Positions 1 to 64,000 of a DNA stretch of 64,000 nucleotides are shown piece by piece (position 1 is the stretch's first letter; each line of letters opens with the position of its first letter). Source of the DNA: Bryopsis sp. KO-2023 (Eukaryota > Chlorophyta > Ulvophyceae > Bryopsidales > Bryopsidaceae). A model generated the notes under the pieces. It saw only the letters and a list, made by a program, of their open reading frames with translations. It did not search any database and was not told the DNA's origin. A program made the translations under genes and the position numbers. The DNA is taken from NCBI GenBank assembly GCA_030272585.1, contig BSYQ01000015.1, positions 248,001 through 312,000 on the forward strand. The letters run 5' to 3'.

Positions 1-1384
1 TGCCAAACCGGCGAGGAGCAGTCCCCGATCAACATCGACACTTCAGGTAAGATCGATCATGTGCTGGTGTCTAGCACTTCTGCGCTTCCAATCTCTATGG
101 CAGTGAAGGCGTTGTAACGCGCGTTCCAACCTGTAGATTGAGAGTTGCATTGTATTTATTGTATTTTTGTTGCTCGGAAACAGAGGAGGTGGAGTTGGAC
201 GACCCTGAGTTGAAGGTCATTGTTGAGGATGTTGGAGAGGTCGAGGGAATGAGCATTTTCAGTACTGGTGCCGCTTTGGAGGTGATCTGGGAGGACTTTT
301 CCAGAAAGCCAAACATCACGGTTGCTGCCCAGGGTGAGATTAATCTGTCTCAGTTGCTTCCTGATTTAGAAAGACCGCTGAGGTTGCTAATTTTGCTGGA
401 TGGCTGTTGTTTTCAGATGGAGATATCTACACCATCTTCTCCAAAAATGGAACCAAGGCTTTGGAGGCAGGAGATGTTGAGAGGCTTACTGCTGAGCCCA
501 TCCAGTTCCACTTCCACGCCCCCAGTGAAAATGCTTTTGACGGTGGGTGTCTGCTATCTTTGTTTCACCAGTCCCTTGCCAGCATAAAATGCTCCCAGTG
601 CTGTGGTGCTTACAGTGTGGATTTTCTTTTTTCTGCCCAGGCCGATTGGCTCCTCTGTGCGTGCACATTGTGTGCAAGATCTCTGAGGGACAATCTGATA
701 TCTGCGATGAGGAGACTTGCCTGGTTGTGCTGGGAGTGCACTATGAGTACGATGACCCAGAAGAGGACAACGAGATTCTGGCCCCTCTCTGGGAGGAGCT
801 CCCAAAGGAGGTTGGAAAGGAGGTACGCTTTTCATGGCATGAAGGTTTGAGTATTAATATCTGTTATGTCAGCTTGATTAACCTGTACTTTTTGTTGACA
901 CCAGAATGGCATTGCAATCAACGGAACTCTTGATTTGAACACTCTCCTGCCCAAGAACAGGGAGCACTTCACCTGGAAGGGAAGTTTGACCACTCCTCCT
1001 TGCACTGAAGGAGTCCTCTGGGTGATGTACTCTGAACCTGTCTTCGTGTCAACTGCCCAGGTCAGCTCAGATAACATGGTATTTTTGTTCTTTGATCATT
1101 AAACTTTTCTAGATGTTGACCTAGGGTTCTTTTTCCTGCAGGTGAATGCCCACCAGCAAGCTGCAGCTTTCGCTGTTGGACCTGATTGTGCTAACGTGAC
1201 TGAAGGTGAGATCATTTATCAATAGTTACTGAGGCGCTGTTACCTTGTTCCTCCTCCTCAGCAATATTTAAACAAAAAGCTGTTTTTGTTTTCAGCTGGT
1301 GACTGCGACCCCCCTCGCCAGGCTGGCAACCATCGTCCTATTCAGCCTCACAATGGAAGGGTCATCAGGATGTCGGAGACTTAA
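1..1384 (+). CDS. alpha-carbonic anhydrase, copy 1 (5' end outside window)
   Basis: Exons 1-46, 184-333, 417-542, 641-822, 905-1078, 1142-1205 and 1296-1384 (TAA), all with GT-AG introns and in phase. The product would interconvert CO2 and bicarbonate with a zinc ion. Seen: QSPINI at the first exon, the FHFH pair that supplies two zinc histidines, a third histidine in LCVHIVCK, the SLTTPPC active-site strand, and the C-terminal NHRPIQPHNGR motif. The glutamate that normally sits two residues before the third zinc histidine is a cysteine here. The start, including any signal peptide, lies left of the window. It is a tandem paralogue of the gene at 3360-5183, with identical intron positions and phases. 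Identification is firm; activity is not shown. Confidence 0.9.
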
Positions 1385-2045
1385 GTGACTCTGCCCTGGG
1401 CCTGCACTGTCTGAATCGTACCTTGCAAGATTTGGAATTTCCACCATGCCACCAACCCAAATCTGGGACATTGGTGTTTGGGGGACATACCTGTTTAAAT
1501 CCACATTTTCAGATTTGAGATTCTCTCTGATTTCTTCATTTTTTTTTAATTTGATAGATCGCTGGTATTTAGTTCTGAGTTGATTCATTGTTTTTATAGT
1601 TGGATTTTTTTGGTTTTCCTCATGAGGAGGGAAACAGTGGGTTTTTTTTTATTTCTTTTTATGCATTTGGCTGCTGGTTGCATATCTTGCTTTGGTTTCT
1701 GTGGTAACTGGCACCATGGGAGAACTGTGCAGTAACGCAGATTCCTGGTGGTTATTGTTTGTCACAGTCCAAATCTTGTAAGAGTGATTCTGTTCTATTG
1801 TGCCTGAGTAACTGTCATCCCCCAATTATGATTTTGAGTACATGCTTTGTTGTTTTTAGTAGAGTTTCAACTATATCCATACTTTTTGTTGTTTTTAGTA
1901 GAGTTTCAACTATATCCATACTTTTTGTGGTAAATCAAAAGACATAGGTCCAAGCCAACAAACAGGAAATAATATTCTTACATGTGGCGATTTTGTAATT
2001 ACACATTATAATGTGTTGGAAGAGGGGAAAGGTATCTCCTTCACA
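1385..2045. other. 3' flank of carbonic anhydrase copy 1
   Basis: T-rich 3' untranslated and intergenic sequence. It resembles the flank after copy 2 (5184-5500), so the duplication included the 3' region. A 36-38 bp stretch is directly duplicated at about 1848-1925. No gene seen. Confidence 0.6.
1848..1925. repeat. two-copy direct repeat, about 36 bp
   Basis: The segment containing GTTTTTAGTAGAGTTTCAAC is repeated back to back with no visible mismatch. Simple tandem duplication in intergenic DNA. Confidence 0.8.
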
Positions 2046-2693
2046 TTGCAAAATGTTTGTAAGGCGTTACGAACTTGAAAAGTTGTTTCGCGTTACCCCC
2101 CCCCCCTCCTTTTTCTTGGAATCCGAGGGGGGAATCATGAAATTTTGTAAAATAGGCCGAAGTAAACGATTTTTGAAATTTTGAAAGCGGCCCGAGCCTT
2201 CTTATCCTGTGAGGATGCTAAATAGGCCTTCTTTTCGGCCAATTACCCTCGGGGTGCTTCTGTGGGGGGACCATCCTAAATTTCTGTCAGACCCGCACGC
2301 TTTGATTGACACGGAAAGCCTTACTACGAACGAGTTTCTCCAAAAACGATCATTCCGAACGTACGAGCATTGTACCACAACATTTGTGTGTCAAACCTGC
2401 CCACTTTTTTTTTTAGTTTCTCAGCAAGGTTGTTTAGAAACAGAGATGGACGTCAACGTTGAGATTTTGTTATTTCAGATGGATTGAAGGACTCTCTTGT
2501 TGAAACTTTCGATATGGTGGTCTTTTTGGAAATAGTCAGCAGTTCCTTGGATATTTTGAAGGAAATTGATCCATTTTGACTCATTTTACAAAAACATCCG
2601 TTTTACAACATCCCCCCCCCCCTTCAAAAAAAATAGGATCGTTATGTAACGCGAAACAACTTATCAAATTCGTAAAGCCTAATGTGTTGCAAA
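2046..2693. mobile_element. MITE-like element with inverted ends
   Basis: Arms at about 2046-2096 and 2646-2693 are inverted copies. The inner 31 bases, ending GTTGTTTCGCGTTAC, differ at about four positions; the outer parts differ by small indels. Homopolymer C or G tracts lie just inside both arms. No convincing transposase is present (one 92-residue open frame, no recognised domain). I see no clear target duplication, so the superfamily is unknown. Confidence 0.55.
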
Positions 2694-3285
2694 AATCTAA
2701 AAATCTGGATGGTTCATTGAAGCAACACAATACAGCAGCCGTACTGCCAGACGCCACTTGTGGTGTTTACCAGGCGGCGTTTTTCCGACGAAGCTCTCAC
2801 ACAATGCATCAAGAGAGGGGGGGGGAGACCTTGGGTCGCGACAGGATTCACTTCTGATCTTTGACGCCTCCAAACCAAAGCAATTCTGGATATGTGGCAA
2901 GCGAAGGACATGTCCACTACACTGGATAAGCTTTGTTCCTGCAGCCGGAAGATGTCACGTACAATCAATGTCACTCCCAAGACAACCAAAGGGTTAAGGG
3001 AGAACCCGCCCTGAGTTTTGGCGAACAGCGAGGGTCCACCGAGCTTTGCGTACGCGTTTCCTTGCAGTAAACGTGTGGCAAGTTACACTACTAGATCCAC
3101 CTGGCGTGGATTTGATTTTGACTTGAACAAGAAAGTTGCAATTCGACCTTTCATTGCTTGCCACGCTTTAAGACTATGAGGTGGCCCGTTATCTTTTCAG
3201 ATCTTGTCTTTGCCTGTCTGTAAATTTGCGGAGCTTTCCGATAAAGCGGCGGCCAACTCATGAAGTCACATCCCGCTGCGCGCCC
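2694..3285. other. upstream region of carbonic anhydrase copy 2
   Basis: No gene recognised. It probably holds the promoter of the gene starting at 3360. Confidence 0.4.
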
Positions 3286-3293
3286 CATAAAAG
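3286..3293 (+). promoter_or_regulatory. TATA-like box
   Basis: CATAAAAG lies 67-74 bases before the ATG of the carbonic anhydrase at 3360, a plausible spacing for a core promoter and a short leader. Sequence resemblance only. Confidence 0.35.
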
Positions 3294-3359
3294 AACACAC
3301 CTGCGTCTAGCAAAACGCAAGTGCAGGTTATATCTTCCGGTGCAGAGCAGTTGAGTACA

Positions 3360-5183
3360 ATGGCATCCACCTCTGTCTTCCGTCTCGCTCTCATTGCCAC
3401 CCTCCTCGCTGCTGCGTTCGCAGCCGAGTTCGTTGAGGTGAATTGCGACAAAAATCAGGCAAACCGGGGGCATACTGATTCCGCCTGCTGTGGCGGCGGA
3501 TGTGCTTTCTTTTCGACGCCAACTCAGGACACACTCAAAGATCCACGAAATTGCTTCCGCGTTCCTGTCGGTGGCACAGCATGTGTTCGTTACCGACTTT
3601 TGGCGGCGACGTATTCTTGGTGTACTAAGATTTGGTGGTGCTGTGTACTGTGGGACAGGATGCCTCTGGCTTCAACTACGACAGGAACGGAGACGACTGG
3701 GAAGGTCTCTGCCAAACCGGCGAGGAACAATCTCCAATCAACATCGACACTTCAGGTAAGATCGTGTGCCTCACCGCGAGCGCGGAGGAAGGATCGAGAC
3801 ACAACTCGCTTTTGCTGCTGCTGCTGCTGTTGCTGGTGTTCTTCTTCTATCCCAGCGATTTTGCTAGTTCTCGCTGCGCTCGGGTACAGTTGCTGTATTC
3901 TGAGCCGATTCGTTACTTGGTCGAGGCATGGATTGAGAGTTGCATTGTATTTTTGTTGCTCGGAAACAGAGGAGGTGGAGTTGGACGACCCTGAGTTGAA
4001 GGTTATTGTTGAGGATGTTGGAGAGGTTGAGGGAATGAGCATTTTCAGTACTGGTGCCGCTTTGGAGGTGATCTGGGAGGACTTCTCCAGGAAGCCAAAC
4101 ATCACAGTTGCTGCCCAGGGTGAGGATAATCTGCCCCGGGTGCTCCCCGTTTCAGCGTGAATCTAGAGTTTGCTAATTTTGGCGGATGGCTGTTGTTTTC
4201 AGATGGAGATATCTACACCATCTTCTCCAAAAATGGAACCAAGGCTTTGGAGGCAGGAGATGTTGAGAGGCTTACTGCTGAGCCCATCCAGTTCCACTTC
4301 CACGCCCCCAGTGAAAATGCTTTTGACGGTGGGTGTCTGCTATCTTTGTTTCACCAGTCCCTTGCCAGCATAAAATGCTCCCAGTGCTGTGGTGCTTACA
4401 GTGTGGATTTTCTTTTTTCTGCCCAGGCCGATTGGCTCCTCTGTGCGTGCACATTGTGTGCAAGATCTCTGAGGGACAGTCTGATATCTGCGATGAGGAG
4501 ACTTGCCTGGTTGTGTTGGGAGTCCACTATGAGTATGATGACCCAGAGGAGGACAACGAGATTCTGGCCCCTCTCTGGGAGGAGCTCCCAAAGGAGGTCG
4601 GAAAGGAGGTAGGTTTTTTATGGCATGATGGATTCGGAGCTCTGGTTTGAGTATCACTACCTGTTATGTCAGCCTGACAAACCTGTATTTGTTTTCAATC
4701 CAGAATGGCATTGCAATCAACGGAACTCTTGATTTGAACACTCTCCTGCCCAAGAACAGGGAGCACTTCACCTGGAAGGGAAGTTTGACCACTCCTCCTT
4801 GCACTGAAGGAGTCCTCTGGGTGATGTACTCTGAACCTGTCTTCGTGTCAACTGCCCAGGTCAGCTCAGATAACATGGTATTTTTGTTCTTTGATCATTA
4901 AACTTTTCTAGATGTTGACCTAGGGTTCTTTTTCCTGCAGGTGAATGCCCACCAGCAAGCTGCAGCTTTCGCTGTTGGACCTGATTGTGCTAACGTGACT
5001 GAAGGTGAGATCATTTATCAATTGTTATTGAGGCGCTGTTACCTTGTTCCTCCTCCTGAGCAATATTTAAACACAACGCTGTTTTTGTTTTCAGCTGGTG
5101 ATTGCGACCCCCCTCGCCAGGCTGGCAACCATCGTCCTATTCAGCCTCACAACGGAAGGGTCATCAGGATGTCGGAGACTTAA
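3360..5183 (+). CDS. alpha-carbonic anhydrase, copy 2, secreted
   Basis: Complete eight-exon gene: 3360-3437, 3659-3755, 3970-4119, 4203-4328, 4427-4608, 4704-4877, 4941-5004, 5095-5183. The coding length is 960 bases (319 residues) and every splice phase agrees. The ATG opens a typical signal peptide: residues 1-22, with a hydrophobic core LALIATLLAAAFA and an Ala-rich cleavage site. The mature part has QSPINI (50-55), zinc histidines H141 and H143 in QFHFH and H159 in CVHIVC, TTPPC, and NHRPIQPHNGR near the end. Cysteine replaces the usual Glu before H159. The signal peptide suggests action outside the plasma membrane or in a secretory or plastid compartment, for example in carbon acquisition (inference). 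The first intron carries a CTG-type microsatellite (about 3814-3836). This is the best-preserved host gene in the window. Confidence 0.93.
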
Positions 5184-5994
5184 GTGACACTGCCCTGAGC
5201 TGAGCCTGCACTGTCCGGATCGTACCTTGCAAGATTTGGAATTTCCACTATGTCACCAACCCAAATCTGGGATATTGGCATGGGGAAACATATATCTACA
5301 TTTTCAGAATTTGAGATGCATTCTATCTGATTTTTTTTCATTGATACATTGCTGTTATTTATTTCTGAGTTGATATCTTTTTTTTTTAGGAGTTATATCA
5401 CTGGTTGTTATTCTGAGTTGAATTATTGTTTTTTGGTTGGATTCTTTTGGTTTTCCTCATGAGGAGGAAAAGCAGTGGGTTTTTTTATTGCACATCTTGC
5501 TTGGGTGTCTGGGGGGGGGGGTTGACATATCAAGGGGAGAATCATGCAGTGTGCGGATTCATGATTGTCAATGTTCCTCCACAGTTCAAATCTTGTAAGA
5601 ACGATTCTTTTTCTTTCTTTTTGCTGAAGTATTTATTCTCAGTACAAATTTCAATATTCACAATATCACATGTACTAAACATTTTGTAGAACTTTTCAGA
5701 GATTGTAGTAGAGATTGTTGAAGTGTTTTCAGAGATTGTAGTAGGTATTGTTGAAGTGTTTTCAGATATCGTAGTAGAGATTGTTGAAGTGAACATGCAG
5801 CACCACATCTTTCTTTGAAGAAAAAGTTCAATATTGGGAGAACACACAAAGTTTGCTTAATTCAGTTTTAGTTTTGCATATTTTTACTGTATATTTTTAT
5901 GTTGAATTCAGATTGGAGTAGATGTTTATACATATAGTTAGTGGAAGGTGCTAACACTTTCACAAGGGGTTTTTTATGTGGAGAGTTTTTTAAC
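5184..5994. other. 3' flank, no gene
   Basis: AT-rich 3' flank with a G homopolymer near 5512-5521 and the three-copy repeat listed separately. No gene seen. Confidence 0.5.
5697..5796. repeat. three-copy tandem repeat, 36-bp unit
   Basis: Three near-identical units containing GAGATTGTAGTAGAGATTG and TTGAAGTGTTTTCAG. Minisatellite in intergenic DNA. Confidence 0.8.
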
Positions 5995-5996
5995 TA

Positions 5997-6226
5997 GGGA
6001 TGTTGCGCAAAACTACGTAGCTCCCAATTTACGCAGCCACGTCACGTACGACAGCGCAATTTCGTTGAAATACAGGTTTTCTACGTACGTATTTTGACTC
6101 TTTTCAAACAGGACTCCGTTTAACAACGGATCCTTGTCAGCATCCGTGAAAATTTCCGCGAAACTACGCTGTCGTACGTGACGTGGCTGCGTAAATTGGG
6201 AGCTACGTAGTTTTGCGCAACATCCC
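5997..6226. mobile_element. Tc1/mariner-type MITE, 230 bp, perfect 60-bp inverted ends
   Basis: The 60 bases at 5997-6056 (beginning GGGATGTTGCGCAAAACTAC) are the exact reverse complement of 6167-6226. Both outer sides are flanked by TA (5995-5996 and 6227-6228), the target duplication typical of the Tc1/mariner superfamily. No coding capacity. Identical arms imply a recent insertion or strong constraint on the ends. Confidence 0.85.
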
Positions 6227-6228
6227 TA

Positions 6229-8407
6229 CTGACCGTATTGAGATGAAGATGGATTTTTACCGAAGGCAGGGCCAAAATCACCTCGTTGTGAACGCCTTTC
6301 GTTAGCCTGCACACACTCGAAACACGCACGCATTCGAACCAAAAGTGCATGTTGGAGAATCGTGATTGGAGATTATGGCGCATTCAGTCTCGTCCCAGTC
6401 CCGACCAAAGCGCGAAAACGCGTACGACGCGATCGATCCCCCGTCCGACATGAGGCGACCCGAGACCAAAATGCGCTGGAGGGCGAGTTTAGAGAAGACG
6501 GCTTTTTCACCCGTGCTTGCCGCGTCCCGCGCACCGCCCTATGCGCGCCCGGAACTGCGGGCGCGGCGCCCCGGACGTCTGGGCGTGTGGCGACGGGAGA
6601 TCCCCGGCCGCGCCGAAGCCCCTGCGAGCGAGCGAGAACGAGAAGGAGGAGGAGGAGGAGGAGGAGGAGGAGGAGGGAGGGGGGGGCTTGCTTCGGCAAC
6701 TCACCGCGGGCGCCGGCTGTCGTCCTCCATCTGGACAGGGGAGTGGGATCCGAAGCAGGTGGCGAGGGGTCCACGAATGGCTGTCGACCACTGTTTGGCG
6801 AGCGATAAGTACCGTCGAAACGCCCGTGACGCAACCGCGAGGGAACGTCGGAGAAGACGTTTTCGCTGGAGGTTTTTTTTTAAGTTTCTTTTCTAAACAG
6901 TGAGCTTCATTATTCCAATCGGTCACAGTAGGTTGGAACAGGATCTTGCGTGTTGCTGAACTGTTGTGTGAAGATTTGTGGTTTCGCCTGGCAGGTGATT
7001 CAGCGAGACAAAAGCCGGGGGCCACAACGTTGGGGAGGGGGGAGGGGGCATGGGGCCGGGGCTGTGGGAATCATGCGACCGCCTTGCATTGGAGGGCATG
7101 GCAGGCGAGAGCCACTGGGTGGCAGACGGACACTTGTTGGGCTTTTTCTGGCCAGGTGGCCTGGAGAAATTGGAATGAGGAAAGAAACAAATGAAACCAA
7201 CAAGTCGCCGACCACAAGATGTGGGTGGTTCTGGGAAATTCATTTGGGCGAATAACTGGGCCAGATGGGTGGGTGTGAGTCTCAGGATCTCGCTTCCTTC
7301 ATCATCGCACTCCCGGAGCAACATCATCATGACAGCCCCAGAGTGCAGGAAGTTGATGGAGGCCGTCTGGCGCTCGGCGTTTCTGTGGGCTGTGCCAGTG
7401 TATCCCAAAACGCACCGAAAATCATTGGGTCGAGTGTCGCAGGGGTGGCCATGTACACAGCAGTTATAAGAACGGCACTTCTCAATGGTCAGGCAATGGA
7501 GATCGTTTGCAACACCTGGCCATAAAAGATGAGTTGTTTTCAATGAACACATGGAGTCCTGGAGAAAACGAACATCAGCACAAAATGAGAGTAATTCACG
7601 GGAACGCCTGCGATTGAAATGATTGGCAACGGTTGGAAGTGTTCCAGGGAACTCAGTTTCCTGTGCTTGGAGAGCAATAGTTACTGTTGAGTGATTCTAA
7701 CACGCCTCAGGCTGTTGGCTTCAACCATGAGTGGCGGTATTTGTCGTGAGGCCAGGTTTCCCGTGAATGAAGCGCATTTCGTGGAAAACCTTGGAACAGA
7801 TGGAGGTGGATCCATCAATCCGAAACGGGCAATGCGGCTATTGTTTTTTTTCCAGCATTGTTGTGGATGATAGGGATCAATGAGGTTGCAACAAGAGTCC
7901 AACCATCTTCCCACATGGACCTCATGGATTTCATCGTCACTGGGTGCACAGCAACACAATCACGGGGAGCGAGGACTCGACATTTGCAAAAGCTACGTTC
8001 TGTGCTTGGTGCTTTCTGGAGTGGTGATCGGAGGGGCCATGCTTTAGCATTCGTTGTCCCTGAGTTAGGTCAGAAGTGCTGCCAATTTTCGACAAGCGAT
8101 GGCCACCAAACTGCCAGCAGCCCTTTCCCTTCCTCACCAAGAGCGTGTTGTGTCCGGTGAGGAATTGATTTAGGCACGGCCCGATTTGAATGATTTCAGA
8201 CCGATTCAGACCAGCCTAATCCCAGCTTGGTGTTCCAGAATGACGTGGGAGCTCTGCACGCTGGATCGATGTCCATTTCATCAGCTGAGTTTGTGGCACA
8301 TGCTGAACTTGGCACTACCTACGTGGTTGTGGACCCAGATTCCTATTCAATCACACGGTACAGGATGGAGTGGAATGTATGTGTCTTATGGGGATGAATG
8401 ACAGAGC
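6229..8407. other. GC-rich stretch with no recognised gene
   Basis: 6360-6850 is GC- and CpG-rich, with open frames on both strands and a GGA microsatellite at about 6645-6675. It may be a promoter or 5' exon (the ATG at 6366 opens 176 codons), but no domain is recognisable. 6900-8400 holds only open frames without homology that I can recognise. Confidence 0.35.
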
Positions 8408-8468
8408 GGTGATGGCCGATGTGGTCTGAGACGCTGGATTCAACCTTGGGTTCGAATCCCACTCACCA
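8408..8468 (+). repeat. tRNA-Leu-like sequence, probable SINE head
   Basis: A box-A-like TGGCCGATGTGG is followed by a perfect box B GGTTCGAATCC. The outer bases GGTGA and TCACC can pair as an acceptor stem, and the T-arm pairs well. The anticodon stem and the long variable arm of tRNA-Leu are collapsed, so it is not a working tRNA. It resembles the head of a tRNA-derived SINE. Weaker relatives with a box-B-like core are seen near 26403-26440 and 25545-25580. Confidence 0.5.
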
Positions 8469-8785
8469 TAATGTGCCTTCCCTGTTGTTGTCTACAGCTG
8501 TTGTTAGAGGATGGCCCCACATCATTCATTTGAACAGTGATGACATTGGGCTTTCAACCTCACTGTCGATAAAATCGATAGCGAAAAGTAGGTTTGCGCT
8601 GGTGTGTTGTGTGGAAATAAACGTATTTATATTTCTCTCCGTTCGTGGGTTTTACTTTTTAAGTCCTCTGAGCAAGGATGGGTGGTATTCAGAACAATGC
8701 TTTTGCTTTTGTTTGAAAACTCAACCTCCTGTTCTTGTGTGGAGGTTTTTAACGAATAATCGTTGCTCGCTTTTCCAGGGTCGAA

Positions 8786-9830
8786 ATGGAGACCATAGTG
8801 TCGAATGTGCTTTGCGAAAAGCTGTTCTCTATCAATGGGTGCCCTCACGATGGCCCTGAAAACCCACCTCAAGCAGGTGGACGAAAGAATCGCTGCTGTG
8901 GATGATAAATGCGAACACCTCAAACAAAGCATGGAAGAGCTCTCCCAACGACACGGGGAGTCCAGCAACGAAATCAGAAAAACGCTGGACTCGGTGACAG
9001 GATCTTTGAGGGACACAGGCATGGGGCTGCAGAGGGTGTTGGACAAGCAAGAGCTCGTGGATGCACACGTCTTGCTGTCCAAGCTGGGAAAGGAGGCGTC
9101 TGATGTGCACTCACCCCCTCCTGCACCCCCTCCTGCAGCGCCTCTTGCTGCACCTCCTGCTGCACCTCCTGTCCCCACTCCACCCCCTGCAACTGGACCT
9201 CCCGCTCCTGTCCCTCCACCGGTGACCCCACCCGCCCAACCCCACACCCCTCAAGTTGCATACAGACTACCCCTCGCCTACCTACGGGGTGAGTTAATAT
9301 CAATTGGGCACCTGTTTCATCTATTGAGAAAGCGACTGTTGTCTTTTTTACCACCAACAGTTATAATCCAGGCCAGTCATAATTCTTAGGCCAACAAAAA
9401 CAAATTAAAAAAAAAACACATCTGGTAATTTTAGCCGGGCTGCTGAATTATTCTGGACTCGTTCACAGGTCCTACCACCTCAACCCCCTCCAGCTCTGGC
9501 TGTTGCTCCTGCTATGCCCCAGTACCAGCAACCACCTCCGCAACCTCAGCCCCAACAGCCCCCGCCTGGCCCTCGGCCCCAGCAACAAGGATACGGGCAG
9601 CAAATGCCTCCGCTTCCTCCTCCAACTCCGCAAATGGGCATGGCACCACCAGCCCCAGCCCCTCAGATGCCTCCACCTCCACACATGGGCTTGTCTGCTG
9701 CCCCCACAACCGCCGCCCCCTGTCCCCCCTCAGGCACCTCCATATGCTCCACAGAGAAGCCAATTTGTTGGCAATCAGATGCCTATGACTTCCCAGCAAA
9801 TGCAGTTCCCTCCTTCAAAACGCAGTGCGT
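8786..9830 (+). pseudogene. coiled-coil / proline-rich protein, frame disturbed
   Basis: Exon 1 (to 9288) encodes a hydrophilic heptad-like segment (about residues 10-90, with QVDERIAAVDDKCEHLKQ and similar) followed by Pro/Ala-rich sequence. After a GT-AG intron (9289-9468) exon 2 is Pro/Gln-rich (YQQPPPQPQPQQPPPG). The best-looking reading changes frame three times: near the ATG at 8786 versus the in-frame coiled coil starting about 8835, at the exon 1/exon 2 junction, and within exon 2 near 9700, where a different frame continues as PPQAPPYAPQ. It is either a decayed gene or one whose structure I have not resolved. No catalytic domain recognised. Confidence 0.45.
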
Positions 9831-12160
9831 CTCTTTTCTCCCAGAAATGTTGCACACCATCAACCGAAGTTTGTCAACAATCTTCTTCCCCGTGCCACTG
9901 AAAGGCCAACACGGTTTCATTCATTCCACTGCCAATTCTGCTTTTTCTTCCTTCGCTGGGATCCTCCCGCCACGGCCTTCCCTCCACCAAGTCAGCGATA
10001 AAAGGGAAACAGCACAAAGCCAAAGGGATGAGGGGTTCAGCAAAACATTGAAAATAGACTGAACACTATGACACCCTCGTTTACCATTCCGTTCAAAAAA
10101 AATGGACCTCTAATTTGTCAGCTTTAAGGCCAACACTGGATATTCTGCAAAGAGTCGGGAAAAGATGCTGCCTGCAGAGATCCCTTCCTTTTCTCCTTTT
10201 GCAAGTATGATGGTCATCGATTTTTATCCAAACGAAATCATCTGACTGCAAGACGCTACGTTCATCTGCGATAATGCTTTCACCGAAGAAGAGAAAACAG
10301 CAGGAAGGCATCCCAGAGTAGATAACAAAGCACAAACGAATACAATTCCCCCATAAGTTGAAAGCAACGAATAACCTACCTGACAGCGATGGTGTCTGGT
10401 CCGTAACTCTTTCCCTCCTTGTGAATCTGGGGTTCTATGTGGAAAATTCAAAATCAACGACTCCTGAACCTTCATCTCTCGATCCCCTTCCCCCCTTCCT
10501 ACTCCGATTGAAAACAAACCTTTGGTAGTGAAATGAAGACTCCTTGTTTCTGTTGTGTCTTGTTTCTTTTGTCTTCCGCCCTCTCTCTTTCTGCCTTTTC
10601 TGCCTTTTCTGCCTTTTCTTTCCTCCTTTGGAAATCGTTGTTTGCTGGTGTTGGCTTTTCCATAAAACACACAAGTTCGTTCAAGAAGAGATTGCCGTGC
10701 GCCGTTTAACTGGAACATCACAGAGGAGATAGAGACGAAGTATCGAAGTATTCAAACAAGCAAACATCAAATTACCATGATTTCACTGTGGGGAAACGTG
10801 GACGCAGAATGCTGAGTCAGAAAGATGGGGAGTTGAGGGACGGGAACTGGCTCTGTAAGTCAGGGACGGGAACTGGCTAAGTGCCATGTGAGATCCCCTG
10901 GGATCTAGGAGTTAGGTCAATGGGGGCATGCTTTTCGGACGGTGAAGGCAGTGATCAAGTTCTGGCAGGTGGTCGAGGTATTTATGGTGCATTCACATCC
11001 GGGCGTTCCTTTCTGAGGTTCTCCCAGTCCCACCTACCACTGATTTAAAGGACTTTTGTCTAACTTCTGTTGTGAGGTTTGGAAGATGGCCCTTCTGCTG
11101 TTAGAAAATTTTGAACCACGTTTGCGGCTCCCCAGTCAGCCGCACCCAAGTTCGCTCGGATGTCTGACGAGTCAGACATGGCCGATGCCCCAATTTTGGT
11201 TTATCGAAACGGTGGTGCCTCATTCTGAGTTTCGCAGCGTCGGTTGCGTCCGTGGCACGATATCATTCGCCGGGTGGGACACCCAGCGTTCGGGACGATT
11301 GGTTTTCACACGAAAAGGACGACGTTCGCTGTGCCGTTTTTTTTTCCCTTTCCAGGGTGCATCGCTGGCGTAGGAGGTACATCGCTCACCAGAGCTCCTC
11401 GAAGAAAGCACATCGGTCCTGTGAGTTTTTTTCTTTTAATATCTCGTCTTGTTGCTGTGTCCAACGTTTCAAGCTTTTATTGAGATCAAAATCTCAAAAA
11501 ATCTTTGATATTGATTTTTTAGATTTTTCAGCTCTCTTCTATCTTTTCATCTTTTTCCTTGATTGATTCCTGGGCATCAAAGTTAAAATTTGCTGACACA
11601 TATTTTTGTGAATTACTTGGAAGTCTTGAATATATATTTTTTTACTCTCTCAATTCTCATAGGTTGAGACATTGTTCAGCGTCCCATAAAAAAAACATAT
11701 CAAACCTTCAGAAATGAACTTTTTTGAGTCCTGGAAAAAATTCCTGACCAGAAAGACTGCCCTTGAAAAAAAAAAATACCCCAATGAAAACCCCAGAAAA
11801 ACCCTTCTGAATCCCGAATAAACCCCAGAAAGTAAAGGTCACAACTGTCCCAAATCCCGAAAAATAAAAATTCCCAGCCTATCATTGTCCCGAGCAGTCT
11901 TGATCCCCCAATTGTCCTGTTCCAAACCAATTTGTTCTTCTTTCAGGCTTCCTCATCAGCCCGACGTTATAATCGCCATGATCTGCCCGCTTGAATCCAG
12001 TGAGACCAAATGGCGAATACGAATTGGCCAATACGAATTCATTCAGTATTCATTGTTGTTCTGTCAGTCATGGTGCACGATGCATGTGCATTCTATGGGA
12101 GGCAAAACGTGATGGTGTGGGGTTTGATGGGAGGGATGTCTGTGAATGTTGCGTGTCAAG
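9831..12160. other. no recognised gene
   Basis: Contains pyrimidine-rich short repeats (TGCCTTTTC units, about 10588-10618), A/T tracts and open frames without recognisable domains. I see nothing supportable as a gene. Confidence 0.4.
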
Positions 12161-13612
12161 GTCAGACACGGCAGCGGATGCAAGTGCGGTTTCCACAGCC
12201 GTGGTGTTGGTATACATCAGGGAGGATGAATGGGACCGGGTGGTGTGCAAAGTGGATAAAAGCGAAATTCCAGAAAACATCCGACACGAACTCGAGGTGT
12301 GCATTACGCATCCACATGAAGCATCCTCTATCAACGTTAGATAATAAACCCTGTGTGGAGCCAGCCCCGGCATTGCTCTTTTGATAATGATGAGTAAAAT
12401 GCTTTCCTCCCTGTGTTGGATGCGCTGGATTTCGAACTGAAAAATCGTATGTTTTGAAGTTTTCAGCTTGGTATTACAAAGCATAGATGTTTGTTTTTCT
12501 CAGGATGAATTGGCAGAGGTCAGCAAAGCAATGGCTGGTCCTGCGGAGGGGCATCTGTATGTCGATGTGAATGTGATAACAGAAGAAGATCTGGAAAGGG
12601 CATCTCTGGATTTGCATTGCCTCGAAGTTATGGCACCGGACCGGAAAGTCTTTTCGTATCGAACGCACAAACACGAATCCATCGGAGATATTCGACGCAA
12701 GGTATTTTAACAAGAAAAACATCCACAGAAATTTGAACCATGAATTTTGTCGCATTAGCATCATCGTGAATCAATTGTAACAAGCGCATGAATCCTTCCC
12801 CACCCACCCACACAAAAAATTCAGTCGAAAAGGAACAAAGATCCAAGTTCTGTAGCTCTTTTTATTTTCTGTCCTGTTGTGGATGAGTTTATTTTTAGTA
12901 ATTAATTAAATGAGTGTGTTTGTGCTGAAGATCCATTTTTTGGTTTGTCTGCCAGCTTTGCAGGAATTTAGGGATATCCCAAGACGCACACAAGCTTTGG
13001 CTTTGGTCGAAACGACAAAATCTGATGAGGCTTTCACTGAAAGCCCCGCCAGAAAGCAGGTTGCTTGACATCAAGACTCACAGGTACGTCATGGTGTGTA
13101 TTGGGTGTTTTTTTTACGCTGTTGCAGTGCCACTGGGAAAAAAATGCCATCGCTTCATATAGCAACTGTGGAGTCCCATGGAAAACCCTCAAGACGTCTT
13201 GTTACAATGCAGTGTGGACGCCATTTTTTTTTTTAAACAAAATTGAAAGTTAAAAAAATATAGTTCAAAGAGACAGAAACAGCTGCCAAGATGAAATCTG
13301 ATTGAATTACTAGGAATTATTGGGTAGAATCATGCGTTTTGGGCATCGTTGGTGCATGCGGATGAAATTTGTGTCCTACTGCTCGGAACTTGATTTTATT
13401 TTTTTTAGCTGGTTTCAGAGATACATCAGGTCACCCTGCCAACAACAAGAACGTTTTGATGACGATTCCCCTGTACTTGCAAGAACCCGACCTTCTGAGC
13501 AGGAACGACGAAAGTATTTTGCTGTTTTTCAAATTTTTCGATCCTTCGAAGGGGACCCTGGAGTTTCTGGGCGAAAGGAGCATTCCAGCTCATGAGGGAG
13601 TGCAGAGGAGAT
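12161..13612 (+). pseudogene. USP7-type ubiquitin carboxyl-terminal hydrolase fragment
   Basis: Exons 12161-12296, 12504-12701, 12956-13083 and 13419-13612 have GT-AG borders and consistent phases. The first carries VLVYIREDEWDRVV and IPENIRHELE, matching the end of the USP7 catalytic domain (human LVYIRES and IPQQL region). The next encode GHLYVDVNVITEEDL and then RNLGISQDAHKLWLW and DESILLFFKFFDPSKGTLEFLG, matching the first ubiquitin-like domain of the USP7 C-terminal tail (HLYMQV, FLKMYDP). The catalytic core upstream and the rest of the tail downstream are missing, so no active deubiquitinase can be made. The homology ends abruptly at a stop at 13610-13612, just before the minus-strand Crypton. 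Either a truncated pseudogene or exons of a chimeric gene. Confidence 0.75.
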
Positions 13613-14015
13613 AGCGGGTTCCGTGCCAGGTGGACTGTACAGACCCCCAGGGTGTAGAGGAGCTTCAGAGTGGCTCATTGGGCTGCTGAACACCAATCGC
13701 CAGTCGAGGAAAAAAGAGCCTTTTACAGGTGTGAACAGTCCCAACTCGATAGAACAAGCAGATCAGAAAAATGAATGTCATCAAACCCCCCAGCAGCCAA
13801 GTGAGACAACAATAAACTGAGCCCCATATGGAATATATGCTTGTGCTGAAATAATCCCTTTGATTTCCACTCAGTCGTGATCCGCCCATGTGAATTTGAT
13901 GTTTCTCCCACGAAACCCCCCAGTTGATCCTTGGTATAAGTAACCACAGCGATACAAGACAAACGTGAAAACGTGGTGGCCTCCCGACCCCACCCCCCAA
14001 AATAGAAAAAAACGT
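13613..14015. other. gap between USP7 fragment and Crypton-A 3' end
   Basis: About 400 bases without a recognised gene. It should contain the 3' untranslated region and terminus of the minus-strand Crypton. No inverted ends seen, as expected for Cryptons. Confidence 0.4.
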
Positions 14016-14990
14016 TCACATTATTTCCCCCTCTGTGAGCTCCTTGATCATGGCGTTTCTAGCATGCGTTATCTCCACGTTTTCAACCGTTTTATCTTCT
14101 GAAAGGATCTTTGCAAATTGGCACACGTAGACCCCGCAATCGTCAGCATTTTTCTGCCTGAACAAAACATCACATAACGTAGTAAAAAAAAAACTAAAAA
14201 TATATAAAATAAAATATAAAATATATTTACCTCTTCTGAGCACAATATGATAATTTGTGCACATTTTCTCCCTACTTACTCTGTGCATCGTCCAATACTG
14301 AAGTCCCAAACAGCATCAGGTCTAGGCTGCCCGCAACTAACGTGCTCATCAGCCATGTAGCGAGCCAAGATTTGGAAGTATTTGTCTGCGTTTGCCATCG
14401 TCTGTAGGAAATAAAAAAAAGTAGAATGTTTAGGCACACGTGATGGTGTTGTTTTTTTTCCCCATGCGTTTTTCAGGAATTCATGCTTGAATTCCTGAAG
14501 GTGAATTCAAGCATGATAAAAAAACCTACCCCAAGAGAGTTGTACAACGTAATCCGTTGCTGTCGTGGGTGGATGGCAAACAGAATCCAATGCGCGTGCA
14601 CACAAACTGGAACAAAAATAATATCACACTCCAGAATCGTGTCTCGTACTTGGCCCCAAGTGTCCAGCTTGCGTTTCGAAGTCCACCTTCGAACGCGTTC
14701 GAAATTATACTGTTCTTCCTCATCACACAATGCGTTCATAAAGTGCGAGTGGAAGAAATGACAAGACAAATGTTTTGTAGGCAATGTTTGGTAGCTGCGA
14801 TCCCGTTTCTGAAGCAATTTCATATAGTCGTAAATGATTGAATCGTTCAACCATTCTCCAGGTCCAAGGCACGAGGGAACGCCAACAGGTGCTGGGGTGG
14901 CATCGGTAGCGGCAGCGGCAGCAAGGACTTTGGCGGGATGGGTGCTTGGAGAGCGAGGGGAGGTCGAGGCGGGTCGCTTCCGGCTTGTGG
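14016..14990 (-). other. Ulp1/SENP (C48) peptidase domain of Crypton-A
   Basis: Three exons in phase with the upstream recombinase exon. Seen: the entry motif EWLNDSIIYDY, the catalytic His-Trp pair in CVHAHWILFAIH, the strand ending ITLYNSLG where the catalytic Asp normally lies in a DS motif (here Asn), and the oxyanion Gln and nucleophile Cys in QKNADDCGVYVC. A low-complexity Ala/Ser/Pro linker (about 40 residues) joins it to the GCR1_C part. Confidence 0.85.
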
Positions 14991-17900
14991 CTGAAGGACA
15001 TAAAGGTGCGTTCAGAAACGCTCAAAGAGAAAAGGAAACCAAATAAATAAATATTTATATTGGGTATATATGTATATTAAATTGAACTGAAAGTAGTGTA
15101 TCCAAGGCTAAAATGCTGAGTGCAGCCCGTTCACAGAAATATATTACGGGCTGACTAATAAATGAACCTCCGTAGCATCACAATGTCCATGTGTAGCTCT
15201 CTGCCTCGATGGCAAACTGAAAACAACTGGGTCGAACATTTGGAAAAATACTGAGTACTTTTGCACGAGTGTGCCCAGAAAAAATCATTGAATAAAATTG
15301 CTTAGCCAACCAAGCAGATCGGGGAAGAAGTCCTGCAAAAAAAGCCTTGAAATGTTTGAAAACCTGCCAGAAAAAAAAAAAAACAGGACGTGCCTATTGT
15401 GCTATCCAAAGACGAAGAACTCCCAGTTTTTTTTTTTAGTTTAAGTTAGAAAAGCCAACCACTGAGAAACTAGCCCCTAGCAAAGCGCTGGAAATAGCCA
15501 GAAAATTGCAAAGAGGTATGTTTCTTTGAAGATACTATCAGAAATGGAGCCTGGTGGATGGATGAAGCAACACAGTTTGCAAAGGAGAGCAAAAGCACCA
15601 AGACGTAGGAAATTTGTCCTTGAGCGGAACCGCGATCGAGGGTTCCCCAACCCAGAGCCGAGTACCCACACAGAAAAATGGGAGAAATACAGACACTGCA
15701 GAGAAAGAGAAAGTAATGACAGCGAGGTAATCTGTGGAGGGTCCTGTTTCCAACTCCTTCTCGCACAGAATGGGCACCCCGGATGTGCCCCGGAGAAGGA
15801 AAGGACCCCAGGAAAAAACCCGGTTCCTTCACTTTATTCCAGCCAAGGAACAACAGTCCCGAAGCGACGTGATGCATTGTATTTCCGCAGCGAATGATTT
15901 CCCGTGCCGGGCAGGCCACGGAACCAACAGAATAGTTGGGCACCAAATAATTGATAGATTATTAGCAAGGATCATTCTGTTTATAATCAGTAGGAGGGGA
16001 GGAGATCCACGCACCTGGTGAGGATGGTATGACCGCCATTTGCCTGGGTACAGCCCTGGATCCCTGCACCCTCAAATCAAAAAATTTCGAGCACGTGACC
16101 TGCCGCTGCCTCTCCTTTGCCAACATCGCTCTGTCCTCCTCGATAGCTGCGATCGCTTCCACGTGATCATGCCCGCCCTCCATCTGTGTCTGAATGTACT
16201 GAATAAATTGTGCATACTTCATAATTTTCTTATTCAAACTCGATGATGAATGTTTTGGAACTTTCTTTTCCAATCGCAATTTCTCCGCATCCCGAATCGC
16301 TATGCTGTTCTGAGCCCCATGATACCACTCCTCCCAGATTCCAGCCACGGTGAGGGTCGGATTGCCAAGATCCAAGAGGGAATTAATTGGGTACAATTCT
16401 GTGGCTTCCGGGATAGAAGGTTCCGGTGGAGAGGACTCCGAATCTTTCAAACCAGCCAATTTCTGGACAGCCTTAACCAACCCGTTAAGGCTATCCTGAA
16501 TGCTCCTCTGAGCAATTCGGAGGGCCTTATGTTCGTTCAACAAAACATCGATGTTCGGCATGTTGGAGCCCTCGGGAATTGTTTGCGATGCAACCTCTTG
16601 CTGGAGCAAAACCCAACGCATGAATGCGGCCTTGTTCTCACGAATAATCTGAATGGAGAAGATCGGATGTTCTGGCTCGATTTCGTATAGAAAGGGTAAA
16701 TCCTGCCAAAACACGCACCGCAAGTGCCTCAAACAGTCGCTTGCATTGCGAGAGGCGGTATCGGACGCGAAGCTGCCTCGCAACGAAGCTTTCTGTGGGA
16801 AAACAAGAAAGCATGGCTCAGAAAATATCTCGATGTAGACATGCATGTTTGGTATCGACTGCGGTTGCACACAAGATGATATTTCTGTATTATTTCTTGG
16901 TGAAAACAACATTTCCAGGTCAGACCAAGAGATCGAGGCCAAGTAATAGCATAAAAAAAATCCCAAGCAAGCACAAGTAGCATCTGAAATAATGCACACG
17001 TACGTGTGCAATTTTTTTCTTGAATTCTTCGTCATCGAGCTTCGGCCACAAACTCAAGGCCATGCGCTTGATTCCCTCGTCGGCGCATGTGGTTGGATCC
17101 ACCTGGGACCTAGATTATGGCAGCAAATCTTTTAGGACAGCCTTTGGTGATAGTAGCAAATGTTCAAGTCAGATATTTCAACATTGTACCGTGGTATGAA
17201 ATATTTTTCCTCGTTCCGAAAACCTCCTCCTGTAGCGATATCTTTAGGTTCCCTCTTTTTGGAGTAGACTTGCGTGTCAGTGGCCCTCTCCCACAACCCA
17301 AATGCTCGCACCGCTTCCCTGGACATCCCCGCATCACGGGCTTGAATGGAGCCGTCTCGTCTGTCGGAGTGCAAGACCTTTGCACCGCTAGTGTCCGTGG
17401 CCAACAGCATGTCCAGTTTCTGCCTTGAGGCTGTGCTTTTGTCCACCATTTGGGTGGGTTTGTTGTAGGGAGAAAATACTTTTACTCCGTACCTAGCAAA
17501 AATATTAACGAAATTTAACATTTACTATTTACGGATATGAAAAGGTTGGTTGTTTTTCTACTTCATGGATCAAGACAAATTTCAGGGCTGGTGTTTTGGT
17601 CCCCTCACTAAACTGGGTGATTGCACTCTAATAAAAGTTTTTTATCTTTTTTTTTTTTCTGACTGATTAAAGGGAGTAAATAAATAGTAAAAAATAGAAT
17701 ATAAAAGTAAAAATATACAGCAATAGAATAGAAATAAAAAATAATTCATACCAATTTGTTTTTTCTTTCTCCATGTCCCAGAAAGGTTCACCAAGGTACT
17801 CCGTTCGGCACGCCAAATGAACAGCCAAAGCGCCTTGTCCACACTGATAGACGCCTTTGTGGCGGGGTAGGCACTTCCAGTCCTCTTCAGAACTATCGGC

Positions 17901-20900
17901 ATTCGTTTTATGGATGCCTTGTACGATATAAATTGTTGTCATTGTTCCTACCCCTCCGAAATCAGAGAGTTGGTGAATGAAGAGGTCACATAGCTCCCAA
18001 CGGCGAGAATCCGCAAAGCGTGACACTAGACAAGTAAATTGAAAAAAAATAAATTAAAATAAAAAGTATTGAACACAAAATAAAATAGGGAATACAATCG
18101 TGAATGGGGCAGGTGTAGGTGTTCGCTTGTTGCGAAGAATGAATGAATAAATAAGATCAAATTAAGATAAGCTCTTAAGAATTCTTTTTCTCTCTTTTTT
18201 CCGAGTCGTTTTAGGTGGTCCCATCGATGTGAGCTGCATCTCAAACGGGGGCCCTGCTCTTTCTTTCGTTGATGTATTTCTGTACATCGTCCCCGCAGTC
18301 CGAGCAAAATACTTCAGCAGCAAATTCTTTATATTCGTCCCTACTAATGCAAAGTTCTTGCAAATATTGTGCATGAATTGGTTAGGGACCGTCTCGTCCC
18401 CCCGTCAGAATTTCAGGTGTGTTTTCTTCGTCAAATACTTTCTTTAGAAAAGCTGAGAAAAAAAAATAAACGATGAACAATGTTTTCCATGACCTCCTAT
18501 TCAGAAATTTGCAGGTGCTGAAAATTAAAAAAAAACAGAAACACACTCACTTGAAACTGTATTCACCAATGTCATCGCGCGATTACGGACTGCGGTGACA
18601 ACGGAACGTTTAGGTGCCTGGGTCTTTAGGTAAAAGTTGCCCTGTTTTTCCTTGTAGTTGTCTCCCCCCCTATTTAAAGGAGGGGGTACATTTCTTTGCC
18701 TGTCAAGCAAAATTGCGCGCTGAGCCTGTTTTTCCCCGCCCAAAATGTTGTCTTTAAATATGCGAACATCAGGATCATCAAGCAATGGTGTGAACTCTTG
18801 TTTTCTTCCCAAAAGCTGGTATTGTGTCTACAGAAAAACAACAACAACAACAAATATTAGTCTGATGCGACAAATAACTGAAAAGAAATAAAAGAAAAAC
18901 AGCAGGGAATAAAAACATTGAATATTAAAATTAAAAAAAATTAATTAATTAATTAAATGAACTGATTTCTGTAAGCAAACATCTGCACCAGTATCCGTTG
19001 TGCAAATTTGTGTTTTGTAAAACTTACTTTTTGTAGTGCCCCGAGGGCGGAAAACCATTTGTGACAATTTCCTGATGATAAGTGTTTCCTGTTTTCAGAT
19101 GCGTTTCGGAAGATCGATTTTGGATTCGCCTTGCCCCGAAGAATGTCCACAAAGAGAGGGGGACTTGGCAGCCGTTGAATCTCATCTCGGGCGACGCATT
19201 CCATGAAGAGGAGAGTCAGGTCAGGTGTGATCAAAAGAGGTTCTTCCTCGAGACCAATGGGTCCAAAATCACACGCGTACCACAACTGAAATTTTCAGAA
19301 AGCCAGAGTTACGAGAATTAAAAGCTCATTCACTTCTACTCTTGTGTATTCACCGACCTGATGTATTTATATATTGTGATTTCTGGAAAAAACAAAAAGA
19401 AAAAATATTTCAGCTGAAATAAATAAAATGTTACAGCTCTGCCACATAAAAAGTAAATAAATAAAACAAATTACAAAGGAAAATACGTAAAGAAACAAAC
19501 ATTTCCAGTTGAAATTCAGCTTACAAGAAAAGCATTCATCATTGAGTAGGCGCTGACTGATCTCTCCCGCTTGCCGGCGTTGCGCACCCACGGTTGTACC
19601 ATTTGGTGCAGCCGTAGATTCTCCGCTCGATCGCCCCCCCAAAAGTCGGGGGGGAGGCCATAAAACATCAGCAACTCCCGCCCGGCGTCAGCAAGGCCCT
19701 CCTTCGCCTCATACGCTTTAATGAAGTTATCAATTGTGGCGAGGAATCTATACCAAAAATTTAATAACAGGCCAGTGTTGTAGTTCACTATGAGTTTGTT
19801 TGTTTGTGTTCTTCCCACACATTCAGCAATAATTTGAGGCTTACATATGGTCCGGGTTTCTTTTTCTTCTGTGGTTTGCTTTGATCCAAGCAACAGAAAG
19901 GTTTTCAACTACTTTCAACGATGTGTTATCCTTTCAAATGAAATGCACACGACAACCAGGGAACCAGGTGTTATAAAAGCATGAGAACATCGTGTGTATT
20001 AGTGTGCTCTGGATGCAGAGTAGGCAAATTATTAAGGGGAAATCACTGAGATTATCTCGCACCGTCGACCATTGGAGTCGGCTTGCTCAGTTTCGTTGCT
20101 CCCCAAAATAGGCCATTCTGTGTCATCCTCATCGGAGAGTGGAGTGGTGACAGCCGAAAGAGGTGCATCGGCAGTGGCAGCAGTCTGGGGAGCATGGGCA
20201 AAGCCACCGGTTGGAGTCGTGGCACCCGGAACAGGAGCAGGGGCAGTAGTCTGGGGAGCATGGGCAAAGCCACCGGCTGGAGTCGTGGCACCCGGAACAG
20301 GAGCAGGGGCAGCAGTCTGGGGAGCATGGGCAAAGCCACCGGCTGGAGTCGTGGCACCCGGAACAGGAGCAGGGGCAGCAGTCTGGGGAGCAGGGGCAAA
20401 GCCACCGGCTGGAGTCGTGGCACCCGGAACAGGAGCAGGGGCAGCAGTCTGGGGAGCAGGGGCAAAGCCACCGGCTGGAGTCGTGGCACCCAACAGAGGT
20501 GCAAAGACGGGGGCAGCAGTCTGAGAAGCAGGAGCAAAGGCGCCAGCTGGAACATGAATAAAAAAAAAAGTCTGATATGGTTTGCTAAATAAATTAATAA
20601 AAACAGTTTGATACAGTTTGCTTTATGTGGTAGGCTTGTTGAACCAAACATCCAAACAAAATTAGTGCCTAAAACAACTGTTGGAGGCAGCAGAAAGAAT
20701 GGAGGGTTAATGCATTCACCCGTTGGAGAGGCGTGAGTGTAGGCGACACCAGCAAGGGGGGCAGCACCAGGGGCGCTGACTGGAGGGGGGTGTAATGCAG
20801 GAAAAGCAAGGGGGGCAGCAGCAAGGGAGGCACCACCAGGGGCACTGACTGGAGGGAGGTGTAACGCAGGAAAAGCAAGGGGGGCAGCAGCATGTGGCGT

Positions 20901-21661
20901 CATGATGACAGACGGTAGAGCCGTAGGCAAGGAGGCGAGAAGAAACTGACCGAGTGCGCAAGCAACCCTGTCCGTAATGGTCGGCTGCAAGTGCTTGGCC
21001 AGGTTTGCCCAAGTGAAACGAGGATTGCAACGGTTCCAGTGATGAACCGTTGCAATCACCCTAGAAAAAAAAAACAAAAAAAAAACACTTTGATAATATA
21101 ATATAATATATATATATATATTTCAGTTTAGGAATCAGTTTAGCTTTTTTTTTATATTATTATTTCAGTTTAGGAATATAATGTAATATAATATAATATC
21201 AGTTTAAGAATCAGTTTAGCTTTTTTTTTATATTATTATTTCAGTTTAGGAATATAATGTAATATATATATATCAGTTTAAGAATCAGTTTAGCTTTTTT
21301 TATTATTATTTCAGTTTAGGAACATAATGTAATATATATATATCAGTTTAAGAATCAGTTTAGCTTTTTTTATTATTATTTCAGTTTAGGAATCAGTTTA
21401 GCTTTTTGATAATATAATATAATGTAATATAATATAATATATATACATATATCAGTTTAAGAATCAGTTTAGCTTTTTAACTTACACGTGAATGTTGAAA
21501 TGATATTTTGCTTTCCCGATGCCCTTTGATATTCTTCTTGCACCATTGGAGTATGCAAATGCCTCCACTTCGTCCTTGGTGAAATGCTCGAGAAGATACT
21601 TTTTAGCTTGCGAGAACGATGTGAAAACCCTGCCAGTTCCACATTTCAAAATAAGAACCAT
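14016..21661 (-). CDS. Crypton recombinase - GCR1_C - Ulp1 fusion protein
   Basis: Exons (5' to 3'): 21661-21486, 21060-20720, 20546-20063, 19747-19525, 19285-19029, 18828-18553, 18452-about 18247, 18025-17752, 17492-17190, 17109-17004, 16792-16015, 14990-14530, 14401-14280, 14157-14016. All have canonical splice sites and matching phases except the exon 7/8 border; total about 1,380 residues. Order: N-terminal region with a Pro/Ala repeat; recombinase with PRHKGVYQCGQGALAVHL, LHSDRRDG (H-x-x-R, about 787) and GLWERATDTQVY (Trp; Tyr about 822); GCR1_C with TLTVAGIWEEWYHG (about 1035); Ulp1/C48 protease with GEWLNDSII, CVHAHW and QKNADDCGVYVCQFA (Cys about 1343). The expected role is DNA strand exchange for transposition, with the protease removing SUMO or similar modifiers or processing the protein (inference). 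Exon 7 has an in-frame TAA (18384-18382). The start could lie further upstream, since the first exon is open to 21868. Confidence 0.8.
14475..14519. repeat. hairpin in intron
   Basis: TCATGCTTGAATTC and its exact inverse GAATTCAAGCATGA are separated by 8 bases. Near the 5' end of the intron between the first two Ulp1 exons (minus strand). Confidence 0.7.
14991..16014 (-). other. 1-kb intron joining GCR1_C and Ulp1 parts
   Basis: The donor GTGCG after 16015 and the acceptor TTCAG before 14990 are canonical, and the exon phases (1 then 2) fit. Nothing recognisable is encoded inside. Confidence 0.6.
16015..16792 (-). other. GCR1_C-like DNA-binding domain exon of Crypton-A
   Basis: A 259-codon exon. 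Its first half continues the recombinase family's C-terminal helical region (CVFWQDLPFLYEIEPEHPIF, comparable to the QD...HPIF block of fungal Crypton proteins). Its second half has LTVAGIWEEWYHG followed by a basic, helical region, the signature of GCR1_C. Confidence 0.7.
17190..18025 (-). other. tyrosine recombinase catalytic core of Crypton-A
   Basis: Two exons (18025-17752, 17492-17190). Seen: KTN...PRHKGVYQCGQGALAVHL, the conserved strand typical of Crypton/Ndc10-like proteins; then LHSDRRDG with His and Arg of the H-x-x-R box, AFGLW, and TQVYSKKREP with the candidate nucleophile Tyr; then GGF and YFIPR, as in the family. Confidence 0.8.
20155..20500. repeat. 66-bp coding minisatellite, about five copies
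   Basis: Lies in exon 3 of the Crypton-A gene. Each unit encodes 22 residues of Pro/Ala/Thr-rich sequence (GATTPAGGFAPAPQTAAPAP). Units are nearly identical, so copy number probably varies between alleles. Confidence 0.9.
21020..21060. repeat. 14-bp stem hairpin at start of Crypton-A exon 2
   Basis: GATTGCAACGGTTC pairs exactly with GAACCGTTGCAATC across a six-base loop, right after the splice acceptor. Confidence 0.75.
21089..21478. repeat. AT-rich tandem repeat, 60-80 bp units
   Basis: About five degenerate units combining CAGTTTAGGAATATAATG, ATATAT runs and AGTTTAGCTTTTT. Fills the first intron of the Crypton-A gene. Confidence 0.8.
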
Positions 21662-21868
21662 GCTGAAAGGAGCATAACCAAGTTCAATTCTTGGTGTGGT
21701 TGCATGAAGAGATTGTGCATTTGAGATTGCAATTGCTATGTTGTTTGTGGAGGACAAAGATGGGGTTGTGGAGAAAGTGTTCTCATCGATTTTTTCAGAC
21801 AAAAACAAGATGTTGTACAGGGGATGTGATAATCCAGGAAGGAGCGATTGTGGTGGCTGAACCCGCAA

Positions 21869-21945
21869 TCAACTGACGTCTATCTCAGACGACCGTTGCA
21901 CCCGCAATCGACTGACGTCTGTCTCAGACGACCTTTGCACCCCAC
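21869..21945. repeat. two-copy direct repeat, 39-bp unit
   Basis: Two units containing ACTGACGTCTGTCTCAGACG with two or three mismatches. Immediately upstream of the open first exon of Crypton-A, so it may belong to the element's promoter or terminus. Confidence 0.75.
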
Positions 21946-22821
21946 CACCCCGCACAAAACAGCAAGCCACCAAGACAAGACAAACGAACAAACTGGAACA
22001 GCAAAGCCTCGACGACAACGAGAACAACGTCTCCGCGGATCGTCGACTGTCGAAAAAGACAGTCGACGTCGGAACTAAAAAACTGAAACAAAAAGCAGGA
22101 ACAAGCCCCTCTCCGACCACCGACTAAGTCACGCAGAAAGCAACGAAAGCGACATCTCTGTAGGAAAGGAAACCACCACAAACAAGCCAACAGCAACGCT
22201 TCCACAACGAGAACGACATTTCCATGCATCGTGCAACGTCGGCTGCGGAGATTAAGCCAGCGACGAAACCGTCGGAACTCGTCGAACAACCAAAGATGAA
22301 ACGAAAAGAGCGCAGCGAAAATTCCACTTGAGCGAGGGAGGAACAAGCCCCTGCTCGCCCACGCGCCCTTTTTTTTCGATGGTTCCTCATTCCTTCGCCC
22401 CGAGCGAACAAAACAACCAGAAACCGCAGCTCCAGCCCGCACAGGAACGTCCGCGGAGCGGGACGTACGGAACAGAAACTCACGGCGAGCTGGACGGGGG
22501 CGTTGCGGCGATAGTCGAGGCCATGTCTGTGAAAATGCGGGGTCCAGTCCTGGAAAACAAGCCGCGACCGCGAAAAGGGACAGCGCGGAGGCGCGGAAAG
22601 ACGGCCGAAAACCCGTGCTTTTTGCGTCTCGCGCGAAAAATTTTTCTCGCTGCCGCGAGGGCGCTTCGCGGGGGTGTCGAATTCTGGTCTCTGGAGCCGA
22701 TTCTGGTCTCCGCAGGCGTTGCGCGAGCGTGAGACTGGGCGAGACTGGTCTCGCCACATCAGCGTAGTACACTGATGGGACGTGCTCCACGTCAGATCGG
22801 CGTTCAAGACTGAACCCCTCA
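21946..22821. other. GC-rich stretch, no supported gene
   Basis: A 288-codon open frame runs on the minus strand (22790-21924), but it is low-complexity and partly made of duplicated DNA. No domain recognised. Confidence 0.35.
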
Positions 22822-22987
22822 TTGATAGACAGGCATGTACAAAAGTGGCATTTGCCACTTTTGCGGAGATTAAGCTAATCGTGGCGCCCGCACAATCTTA
22901 AAAGCGGCATCGAAGTGACACCATACAAAAATTGCACCTTAGAACCGTCTGCCTTGCGTCAAGTGCCAGAGTCATCCAACCACACTT

Positions 22988-23191
22988 TTATTCTTCCATC
23001 ACAAAACTCGAAGGCCTTGTTACAAAGGCCTTCCTCTTTCTTCTAGGCTGCTCCTCTCTCCCAAAGGTCTCGCAGAATCGACAAACGACGCTGCGTGTCG
23101 ACTCTGTGGCACGGTCGATATCGGTCACTCTGAGACCATACTGCACTTCGTGGCCTTTTTGAAACGGAGTTGTCCGCTTCTTTGGAGCCAT
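22988..23191 (-). CDS. hAT transposase N-terminal remnant (67 aa)
   Basis: ATG at 23191. The short protein starts MAPKKRTTPF and contains STRSVVCRFCETFGREE followed by a basic stretch, resembling the C-x2-C zinc-finger start of hAT-like transposases found in oomycetes and algae. It stops after 67 residues, so the catalytic part is absent. It may act as a DNA-binding competitor or do nothing. Confidence 0.45.
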   Translation of the reverse strand: MAPKKRTTPFQKGHEVQYGLRVTDIDRATESTRSVVCRFCETFGREEQPRRKRKAFVTRPSSFVMEE

Positions 23192-23282
23192 TTTTTGATA
23201 TGAGCGAGCAGAAGAAAAACGAGAAGAAGAGTGGCGGCGTTTTGAACAAACAGTAAAGACAAGGGTACAATCCCCAGCTTTT

Positions 23283-23520
23283 CTACTAGCACCCCACCAC
23301 AAACTCCACAGCACGGCCTCCCTCAGCCACTACCCGACTTCAACTATGCTAGCCACACATATCTACCAGCGCCCTACCACAAACTCGACAGAACGACTTC
23401 CCTCAGCCACAATTCGACTTCGACGACGCTAGGTAAAAATATCCTACCATCGTCCCACAAACGCCCCAGAACGACTTCTCTCCGCCAATTTTTCGACTTC
23501 GACAATGCAAGCCGCACATA
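23283..23520. repeat. three degenerate tandem units, about 75-80 bp, inside the hAT element
   Basis: Units share CTACCACAAACTC, ACTTCCCTCAGCCAC and TTCGACTTCGAC, with indels between copies. Confidence 0.65.
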
Positions 23521-23702
23521 TCTGCGAGCCACCAGTCGCAGCTCACGTGCTCCCAGCGTTACGTGACACCATTCCGCCCCAAAGCCGCACAGACGCAACT
23601 GTACGACAGGCCCTTAATAGTGGCACCACCACCGCTCTTAATAGTGGCATCGGGTGGCAATTTTGGGCCAAATGCCACTTTTGAGCATGCCTGTTGATAG
23701 AG

Positions 23703-24596
23703 AATACGTTGTATGAACTCCTAAAAAAGTGTTGGATAATTAAGATTAGAGTATATGTTGCATCAACTTCTCCCTCCGAATATTCTTGTTGAAAATATGA
23801 ATATTCTGCATTTTTCGAACGAGCAGTAACAACACGTGCATTTTCTGGGAATTTCAATTCTCATGTCTGCTACCAAACCACCCATCCCCAAAGCACCAGT
23901 TTGGGGGAATAAACCGTTTAGTAAGCGCCGTGGCTCGCCGCGGCTGACGTGACCCCAGTCCGTACCCACTGTATACACCTCCAGCCGAGCGCTCGTACAC
24001 TCGGGGGTTTGTGCACTCGCGAGTGATGATTTGACGTTAAGTGTGCTCGTCAAGTCGTGTATCTTCAGGTAGTCGCATCAATCGCACTCTTACGTAACTG
24101 CATGTCTGGCAGCGCCAGCCATATGCTCTTCGTTCTGATGCTCTGCGTTCTGCGGGACCGATAGCCTTTTTTCCCGTTTTCTTAAGCTAAACGAAAACGG
24201 TCTTACCGGTTCCCAAGACGAGGAAGGAAATGGCGCCTGGACGTTGAGGAAATGTAGTGCGGCCGGCTTGGATCTGCTTTCCGAGGTTTTCGGAGATGGG
24301 CTGCTAACGGTCTTGCAGCCGATAGTGTGGCAACAGCTACGGATGAGACAAATGGTGGCCAACAGGTGATGCGTGTTTCGAAAAAACAAGCTACAGGTCA
24401 CCTTGGGAAAAAGTTCGACCAAGTGTGCATAATTTCCCAATGCTTGTGGGCATCTGCTGTGCACCATCTAATCCTTACATTGACCCTCGGGGTCTTGTTT
24501 TCTTGTCCTTTTTTTTAAAGCAAACAAATAGACAGGAGACAACAAAGGAAACAACAAAGACAGGCTGATCCATGATTTGTGGCATGCTTTTTCCAG
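23703..24596. other. no recognised gene
   Basis: Unremarkable sequence with short open frames only. Confidence 0.4.
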
Positions 24597-26086
24597 GTTG
24601 ATGCTGTTTTATTGGGCTGTTGACGTGCGTTCTGGACAAAAATAAACAAGTGCAAAAAGCTGCCTACAGTGCCTTGGCTATGGTGGAGGACTTTGATCAA
24701 TTTGGAATCATCAGGGATATCATCCAGAACCATCTGCTACAGGTACGAAGGCTGTTAAATCCTCTCTGATGCTCTCTGATGATATCGATATGATATCCTC
24801 CCTTGGTTCTCCAAAAAACACACATTTTTGGACTCCATAGTTTCGTTGAGAAATCAGTCGTTGCATGGAGGGAACAGTTTTTATTGAAGCTCTCTCAGAG
24901 GATGGTGGCTCCTATGTGACTAAAAGAGCCGAGCCACAAAAAAACTGATCTTTTTGCACTCACATTCTGCCAATTGTTTCTCCATCCAACCAGTTATGTT
25001 TTACAAACAATTTTGGAACCAAGCCCCTGGATGTAATCTAGTTGTTCTTTTTCTTTACCATCTTTTTTTCCCAAACGAAGGTCATGGCCTTGCTAGGAAT
25101 GGAGAAACCTGTCAGCCTGCATCCCGATGACATTCGTGACGAAAAACTCAGAGTGCTCCAATCCATACCCCCGATCGTACCAGAGGAAACGGTTCTCGGT
25201 CAATACGTTTCTGCAATGGATGAGCCTGGGTATCTGGACGACAAAACCGTTCCAAAGGAGTTGAAAACCCCGACCTTTGCTTCCTGCGTTATGTACGTGA
25301 AAAACGACAGATGGGACGGAGTTCCATTCATCCTGAAAGCTGGAAAAGCAGAGGTGGGTGTGTCGATTTGACTTTGTTCACCCCTATTTTGATGTGTTTT
25401 TTCCCCAATGGTTTGTGTCAATGTTTTTGTGCGCTTCTCCTTTCCATCAAACAGGCATCACAGAATTTGTCCTTGCAATTTCCCCCTGCAAGTATTGGTT
25501 TAGTCAATCTACGGCTTGGATGCATGACTGAGTGAGGGGTTGTGTCTGTTGGATCCCAGGTTTGAATCCAGTTGAAACCCTCCCCTGCTCCTCTGTATGC
25601 AGCCAAAGGCATGAGGAATGAATTCGTCATGAGGCTCCAACCAGGAGAGGCAATCTACATCAAGAAACCAGGCACGATTCCAAAGAATCAATGAAACAAA
25701 TCCTTGAAACCAGAAAAAGAAATTGATGGGGTTTTGGCAATGTAGTTTTCGACTGACACCTGGTCATCCTTTCCATCTTCTCAAAAAAACTTGCAGAAAT
25801 CATTGAAAATCTTGAAAATTTAAGAAAGCTCAGGTTTCGGGCAACATGGCATCTTGACTTCAATACGATGGTGGGTTTATAGAGTAGATCTTATGGGCTC
25901 ATAGTAAATTAAAAGTTGCTCTGCTGATTGGAAAAAAAAACAGGCTTCGAAATGGCAACGGAAATGAGCGAGCTGGATTTGTCATACACAGAGAGGTACA
26001 AGGGCATTTACATCCCGGATGCATACTATCGTCTCATTCTGGATGCCATTCGAGGCAATCAGCAGCATTTTGTTATTTTAAAGTAA
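24597..26086 (+). pseudogene. glucose-6-phosphate dehydrogenase fragment with transportin-like start
   Basis: Exon-like blocks 24597-24742, 25081-25353, 25603-25695 and 25944-26086. Matches to G6PD: DFDQFGIIRDIIQNHLLQ, then [55 protein letters not shown], then MRNEFVMRLQPGEAIY, then [19 protein letters not shown] and [18 protein letters not shown]. This is the C-terminal half of the enzyme. The NADP-binding start and the catalytic RIDHYLGKE region are absent, exon 3 ends in a stop without a usable donor, and the last block ends in TAA. The first block begins with GLLTCVLDKNKQVQKAAYSA, which matches a transportin/importin-beta HEAT repeat (LDSNKRVQEAACSAFA), fused directly to G6PD sequence. 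A working enzyme is not possible. Confidence 0.8.
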
Positions 26087-26972
26087 CAAACAGTAAATTG
26101 GTTTCGACATCCCAACAGTCTTCCCAGGGTGGAGCCAATATTCAGGGGTCTTTAAGCCGGGGCTACCATTTATGAATGAAAGCACAGATAATGGCTGAAC
26201 GGATGGTTGCTATGGATGGGGTTCAGACCGGCTGGAGGAACTGAATAGTGCTGAAGTTATAGGCACATGAGTCTTGAAAAGGCAGGTGGTATTCATTTTT
26301 GGAGGGGGTCATCCATGGTTGCAGGGAAAAAAGAGACAAGGATACTCTTCATGAGGTGTACAAACCAAAAAAAAACAACGATAATGCAAAAAAGAAAAGT
26401 TGTGTGGTCAGAAAGTTGGGTTCGATTCCCATCCTACTTTTATTCATCATTGTTTCTTGCACTTGGAACTTCAGCAAAATTAGAAGCGCAAGCTCCCCTT
26501 CTCCTGTTTTTTCAAACCTTGTTTTCCCTTCTGAAATCTTTGTTAATTCAGCATTGTTTATTTCTTCACTGCCAAGTGAAGGTCCGCAGGCAAATTGCAA
26601 CGTTGCGCAAAGATCGATGTTCTGTCGAACTCGTTCGAGGTGCGCAGGCGAATAGAGCGCGCGTGGGTGCTGGGTTTGTTGCGAATAGAGCGCGCGTGGG
26701 TGTTGGGTTTGTTGCGGGATCGATAGTGGGGAGTGGGTGTGATACTGGTCCGACGACGAGGCATGACACACAGGTCGAGAGACGGACTGAGATTTAGGGG
26801 TTTTGGGGGTTATTGCCTATGCTCGAGCCACGCGCTCAGACGGTCGCCGCCAGAGCTTTGCCGCCCGCCCACCCAGCCCATTTGAGACGTATCCTAGTCG
26901 ATACGTCCACTGCAATTTTTTTTTTTTCGGAGTCTAAGCTGAGGATCTGCCAGAAGGAGGTCCTTTGCAACG
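26087..26972. other. upstream region of Crypton-B
   Basis: Contains a possible SINE trace near 26403-26440 (GGTTCGATTCC box B) and a two-copy 33-bp repeat (26643-26708). The GC-rich part after 26580 may hold the Crypton-B promoter. No gene seen. Confidence 0.4.
26643..26708. repeat. two-copy direct repeat, 33-bp unit
   Basis: Unit GCGAATAGAGCGCGCGTGGG plus TGYTGGGTTTGTT, one mismatch between copies. Confidence 0.8.
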
Positions 26973-29900
26973 ATGGAATTGACAAGCGAACGCCCTGTGA
27001 AGGGGTCAAGATACATTGAAAGGTGTGGGAAGGTATTTTGAATATTAGAGAAAGAATAGAATAAAAATAGTATGGTTTTTAAATAGTTTTAAATGTTTTT
27101 TTTTTCAGGTTTTACAACATGGCTCTACCGAGACCTAAAACAGAAGAAACGAAGGCCTACTTGGAACGGAACAAGTACAAAAAGGGTGTAATGTTTATGT
27201 GGTATACGACAATTGCATCTTTGGATCCGACGGTAGGTTTTTTTTTTTTTTAATATAATGACAAAGTGTTGTTTAAATATTAGAAGATAAGGCAAAATGC
27301 AAACCTGGTAGAGCAAGGTTTTTTTCCCCCAAAAAATGGAGGTCAGGTAATGGGCCAGCAAAATGGAAGCTACCAATGAAAGCAACAAGGCCGAATTGGA
27401 TAGGGGAAACTCGGATGTCAAGGATGGAGAGGAAGGTACCAAGAGATTGTTTGAAGATTTGGTCATTGGTAGGGAGTCTAAATAGATTTTAGCCAAGGGA
27501 AAAAAGCATGAAAACAGGGCTGGACATTTCCCCCACTTCAGATTGGTTTACATGATCTGATCTCGAAATCTCAGATGCGGTGGAATAAACGGACAGGGGC
27601 ACGAAGCTTACTTTCAGGAGGTGAGTCCTGAAAATAAACAAAGGCTTCACATTAAAAAACTGTGGTCGCAAGATTGATAAAGACTCCCTCAGAAAAAAAT
27701 CTGCAGCACCTTCAACCTTGAAAAAATATATATTGATATATGTCGACAGATTTTGATCTTTGTTTGTGCAGGATTTAATCAGGATGACATGCTGAACATG
27801 CCTTTTTTGAAACCTTCTTGGTGTGCAGGGATTTCGATTTTCTGGTGGTGGACCATGCTGCGGCGCCCTCAGAAAGTGCCATTCCGATCGAGGTCTGTGG
27901 TGCCTCAGATTTAGATGTAGGTTCAACCCCAAACCCCACTTTTCTTCACTTGCCTTTCTTGTATAAGTTTGGTTTAGTTTATTAATCAGTGGTATTGTTT
28001 GTTAAAACTGACTGTTGCTTTGAGTCAAGAATTGAGATTGAGATTTCTGGTTGGATTCATTAAAAAAAAATATAAATACAAATATAAAATATATATGTAC
28101 ATATATATGAAACCTCGTATCCTTTTTGGAGCTAATCAGTACCTTGTATCGTTGCTGCAAACTGCATTCATGATTTTGACTGAAAATGTGTAGTGAACGT
28201 TTCAAATGTGTAGTGAACGTTTCTTTTAAAAAACTTCGTCAAGTTGAGTTTCACCAATGAGCTGGTGCCGACCGCTTCATTCATTAGATACGTTAAGAAT
28301 CCATTGACCACCAATCCATCTTGTGTATCCACTAGTAGCTTGATTCATCATTTTTTGCAGGTGATGTTTTCGTTGGAGACCGATGCTGCTGGATACGTTG
28401 CCATCGTCTGGCCAGGAACACATGGCGTGATGATCGGAGCAGATGTTGTGATTGCCGTGCCTGGTGGAGAAGACGGTCCTGAAGTGGGGGGGTATAAGTT
28501 GAGGTCGAAATCCATGGAAGGCATCCTTCCGAGCGATGCCATTGAAATCAGCGACGCTGCGATTTAAGAAAGAGTTGGAAAAACATTTGCCACTTTCAAA
28601 AGGTGTGCGATCAGAGGAGGGGAAATGGGGGGGGGGGTCCTGAAAGCCCCACCAACTTTCCATTTGTTTGTTTTAATAATTGAAACATCTCTCGGTTTGT
28701 TTGTTTTAGTCATTGAAATGTGGTATACATTAACATCCATGTCGCCTGCCCACTTTTCTCGTATTCTTTTGTTATTTTAACCCCCCTCCCCTTTTCCAAA
28801 TTGCCCAGGATGCTCAAACAGCAGAAGAAAGCTGCTTTTCGACGACCAGGAGGTCTGTGGTCTGTGTCATGAGGAGGCAAGATGTTTTCGTACTCTGCAT
28901 TTCCACCATGGAGATGGTGGTTGCTGACGTATCCAGCAAGAAGGAGGATTTGAGGACACAGTTGATCTCTGCTAAAAACAGGGCGCACACAACTTTGGAG
29001 TTCGCTGAAACTGGAGAGGAGCAAGAAAAATGCAGCCACTGCTGTTGTGGCTGCTCTCCGCAGTGGTTGTGACATAAATGAGCAACATACTCAAGATGCA
29101 GCAGCTTGATCTGAGGCAAAAACTGGCTGAGGTTTAGGGGGATAGGGAAGAAGGGAGGATAACTCTTGAGGAAAAAAGTAGTGGAATGAAGCTGAGCTAA
29201 GACATCACATACGAGGGACTAGAGCGAAAAGGAAAAAATGGCTGAGAAATTGGAAGCTCTGCAATTTGATATTCCCAAACCGATGACCAACATCAAATCA
29301 AAAGTCAGCAACTCATCCTGAGTGTCCTATCGAAACTTAGAGGCACGGGGAGAGTGGCCCCTGAGCGGCCTCAGAGCGACTGCTAACGTATCTCACAAAT
29401 GCAGTAGTCATCTGACCTCGGAATATACTGTGGAATATCCAGAATCTATATGCGGGCAGCAACTGCAGAACCACCCAAACAACATTGAATTTGATAGTGT
29501 GGAATCAATGGGTCAGTTTAGTAGACTCCTTATCCCGGATAGGGTGTCTAAGTCCTATTTAGTTGAATATTGTTATGTTGAACTAACTGTAGTTTATTTT
29601 GGGGGATGAAGATCTTCGCAATCTTCTCTTTTTTGGAAAACTTAATTCTTAAAATACATCATGTGTTATTTCAGGTGATCACGAGAGCATATGGAGTGTG
29701 TGTTCCGATCGATGATCGAGTGAAGACGGTGTGTGATCTTTTGTGCAAGCACCTATTGAATCGGGGCAATGAGAGAGTAAAAGCAAAAATGTCAACGAAC
29801 GAGTCGTATATCAGAAGGCAACTCAGATTCTTGGTGAGTTATTGATTGAAAAAATATCACAAGTATTACGAACTTCTTCTTCTTCAAAAGAATATATATA

Positions 29901-32900
29901 TGCAAATTTCTTTAGTCTTTTATAAATTTCTGTGGGTCTATCTAGGAATGGTTTGAATTAGAAGACCAGAAATATTTAAGGAGCTACTATAATGGCGAAG
30001 AACAATTATTGGTTACCGAAGAAGCCGTTAGGTCGTTCCTAGAGGAGGTCAGAGCTGACATTGAGGGAGAGGAAAAAATAGAAAAAAAAGGGAAGGTGGA
30101 TCTGGAAACCGTCGAAGAAAATTTGTCAAGCGTCCTCGAAGCAACAGAGGATGGTCCATTACATCGTCGTGGAAAACCCCAACGAGTGACGGTGGGGTTA
30201 CGTGCTTTTATATTTTTTTTATGTTTAAGAAATTATTTCGTGCTAATACTTTTCTTGTTTGTCTTTTCCCTTTTTTAGTTCGGAAGGGCCGATATACGGT
30301 CCTTCTGCAATGCTCTCACAGAATTGCAAAACTGGCAACACGAGATGTTGAATCTACAAGACGCCAAGGCTTTGAAGGAAAGCACCCTCTTCAAGGCGTT
30401 CAAAATCGAAGCAATGAATGCGGCCGTGCAGAGGCGACTAGAGTAAAATTTCACTTTGTGCAAGCAAATTTATGATTCTGTTTGAATAAAGTTGAAAGGA
30501 CTTCAAGAAGGCTATTTTTCTTTTTAGGAATATGAAGGATAAGGGTGTGGCAACACTGAAAACTCTCCCAACAACCGAACAAGTCGACGAGCTGAAGAAT
30601 GGGTGGTGGAGGTTGGACTCGCACTTGGGACTGATGAATTTGTAAGTATGAAATTTATATATACAAAAAAGAAAAAGGATTTTATCAAGGTTTCGTGTAT
30701 GAGATGACTACAAAGCGCGTCACCCTCCAGTTCTTGTCTCTCAATGAAATCTATGGAATTCTGCATGTGGTTGGAGTGAAGGACGGGGATTTCTCGTATC
30801 CACATGGAAATTCTGTCCGGATCTGAGTCGGTCAGGACTTGACAGCAAAATTCTGCAGGTTGGAGTGAAGGACGGAGGCTTAATAACTGAGACTGGCGCT
30901 ATTGAAAACGCTGTATAAATTTGTTTTATTGTATTTTTAGAGCCGCCTTTGGTGAGATGGGTTCCGGGGCGATGAGGGCGGACAATCAGCACATCATAAC
31001 TTATTCCGATAAGTTTCATATGAAAATCGATGAGTACGTTCCCGAGACACCCTTGGGTGACCTCTTTATATGCGTAGCCCGACAATCAAAGGAAAACAAA
31101 GTAAGTTTTGTGAAGACGAAAGCATGAAAGCTTTATGCTACAATCATGGAAAAGTGATGTGAATTTGTTTTTTGGTTTTCCAGAACGGGAATAAGGATTA
31201 TTACGTCAAACTTTGCGCAATGGATCCCCTCGAGTGCCCTGTTTTGATCGAGGCCATCATGTTATGTGCCCGGCACGATCTCTTGAACGTGCCACTGCCA
31301 AATTTTGATGAAGTGGAAGTAGATGAAGACGGAAAAAAATTCGGAAGACCATGGTATATGAGGCTGAATGTTTCCTGAAATTGTGCATCGTTTCAAGAGC
31401 TTAAACGATATGGGGGAAAAAAAATTCTTCATTTCTTGATTTTTAGGATCTTTGGTTTCGGTGTCTTTCCTGTGCTTTTCAGGTACAATGACTTCTTCTA
31501 CCCAAACTTAAACGCTAGAAGCGCCGTCGTCGGCAGCAGTGGTGGTAGTGGTGGTCAGGGAGCGTTAAAAAAACCATACACGATTGATCAGATGTCGAAA
31601 AATTGGAGTAGGGACTTTGGCCATGCAGGGATTATGGATAGCTTACATGTCTTACACCTTCAGAGGGGATTGAGCATGTTCAAACTCTCAATGAAAGGGT
31701 AATATAATTCTAAATTGAATCGTGTCATTTCTGTGTTTCTGTTTGTTTTTTGTTTATTCTGAAATCTCTTTTGTTTTTGAAGGATATCACGTGAAGATAA
31801 ATTAGCGGTAGGGAAGTATAAAAAAGGGGAGGACGATCTACAACTCTCTTACGACCACATACCACAACTGAATGTCCTTGCTTCTATTGCTGGAAGCAGG
31901 GATATGAAAGGCTACAAACCATTGTGGACGATGATCCAACCACCAAAGTCACTAACATCGTTGGTTTTGAGTGCCTTCCAGGTGTTGTATCCTAAACTCC
32001 GAGAGGTGAGGAACCCCTACAGATTTTTTTGTCGTACCACAACTGGTTCGTGTAACACTTTATCTTTTTGAAAATTAATACTTCCGTTTTCTAAGACTAA
32101 AGTATTTATATTCACAGAGATATGAGCGAGCGTCCAAAGCCAAGTCGCAGCAGAATCTGAATGAAGAGACCAAATTTCAGCTGGAACAACTCATGGATTC
32201 CAGTGCTGTCCATTTCTGCGAATACGCGACAAAACTCTCAGTAGTATTGGTTCAGGGTTGCGTATTCCTTAAGGTAAACATTAAATAAATAAGTACCTAA
32301 AATGTTTCGTCCTCGTCCAGAGTTCTGAACTCTGATTTATAAGCATGGTGTTTTACAACTTGTTTCGTACAAGGGTTTTCCCTTCTCATTTCGGGGCCGT
32401 TTGCTATCCCCTTGGATGGCGGTTAAGCTGATCTTGCTTTGTTTGGTATGTTTGAAGGATTCAAGACAACAACATTTTTTTTTCAAGAAACATGCCCTAT
32501 TTCATCATGAGCACTATCAGCTGTGGAGTGCTATCGCAAAAAACTTCAGAGCCACAATGGAAGCGTTGGATCGGAAATACAATGTTCCCCACGAGACGGT
32601 TGCATCCCTAAAGCTCCACTGTATGTTCGACAAGGGAGTAGAGGTGGAACTTACAGGACTGTCAGAATCAGATCCTTTCTTTGGACCTGCGAAGTATCTT
32701 GCAACCACACTGACTGCATTGGGTGGTTCTCTGTCGCCCAATCCATCTCTCGATCAAGTATGTAAATATAACTTTGTTGTTTGTGTAGAGTTTTGGAGTT
32801 TGTGTGAACAAAGTGCTATTTTTGATTTTTTCCACGGTGTCAATACTTACAGACACATTTCACCTCTGACCATTTCAATCCATTCAGATGGACTGTAAAT

Positions 32901-35900
32901 TTCCTGTCTAATTCCAGCTGCCCTGACCGAAGGGGGTGTGGTGTGTTTACTTCCATGTTTTGTGGTGACTTGATCAGGTTCTAGTTCGGGCACCTCCAGT
33001 TGCGGTTGCTACCACTGCCCCAAGCAATGCCACTGCAATGCCTCGAGCGATGCCGCAAGCAATGCCGCAACGGCTTGGGGCCATTGCCCCAAGCAATGCA
33101 CAGGTAAGTCAACAGATTATCTTTCATCCCCTACTGTAAAACCCATTAGAGAGTCAGTGAGGTTTAATAATGGTCCGATATATAACGACATGTGATGTAA
33201 ACTTCCACATGATGCATGAAGTACCAGCAGGGCTGGTAGGTTTAGCATGGTATTGGAGCACAGGGTGCATACCCTGGGGCTCATAGGAGTAGGGATAGTC
33301 GCTGTAGCCACTGGGTGGCCGTTTTTATGGACTTCATTGGTAGGGGACGAGAGATCCGTTGGATCGACCGGGACAAGGGTTGCGAGCCTTGCTAGTACGT
33401 GGGGGCGAACACATGGAATCTGATGGACACTGCTCACTATACCACTTTGTGTATAGTGAGCACCCCCCTTTATTTGTATGCCAATCCTGGACCTTGGGCT
33501 ACCCTGGAGGGTGTTGATTTCGTCAGAAATCATCAAGCCAAAGGTATCGATTTCGCTAGCATGCATGTGTATGTTGATCAGTGGCTGTGCACGGAGGAAG
33601 GGAAAGATAGGGAGGGTCAGATGGGGTTCTTTAAGGATTGGGTGGACGTCCATCAACAAGCTGCGGAAGAGGATCTACAGATGCCTGTAATTCTGGAAGA
33701 ATTTGGTGGCAAAGTTGGAGACAACAAACGTTATGACATTTTCAAAGAAGCGTTTGATGGTCAGTATGTTTCCCAGCAGCGTGGAGGTAGTTTTGGAGGG
33801 GTTCTCTTCTGGATTCTTTATCATTCTCATTACTTTCCGCTGGACAAATTCGGTGGAGGATATGGCCAATACCTCCCGGCACCCTCCGAGCAATACGAAG
33901 AAGTTGAAATGATGCTGAGAAGCCATTCAGCCAGGACCAAGGAGCTGAATGCTGAGCAAATCGATAGTTTTGTTTGTTTGTTCGAGCCCCCTGTTCCTTC
34001 TGGCAAGGGATGCCATAGCTTGGACGTTTCCATGCATGTCGGTGGGATGCCTTGGGTTTGCTTGCCCGGTGAATCTGGAGATGTCGGATTTTGCTCGAAG
34101 AAAACACAGGCGGAAGACTTATATCAGAATCCTCCAACTGAATGGAAGGGTACCTTCTCTGGATTGGATGCCCCCTTCAATACCATCGAGGTGGTGGTCC
34201 TTGGCGATATCAAGAACTCTGGGAAGGCTCCGGTGAATTTGAAAGGCGGTTGGATAGTTATTCCGTTCTCCCGTGGTGTCCACACCAAGATCGAGGGTGA
34301 ATGGACAAGAATCGAAGATCCTAATGAAAGGTTCGTCCTCCATTGCTGGACTGTGGCTCAGTACGCCAGCGGTGTGGAGTGGAGTCAGAACGGAAACCTG
34401 TGCGGTGATGGAGTGGAGCTCTCTTTCACTGAGCATGCCTGGCCTGAGGGCACCAAATCGGACCGTGGGCTGAAAATCGAGTTCACGAAGAGTGTGATCT
34501 TGCAACCTGGAGACAGCATCCATGGACACGGTGGTGAAGGCAATATCATGATCAACATAAGTGACAACAAATGTCAGGATTCTGAAAGGGAGGAATGCGA
34601 GGAGCACCTGGATGTTTCCAGTATGCAGGCTTGGGCTCGTGGGGAAGATGTAACTCTGAACTACTACAATGTCCCAGCAGCGATGAGCTGTCCGAAATTG
34701 CCAGCCCCACCCACCCCACCCAAGAAGAAATGTTCAATTGTTGCAAAACAAGTAGTTTATGCATAGGTGGGACGGAAGGGAGGAGGTGGGAAATTCAGTG
34801 AGATCTGTTCTTTAGTTGAAAGTCGAGAAAGGGGGTCAGAAAACGATTAGTGATTGCAGTGAAGCCGCTTGGGGCACTACAGTAACACACCATAAATGTG
34901 AACATGAATACTCTTCGGGCACCTCTTGTTTTTTTGAACAAGTTCCGCTTTCGAAGCGGCGAGAAGGCACGCATCGTCGACACTCTGGATGGACGACACC
35001 ACAGCTGCTGCGTTAGCACAGTTACTTCCAGCACTGCAACAGCTTGTCGCCAACCAAGCCCAACCAGGGGCTTCCAGTGCAGCCGTCGACGAAGGGCCGT
35101 CGGCAGACGCCGCCGACCCGGCCGAACGCGAGTTCGACCAAATTTTAAACCGAGTGTGGGGAAACCGTGTGGCGACGCTTTCAGAAGCCGTCATCAGTAA
35201 CGCGGAGGAGGTTCCTAAGTCTCCCAAGAACCCGTGTCCTCGCCCATCCGAGCAGACCAGGTTCGGCACGTGGTTTGATACGGCAGACTCAAAGCTTGGC
35301 CAGCTTATCAACGCCAAGCTAGGTGCCAAGGCAGGTGCTATCGAGTTTGGTTCCTGGGCTCCTGTTTTTTCTTATCTCATTGATATCACGGCGGGACTGA
35401 GCGCTATCGCCCACCGCCAAGGAGGTGTGACGAAAGATTTGTTGGTTCCGTATATTGGAGCTTTGGGACGCGTTCTGGAGCTCGCGTCGAGTTTATTGGA
35501 AGTGCATAAGTTGCAGGCACAGTACGCCTCTTCTGAATTTGCTGTTATTCATAAGCTTGCCAGAGAAAAGATTCGTGGTCAAGGAGCCGAGGACAGTTTT
35601 TCGTCTACACTTATCGCGGAGGTGGTCCAAAACGTCACGGACAAATCCGTGATCGCTTTGACAAAGACTGCAGCTCAGCAGTTTGCGACGAGTGCCAAGG
35701 CCGACTCGACAGGCCCACACCACGGCGCAAAGACGAAACCGAAGTTTAAGAAAGGATCCAAGCCCAGTACTGCACCCACGCAGCCTGTTCCACGGCCTCC
35801 CTCTCAGGACGCTTAACCCCATTTCGGTTTATGTTTCTGTGGGAACGACTGCGCGCCAGTGCAGCGTTTTGGAAACAAATTGGCACCAGTAGCCAGGTGC

Positions 35901-38900
35901 AAAAGTGGATAGAAGAAGGATATCGATTTGAGTGGCGCAAGAAAGCACCACCCCCATTTCACACTCGTGTATATTCGGTAAAGGAAGCGGATTTTTCAGC
36001 GTGGGAAGACTTACGCGAGGAGTACTTACGGATAGGAGCGTTTGAACGCATTCGACCAGAGGATAGCGTCCATTTTTCGTCGGCTTTTTTGATTCCAAAA
36101 AAGACAGGAGGGTGTCGCTTGGTGCTCGACTTGAGAAAGTTTAACACCTTTGTGACCGTGCCCAAAGTACGCCTCGAGAGTCTTCAGCAATGCCGCCGGA
36201 GTCTCGTAAAGCACGGGTTCTTCGTCAGCTGCGACTTGAGCCATGCGTACTACCACCTGGGGATTCATCCGCGCCATCGCCGATTCGTGTGCTTCAAGAT
36301 CCAGCTCCCCGACGGAACCATCGAATGCTTCAGGTTCCTGGCTCTCCCAATGGGTTACAAAGGCGCTCCGCGGGCCTTCACGAAGTTGACTCAGCAGTTG
36401 TTCCGGTTTCTACGCCAGCCCGACAGGACAGCACGTCAGAAGTTGCACCCCCTCCTTCACAAGTGGCGCCAGAAGACTCTCTGGATGATCGCCCTAATTT
36501 ATCTGGACGATTTTCTATTCCAGTTTCACTCCCTTCAGGACGCCAGACTGGGATCCAGATTACTGCGCAACATTTTTCGACTGATGGGACTGCTGGAGCA
36601 CCCCACCAAGTCCGACTGGAAACCCAGTCAGCTGAGGGAACACCTGGGGCTGACCATCGACTCGGACACGAACACTCTTTCCTTACCGCCGTCCAAGATC
36701 TCCAAATTGCGAGCAGTAGCCTCCGAGATTCTGCAGCGATGCTCCAGGTCCAGCAGGTGGATCTCAAAGCGGCGTATGGCGAGCTTTTGCGGACTGGTCG
36801 AGAGCACGAGCATCGTCGTCCCCGAAGCCCGCATGCACATCGCGAAGTGTTACGATTGCATGACTCAGACACCAGGCTGGAATGGCAGGATCAAAATCAG
36901 TCATGGCGCACTCAAGGACGTGCGTTACTTCATTGCGCTGTGCAAACGAATGACGTCAGTTCCTATCAATTTACCGACACAGCAGTTACTGCTGCAGACA
37001 GATGCCTCGCCGACGGGATGGGGAGCGGTTTTGCGCAGGGATATGAACCCTTCAACCAAGGTGATTCCAGTGCAGGGTTTTTGGACTCAGAAGGAACGCG
37101 CTTTCCATATCAACAGGAAGGAGATGCGCGCAGTCCGTTTTGCTTTACAGGCGTTCCAACCGCTCCTGACCCCCGACGCTCAACTGCGCATCCACATCGA
37201 CAACAGGGTTCTGATCGACATCATTCGCAAGGCCTCCTCCAGATCAGTGGATCTCAGGGAGGAGTTTGCCCAGTTGTTGGCACAGACCCTCAGGATGCAC
37301 ATATGGCTGAAGCCGATCTACATCCCATCGAGGATCAATCTACTGGCGGACGCGTTGTCTCGCCAATGCGACAAGGGCGATTGGCGACTATGCCCAACGA
37401 TTTTTCGACAGCTTCAGGAAAAATGGGGACCACTGCAGGTGGATCGATTTGCCGACAAGGACAACACCTTTCTCCCACTGTACAACACTCGGGATCACGA
37501 CCCCCACTCGATGGGGACGGATGCGTTGCAGCAAGATTGGCGGCTTTGGAGAAATTATGCGCATCCGCCCTGGGGGCTGATCCTCCCCGTGCTGGACCTC
37601 TTGTTACACCAACGCCCCTTTTGTGTGATCATTCTCCCAGTGTGGACAGCAGCGCCTTGGTATGCGCACATGATTCGAATCTCAGCCAGGAGATGGCTGT
37701 TACCCAACCTCCCGAACCTCTTCAGCAAGGGCCCTCGAGTTCCCAGCGAGGTGATGCAGATGATCAAGTGGCGCTCCATGGCGCTACTCCTCACACCCAG
37801 CAGCATTCTTCGTCGCGGATAAATGTGGAATTGCAGTTCGATGCATTTTGGTCCGCGCTTTTCGAGGGCACCGACACGCCCCCTTGGTTGGCTTTTGTGA
37901 CAGGCCCGTTATTGCACGGTGTGGACAACCTTTTGGAGCATCTACGGAGTACATGGTTGGCCTGGGTTCAAAGTTCAAGGGATGCAATGCGGATTCGGAT
38001 TCGGAAGTATTTTGTTTTTTGTGCCAGCTACAAGGAGCTGCCTTTTCCTTCGCGGCCAGCAAAGCTCTATGCCTATATCAAATGGCTGCAGAAGGAAGGC
38101 GACATTTCGTACAAAACTGCCCCCCAGTATGTTGCTGCCCTTTCCTCTGTTCAACGGTGGTTAGGGCACGAAAAGTATTCGGTTTTTGATGGGCAGAGCA
38201 AGTTATTGCTGGCGGCGTGGAGGAACCTTCAGGTGGACACCGATTCGGTGGACGAGGTCACTATTTTCACGACCTCGCTCCTTTTTCAGGTGGTTGACCT
38301 GGGTATTCGTACAGCCGACACGGCTTTGCTTCGCTCGGCCACAGCGGTGGTGGTGGCGTACATATTTTTTGGTCGCAGCTCCTCTCACACATGGGTGAGG
38401 GGCAATGATCTTTTGGTGGATTTACAAGGGACATCTATCAGTTTTCGGGAACGGGAATTCAAGGCAAAGCGCAGACGCTCCGGGGTGTATCGTCTGCGCA
38501 CTTTCAAAATATCTACTTGCCCCAGTGTGGGCAACCTTGTGCGAAGGTTTTTGGCTACCAAACGTCAATGTTACGAGACAGCATCTGAGTTCGAGACCCA
38601 GCTGCTTTTTCGACTACCAGGCGAGGCTGCTACACTCACTCGAGCCACCTTCGCCGCGTGGTTTCACAGTGTTTTGGCCGAGTTATCTCTTCCTCCGACA
38701 CTTTCCCAGCTGACGCCACCCTCTTTACGCCGCGGGTCGGTGACCGAGGCGTTCGCAATTGGTGTGGTGACCGAAAAACTCTGTCATTGGGGCGGCTGGT
38801 CCGGTTCCTCAAACACAATCTGGAAGTATATTGATCGTTCCTTTTTACCCTCAGCTGAAGGCCTGTTATTGTTTCAGTGGATGTTGGGCACCCAGACCCA

Positions 38901-41900
38901 GGGTCTGGTGTCCATTTCAGACCTCGTTCTTGGGCTTCCTCCTGCCACCAGGCAGAAGTTGGAATAGCCAGTTTGGGTTTTTTCTTGTGTGTTGCCTTTT
39001 CGGTGAAACAACCGGGTTTTTTTAGTGGAACAGCATTGGGATTGGGTTTTTGATCGTTTTTCCCAACCGTTTGCACATTCTTTCTTTTTGCAGTTTGGGA
39101 TTTTTTCCAGCGACAGTGGTTTATTTTTTCGGCCCCCAAAAAAGGGTACAATTAGCAGGGTTATACAGTAGGGCAATTTCTTGATTATTCTGGTTCTCGT
39201 TTCTGTTGAGTTGTGCAGTACCACCGACCTCTGCATAAATGTTCAATTGTTGCAAAACAAGTAGTTTATGCATAGGTGGGACGGAAGGGAGGAGGTGGGA
39301 AATTCAGTGAGATCTGTTCTTTAGTTGAAAGTCGAGAAAGGGGGTCAGAAAACGATTAGTGATTGCAGTGAAGCCGCTTGGGGCACTACAGTAACACACC
39401 ATAAATGTGAACATGAATACTCTTCGGGCACCTCTTGTTTTTCCCAGAGCCCACCCGCCCTTAGATTTATTTTTGGACCATGGGGTCATGGTTGTGGATA
39501 TACTGTTTTGAGTGCTTTATGTCCATTGATGAAACAAAAGCGTGTAAGAGCAATTTCTTGATTATTCTGGTTCTCGTTTCTGTTGAGTTGTGCAGTACCA
39601 CCGACCTCTGCATAAACCTGGATGCGATCATCCATGGCGTGCTTGCCCTCTGAAGAAGCTTCCAGAGCCCCTTGGTGAACTCAAGCCTCTGATTTCCAAA
39701 GGTAAATCTTACTCGCGTGGTCAATCGAAGGCCATCGAAGGACTCTCTTCTGAGGCTTCGCAGTACTACGTTTCTGGTGAGGTTTTCCTTACGGGCTCGT
39801 CCTCCAAGATCTCCAGGGGCCATAAAAAGAATCTGAAAGGCGGTGAGCTTTGGGATGCTGGTGATGTGCTTGTCGATCCGACAGACGCCCCCAATCCAGG
39901 GGAAGAGCGTTCTGATCATATTTCCAAGGGTGTCCAGGCTGCTTTGGTTCTCAAGTACAATGCTGATGGTGTGGAAATGCGTCAGGTGAGGAGTGCAAAT
40001 TTATTCCCTTGCTAATTTGGGCAGAGATTTGTTGTGGAACAGTGACCTTGAACAGAAAAGCTTATGTGAATGTGGTATGTAGGTTGTTGGTGCGTCAGAT
40101 ACCCCGGATAATGAATGGACTCGAATTCGAGGGGTGGTCGAAGTCCCGAATGGTGCAACCCAAGTGGAAATGTTCGTTGAAGTTCCCTTGCGAGATGTCG
40201 GTGTGGACATGCGAAACATAGAAGTCAGACAACCATCTTTGCTCAGCATGGATGAGAGCGAAAAAATATGATCCATGTCAGATCGACCCAGAACTTGGAC
40301 CTGATGCCGTCTACGTCTTCGAGCCGACAGAAACCATGACTGTGGATGTCCACCTGTGCAGCAGAGGCTACGGCCAGGGGCTGAGAATTTACAAGGATGG
40401 ATCTGAGGAGGTTCGCACTGATAATGAGTGCTCCAGGTCAGACGATGTCAATGATTTCGAGATGGCGGCTGGATCTAAATACACCTTTGTTGTGGATGGG
40501 TTCAATGGGTATCCGTATGGAAGCTTCCGAGGTGGTCAAGGTATTCAAATCAAGAGGAAGGATGGGGCTCCCTTCCAAGGTTTCGATTTTGCACCTACTG
40601 CCAAGCGTAGGGATGAATTTGTGCGTGCTGAAGGGGCCAGTTTCTACAAGGGTTGCGAGCCTTACTATTATGTGGGGGCAAACACGTGGAATCTTATGGA
40701 CTGCCCGCTATACCTCTTTGTGGTGGGCTGTCGATGAGCGACTTGATGAAATGAAGTCTCAAGGGCTGACTGTCGGTCATACCTGGGCTTTCAGTTTAGG
40801 AACTGGGGATCAGGAGGAGGGTAGGAAACAGAGGTTGCATTTGGCCCCACATTAAGAGGATTGTTAACATGAAGAACAGCATCAATGGGTTTCTATACTG
40901 TGAGGACCCCGCTATTTTGGCATGGAATCTCATGAATGAGCCCCGATGTACTGGATGTGGATGGTCAACCAGTGCCTGGGTGAGCGTAATTGGAATATTT
41001 TCAAATGCTATACTCGATTTTCGACAATGCTATAAAGTCTGGAATATTGAAATAATAATAGAGGGACAGATTGACATTGCATAGTGTAGCCCATTTAATG
41101 CCATCACACATGCACGATCTAGAAATGCTGTAATTCCTTTGGAGTTCCAATCCTGAACCATACTTACTGAAATGTTGTAGGTGGAGGAGCTGAGTCTCTA
41201 CATGAACGCTATCAATCCAAATCACATGGTAACAATCGGAGAAGGGGGTTTCGATTCATCAGCCTGCGAACGAGTGTGGCTCAATCCTGGTGCAGGCATT
41301 CGAAGAACAGGGATCAAAAGCTCCCCCTGGGTGTTGCAACAGAGACGGGTTTTTCTTGCTAATCACCAGAGCAAAAATATTGGTTTTGCTACTGTGCATG
41401 CCTGGTCTGACAACTGGATCAGTTTTGCTGACTACTCCCCTTGGCAGTCCATTGATAATTTTGACTACAAATATAACGGCGGTATCTGGAAAGAAACGCT
41501 GGAGTATATGGAGCTCTGGATCGGTGCACACTTGGAGGATGCCAAGAAATTAGGCAAGCCTGTGATTGTGGAGGAGTTCGGAAAGGCCATTCCTTCAGAA
41601 AAGCTGTTCGAAGAAGCAGGTCCACGTGCTCTCAGGAGGGAAACACCTGAACCGGAAGGGAAGTGTCCGGACACTGAGACCGAGTGTTGGGAATTGAGTG
41701 AAACTGAAGAGAGGGCCAAGGGAACCAAGGATCAAATAGAAGAAATTGCGGTCAAGAATGTGCTGGATGTGGTTGCTCCAAATCGAACGAAGGTGGTGCA
41801 GGCAGAACATGCTGTGGAGCGCATGCAAGAGAAACAAGTTCTTCAGTCGGAAGAACTCCCTTAACGAATAAAGAATGCAGAGATCTGGGAAAGATCGGAG

Positions 41901-43888
41901 GGGAGGGTGTGAGGCAGAAATTGCTTAAGGTTGTTGTAGTCCCAGAGACGACCAAAGAGATCCTTGGGCCTGAGTCGTACTTCCCGCAAATGGCTGCCAC
42001 CGAAATTGATGTTGCAACCGTGGAGGAAAACGCACCGATTTCTGTTGCTGTTGCTGTTGCGGGTGCCGGTGCTGGTGCTGGGAATGGGAGGACAATGGGC
42101 TCTGAGAATCAGAGCTTCATGGTGAAGAGTCTGAAAGAAAGAGTTCCCATTTTACCAAGCAGATTTTTTATTGAAGTGAATCCTTATTCACTTCAGGAGT
42201 TGAAATTGGTGACAAGGGCCAAGTCCTGATGTCTTCAATAATAGACAAGAGGTGGTTCAAAAGAGGGGATGATCGTCTGGGAGGTCCAAAGCCATAAACT
42301 CGACTTGCTATACCAGCTTAACGACTGGGAACAAATTCCTGGCGGTATGTTTTTAAAGGTTTCTGAAATGTATGAGTTGGACGTGTCCTGGCGATATGGT
42401 GGGGATCGACAGCGATTATTCGCATGACAATCTGTGGGACTGTGAGATTAGCCAAACTGTAGAGGATTCCTTGACAGGTGTGCTGTATGTACTATCACCT
42501 TTACGTGGCGTGATATTTCTTAATTCTTCAGCTGGGTGAGTCACGGTTCAGAATTTCTGGAGTGTGTTCTTTTCTGTGGCAGCACAGCGGAAGAAATGTT
42601 CTGAGATGTGGAAAGAGTTTTTTTTAACAAATCATGAATGATGGTAAGAACGGATAAGTTAGCAAGAGCGAAGGTCGAAAAAAAAGAAGAGATCCTACAG
42701 AAAGCAGAAATTTAAGATTAGGAGAAGTGTGAAGAAGAGAGAGAGAAAGTAGAATGTGTTTCTTTTTGCTGTGGGCGATATAGAGTTTATGTGAAGCACG
42801 AGGTGCCGTGTCTCGTTCGCTGTGGCTGTGATCATCACAGAACATCACAGTGTGATGTTCTGATAGGACTTGGGTGAACAAAATTTTTATGGGTGGTTGG
42901 GCGCAGTGGAGCGTGTAAAGTGAACCCACCAGCCCTGCTGGTTCATCATTGATCATGTGGAAGCAGTATAACAGTTAAAAAAGGTCCCGAGTTTACATCA
43001 CGTGCTTTTATATTAGATCACTACACTTCATTTTCAGATCCATCAATCCCATTGCCCTTCCTGACTCTCTAATGTGCCAATGAATACATTGAAAGATAAA
43101 AATACTCATGGATTTCAAAAACAAACGGTCTTGAAAAAATTTACTATTTCTGTCAATAATGGAATCAAGACTACTCATAACTTTATTCTTTCCAGGGTAG
43201 CACATCAGAGTTGGTGGAAGGTATGGCCTTTGCATCGGTGCACGGAGAATTGCATCAACTCCGTGTTGCAGTTGGCGAGATTGCAAGGACTGCCCTTCAA
43301 GGGCAAGTGGAAAGTATTGTCCAAGGTGTCAAGAGGGCTGGGGATAGTTCAACTTCGGAGCAAATTCAAGAACAAGGGACGGTGGGGAAGAGGAAGAAAA
43401 GAAAAACGAGAGTAGGTGAAATAGAAGGTTTTCCTTCTTTCAGCACACTTGTGCTTGAGGGGCGGTGGGTTGAAAAAATATGGAACATTTGGAATGTCGG
43501 ATGGAAGTTCAATGGGAAAACGCATCGGCCGCTTCGAGATATCTTTTCTTCGGGGAAAAGCAAAAGCATGTACGATGCCAAAGATCGAGCAAGCCAAAAT
43601 TCTGGACGTCGAATTAGATTAATTAGCACTGTGATTGAAATAATGGCAAAGGAAAGAGGGGAAGATGACTGGGAATCCGTAGTGTCAAAGTGCATTGATG
43701 CACTTCAGAAAAAAGCTGATCAGGAAAAATGGAGTCCGAATTTTTTAGGAGACAAGTGCGGGATCACACTAGGCATAAATGGAATAGGTGTCGTGCAAAA
43801 AAATAAAACAAAGACATCCGATGAGATTCTTCGTGATCCTTTGTATTTCAATTCGACTAGTCCATTTTGGAAAGAAATTCTTTTTTAA
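26973..43888 (+). CDS. Crypton-B tyrosine recombinase with GCR1_C domain, split by a 10-kb block
   Basis: Exons 26973-27022, 27109-27232, 29675-29833, 29946-30191, 30279-30442, 30528-30641, 30941-31100, 31184-31353, 31483-31698, 31783-32005, 32118-32273, 32488-32757, 32978-33103 and 43196-43888. All introns are GT-AG, every phase agrees, total 2,871 bases (956 residues) with no internal stop. Seen: [10 protein letters not shown] (first Arg about 297), [38 protein letters not shown] (H-x-x-R, about 453-456), LSYDHIP (candidate Tyr about 489), ASIAGSRD. The last exon starts helical and contains [12 protein letters not shown] and [14 protein letters not shown], a GCR1_C-like domain. Expected role: strand exchange and DNA binding for transposition. 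A further 24-codon exon near 32376-32448 is possible. The final intron (33104-43195) holds the mannanase/Ngaro block. Confidence 0.78.
27829..28567 (+). pseudogene. DOMON-domain gene fragment inside Crypton-B intron 2
   Basis: The block 28361-28567 reads [19 protein letters not shown], then [16 protein letters not shown] and a stop, matching the DOMON fold found in dopamine beta-monooxygenase-like and cytochrome-linked proteins (GWVAIGF...M.GADVVV). A candidate upstream exon at 27829-27916 ends ASDLD at a GT donor. Only this short piece is present, on the same strand as Crypton-B but not part of its reading. A fragment of a host gene captured or left behind. Confidence 0.55.
28568..29674. other. 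rest of Crypton-B intron 2
   Basis: 28800-29520 looks like decayed coding sequence (Lys/Glu-rich, coiled-coil-like, with many stops) that I cannot identify. 28.0-28.2 kb is AT-rich with a small direct duplication (28195-28223). Confidence 0.4.
33360..34730 (+). pseudogene. GH5 (mannanase-like) unit 1, catalytic centre partly deleted
   Basis: Starts with remnants of the GH5 subfamily 7 N-terminus (GANTWNLMD), then jumps to the C-terminal half of the barrel: [26 protein letters not shown] (nucleophile Glu) and [14 protein letters not shown]. The central part with the acid/base NEP motif is missing, and a perfect hairpin sits at the junction (about 33432-33461). After the barrel come a Cys-containing region, a beta-rich module with [20 protein letters not shown] resembling cellulose-binding CBM2/CBM3 modules, and a Pro/Lys linker PAPPTPPKK. 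The frame is open from about 33399 to the Ngaro insertion at 34730. It would have cut plant- or algal-type beta-mannan; this copy cannot. Confidence 0.75.
33432..33461. repeat. perfect hairpin at mannanase deletion junction
   Basis: GCTCACTATAC and GTATAGTGAGC flank an eight-base loop. Paralogous unit 2 (near 40700) has only half of it, so it marks a rearrangement. Confidence 0.8.
34731..34933 (+). repeat. Ngaro repeat A1
   Basis: Identical, as far as I can read, to 39240-39442. Confidence 0.92.
34989..35816 (+). CDS. Ngaro ORF1, gag-like protein (275 aa)
   Basis: ATG at 34989, 58 bases after repeat A1. An acidic Ala-rich start, a central helical region (about residues 75-215) and a basic Lys/Pro-rich tail ([13 protein letters not shown]) fit a structural, RNA-binding role. 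No zinc knuckle is visible. It ends just before the RT frame begins (35831). Function inferred from position. Confidence 0.6.
   Translation: MDDTTAAALAQLLPALQQLVANQAQPGASSAAVDEGPSADAADPAEREFDQILNRVWGNRVATLSEAVISNAEEVPKSPKNPCPRPSEQTRFGTWFDTADSKLGQLINAKLGAKAGAIEFGSWAPVFSYLIDITAGLSAIAHRQGGVTKDLLVPYIGALGRVLELASSLLEVHKLQAQYASSEFAVIHKLAREKIRGQGAEDSFSSTLIAEVVQNVTDKSVIALTKTAAQQFATSAKADSTGPHHGAKTKPKFKKGSKPSTAPTQPVPRPPSQDA
35831..37822 (+). CDS. Ngaro reverse transcriptase - RNase H (663 aa)
   Basis: RT motifs: [36 protein letters not shown], and the catalytic [11 protein letters not shown]. RNase H motifs: [37 protein letters not shown], and the ADALSRQ end typical of DIRS/Ngaro RNase H. Copies the element RNA into DNA. 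A second frame stays open across most of this region (see recombinase ORF), as in DIRS-type elements. Confidence 0.9.
   Translation: MFLWERLRASAAFWKQIGTSSQVQKWIEEGYRFEWRKKAPPPFHTRVYSVKEADFSAWEDLREEYLRIGAFERIRPEDSVHFSSAFLIPKKTGGCRLVLDLRKFNTFVTVPKVRLESLQQCRRSLVKHGFFVSCDLSHAYYHLGIHPRHRRFVCFKIQLPDGTIECFRFLALPMGYKGAPRAFTKLTQQLFRFLRQPDRTARQKLHPLLHKWRQKTLWMIALIYLDDFLFQFHSLQDARLGSRLLRNIFRLMGLLEHPTKSDWKPSQLREHLGLTIDSDTNTLSLPPSKISKLRAVASEILQRCSRSSRWISKRRMASFCGLVESTSIVVPEARMHIAKCYDCMTQTPGWNGRIKISHGALKDVRYFIALCKRMTSVPINLPTQQLLLQTDASPTGWGAVLRRDMNPSTKVIPVQGFWTQKERAFHINRKEMRAVRFALQAFQPLLTPDAQLRIHIDNRVLIDIIRKASSRSVDLREEFAQLLAQTLRMHIWLKPIYIPSRINLLADALSRQCDKGDWRLCPTIFRQLQEKWGPLQVDRFADKDNTFLPLYNTRDHDPHSMGTDALQQDWRLWRNYAHPPWGLILPVLDLLLHQRPFCVIILPVWTAAPWYAHMIRISARRWLLPNLPNLFSKGPRVPSEVMQMIKWRSMALLLTPSSILRRG
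36190..38967 (+). CDS. Ngaro tyrosine recombinase ORF, overlapping RT
   Basis: The frame is open for 925 codons. Its first about 540 codons overlap the RT gene in another frame and look like low-complexity by-product sequence. The recombinase itself lies in about 37800-38967: an N-terminal SAM-like helical part ([20 protein letters not shown]), then [17 protein letters not shown] and [17 protein letters not shown] with the candidate Tyr. It replaces the integrase of LTR elements. Whether translation starts inside the overlap is unknown; DIRS relatives use extensively overlapping frames. Confidence 0.8.
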   Translation: MPPESRKARVLRQLRLEPCVLPPGDSSAPSPIRVLQDPAPRRNHRMLQVPGSPNGLQRRSAGLHEVDSAVVPVSTPARQDSTSEVAPPPSQVAPEDSLDDRPNLSGRFSIPVSLPSGRQTGIQITAQHFSTDGTAGAPHQVRLETQSAEGTPGADHRLGHEHSFLTAVQDLQIASSSLRDSAAMLQVQQVDLKAAYGELLRTGREHEHRRPRSPHAHREVLRLHDSDTRLEWQDQNQSWRTQGRALLHCAVQTNDVSSYQFTDTAVTAADRCLADGMGSGFAQGYEPFNQGDSSAGFLDSEGTRFPYQQEGDARSPFCFTGVPTAPDPRRSTAHPHRQQGSDRHHSQGLLQISGSQGGVCPVVGTDPQDAHMAEADLHPIEDQSTGGRVVSPMRQGRLATMPNDFSTASGKMGTTAGGSICRQGQHLSPTVQHSGSRPPLDGDGCVAARLAALEKLCASALGADPPRAGPLVTPTPLLCDHSPSVDSSALVCAHDSNLSQEMAVTQPPEPLQQGPSSSQRGDADDQVALHGATPHTQQHSSSRINVELQFDAFWSALFEGTDTPPWLAFVTGPLLHGVDNLLEHLRSTWLAWVQSSRDAMRIRIRKYFVFCASYKELPFPSRPAKLYAYIKWLQKEGDISYKTAPQYVAALSSVQRWLGHEKYSVFDGQSKLLLAAWRNLQVDTDSVDEVTIFTTSLLFQVVDLGIRTADTALLRSATAVVVAYIFFGRSSSHTWVRGNDLLVDLQGTSISFREREFKAKRRRSGVYRLRTFKISTCPSVGNLVRRFLATKRQCYETASEFETQLLFRLPGEAATLTRATFAAWFHSVLAELSLPPTLSQLTPPSLRRGSVTEAFAIGVVTEKLCHWGGWSGSSNTIWKYIDRSFLPSAEGLLLFQWMLGTQTQGLVSISDLVLGLPPATRQKLE
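39173..39616 (+). repeat. Ngaro repeats B1-A2-B2
   Basis: B1 39173-39239 and A2 39240-39442 are adjacent. B2 is at 39550-39616, after about 107 bases of unique sequence. B1 equals B2 over 67 bases. These allow a circular intermediate to restore the element (known for the family). Confidence 0.9.
39617..41864 (+). pseudogene. GH5 subfamily 7-like mannanase unit 2 with CBM4/9-type and PPC-like modules, decayed
   Basis: Exons about 39617-39985, 40083-40979, 41181-41864. Modules in order: a Pro/Lys linker; a CBM4/9-like beta-sandwich ([11 protein letters not shown], then [15 protein letters not shown] and VEMFVEVP); a PPC-like sandwich ([30 protein letters not shown]); then the GH5 barrel: [46 protein letters not shown] (acid/base Glu), [19 protein letters not shown] and [10 protein letters not shown] (nucleophile Glu). 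The CBM4/9 and PPC modules are in different frames across an A-run near 40260; the frame changes again near 40715; and about 80-90 residues of the barrel after AFSLGTG are missing. Not a working enzyme. It probably continued unit 1 before the Ngaro insertion. Confidence 0.78.
41865..42920. other. downstream of mannanase unit 2, no recognised gene
   Basis: A 106-codon open frame at 41909-42229 has an Ala/Gly/Val run but no known domain. A palindrome AGAACATCACAGTGTGATGTTCT lies near 42838-42860. Otherwise nothing seen. Confidence 0.4.
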
Positions 43889-44814
43889 AAAAGTTCTCTT
43901 TATGTTCGTCTCGTGAAACAATGCATTTCCAAACGACGTTACACACTTCGTTATATCGTACAATTTTTCAAAAATATTTCATTACAATGATCAAGAATAT
44001 GACGAGTCATCACTTCTCTTCAATCATCAGCTCTTATGGGGATCCCAGATCCATTTCTGAATTTCTAGCTCTTTCGAATCCACCAAAACTTAAAAACTCA
44101 AAGTTGGCTTTTTTTACCCCAACTGCAAAACCCCACAGAGGCCTTACGAATCATCTAAAAACTCTAAGATTTGGATGAACCACTCATAACACAAGTAAAA
44201 GTAAATTTATTATGTCAAAGTTTTACAAAAACATTTACATTTATAGATCCCTGACACCTGACTGATGAGTCATTCTTGATGACTCATCAGTCATGTCGGA
44301 CACCGGTATTTTGAGCCCAAATTTTCACACAAGGTGCTCAAGACATATGAAATTCAAGTGTCGAAGTTTCAGAATTTTTGAATGAGTTTAATAGACCTGC
44401 AGAATAATCTTTAACTAAAAAAAAGTCGGGAAAATCTGAAACCCCCTCCGCAATTTAAAAGGGCCTACATTGGCCATGCTGCAGTGTATTTGTACTTCTC
44501 TGATGAACATAAAATTCTGGCACATATTAAATTCACCTCTTGAGTACATTCTCTTAAAATTTTAGGGCTAAAACTGCAGATCTTGATTTGTTATGATTTT
44601 TTGAAGGACCCTAACTCGGAGCTCTCCGGGGGGGAGGAGGGGGGGGGGGTCATCAGATTTCACCAACAAAACTTTCAATGGATCTAAAATTTTGTGGATG
44701 TCTGCATATTTACAATAAGTTTCATCTGTCAAAATTTTAGATCCATTGATTCACTGCGGGATGAGATATGAAGGATTTGGTTTGGAAAGTTTCGACTAAA
44801 ACCCCCCTTATTTT
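43889..44814. other. 3' flank of Crypton-B
   Basis: AT-rich. Holds a near-perfect hairpin at about 44259-44295 (GACTGATGAGTCAT and its inverse) and a G homopolymer near 44640. The 3' end of Crypton-B should lie here. No gene. Confidence 0.4.
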
Positions 44815-45061
44815 GTTTAAACAGGTGTGAATGGTTTTGGATGTGTATGAAACTTTGCAGGAGTCTCGCACAAAGTATTTTCAAGTTGTTTTTCAAGTTT
44901 CAGGTGAAAATATGAAGTATGGGCTGAGTTATGCCCCTGTTGCTGGGTTGGCCTCCGCCGGAGTTTTCGTTTCCAGCAAAAGGGGCATAACCCAGCCCAT
45001 ACTTCATATTTTCACTTCGAGCATTTTTTTTAGATGGCCAAAACCATTGTGCATTGTTTAG
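44815..45061. mobile_element. fold-back / MITE-like element
   Basis: Outer inverted blocks AATGGTTTTGG (44830-44840 and inverse 45038-45048) enclose a nearly perfect inverted repeat with about 44-base arms, GTGAAAATATGAAGTATGGG... at about 44907, and its inverse ending about 45015. Similar T/A-rich bases extend outward to about 44815 and 45061. No coding. Superfamily unclear. Confidence 0.65.
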
Positions 45062-48056
45062 CAAAAAGAAACAAGAAAACAATTATCATGCAGGAGCTAT
45101 ACAGCTTTTCACAGAAAGCGAGGTTATAAAGAGGAAAAGTTTTTTTTTTATTTTTTTATTATTTATTTATTTTCACACGATTCATGTCCACGCTTTTGGG
45201 ACTCACGTAATCAAATGAAATGCGGAAGATTACCACTGTGACATGACCAGGGGGTGTATTTCTGGAAAAAAAGGAAATTCAAATGTGTGTGGGTTTGCAC
45301 TCTTTGAGTTTGAACATTGCGTTCAAACTGAAAAAAAAACTCGGGACCTAAGAAAAAACAGTGCAAAGGTTAGGCTGCTTTAATATATCACATTTCGGTT
45401 AAAATATCACTTGTGATGTATTAAGAATTTGATGTCATACATTTGTATGTCGTACATTGCACTTCAAACGCGGAAATTGCTCTCTGTGTTCTTTGGTGAG
45501 GAAGGAGTAAAACGCCAAGAAATCGATCAATTTTTAGGAAACCACAAATTTGATCTCTACTGGACAAATTTGGGGAGCAAAGGGGCGTGCCAGCAAATCA
45601 CGACAGTGTGCTGAGTTGTTCCCATGATCGAGCCACAGGCGTTCATTGCAGCTGTAAAATGTAATCTTTTTTAGAAGTATGGCAGTCCAAACACACTCAA
45701 GACACTTTGATACCGGCGCACCGGGTAACAGACTTACAAACACATTGTCCCTTATACCAATCCATCCGCAGACCCGTTTGACCGTTTTTCCTAACCTCCA
45801 CCCACATTTCTGTCGTCATACCTCAAATAACATACCCTCTAACCAAAATAAGAAAATGTAACGCTCTCCGTATACATCAAAATCCTTCAAGTGAACTGAA
45901 CCGACAACGAATCCCCATCTCCTTTCATTGACATCCACAGCTCAAATCCTCCCTTCTCCTTCTTCCTTCCCCTCATCACATTTTCTACAGCGGCGACATG
46001 CCTCTGTTTTTTTTTAACCGTTTGTCAAGAGTTGCAGCCCGCCCGACTGCTATCAATGTTGAAGGTAACATGGAATGAAATTCAGTAGACCTATTCAATC
46101 CTTAAAGAAAGGAAGTCTTAAGGTCTTACGGCCGCCGCTGTAACAACAAGGAAACCAAGTATATATATATGAATACCAATGTGATGCAGTGAGAGGTGGC
46201 CTTCTTGATCCCAATGATCAAGTTGATCAAAGACAAAGACCAACTGCATCTGCCTCGGCCTCACCCCTCCTCCACCCTCGAAACAGAAAAATCAGCACTC
46301 TTCCCTCCAAATATCATTCCATAGCTGGTGGTGAGGACGTTTGTGGGTGTTTTCTCACCAGAGTTAGACAAGAATACCCCCAACGAATGTTGAAAGGGTT
46401 TCAAGCTGGATTTGAAACAGAGGGGAGTAGATACGGTGAGAAAAGCAAGAAAAAGGAACTGTTGGATTCATATTCTTACAGGTAAAATGTACGACCCCTG
46501 TTTCAACCAGCGCCCCTTCAAAAACCACAACCAAGAGTCTTGACTGTACAGCCTGCAGGAAGATTGGGGGGGGGGGGACAAAAGATCTTCAGACTGGTGT
46601 CGTCAATCCACAGGGATGCTAAATTTGTTGATAGTTCCGTTCTAAAAGCACACTAAACAAACAAACAATAATGTTCTGAGGGTGAAATTTGCACTCGTCT
46701 GCGAGGACCCCCCCTGGCCCCATGACACTGTTTTGTGCTTCCTATCACGGCTCGATCTCCTAACAAAAATAGGCTATTCTCCTCACTGCCCCAGCTGGAG
46801 GAGCTGTGTGATGGATACTGCTGAAGGAGGGAAAATATACAAGGGCCAGTTCACTCCCAACATGAAAAAGAATTACAAAAATACACAGGATTTGTGGATG
46901 GGTTAAAACAAGCCAGCCACTTTGTCCCCATGCGCCAGAGTGCGCCTTGCAAAAACAAGGTATCCCTGGTTTTGATTGGTAAGAAATTAACCCCTGGAAC
47001 CCTTTGCATGTAAAAACTCAGAACTGAACTGTTGACCACCGTTGTGTATTCTGCTACACCACCTCAAGTGCTGAACACTAGAGTACCCTCAACAGGTCCC
47101 AAAAAAAAGGGAATTTGAAGCTCGGAATTGACCCAAGCACTTGTCCCATATATGTTCCAATTTCTCCTCTCTGCTTTTCTCTTTTGGGATTGGCACTACA
47201 ACAAAACCGATTTAGGTTTTCCTCCCAGGTGGAACTGATATCACAGAAAAAATAGCTGGGGACAAAAGAACCCCTACAAATCTTTCGCGACATCAATGTC
47301 GAGAGGGATTGTAGACCCCCCCCCCCCCTTTTTCATTTTTTTTTAATCCCGTGTTCTTTTGTCAAAGCATGGTCATTCCCACACTCCACCCAATGTCGGG
47401 CTTTTTTCCTGTGGTATGCGGCTCCCCACTGCAACAGTTTCCATTGCACGTGTTTCCCTGTGGTTCAATTTCTAGCAGCAACAAACCAGCTATCATGTTT
47501 TTTTTGGCAAAACCCTGTGCCACTCCCACCACTGGATGATATTCGATGTCTACACCTGGTTCCAGTTGTTACCGAGAAGCCAAATTTGGGAGCCCGAATC
47601 CCTGGATTCCAAAGGGTATGGAACGCTGAATGGCACATTCAAGCTTGGTTTAGGGAGGACCTGACAGGTGATGCGAGACACTACTGAAGAAAAAGAAACC
47701 ATGGAATTCTTGAGGTGCATTTGTACGCCGTCAAACACAGAAATTCTCTGCATCTCAGGTACAATAACAATACAAATGGTCCTTGAAATCAAGTTAGAGA
47801 GTCGCAATGAAAGAAGTCTCAAAGTCTGGGAATATCAATGCAATGTAAAGCAAACAATATCCAACACCCGCTAGGAAAAAAATGGAGCACAATCCCCAAG
47901 CGGATCAATTTGCAATCTTATTTCTTGCTGAAGTGATTATTCCGTGCTTGCATACATCTGACCTATCGAATTCAATCCACAAATAACAAAAAAAAAATCC
48001 ATACCACTGTTGGAAGGCCTTGTGAAGGGATTGTTGGAAGGTCACCAGGGGGGGGC
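45062..48056. other. sparse region, no firmly supported gene
   Basis: Only short open frames. Candidate minus-strand exons with canonical borders occur at about 47690-47572 (reading LPKPSLNVPFSVPYPLE) and may belong to the gene at 48.1-49.0 kb. Homopolymer C near 47318-47330. Confidence 0.35.
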
Positions 48057-48965
48057 CACCTTGTTTTTGAATGGGAAGCAGGACTTCCCTTCCCATGTTT
48101 TCCAAAGAATACTGAACAGTTTTCTCGCTCCAATGAATGAAAGATCTTGCAAGCTCCACTCAACACTCTCTAACAAATGGAAATTCTCATATTGTCATTC
48201 CAAATTACAAGCTATTGGAATAGAGGTTTTTTAATGCTTGGTTGCAAAAACATACTTACCGTTCGAAGCTTCCTCACCTGCGTGCCCTCTGAGAAAGGCC
48301 TCTGGAACTTCAGAAAACAAAGCTTCTCCCCATTCACCTTCCCCCTTTCCACAGTCACACCACGAGACAAGCTGTGACTGGTTTTCCTGTGAACCAGCCA
48401 ACCTGAATCCTGTAAAGTGAAATTCTGTGGAAGACAAGCGACCTTCTATAAGGGCAGGAGTGCAAAACACCAGCAGCCTACAAGAGTCAATTTCGTTCTT
48501 GTAGACTAGATGTATTTCTTGTCCTTGAACCCCCCCCTGCCAATCAGTGAAAACATCTTCTCCCCCTGTATAAATAAGAATGTAATCAACAGGCATGCAA
48601 AAAAACGAAAGGATAATATTTGCTGCTGCAAACTCTTTCAAAGATTACCGAAACTTGGAGAGGGGAGTTGTAAGAGAGACGTGGAAAAAGAGGTGGTATT
48701 TCCTCTTCTTCATTGTCCCCAGTTTCGTCGTTAAACACGATGAAATATGGACGCGCCTTCCGCTTGACCATCTGAACAAAGTACACGTCTCATGCGTACG
48801 CAGGCGACCGAACGAGAGGGAAAGACGGAAAGCAAGGGACGAAATCTGGAACAGAGGGGGAGTCGAACCTCCCGTCGACCACTTCTGTTTCCGAACGACA
48901 TACAAACAGGCACTCACTTCTTTCAGCACTCGCAGTCGTCGTTCGCTCTTTCTAACGGAGTCCAC
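48057..48965 (-). CDS. unidentified multi-exon gene (partial)
   Basis: Exons 48965-48918, 48771-48648, 48565-48260 and 48167-about 48057 have GT-AG borders and agreeing phases, so they are probably real. The reading runs from SVRKSERRLRVLKE through a basic-acidic stretch (VKRKARPYFIVFNDETG, then NEEEEIPPLFP), then WQGGVQGQEIHLVYKNEID and SWCDCGKGEGEWGEALF, then ESVEWSLQDLSFIGARKL. I do not recognise a family. A possible C-x-C metal or SWIM-like piece is the only motif. Start and end are undefined. Whether it is a host gene or part of a transposon cannot be told. Confidence 0.45.
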
Positions 48966-50143
48966 CTGGCCTCAGTCTCGCCCGCGTTCGTTTCTGCAAA
49001 GAAAGCAGTGGGAAGATTGCGTCGCGCAATGAAAATGGTCGCGATGGTAACTCGTCTGGTCGTAACTCGTCTGGTCGGCAAGCGCAGCATCGACAAATCT
49101 GTCTGACACGGATGAAGTCGCTCTGCCAGACTGGGGGGTCACCTCTCGTGCACTCGCCTGCACTCGCGGGGAAGAATAGCCCCTCGTAAGATCCCCGACG
49201 AGAGCTAGTCCCATCGATTCACCCCTCGTGACAGCGCACCCTCGTCAGTGGCATGCTGGTGCCACTAAGTACTAGCGCCTGTCCGGACGGTGGCTCCTCA
49301 CGGGACGTCACTGAGACCCCCCGATCGAACCTGTGGCCTTCTCAGACCTTTAGTTTCCCTCTCAAAGGTTCCAGGAGTTTGGTGACCGCCGGTCTGGGCT
49401 TGGGGGCATACAACGTGCTCACATGAATCCTTAAGGTTAGAGGAATTCCAGCAAGCCGGAATTCCCCACCCCTTACCTAACCAAATGGTCCGGCCATTCA
49501 ATGTGTGCACTCTAGGTCTACCCCCTGCACTACCTGGGTAGTCCATGGCACAAAGCCCAGCCGAGAAGAACAGGGCCTCCTTGGAGGGTCCTGCCCCCAA
49601 CGACACCACGGCCTCGCCAAACCCTGAGAACCCCGCAAGGTGCACGGTGATCGCTAGAGGAGCCTCCAAAAGGCGGCTCCCGTCGATGACCTGGGCCACA
49701 CGAGCGCTGGATCCCGGGGACGAGCCCTTGCGTAGCCAAAGGGAACTTGTTCCCCATATAGCTTGCGGATGATTCGGCTCTCGGGCCTGGCAAGCTGCCC
49801 ACCCCCACTGGTGGGAGCGTGAATCGTAACGTCAAAACAATCACACACAGCAAAGAAGGAGTCAGCACACACTGGTACACAATGAGACACTCAAAAGCTG
49901 CGACAAGAACACAAACGACGGGAGACGGAATACTCACAAAAAGCACTCCCCAGGACTCCTTCCTGCGTGCGCCTTGCCCTGGGAATAAAAAACCGTGGTT
50001 CGCTGCTTCCCTGGTCGATCGCTCCCCTCGGAGGCGACGCTTACGTTTCTTTCCTAGTATGGCAGCGAGCGAATCGATCCACGACTTGCGCATGATCGTC
50101 GCCTTCTAGGCGATGCTGAGCAGTGCTCAGTGAGCACCCTAGG
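48966..50143. other. GC-rich stretch beside chromovirus A, no recognised gene
   Basis: Overlapping open frames on the minus strand (for example 50093-49530 and 49699-49298) have no domain that I recognise. A short direct duplication containing GTAACTCGTCTGGTCG lies near 49050-49078. Confidence 0.35.
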
Positions 50144-50493
50144 TGCAACGGCTGCGACTCTGCAAGTCTGCCAGCCAAGCTGAAGGTGAAACAAAGGGAG
50201 ACCAAGGTGCAAAGCACTCCAAACAAGGTTAAAAGCTAGGTTAAAACCAAGTGTACCAATACCCTAGAGGCGCTGCTCAAATACCCTGCTGCAGCACCTC
50301 TGACAAGACCTGATCCCCTGATCAGACAACTACTGAGCTGACACAGTGAACCCATCACTGTATCAGGTCAGATCACAGAATGTTCTGAGCTGCCAGTTCA
50401 GCAGGGACACCTGCTGAGCTGCCAGCTCGCCAACCTACAGTCAGATCTCCTGATTCAGGGCCCAGCAGGCTCTGAATCAGGCGATTCACTACA
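50144..50493 (-). repeat. 3' LTR of chromovirus A
   Basis: 350 bp, near-identical to the 5' LTR, preceded on the element strand by a purine tract. Confidence 0.95.
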
Positions 50494-50508
50494 TTCCTCC
50501 CCACCTGA

Positions 50509-51484
50509 ACTGCAGTAGCCCCTACTGCAACTTAGAAAGGAAAAACCCCAAGACTGTAAGTGCTAAGGAAAACCCATATCAGTGAATAACTTCCAGTCCA
50601 CACTTCTGCCAATGAAAACTCATATCTGCAACTCAGACCAAACCCAATGTATTGAATTAAAATAAAACATCTTTCAGATTTCAGTCACTGATAATCAAGT
50701 CCAAAAATGAATGTAATCATCCCAAGTCCTGCCACTGGAAATTGCTAACTCTGACACAACCATAACTTTCACAGGGACCAAATTCCCCACACAAATGTTT
50801 CAGCACAACAAACTATCCATGGACCTGTAATATAGAAATCAGAGTCCTTCTTTCAAGCAAACACTGTACTCCATCTGCAGTCTAACATAGAACCCAAATT
50901 TCTCATTTTCCAGCCCCTCAAGTGTTGTAATTCTGCCACTGATTTGCCAAACCAATTTCCACATTCAAAACTAAAATAAAAACTCCTATGCAGGTTGTTG
51001 TATCTGCCCTTTTAATCAGCCATACTCCAGTGGCAACAAATACCAACCTCACAAAGATAAAAATCCATTTGACTGGACTTCCTTCAAAGGTCACCATGCA
51101 ATTCTTTACTCCCCCTTTGGTTAATTCAGTCACTCTTATTTCAGATTGGAATTCTCTAGCAATAACATCTTAACCCTGCTGGACTTGCAATGTATCAACA
51201 GGTGAACCATTTCCATAACCAAAAACAGGTTGCAAACTTCAGAGTTTTCATCTCAACCTGATCAGAAACTGCAAAAGAAATCCTTGTCCACCTCCAACAC
51301 ACTGATCACCAGAAACTGGACAGCCCTAAGGGTTTAACCCTGCCTGAAAAATTCCACTTCCAACACACTGATCACCAGAAACTGGACAGCCCCAAATCAC
51401 CAACTCTTTCACTGCACCCACTGAGCAAACCACATTCAAATCCTGCCACAACTCCCATGATCACACCTCCTGTCGATTCCTGCC
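50509..51484 (-). other. 3' non-coding part of chromovirus A
   Basis: Between the post-integrase ORF and the purine tract. Contains a two-copy direct repeat of about 55-60 bp (AACACACTGATCACCAGAAA) at about 51290-51395. Confidence 0.6.
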
Positions 51485-52441
51485 TCAGGTCGCCGGACGT
51501 TTCAAGCCCCTCTTTGGCGCAAGCGCGGGCACACTCCAGCGGATCTCTCGAAGCGGCACGCAGTCACGATTGGTTCGTCCCGGGGAGGCTGGCTGCGTTG
51601 GCAGGGGTGGACTGATGACCGCAATCCGCAAAGACGTCAGCACCCTCGGCGCCATGACCGTGTGCTCCCGCAGCTTGCACAGCCCGCACTCTTTCGTCGC
51701 ATCCACCGAGACCCCCTTTCGCGTTCCACTGAGTCGTCCAACCACCTCCAAGCTCCCGTCTGGGTTCGTCCTCTCCACCGTTACGTCTGGCGCGTACCAG
51801 AGTCTCTGGACACAGAGGTCCCTGCAGCATACCCGGTGCTTCCCACATGGAAGCTCCCGCACTGGTGCCCCAAGAGACCTCGCCGTCTTGAAGCAAAGCG
51901 AACAGCCACGTCCCGTTTCTTTCAGCGCCGTCTCCATCTCACTCTTTTGGTCTGCTGCAGGTTTTTCTGGTTCAGGGAGCCCTGTGTCCAGGAAGCCGAA
52001 GGACAACTCCTCTTCGGACTCCAACCGCGTTACCGGCATTTTCTTCGCCCACTCTCGCCACGCTTTCAGCTCACTCTCGGCAGCACTCAGAGACCCTTGC
52101 AGCTTCCACTTTTCCTGCTCCACCTTTTGACACTTGCTCCTCAGCCTTTCCAACTCCGCAACGTCGACTGCCCTCTTCCGCAGGACCTGCACCGCCTCCT
52201 CAAACGCCACAACCTCATCTGCCCCCTCGATCACGTCGGCTTTCTCCACCGCTGCCGCAGGGATAACCACAGGGGCAGCCTCTGCTGGTTCACTGCTGCT
52301 AGCGGGGGTTGAGACGATAAGGGCGGCCTGGTTTGCTGGTTCCATGTTGACTCCTTCCTTTCGAACGATAGGCTCCTCTTTCTCTCTTCCTGCTCTGCGC
52401 ACGTAACTTGCTAGACAGTTTCCTGCTGCAGTATACTGCAC
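51485..52441 (-). CDS. post-integrase ORF of chromovirus A with coiled coil and RING-like cysteines
   Basis: Ala/Val-rich start, a coiled coil (AELERLRSKCQKVEQEKWK), then GCSLCFKTARSLGAPVREL, CGKHRVCCRDLC and later CGLCKLREH, a C2-C/H-C2-C2 spacing resembling a RING-type zinc finger. Likely ATG at 52354 (MEPANQ). Not part of usual chromoviruses. Could be a captured host E3-ligase-like gene or an accessory protein. The matching region of chromovirus B lies beyond the window. Confidence 0.6.
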   Translation of the reverse strand: MQYTAAGNCLASYVRRAGREKEEPIVRKEGVNMEPANQAALIVSTPASSSEPAEAAPVVIPAAAVEKADVIEGADEVVAFEEAVQVLRKRAVDVAELERLRSKCQKVEQEKWKLQGSLSAAESELKAWREWAKKMPVTRLESEEELSFGFLDTGLPEPEKPAADQKSEMETALKETGRGCSLCFKTARSLGAPVRELPCGKHRVCCRDLCVQRLWYAPDVTVERTNPDGSLEVVGRLSGTRKGVSVDATKECGLCKLREHTVMAPRVLTSLRIAVISPPLPTQPASPGRTNRDCVPLREIRWSVPALAPKRGLKRPAT

Positions 52442-52518
52442 TCCTATTTCCGTTTCTGTCGGGGTTGATTCAGTCTGTCAGAGGTATCAACCTGTCACCT
52501 CTGCTTGGCCAAGTCCTT

Positions 52519-52986
52519 TCAGCTCCTCATCTCAAACTCACGTAACTTGTCCGGTGCATTTCGCAAGTTTCTGGCAGGCTCCCACGTATCCTCTGATTGG
52601 TCATAGCCCTGCCACCTGACAAGGTACTGCTTCCTGCCTCTGACAGTCCTTTCTGCAAGAATCCTGTCCACCAGGTATTCCTCTTGCCCCTCAACCAGCT
52701 CTGGTTCAGGCTGCAGTGCATGTGTCCTCCTGGCTGGAAAACTGCCCTCCTGATCAATAAAGGCAGGCTTCAGCTTGGACACATGAAACACATCATGGAT
52801 TCGCCAATGCCCTGGCAGCCTCAACCTGACTGCCACCTCTGACAGCCTTTCTACCACCTCAAATGGCCCACAGAACTTTGCAGTTAGTTTCCTGCTCAGC
52901 ACATCAGGTAGGGGTAAGTCCTTGGTTGCCAGAAAAACTTTTTCGCCTGGCTCAAAGCCCCCTCCCCGCCTGGTTTGATCCGCCAC
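52519..52986 (-). CDS. integrase tail and chromodomain of chromovirus A
   Basis: FEPGEKVFLATKDLPLP and LSRKLTAKFCGPFEV are the integrase C-terminal (GPY/F) module. EYLVDRILAERTVRGRKQYL and VRWQGYDQSEDTWEP form a chromodomain that, in this family, steers integration to marked chromatin. Confidence 0.92.
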   Translation of the reverse strand: MADQTRRGGGFEPGEKVFLATKDLPLPDVLSRKLTAKFCGPFEVVERLSEVAVRLRLPGHWRIHDVFHVSKLKPAFIDQEGSFPARRTHALQPEPELVEGQEEYLVDRILAERTVRGRKQYLVRWQGYDQSEDTWEPARNLRNAPDKLREFEMRS

Positions 52987-53055
52987 CTGGCGATGTCGAT
53001 CCTGAGCTTGAGCAATGTTGTCTCTGCCAGCAAGCAGAGCTTGTTGCCAAGTAGT

Positions 53056-56000
53056 TCACCAATCATCCACCGCAGGGCAGGCTGTAGTTGCTACAGCACT
53101 TGCAGGAGTTCGGGGATTCTGCCCGTACATGAGGAAAAAGGGAGAGAATCCTGTAGTGGCATTGATGCTGGAGTTGTAAGCAAACTCTGCAGCAGCCAAA
53201 TGCTCTTCCCAATCTGCACCTGCAGGCTCAACATAACTTCGCAGAATCTCCTGCACCGTTCTGTTAGCCCTTTCTGTCTGCCCGTCTGTCTCAGGGTGGT
53301 AACTACTAGACATTGCCAATCTAGTATTTGCTCTCTTCCACAGAGCTCTCCAAAAATTACTAGTGAACCGACTGTCTCTATCCGAAATAATCTCTTGAGG
53401 CAACCCAAAGAAACGAACTACATTCTGAAAGAATAAATCTGCAACACCTGCTGCAGTTACCGTTTGTTTGGTTGGAATCAATCGCAACATCTTACTGAAT
53501 CTGTCCACTACTACAAGCAAATAATCTGACCCCTTCTTGGTTTTAGGCAAAGGGCCTACAAAATCCATTGAAACACTGGACCACCTGCCATCAGGAATAG
53601 GCAGAGGCTGCAGCTTACCCAAAGGCCTCTGATTAGAAGCCTTATTTCTCTGACAGGGGATGCAATTCTTGACATACTTCTGTACTGTGCCTGAAATGCG
53701 TGGCCAGAAATAATGCGCCTGCACTCTGACCAGCGTTTTTCGTCTGCCCAGATGTCCTGCCAATGCTGATTCATGGCAGTCATGGAGCAACTTCTCCCTG
53801 AGCCCGTCTGCATCAGGTATCCACCATTTCCAGGCATTGCAAACCCTTCTCCAAAGCCTCTGACCATCCCACTTTACATGAGCTGGTCTGTAGTTTGCCT
53901 CAATCAATTGCTTGCATAAAGGATCCTTTTGATAGGCCTCCTTGACCTCCTCCTGAAATCCCTGGGTCAGGTCCAATCTTGCTTGTGCATTAACTTCAGG
54001 CTGCTCCTTTGCAGTCTGATGTGTGGCCCTGCTCAGTGCATCTGCCACCACATTATCTCTTCCAGGCCTGTATTTGATCTCAAACTTGAAGGATTGCAAG
54101 GTCTCCATCCACCTTGCCTGCCTCTTGGACAACTGAGGCTGAGTCTGTAGATACTTCAGTGGTGCATGATCAGTGTGCACCACAAATTCCTGAGCATCCA
54201 GATAGTGCCTCCACACCTTGAGTGCATGTACAATGGCCAAGAGCTCCTTCTCATGGGTAGCATAATTCAGTTCTGCAGGTTGCAGTTTCCTGCTTTCATA
54301 GGCCACAGGCTGCTGACCCTGTCCATGGTCCTGTGTAAGGACTGCTCCAATAGCATAGTCTGAAGCATCAGTGGTGACTTCAAACTTCAATCCTGGGTCA
54401 GGCACCAACAACACTGGTGCAGACATCAATGCCTCCTTAATATCCTGCATTGACGCAGCTTCCCTTTCTGTCCATTGCCAGCTTGCTTCCTTCTTCAGCA
54501 AGGCAGTCAATGGCTTAGCCCTGGCAGAGAAGTCCTTGATGAACCTTCTGTAGTAATTTGCCAGGCCAAGGAAGGATCTGAGGTCCTTCACTGACGTTAA
54601 GGGAGGCCAGTCCCTGATGATCTGCACTTTGCTCTGCAACACCTGTATACCTGCAGCACTCACTTCATGCCCCAAAAACTCCACCTGCATCTTGCAGATA
54701 TCACACTTAGTAGCTGAAGCATACAGTTTCTGTTCCCTCAGTCTCTGCAACACTTTCTGCAAGTGAACCTTGTGTTCAGCCCAATTCCTGCTGTAAACCA
54801 AAATGTCATCCAAATAAACTATGCAGAAAATATCCAAGAAATCATGAAGAACATGGTTCATGGTGTTCATAAAGGTGGCAGGGGCATTTGTCAGCCCAAA
54901 AGGAAGAACCACATATTCAAAAAGCCCATATCTAGTGCGGAAGGCCGTCTTTTCTGAATCTGCAGGGTCCAACCGCACTTGATGATAACCTGAGCAGAGA
55001 TCTATTTTACTGAAACAACGAGCTCCCTGAATCTGATCTAGCAACTCCTCAATCCTTGGAATAGGATACCTGTTTTTCACTGTCAGTTTATTCAGTGCCC
55101 TGAAATCGACACACATTCTCAACTTCCCATTTTTCTTTGGAACGAATAAAACTGGTGATCCCCAGGGTGACTTGCTAGGTCTGATAAAACCCTGTTTCAG
55201 CAACTCTGCCAACTGCTTTTTCAGTTCTTCTCTTTCTGCAAAACTAGCCCTGTAAAGTCCCTTCTTTACCGGTTCTGCCCCTTCCACAAGTTCTATCTTG
55301 TGGTTAACACCTCTGTCAGGAGGTAACTCCTGAGGCAGTTCTTCTTTGAACAAATCCTGAAACTCTTTTCTGATTTCTTTTTCCAACTGCAAAGCTTCTC
55401 TTTCTTCCTCTGAGACTGTATCTGCAAAACTTCCTTTTACTGCTTCAGTACTTTCTAATCCATTTATTGCATGCTCAACATCCACTTCTCTCAAATGAAG
55501 TAAATATATAGGTCTGCCCTTGCGAGCAGCCTGTGCGAACTCTGCTGCAGACATCAGATCCAACTCTGCTGTACTGCAATCCTCTACTCTACCAGTCTGC
55601 ATTCTGAGATTGACTGCTCCCTGAGGTGTCTGCAAAACCAACAACTTCTTTTGCCAATCTATGACAGGGTTGTGTTTGCTTAACCAAGACATTCCTAACA
55701 CCAGGTCGTACCTCCCTAGTGTTATGGCATACATCTTTTCCTCTGATACAAACCTGCCCATTTTGACACTGGCCTGCAGCTCTTTTTCTACCTTTTCTGA
55801 GGTTTTACCATCTGCTAACTGCACCTCAGTCAGTACCTCAGCAGCTTCTGTCTGAATGCCATTTTCAAGCAACCAATCTTTTGAAACAAAATTGTCAGTT
55901 GCCCCACTATCTATCAATATTCGAGAAAAACAACCTGCCACAGTTCCTGTGGTCTTCAACATCCCTTGAGTCCCCCCATGGACTCCTCTCAACTTCAAAA

Positions 56001-56670
56001 GTGGGGGTTCATCTAAGCTATGTCCTTGAAAGCAAACTTCATTAGGTCTGCCCAGCTCAGATTCCTCTCTCACTGAAAACGAGTCTGCAGCGTCTGCCCT
56101 CAGATCACTGTCAGCACTCACATGCACAGAAAACTCATGCAGGTCAGGTGTGGCCCCGCCTGGCCCTGCACCTCCTGCCTCAGGGACCTGAGAGGTGGTG
56201 GTTCCACTCGACCGACCAGCCTCCTCATTCCCGGAAACCTCCTTCAAAATTCCTGCAGATGCTACTGCCCCTGCAGCAGCACCCACTAATTCATCCACTG
56301 ACCTACTCGCAGGAGACTCTGCCCCCAGCAGAGTACCCGCCAATTCATCCACTGACCTACTTGCAGGAGACTCTGCCTCCAACAGAGTACCCGCCAATTC
56401 ATCCACTGACCTACTTGCAGGAGACTCTGCCTCCAACAGAGTATCCGCCAATTCATCCACTGACCTACTTGCAGGAGACTCTGCCTCCAACAGAGTACCC
56501 GCCAATTCAACGTTTTCCAAACGACCGACCTTCCCTTTCGGTGTGGCTTCACAAGGCACACCACCCGCCGGGTTCTGCTTCCCTGAAACAGATGCTACCC
56601 TCCCCATGGTAGCCTCCTTGTGTGGGTGGCTACGCCGGCCCTCCCACACTCCTCTTCTGTCCTCCTTCAC
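53056..56670 (-). CDS. pol of chromovirus A: protease, RT, RNase H, integrase
   Basis: The N-terminal part has four copies of an 18-residue repeat (SVDELAGTLLEAESPASR). Then protease LIDSGATDNFVS, RT with FSKIDLCSGYHQVRLDP and CIVYLDDILVYS, RNase H with FEVTTDASDYAIGAVL and DALSRA, integrase zinc finger (GHLGRRKTL, CIPCQRNK) and core (WSSVSMDFVGPLP, ISDRDSRFTSNFW, YHPETDGQTERANRT). In a different frame from gag. Broken about once toward its end. Confidence 0.93.
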   Translation of the reverse strand: MKEDRRGVWEGRRSHPHKEATMGRVASVSGKQNPAGGVPCEATPKGKVGRLENVELAGTLLEAESPASRSVDELADTLLEAESPASRSVDELAGTLLEAESPASRSVDELAGTLLGAESPASRSVDELVGAAAGAVASAGILKEVSGNEEAGRSSGTTTSQVPEAGGAGPGGATPDLHEFSVHVSADSDLRADAADSFSVREESELGRPNEVCFQGHSLDEPPLLKLRGVHGGTQGMLKTTGTVAGCFSRILIDSGATDNFVSKDWLLENGIQTEAAEVLTEVQLADGKTSEKVEKELQASVKMGRFVSEEKMYAITLGRYDLVLGMSWLSKHNPVIDWQKKLLVLQTPQGAVNLRMQTGRVEDCSTAELDLMSAAEFAQAARKGRPIYLLHLREVDVEHAINGLESTEAVKGSFADTVSEEEREALQLEKEIRKEFQDLFKEELPQELPPDRGVNHKIELVEGAEPVKKGLYRASFAEREELKKQLAELLKQGFIRPSKSPWGSPVLFVPKKNGKLRMCVDFRALNKLTVKNRYPIPRIEELLDQIQGARCFSKIDLCSGYHQVRLDPADSEKTAFRTRYGLFEYVVLPFGLTNAPATFMNTMNHVLHDFLDIFCIVYLDDILVYSRNWAEHKVHLQKVLQRLREQKLYASATKCDICKMQVEFLGHEVSAAGIQVLQSKVQIIRDWPPLTSVKDLRSFLGLANYYRRFIKDFSARAKPLTALLKKEASWQWTEREAASMQDIKEALMSAPVLLVPDPGLKFEVTTDASDYAIGAVLTQDHGQGQQPVAYESRKLQPAELNYATHEKELLAIVHALKVWRHYLDAQEFVVHTDHAPLKYLQTQPQLSKRQARWMETLQSFKFEIKYRPGRDNVVADALSRATHQTAKEQPEVNAQARLDLTQGFQEEVKEAYQKDPLCKQLIEANYRPAHVKWDGQRLWRRVCNAWKWWIPDADGLREKLLHDCHESALAGHLGRRKTLVRVQAHYFWPRISGTVQKYVKNCIPCQRNKASNQRPLGKLQPLPIPDGRWSSVSMDFVGPLPKTKKGSDYLLVVVDRFSKMLRLIPTKQTVTAAGVADLFFQNVVRFFGLPQEIISDRDSRFTSNFWRALWKRANTRLAMSSSYHPETDGQTERANRTVQEILRSYVEPAGADWEEHLAAAEFAYNSSINATTGFSPFFLMYGQNPRTPASAVATTACPAVDDW

Positions 56671-56711
56671 CTTTTCATTCCGGCCAAGGGACTCTCCAGC
56701 CCTTGACCTCT

Positions 56712-57905
56712 TTAGTTTTCCGAGCAGTCAGCGGCGAAGTGGCCTTTCTTGCCACACCTGTAACAATCAACATGGGCTGCTGATCTGCCCATATCCATTC
56801 TGCTCCTCCTGTCTGAGGAACCCTCTCCAGTTCCTCCTCGTTTCTGCCTCTGGTGTCTGCGAGGACTGCCACTGCGTCCTCTGCTTTTACTGCGACTGTA
56901 ACTGCGATCACCACCGCGACTGCCGCTGCGACCTCTACTGCCGCTGCGACCTTCCCTGACATCAAACCCCACGCGGTTACGCTGGAGGCCATCAACCTCC
57001 ATACGATCACCTAAGTGTGGTGCCTGACGCTGCGGGTGGTACCTGTCGCGTTCGGTGTTATACCTTCCTCGACTGCTACTGCGACCTCTGCTCTGGGATC
57101 TGCCTCTGCTGAACGACCTGCCACGACTCTTCGATCTGTCCCTGCGCGACCTTGCGCGTCTGCTGCTGGGACTGCGATCTCTGTGGTAGTTTTCAAGAGG
57201 ACCTTCCCAGGTCGCCGCCAGCGCGATCGCTCTTTCGAGGGTGTTGGGATCTTCCATCTCAACCTTCGTCCGCAGACGCTCGTGCAGACCCTCCATGAAC
57301 CTGAAGAGCTTTTCCCCAGGATTGCTGTCATGAATCTGCAGTGTGAGCCTGCGAAACTTGTGTACATACTCAGCAACCGAAAGTCGCCCCTGACGCAAAC
57401 GAGACCACTCTCTTCTGAAGTCACGGTTCTCGTTCACCTTGCCAAACTCCTGTCTCAGCTGTTCAACCAAAGCAACAAGTGACTGAGGCAGTTCCTGGTG
57501 GCCTGCAAGAGCAGCCTCATATCTGCCTCTCCACCAAGTACCTGCAGCTCCCCTGAGTGATCCTGCAGCCACTAAAACCTGCTGCTCTACATCCCTTGTG
57601 CCTGTCACATCAAAATATGTCTGTAACTGCACCTGCCACTCATTCAGTGGGATATCACCAGGGTCACCATACCAAGCATCTGGTGTCTTTGCTCTGGCCT
57701 TGCCCAGTGCTGCTGGAGCCTGTGGCTGAGGCAACCTTTCTGCCACAGCCTGCTGCACAACATCATTCATCTGATGGTTGACATTTGCAGCAACATTCCT
57801 CAGGTGAAGGACTTCATTCTGCAGATCTGTTATCATCTGCCTCATTGCCTGCAGATCGAAAGGATCTGGGGCTGGTACCCCCATCTGCTCCTCCCCGCCT
57901 GACAT
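56712..57905 (-). CDS. gag of chromovirus A (397 aa)
   Basis: Retrotransposon gag core (about residues 80-230: TPDAWYGDPGDIPLNEWQ, GAAGTWWRGRYEAAL, LSVAEYVHKFRRL), then a long Ser/Arg-repeat region (SRGRS repeats) and a CCHC zinc knuckle CYRCGKKGHFAADC at the end. Builds the particle and binds RNA. Confidence 0.92.
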   Translation of the reverse strand: MSGGEEQMGVPAPDPFDLQAMRQMITDLQNEVLHLRNVAANVNHQMNDVVQQAVAERLPQPQAPAALGKARAKTPDAWYGDPGDIPLNEWQVQLQTYFDVTGTRDVEQQVLVAAGSLRGAAGTWWRGRYEAALAGHQELPQSLVALVEQLRQEFGKVNENRDFRREWSRLRQGRLSVAEYVHKFRRLTLQIHDSNPGEKLFRFMEGLHERLRTKVEMEDPNTLERAIALAATWEGPLENYHRDRSPSSRRARSRRDRSKSRGRSFSRGRSQSRGRSSSRGRYNTERDRYHPQRQAPHLGDRMEVDGLQRNRVGFDVREGRSGSRGRSGSRGGDRSYSRSKSRGRSGSPRRHQRQKRGGTGEGSSDRRSRMDMGRSAAHVDCYRCGKKGHFAADCSEN

Positions 57906-58275
57906 TCCTTCTGCGCCTCAGCTCGTTCTGCTCACGCCTCTCCTGCGTTGCCCTCTGCAATCTGTAGATAGGACACTGAGGATCAGAACAGTCGTAGTAT
58001 CTGATGACGTTACCACTGCGTTCTGCCTTTCTGTGGCCGTGAGGAGGCGCTCTGAGAGGAGGTGGTGGCACCACTGCCAACGGGTGTCTCACTGGACCCA
58101 GAACCTGCACCGGTCTGGGTAACCTGTAAGGAGCTGGAACCCAGTCCCCTGCGAAAGTAAACAGATCAGGTGGCAGGTTTCCCTGAAACTCTGCCTCACC
58201 CTGAATCACAGTTTCCTCGTCTGTTTCTGCCTCACTTTCGCTACTTCTCACTGCTACAGGTCTACCAAAACTCAT
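57814..58275 (-). CDS. pre-gag ORF 2 of chromovirus A (153 aa)
   Basis: Acidic start (SSESEAETDEETV), Pro-rich middle, then VIRYYDCSDPQCPIYRLQRA (C-x4-C) and a basic Arg-rich tail. Its 3' end overlaps the gag start by 92 bases in another frame. Conserved in chromovirus B (61046-61507). Looks like a tandem paralogue of ORF 1. Function unknown. Confidence 0.65.
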   Translation of the reverse strand: MSFGRPVAVRSSESEAETDEETVIQGEAEFQGNLPPDLFTFAGDWVPAPYRLPRPVQVLGPVRHPLAVVPPPPLRAPPHGHRKAERSGNVIRYYDCSDPQCPIYRLQRATQERREQNELRRRRNVRRGGADGGTSPRSFRSAGNEADDNRSAE

Positions 58276-58302
58276 ACAACAACCAGAGTCAGAAGATCTC
58301 TT

Positions 58303-58626
58303 TTACAGGTTGCTAGTTCTGATCCTTTCCTTCTCAAGCCACTCTAACAAAAGAAGGCAGTTCGGATTCCTACAAGTAACAGAATATATCCAAGTACCCT
58401 GACGAAACACCCAATAATGATCGTGCGAGGGAGCCAAAACTGAACTCTCCTCCACCTGACTCAGTGGTTCCTGCACCCTGTTTTCCCTGATAGGTCCTGC
58501 TCTGAAAACAAAGGCAGGTAAAGTCCGAGTCTGATCTGGCTGGTTCTCACTAGGAAACCCGTCAGACGACACTTCCTCTTCGTCGGAACTAACAACTGTA
58601 AAACCTGAGCCCACACTGCTCATCAA
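58303..58626 (-). CDS. pre-gag ORF 1 of chromovirus A (107 aa)
   Basis: Acidic Ser-rich start (VVSSDEEEVSSDG), then WIYSVTCRNPNCLLLLEW with a C-x4-C pair. The same ORF is intact in chromovirus B (60695-61018). Not part of standard gag-pol. Unknown function; shares its C-terminal motif with pre-gag ORF 2. Confidence 0.65.
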   Translation of the reverse strand: MMSSVGSGFTVVSSDEEEVSSDGFPSENQPDQTRTLPAFVFRAGPIRENRVQEPLSQVEESSVLAPSHDHYWVFRQGTWIYSVTCRNPNCLLLLEWLEKERIRTSNL

Positions 58627-59062
58627 CTGCCAACCCTAGTTTCGCTACGCAAACTCTAACACTTCAGGCCGCGCAAATCTGCGTCTGTGCCCCCCTTGCT
58701 GCTGCGCAAAACCTGCGCCTGCAAAACTCTACCACTCAAGGCTGCGCAAATCTGCGTCTGTGCCCGCACTGAACTGTGCCCCTTACTGCTGCGCAAAACC
58801 TGCGCCTGACAACGTTCTATGCTAGGCAACGCCTGCAAACTCTACTATAACCTTGCGTACAAAACGACCTCTGTGCAGCACTGCGCCTACACAAAACTGT
58901 GCGAAAAATGCGCCAACTATGCCTGCACTCAGCGCTACCCTGCGCCCTGATCGATTCTGTAAAAACCTTGCGCCTGAAAACTCTGCGCCTGCTGTTTCAC
59001 CAGAACTCTCTGCTTCTCCCAAGATCACTTGTGATCTTGCCACAAGAATGCTCCGAAACCAA

Positions 59063-59412
59063 TGCAACGGCTGCGACTCTGCAAGTCTGCCAGCCAAGCT
59101 GAAGGTGAAACAAAGGGAGACCAAGGTGCAAAGCACTCCAAACAAGGTTAAAAGCTAGGTTAAAACCAAGTGTACCAATACCCTAGAGGCGCTGCTCAAA
59201 TACCCTGCTGCAGCACCTCTGACAAGACCTGATCCCCTGATCAGACAACTACTGAGCTGACACAGTGAACCCATCACTGTATCAGGTCAGATCACAGAAT
59301 GTTCTGAGCTGCCAGTTCAGCAGGGACACCTGCTGAGCTGCCAGCTCGCCAACCTACAGTCAGATCTCCTGATTCAGGGCCCAGCAGGCTCTGAATCAGG
59401 CGATTCACTACA
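59063..59412 (-). repeat. 5' LTR of chromovirus A
   Basis: 350 bp, TG...CA ends. Matches 50144-50493 and, inverted, 59909-60258. Confidence 0.95.
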
Positions 59413-59908
59413 CTATCTCTGTTCCAAGGGGTCGTTCACGTTCGACACAAAAGGCTGCAGAGCTTCACCTCTTTCAGTCGGTCTTATGGTTCCTAGGAAT
59501 CGATTCCAAGGGGTCGTTCACATTCGACACAAAAGGCTACAGAGCCTCACCTCCTTCAGTGAGTCCTAAGGTTCCTGGAAACCGATTCCAGGGGTCGTTC
59601 ACATCCAACACAAAAGGCTACAGAGCCTCACCTCCTTCTGTGAGTCTTAAGGTTCCTAGGAATCGATTCCGGGGGTCGTCCACATTCGACACAAAAGGCT
59701 ACAGAGCCTCACCTCTTTCTGTCGGTCTTAAGGTTCCTAGGAATCAATTCCAAGGGTCGTTCACATTGGACACAAAAGGCTGCGGAGCCTCACCTCCTAG
59801 TCAGCCCCAGTGTTCCTACGAAGGGTTTCCAAGGGTCGTTCGCGATCACGACATAAGGAAAATAGCACAGGTCAAGAAGATGGGTGTATGGTGCTGAGCG
59901 ATCCCTAG
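59413..59908. repeat. satellite of five 81-82 bp units between the two chromoviruses
   Basis: Units share GGTCGTTCACATTCGACACA, AAAGGCTACAGAGCCTCACC and AAGGTTCCTAGGAATCGATT. Part reads as a 27-residue repeat (KVPRNRFRGSSTFDTKGYRA), open from 59559 to 59897. Both chromovirus 5' LTRs abut it. Confidence 0.85.
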
Positions 59909-60258
59909 TGTAGTGAATCGCCTGATTCAGAGCCTGCTGGGCCCTGAATCAGGAGATCTGACTGTAGGTTGGCGAGCTGGCAGCTCAGCAGGTGTCCCTG
60001 CTGAACTGGCAGCTCAGAACATTCTGTGATCTGACCTGATACAGTGATGGGTTCACTGTGTCAGCTCAGTAGTTGTCTGATCAGGGGATCAGGTCTTGTC
60101 AGAGGTGCTGCAGCAGGGTATTTGAGCAGCGCCTCTAGGGTATTGGTACACTTGGTTTTAACCTAGCTTTTAACCTTGTTTGGAGTGCTTTGCACCTTGG
60201 TCTCCCTTTGTTTCACCTTCAGCTTGGCTGGCAGACTTGCAGAGTCGCAGCCGTTGCA
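59909..60258 (+). repeat. 5' LTR of chromovirus B
   Basis: 350 bp, starts TGTAGTG, ends TTGCA; preceded by CCTAG. Confidence 0.95.
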
Positions 60259-60694
60259 TTGGTTTCGGAGCATTCTTGTGGCAAGATCACAAGTGATCTT
60301 GGGAGAAGCAGAGAGTTCTGGTGAAACAGCAGGCGCAGAGTTTTCAGGCGCAAGGTTTTTACAGAATCGATCAGGGCGCAGGGTAGCGCTGAGTGCAGGC
60401 ATAGTTGGCGCATTTTTCGCACAGTTTTGTGTAGGCGCAGTGCTGCACAGAGGTCGTTTTGTACGCAAGGTTATAGTAGAGTTTGCAGGCGTTGCCTAGC
60501 ATAGAACGTTGTCAGGCGCAGGTTTTGCGCAGCAGTAAGGGGCACAGTTCAGTGCGGGCACAGACGCAGATTTGCGCAGCCTTGAGTGGTAGAGTTTTGC
60601 AGGCGCAGGTTTTGCGCAGCAGCAAGGGGGGCACAGACGCAGATTTGCGCGGCCTGAAGTGTTAGAGTTTGCGTAGCGAAACTAGGGTTGGCAG

Positions 60695-61018
60695 TTGATG
60701 AGCAGTGTGGGCTCAGGTTTTACAGTTGTTAGTTCCGACGAAGAGGAAGTGTCGTCTGACGGGTTTCCTAGTGAGAACCAGCCAGATCAGACTCGGACTT
60801 TACCTGCCTTTGTTTTCAGAGCAGGACCTATCAGGGAAAACAGGGTGCAGGAACCACTGAGTCAGGTGGAGGAGAGTTCAGTTTTGGCTCCCTCGCACGA
60901 TCATTATTGGGTGTTTCGTCAGGGTACTTGGATATATTCTGTTACTTGTAGGAATCCGAACTGCCTTCTTTTGTTAGAGTGGCTTGAGAAGGAAAGGATC
61001 AGAACTAGCAACCTGTAA
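60695..61018 (+). CDS. pre-gag ORF 1 of chromovirus B (107 aa)
   Basis: Same protein as chromovirus A 58626-58303, including the C-x4-C motif CRNPNC. Confidence 0.65.
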   Translation: MMSSVGSGFTVVSSDEEEVSSDGFPSENQPDQTRTLPAFVFRAGPIRENRVQEPLSQVEESSVLAPSHDHYWVFRQGTWIYSVTCRNPNCLLLLEWLEKERIRTSNL

Positions 61019-61045
61019 AAGAGATCTTCTGACTCTGGTTGTTGT

Positions 61046-61507
61046 ATGAGTTTTGGTAGACCTGTAGCAGTGAGAAGTAGCGAAAGTGAGGCAGAAACAG
61101 ACGAGGAAACTGTGATTCAGGGTGAGGCAGAGTTTCAGGGAAACCTGCCACCTGATCTGTTTACTTTCGCAGGGGACTGGGTTCCAGCTCCTTACAGGTT
61201 ACCCAGACCGGTGCAGGTTCTGGGTCCAGTGAGACACCCGTTGGCAGTGGTGCCACCACCTCCTCTCAGAGCGCCTCCTCACGGCCACAGAAAGGCAGAA
61301 CGCAGTGGTAACGTCATCAGATACTACGACTGTTCTGATCCTCAGTGTCCTATCTACAGATTGCAGAGGGCAACGCAGGAGAGGCGTGAGCAGAACGAGC
61401 TGAGGCGCAGAAGGAATGTCAGGCGGGGAGGAGCAGATGGGGGTACCAGCCCCAGATCCTTTCGATCTGCAGGCAATGAGGCAGATGATAACAGATCTGC
61501 AGAATGA
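61046..61507 (+). CDS. pre-gag ORF 2 of chromovirus B (153 aa)
   Basis: Same protein as chromovirus A 58275-57814, motif YYDCSDPQCPIY. Overlaps the gag start. Confidence 0.65.
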   Translation: MSFGRPVAVRSSESEAETDEETVIQGEAEFQGNLPPDLFTFAGDWVPAPYRLPRPVQVLGPVRHPLAVVPPPPLRAPPHGHRKAERSGNVIRYYDCSDPQCPIYRLQRATQERREQNELRRRRNVRRGGADGGTSPRSFRSAGNEADDNRSAE

Positions 61508-62609
61508 AGTCCTTCACCTGAGGAATGTTGCTGCAAATGTCAACCATCAGATGAATGATGTTGTGCAGCAGGCTGTGGCAGAAAGGTTGCCTCAGCCACA
61601 GGCTCCAGCAGCACTGGGCAAGGCCAGAGCAAAGACACCAGATGCTTGGTATGGTGACCCTGGTGATATCCCACTGAATGAGTGGCAGGTGCAGTTACAG
61701 ACATATTTTGATGTGACAGGCACAAGGGATGTAGAGCAGCAGGTTCTAGTGGCTGCAGGATCACTCAGGGGAGCTGCAGGAACTTGGTGGAGAGGCAGAT
61801 ATGAGGCTGCTCTTGCAGGCCACCAAGAACTGCCTCAGACACTTGTTGTTTTGGTTGAACAGCTGAGACAGGAGTTTGGCAAGGTGAACGAGAACCGTGA
61901 CTTCAGGAGAGAATGGTCTCGGTTGCGTCAGGGGCGACTTTCGGTTGCTGAGTATGTACACAAGTTTCGCAGGCTCACACTGCAGATTCATGACAGCAAT
62001 CCTGGGGAAAAGCTCTTCAGGTTCATGGAGGGTCTGCACGAGCGTCTGCGGACGAAGGTTGAGATGGAAGATCCCAACACCCTCGAAAGAGCGATCGCGC
62101 TGGCGGCGACCTGGGAAGGTCCTCTTGAAAACTACCACAGGGATCGCAGTCCCAGCAGCAGACGCGCAAGGTCGCGCAGGGACAGATCGAAGAGTCGTGG
62201 CAGGTCGTTCAGCAGAGGCAGATCCCAGAGCAGAGGTCGCAGTAGCAGTCGAGGAAGGTATAACACCGAACGCGACAGGTACCACCCGCAGCGTCAGGCA
62301 CCACACTTAGGTGATCGTATGGAGGTTGATGGCCTCCAGCGTAACCGCGTGGGGTTTGATGTCAGGGAAGGTCGCAGCGGCAGTAGAGGTCGCAGCGGCA
62401 GTCGCGGTGGTGATCGCAGTTACAGTCGCAGTAAAAGCAGAGGACGCAGTGGCAGTCCTCGCAGACACCAGAGGCAGAAACGAGGAGGAACTGGAGAGGG
62501 TTCCTCAGACAGGAGGAGCAGAATGGATATGGGCAGATCAGCAGCCCATGTTGATTGTTACAGGTGTGGCAAGAAAGGCCACTTCGCCGCTGACTGCTCG
62601 GAAAACTAA
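61416..62609 (+). CDS. gag of chromovirus B (397 aa)
   Basis: As in chromovirus A; two visible substitutions near LPQTLVVLVEQ (A has LPQSLVALVEQ). Ends in the zinc knuckle CYRCGKKGHFAADC. Confidence 0.92.
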   Translation: MSGGEEQMGVPAPDPFDLQAMRQMITDLQNEVLHLRNVAANVNHQMNDVVQQAVAERLPQPQAPAALGKARAKTPDAWYGDPGDIPLNEWQVQLQTYFDVTGTRDVEQQVLVAAGSLRGAAGTWWRGRYEAALAGHQELPQTLVVLVEQLRQEFGKVNENRDFRREWSRLRQGRLSVAEYVHKFRRLTLQIHDSNPGEKLFRFMEGLHERLRTKVEMEDPNTLERAIALAATWEGPLENYHRDRSPSSRRARSRRDRSKSRGRSFSRGRSQSRGRSSSRGRYNTERDRYHPQRQAPHLGDRMEVDGLQRNRVGFDVREGRSGSRGRSGSRGGDRSYSRSKSRGRSGSPRRHQRQKRGGTGEGSSDRRSRMDMGRSAAHVDCYRCGKKGHFAADCSEN

Positions 62610-62644
62610 AGAGGTCAAGGGCTGGAGAGTCCCTTGGCCGGAAT

Positions 62645-64000
62645 GAAAAGGTGAAGGAGGACAGAAGAGGAGTGTGGGAGGGCCGGCGTAGCCACCCACA
62701 CAAGGAGGCTACCATGGGGAGGGTAGCATCTGTTTCAGGGAAGCAGAACCCGGCAGGTGGTGTGCCTTGTGAAGCCACACCGAAAGGGAAGGTCGGTCGT
62801 TTGGAAAACGTTGAATTGGCGGGTACTCTGTTGAAGGCAGAGTCTCCTGCAAGTAGGTCAGTGGATGAATTGGCGGGTACTCTGCTGGAGGCAGAGTCTC
62901 CTGCAAGTAGGTCAGTGGATGAATTGGCGGGTACTCTGCTGGAGGCAGAGTCTCCTGCAAGTAGGTCAGTGGATGAATTGGCGGGTACTCTGCTGGAGGC
63001 AGAGTCTCCTGCGAGTAGGTCAGTGGATGAATTAGTGGGTGCTGCTGCAGGGGCAGTAGCATCTGCAGGAATTTTGAAGGAGGTTTCCGGGAATGAGGAG
63101 GCTGGTCGGTCGAGTGGAACCACCACCTCTCAGGTCCCTGAGGCAGGAGGTGCAGGGCCAGGCGGGGCCACACCTGACCTGCATGAGTTTTCTGTGCATG
63201 TGAGTGCTGACAGTGATCTGAGGGCAGACGCTGCAGACTCGTTTTCAGTGAGAGAGGAATCTGAGCTGGGCAGACCTAATGAAGTTTGCTTTCAAGGACA
63301 TAGCTTAGATGAACCCCCACTTTTGAAGTTGAGAGGAGTCCATGGGGGGACTCAAGGGATGTTGAAGACCACAGGAACTGTGGCAGGTTGTTTTTCTCGA
63401 ATATTGATAGATAGTGGGGCAACTGACAATTTTGTTTCAAAAGATTGGTTGCTTGAAAATGGCATTCAGACAGAAGCTGCTGAGGTACTGACTGAGGTGC
63501 AGTTAGCAGATGGTAAAACCTCAGAAAAGGTAGAAAAAGAGCTGCAGGCCAGTGTCAAAATGGGCAGGTTTGTATCAGAGGAAAAGATGTATGCCATAAC
63601 ACTAGGGAGGTACGACCTGGTGTTAGGAATGTCTTGGTTAAGCAAACACAACCCTGTCATAGATTGGCAAAAGAAGTTGTTGGTTTTGCAGACACCTCAG
63701 GGAGCAGTCAATCTCAGAATGCAGACTGGTAGAGTAGAGGATTGCAGTACAGCAGAGTTGGATCTGATGTCTGCAGCAGAGTTCGCACAGGCTGCTCGCA
63801 AGGGCAGACCTATATATTTACTTCATTTGAGAGAAGTGGATGTTGAGCATGCAATAAATGGATTAGAAAGTACTGAAGCAGTAAAAGGAAGTTTTGCAGA
63901 TACAGTCTCAGAGGAAGAAAGAGAAGCTTTGCAGTTGGAAAAAGAAATCAGAAAAGAGTTTCAGGATTTGTTCAAAGAAGAACTGCCTCAGGAGTTACCT
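62645..64000 (+). CDS. pol of chromovirus B (N-terminal part)
   Basis: Open to the window end. Has the four-copy 18-residue repeat (about 62811-63025), then the protease core LIDSGATDNFVS near 63404, and ends before the RT. Confidence 0.9.
62811..63030 (+). repeat. 54-bp coding repeat, four copies, in pol
   Basis: Units TCTCCTGCAAGTAGGTCAGT plus GGATGAATTGGCGGGTACTC, also four copies in chromovirus A (about 56299-56520). Confidence 0.9.

Follow-up and report, generated by a model that had tools for sequence, protein, structure and literature searches.

Whether a mobile element of a green alga can carry its recombinase and a SUMO protease within a single protein is the question raised by one locus in a 64,000-nt stretch of the genome of Bryopsis sp. 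KO-2023, a giant-celled seaweed (this whole stretch is referred to as the window). An initial annotation had read recombinase, GCR1_C and Ulp1 motifs on one strand, proposed that they form a fused design, and knew of no earlier instance of the combination. The locus is very probably a CryptonF-like DNA transposon gene, whose predicted product joins a recombinase, an NDC10_II/GCR1_C part and a C-terminal SENP1-type protease. The fusion is a good new example of a pairing of recombinase and C48 peptidase similar to one already known from oomycetes (water moulds).

The gene occupies the minus strand from 21661, where the modelled start is an ATG, to 14016, with 13 exons and 12 GT-AG introns giving a single open protein of 1304 residues. 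The 3915 nt of joined exons contain zero internal stops, against 29 and 54 in the remaining two frames, and 0 of 1000 base shuffles of these exons were open. The splice sites were picked by eye and in knowledge of the reading frame, which makes an uninterrupted frame less telling by itself than it would seem, and the independent support for the model comes from Pfam and from other copies of the element; chance is ruled out as the source of the frame by the Pfam domains and the shuffles. In the direction of transcription, the Pro/Ala-rich linker of exon A3 (20063..20546), containing a 66-bp tandem repeat at 20171-20491, and then exon D (18827-18551) precede exons E and F (17190..18025), which form the recombinase core, and exon H (16015..16792), which carries the end of NDC10_II and GCR1_C. 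A phase-1 GT-AG intron of 1024 nt (16014-14991) separates these from exon I (14530..14990), comprising a linker and the beginning of Ulp1, including the HW motif and LYNSLG, and from exons J and K (14016..14401), which supply the remainder of Ulp1, QKNADDCG and the stop codon. Hence all three sets of motifs do fall on one strand of the spliced model, and the proposed passage of a single frame from the exon ending at 16015 to that starting at 14990 is borne out by an open phase-1 join.

The Pfam matches to the spliced protein support this organisation. NDC10_II, which we take to have a tyrosine-recombinase fold, matches residues 568-855 (E 1.6e-11), and the catalytic residues of a tyrosine recombinase (R, K, H-x-x-R, W/H and Y) are all retained, in boxes that are also conserved in relatives (motifs starting at residues 578, SRFADSRRW; 613, GIHKTN; 707, VLHSDRR; 731, AFGLW; and 742, QVYSKK). 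The profile searches that the initial annotation had proposed gave mixed results: DUF3504 was absent from the matches, with NDC10_II found instead; Peptidase_C48 was found with an E-value of 2.2e-25; and GCR1_C matched weakly (E 0.006, 17.3 bits), under the Pfam cut-off of 23. The GCR1_C match nevertheless lies downstream of the recombinase and includes the motif GIWEEWYHG (starting at residue 955), and the domain scores similarly under the cut-off in all three proteins compared (17.3 bits in that of the window, 16.9 and 17.5 bits in those of L028 and L029). Peptidase_C48 extends over residues 1109-1289 and positions 1-195 of the 217 in the profile, representing a complete Ulp1/C48 domain, with EWLND, HAHWI, LYNSLG and QKNADDCG starting at residues 1109, 1195, 1212 and 1259. 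This region matches SENP1 structures across residues 5-193 of the 200 queried (E 5.5e-17), and retains the catalytic His, Gln and Cys; Asn replaces the Asp of the triad, which is present in the related copy on C1. No reverse transcriptase domain, such as DIRS-like elements have, was found by Pfam in the spliced protein or in nine pieces of the region.

Other copies in the same genome repeat this architecture, whole or in part. The copy on C10, 35% identical, encodes the recombinase, GCR1_C and Ulp1 in 1207 residues with no stop; that on C5 has the recombinase followed by a broken Ulp1, with GCR1_C mostly missing; and that on C1 has lost the recombinase and kept GCR1_C followed by Ulp1. The proposed search for copies with the same domain order was therefore rewarded fully at C10 and partially at C5 and C1. 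Between C10 and C5, dN/dS across the recombinase region was 0.16 over 527 codons. A tree from which L034 was left out (empty row) grouped the window with C10 and C5, with support of only 0.48. A search for the recombinase matched 32 times, at 16 places, and among the seven whose surroundings were read, Ulp1 followed downstream on the same strand at three (the window, C10 and C5), and was not found in the ~3 to 7 kb of downstream DNA at four (L030, L047, L048/L049 and L050). The canonical element L034 also had no Ulp1 match, although the whole-genome C48 search overlooked the broken Ulp1 on C5, such that a miss there is weak evidence. Recombinase copies without Ulp1 beside them, which the initial annotation had seen as telling against its reading, thus exist, but these loci are relatives at an equal or greater distance, and the fusion stands despite them. 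At L049, a single weak match to Ulp1 (33 residues, E 0.006) lies on the opposite strand. Joined exons of L030 contained 6 stops and were set aside.

The alternatives concern the boundaries of the gene, its present owner, and the use made of its protease. The parts might belong to two adjacent genes, recombinase-GCR1_C and Ulp1, given that the intron between them is the longest of the 12 and that some CryptonS elements encode an additional C48 protein (PMC3212892). However, the window's intron has been lengthened by a dispersed repeat (~15042-15421), which takes 31 of the 40 scored DNA matches in a search with 13500-22700, and both C10 and C1 have an intron of just 82 nt at this place and in the same phase. 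The NCBI protein BSKO_13670 likewise contains recombinase and protease together, sharing 977 of its 1016 residues with the 13-exon model in one block that crosses the GCR1_C-Ulp1 join; its model is without exons D and E and the part of exon I bearing the catalytic His, and has an alternative first exon (MASTIAATPPSSSP; ~22484..22524, minus strand, splicing to ~21629), as deduced from comparing the protein with the window. Two separate genes were rejected on the 82-nt intron ahead of Ulp1, and have very little probability left. We regard it as improbable, too, that the alga has domesticated the window copy, turning a former Crypton transposase into a host gene kept as a DNA-binding SUMO protease. 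Its frame is indeed intact through 13 exons, and among the 40 scored of 140 candidates from the search with 13500-22700 there was no second long DNA copy, with its own subfamily represented only by short single-exon matches (exon D at three places, 87-90%; exon F at two, 83%; exon A2 at one, 87%). Yet these fragments resemble remnants of further copies, the fused order recurs in the dispersed elements on C10, C5 and C1, and every recombinase catalytic residue is kept, whereas a gene serving for DNA binding would have no use for them. Between C10 and C5, dN/dS across the recombinase region was 0.16 over 527 codons.

A further reading grants the fusion, but makes Ulp1 a passenger with no role in transposition, in the course of loss from some lineages, that of the window among them. 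It would fit the replacement of the triad Asp by Asn, the presence at L030 of recombinase, GCR1_C and Ala/Pro linker with Ulp1 not found, the lack of any Ulp1 match in the near-identical L034 and L035 (99.0-99.5% in long aligned blocks), and a dN/dS of 0.6-0.8 for Ulp1 among C10, C1 and C5, where computable and from few changes. A useless domain is nevertheless hard to reconcile with an Ulp1 that has stayed open, with His, Gln and Cys kept in both the window and C1 despite domain identity of 29.8%, and we consider this reading unlikely.

The fused protease itself probably came from the cell. Two intron positions, with their phases, are common to the Ulp1 regions of the window and C1 and to a host SENP1-type gene (L032), suggesting the capture of a cellular SENP1-type gene with its introns included. 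The phase-0 intron falls in alignment column 203 in the window and 202 in C1 and L032, a one-column offset put down to an alignment gap. By identity, the Ulp1 of the window stands nearer to the host gene (40.9%) than to the C1 copy (29.8%), and the C1-type Ulp1 (L029) is 26.9% identical to L039 and 26.3% to L032, which does not separate the two. The intronless L039, presumably SENP8-like, was rejected as the source of the C1-type domain, as two introns are common to L029 and L032, and in the PDB L029 matches SENP5 (1.9e-13) and SENP1 best, against 0.014 for SENP8.

The combination of domains is less new than had been supposed. Kojima & Jurka (2011) reported a C48 peptidase, in addition to the recombinase, among the products of the oomycete CryptonF-2_PS and its relatives (PMC3212892), and hence the claimed novelty falls, although the fused design is upheld by the model, by BSKO_13670 and by the copies on C10, C5 and C1. 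These oomycete elements resemble the Bryopsis gene in their tyrosine recombinase, GCR1_C and C48/Ulp1 peptidase, a likeness drawn from description only, and differ in host; the account in PMC3212892 is silent, where it describes them, on whether the peptidase shares a polypeptide with the recombinase. The CryptonS elements of oomycetes and a diatom also have the tyrosine recombinase, and some a C48 peptidase, but this is described as an additional protein, and the elements as being without GCR1_C (PMC3212892). Some Ginger1 DNA transposons have a transposase with a C-terminal Ulp1, but this is a DDE enzyme of the Gypsy-integrase type, in elements with terminal inverted repeats and described with no such recombinase (PMC2836005). 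New here are the occurrence in a green alga, the encoding of one spliced polyprotein, and two introns in common with a host SENP1-type gene. In a hunt for the fused architecture, protein searches by shared 5-residue words, which miss relatives without such words, recovered BSKO_13670 only (8000 candidates scored with the whole protein, 7024 with a two-sequence alignment, and 102 with the Ulp1 region alone), and an IMG/VR scan with alignment returned 34 pattern matches and zero relatives.

Ulp1 domains are carried by transposases that belong to unrelated classes (Ginger1, Mutator-like and Crypton), where their role is one that has been proposed (PMC3212892, PMC2836005). In Bryopsis, one spliced transcript would encode the tyrosine recombinase, the NDC10_II/GCR1_C DNA-binding part and the C-terminal SENP1-type SUMO protease. 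By analogy with known Cryptons, the recombinase would excise the element and recombine it into a short target, while GCR1_C would help to grip the DNA. The protease may then prevent SUMO from staying on the recombinase, or on host proteins at the target, and thereby blunt a SUMO-dependent restriction; this role is the least certain part of the scheme, and is offered tentatively. No strict SUMO consensus site was present in the three proteins scanned, the window's and L028 among them. A parallel in mode of action is provided by Flp, a tyrosine recombinase encoded by a selfish plasmid and weakened by SUMO (PMC6594588, PMC7652418); both would be recombinases of selfish nuclear elements under SUMO control, although the accounts of Flp mention no protease of its own, and no common descent is claimed. 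A bolder proposal, which we think rather doubtful as a whole, is that Bryopsis Cryptons took a cellular SENP1-type gene with its introns, fused it in an event separate from that in the oomycete elements, and employ the protease to clear the recombination complex of SUMO, as an element-encoded answer to Flp-type SUMO control. A spliced recombinase-protease fusion, alongside relatives in the same genome without one of the parts, provides material for a direct test of this role, and the introns shared with the host gene bear on the question, left unanswered in 2011, of the relationship between Crypton peptidases and their cellular counterparts.

The ends of the element, where a Crypton would have short direct repeats and no inverted ones, were not found in the window, and the similarity between C10 and C1 gave no 3' limit. 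C1:9088108 was rejected as a 3' end, as C10 and C6 remain similar past this point and C5 alone breaks off there, and a candidate 4-bp direct repeat at C1 was consequently dropped. The 5' limits of the similarity between C10 and C1 are at C10:5070832 and C1:9097752.

The gene on the minus strand of the window (21661-14016) was modelled as a single unit of 13 exons and 12 GT-AG introns, encoding 1304 codons and a stop. Splice sites were chosen by eye with the reading frame in view, giving exons A (21661-21486), A2 (21060-20750), A3 (20546-20063), B (19747-19525), C (19285-19028), D (18827-18551) and E (18025-17752), the last two of which together carry the catalytic R and K of the recombinase, followed by F (17492-17190), G (17109-17004), H (16792-16015), I (14990-14530), part of which holds the catalytic His of the protease, J (14401-14280) and K (14157-14016). 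The joined exons contain 29 and 54 stops in the remaining two frames, and none of 1000 base shuffles was open. The domains assigned by the initial annotation were largely recovered when the spliced protein was compared with Pfam, through matches to Peptidase_C48 (2.2e-25) and NDC10_II (1.6e-11), the latter being a tyrosine-recombinase fold; the GCR1_C match was weak (E 0.006) and, at 17.3 bits, fell short of the cut-off of 23. All of the R, K, H-x-x-R, W and Y boxes can be located in the window protein, and are conserved among its relatives wherever aligned rows span those positions. Coding exon A3 also contains a 66-bp tandem repeat (20171-20491; 4.9 copies at 98%), translated as a Pro/Ala-rich repeat.

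The initial annotation had further proposed that recombinase, GCR1_C and Ulp1 are read as one gene across the 1024 nt intron at 16014-14991, which contains a dispersed repeat (about 15042-15421) that accounts for 31 of the 40 DNA matches scored for the gene region. This proposal holds: the copy on another contig, C10, which is 35% identical to the window over the aligned part and extends for 1207 residues with no stop, has an 82 nt intron of identical phase at this position, and the NCBI protein of the window gene, BSKO_13670 of Bryopsis sp. KO-2023, is likewise joined, with one block (model residues 669-1177) spanning the GCR1_C-Ulp1 boundary. We infer that the fused order is older than the divergence of the window and C10 lineages. 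BSKO_13670 has 977 of its 1016 residues in common with our model, in five blocks, while omitting exons D and E and the segment of exon I that encodes the catalytic His, and reading a piece of exon E in a different frame. Such exon skipping could possibly represent an alternative transcript; since the C10 copy encodes the corresponding parts, it is probably an annotation error.

Searching the 91-Mb assembly (28 contigs, the window's own being 1,602,149 bases) for the recombinase returned 32 matches in 16 places. The same domain order was sought elsewhere in the genome, and was found at some loci but not others: among the seven recombinase loci with surroundings read, Ulp1 lies downstream in three (window, C10 and C5) and was not found at four (L030, L047, L048/L049 and L050). 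The C10 copy has the full order, and the C5 copy only part of it, with recombinase then Ulp1, nested insertions, GCR1_C largely absent and one stop in Ulp1. The C1 copy has lost the recombinase, retaining GCR1_C and a complete Ulp1. L030 has GCR1_C and an Ala/Pro linker resembling that preceding the window's Ulp1, and therefore may have lost its protease. A canonical CryptonF-like element, with copies at C3:6594000-6603999 (L034) and C4:4762000-4771999 (L035), shows matches to NDC10_II and, twice, to GCR1_C (one under cut-off), with no Ulp1 match; the long aligned blocks of the two copies, over 10 kb, are 99.0-99.5% identical, which we read as a recent duplication or transposition.

Between C10 and C5, the recombinase side (exons 3-7; 527 codons) has a dN/dS of 0.16 at a dS of 0.20. 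Among the C10, C1 and C5 copies (L028, L029, L046, L055), Ulp1 has a dN/dS of 0.6-0.8 from a handful of changes at a dS of about 0.015-0.025, too little diverged to judge, and exons 11-12 have zero synonymous changes between C10 and C1. As the protease half (dS about 0.02) is much less diverged than the recombinase half, these values suggest that parts have been exchanged between Crypton copies. The C10 Crypton also has one of its Ulp1 exons interrupted by about 10.7 kb of inserted DNA (L028:2743 and L055; C10:5051082 to 5061742), which has TG..CA ends, is bordered on each side by the 5-bp repeat CCTTG and resembles an LTR-type element. The start of this copy adjoins sequence resembling part of a tRNA gene (L051, 5' flank), which ARAGORN did not call; a cluster of five tRNA genes is nearby. 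Downstream (3') of the C1 element is a 392-bp stretch that recurs at 96-97% identity at C6:3739371 (where 2 kb of DNA was read), C5:4861201, and C4:5802678, C4:5827957 and C4:5853237, the last three spaced about 25 kb apart.

The predicted protease is SENP1-like, with residues 5-193 of the 200 queried matching SENP1 structures (5.5e-17). Its His, Gln and Cys are present; at the Asp position of the triad the window has Asn and C1 has Asp. A SENP1-type gene of the alga itself, L032 (top PDB match SENP1, 9e-29), appears to be an ordinary host gene, judged by its domain and by the lack of recombinase matches beside it. L032, the window and C1 have two introns in common, one of phase 0 that directly follows the Asp/Asn-Ser-Leu motif and one of phase 2 that directly precedes the catalytic Gln; L032 has one additional intron absent from the other two. 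That these positions coincide is an argument for the Crypton protease having been derived from a cellular gene, introns included. A single simple capture is counted against by the window Ulp1 being closer to L032 (40.9% identity) than to C1 (29.8%), a pattern that either unequal rates or a subsequent exchange with the host gene would explain.

The initial annotation regarded a Crypton recombinase with GCR1_C fused to Ulp1 as probably new, a view overtaken by the literature. According to Kojima & Jurka 2011 (PMC3212892), CryptonF elements encode a recombinase and GCR1_C, CryptonF-2_PS and relatives additionally encode a C48 peptidase, and some CryptonS encode an extra C48 protein. Therefore this kind of element was known, and the Bryopsis element adds a member to it, in what looks like a new lineage. 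No report of a green-algal Crypton with Ulp1/C48 was found by title and abstract start, with subscription papers and Repbase outside the scope. The same paper states that the relation of Crypton peptidases to cellular ones needs more data; the Bryopsis case adds better evidence for the fusion, and for the cellular origin of the protease.

Beyond the gene structure, domains, retained recombinase residues and recurrence observed directly, a mechanism may be proposed. By analogy with known Cryptons, the recombinase would excise and integrate the element at a short target, and the fused protease might deSUMOylate either the recombinase or host proteins at the target site. Flp offers a precedent: SUMO reduces the DNA binding of Flp and leads to its degradation (PMC6594588), and Flp deficient in SUMO modification raises plasmid copy number (PMC7652418). 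The relation is not one-way, because mutants of Ulp1 itself likewise over-amplify the plasmid (PMC7652418). A consensus scan of the window and L028 proteins revealed no strict SUMO site, and therefore host proteins would be an equally likely substrate. For Ginger1, it has been proposed that Ulp1 or OTU domains have a role in activating repair factors after or during transposition (PMC2836005).

Other elements are present in the window. Reverse transcriptase and RNase H domains are encoded at 35750-37819 (+), with a weak same-frame Dam methylase match under cut-off, in what is possibly a DIRS-like element. Two near-identical gag ORFs lie in opposite orientation at 53059-57917 (-) and 61404-64000 (+), the former accompanied by a Ty3-like gag-pol set (gag, protease, RT, RNase H and integrase).
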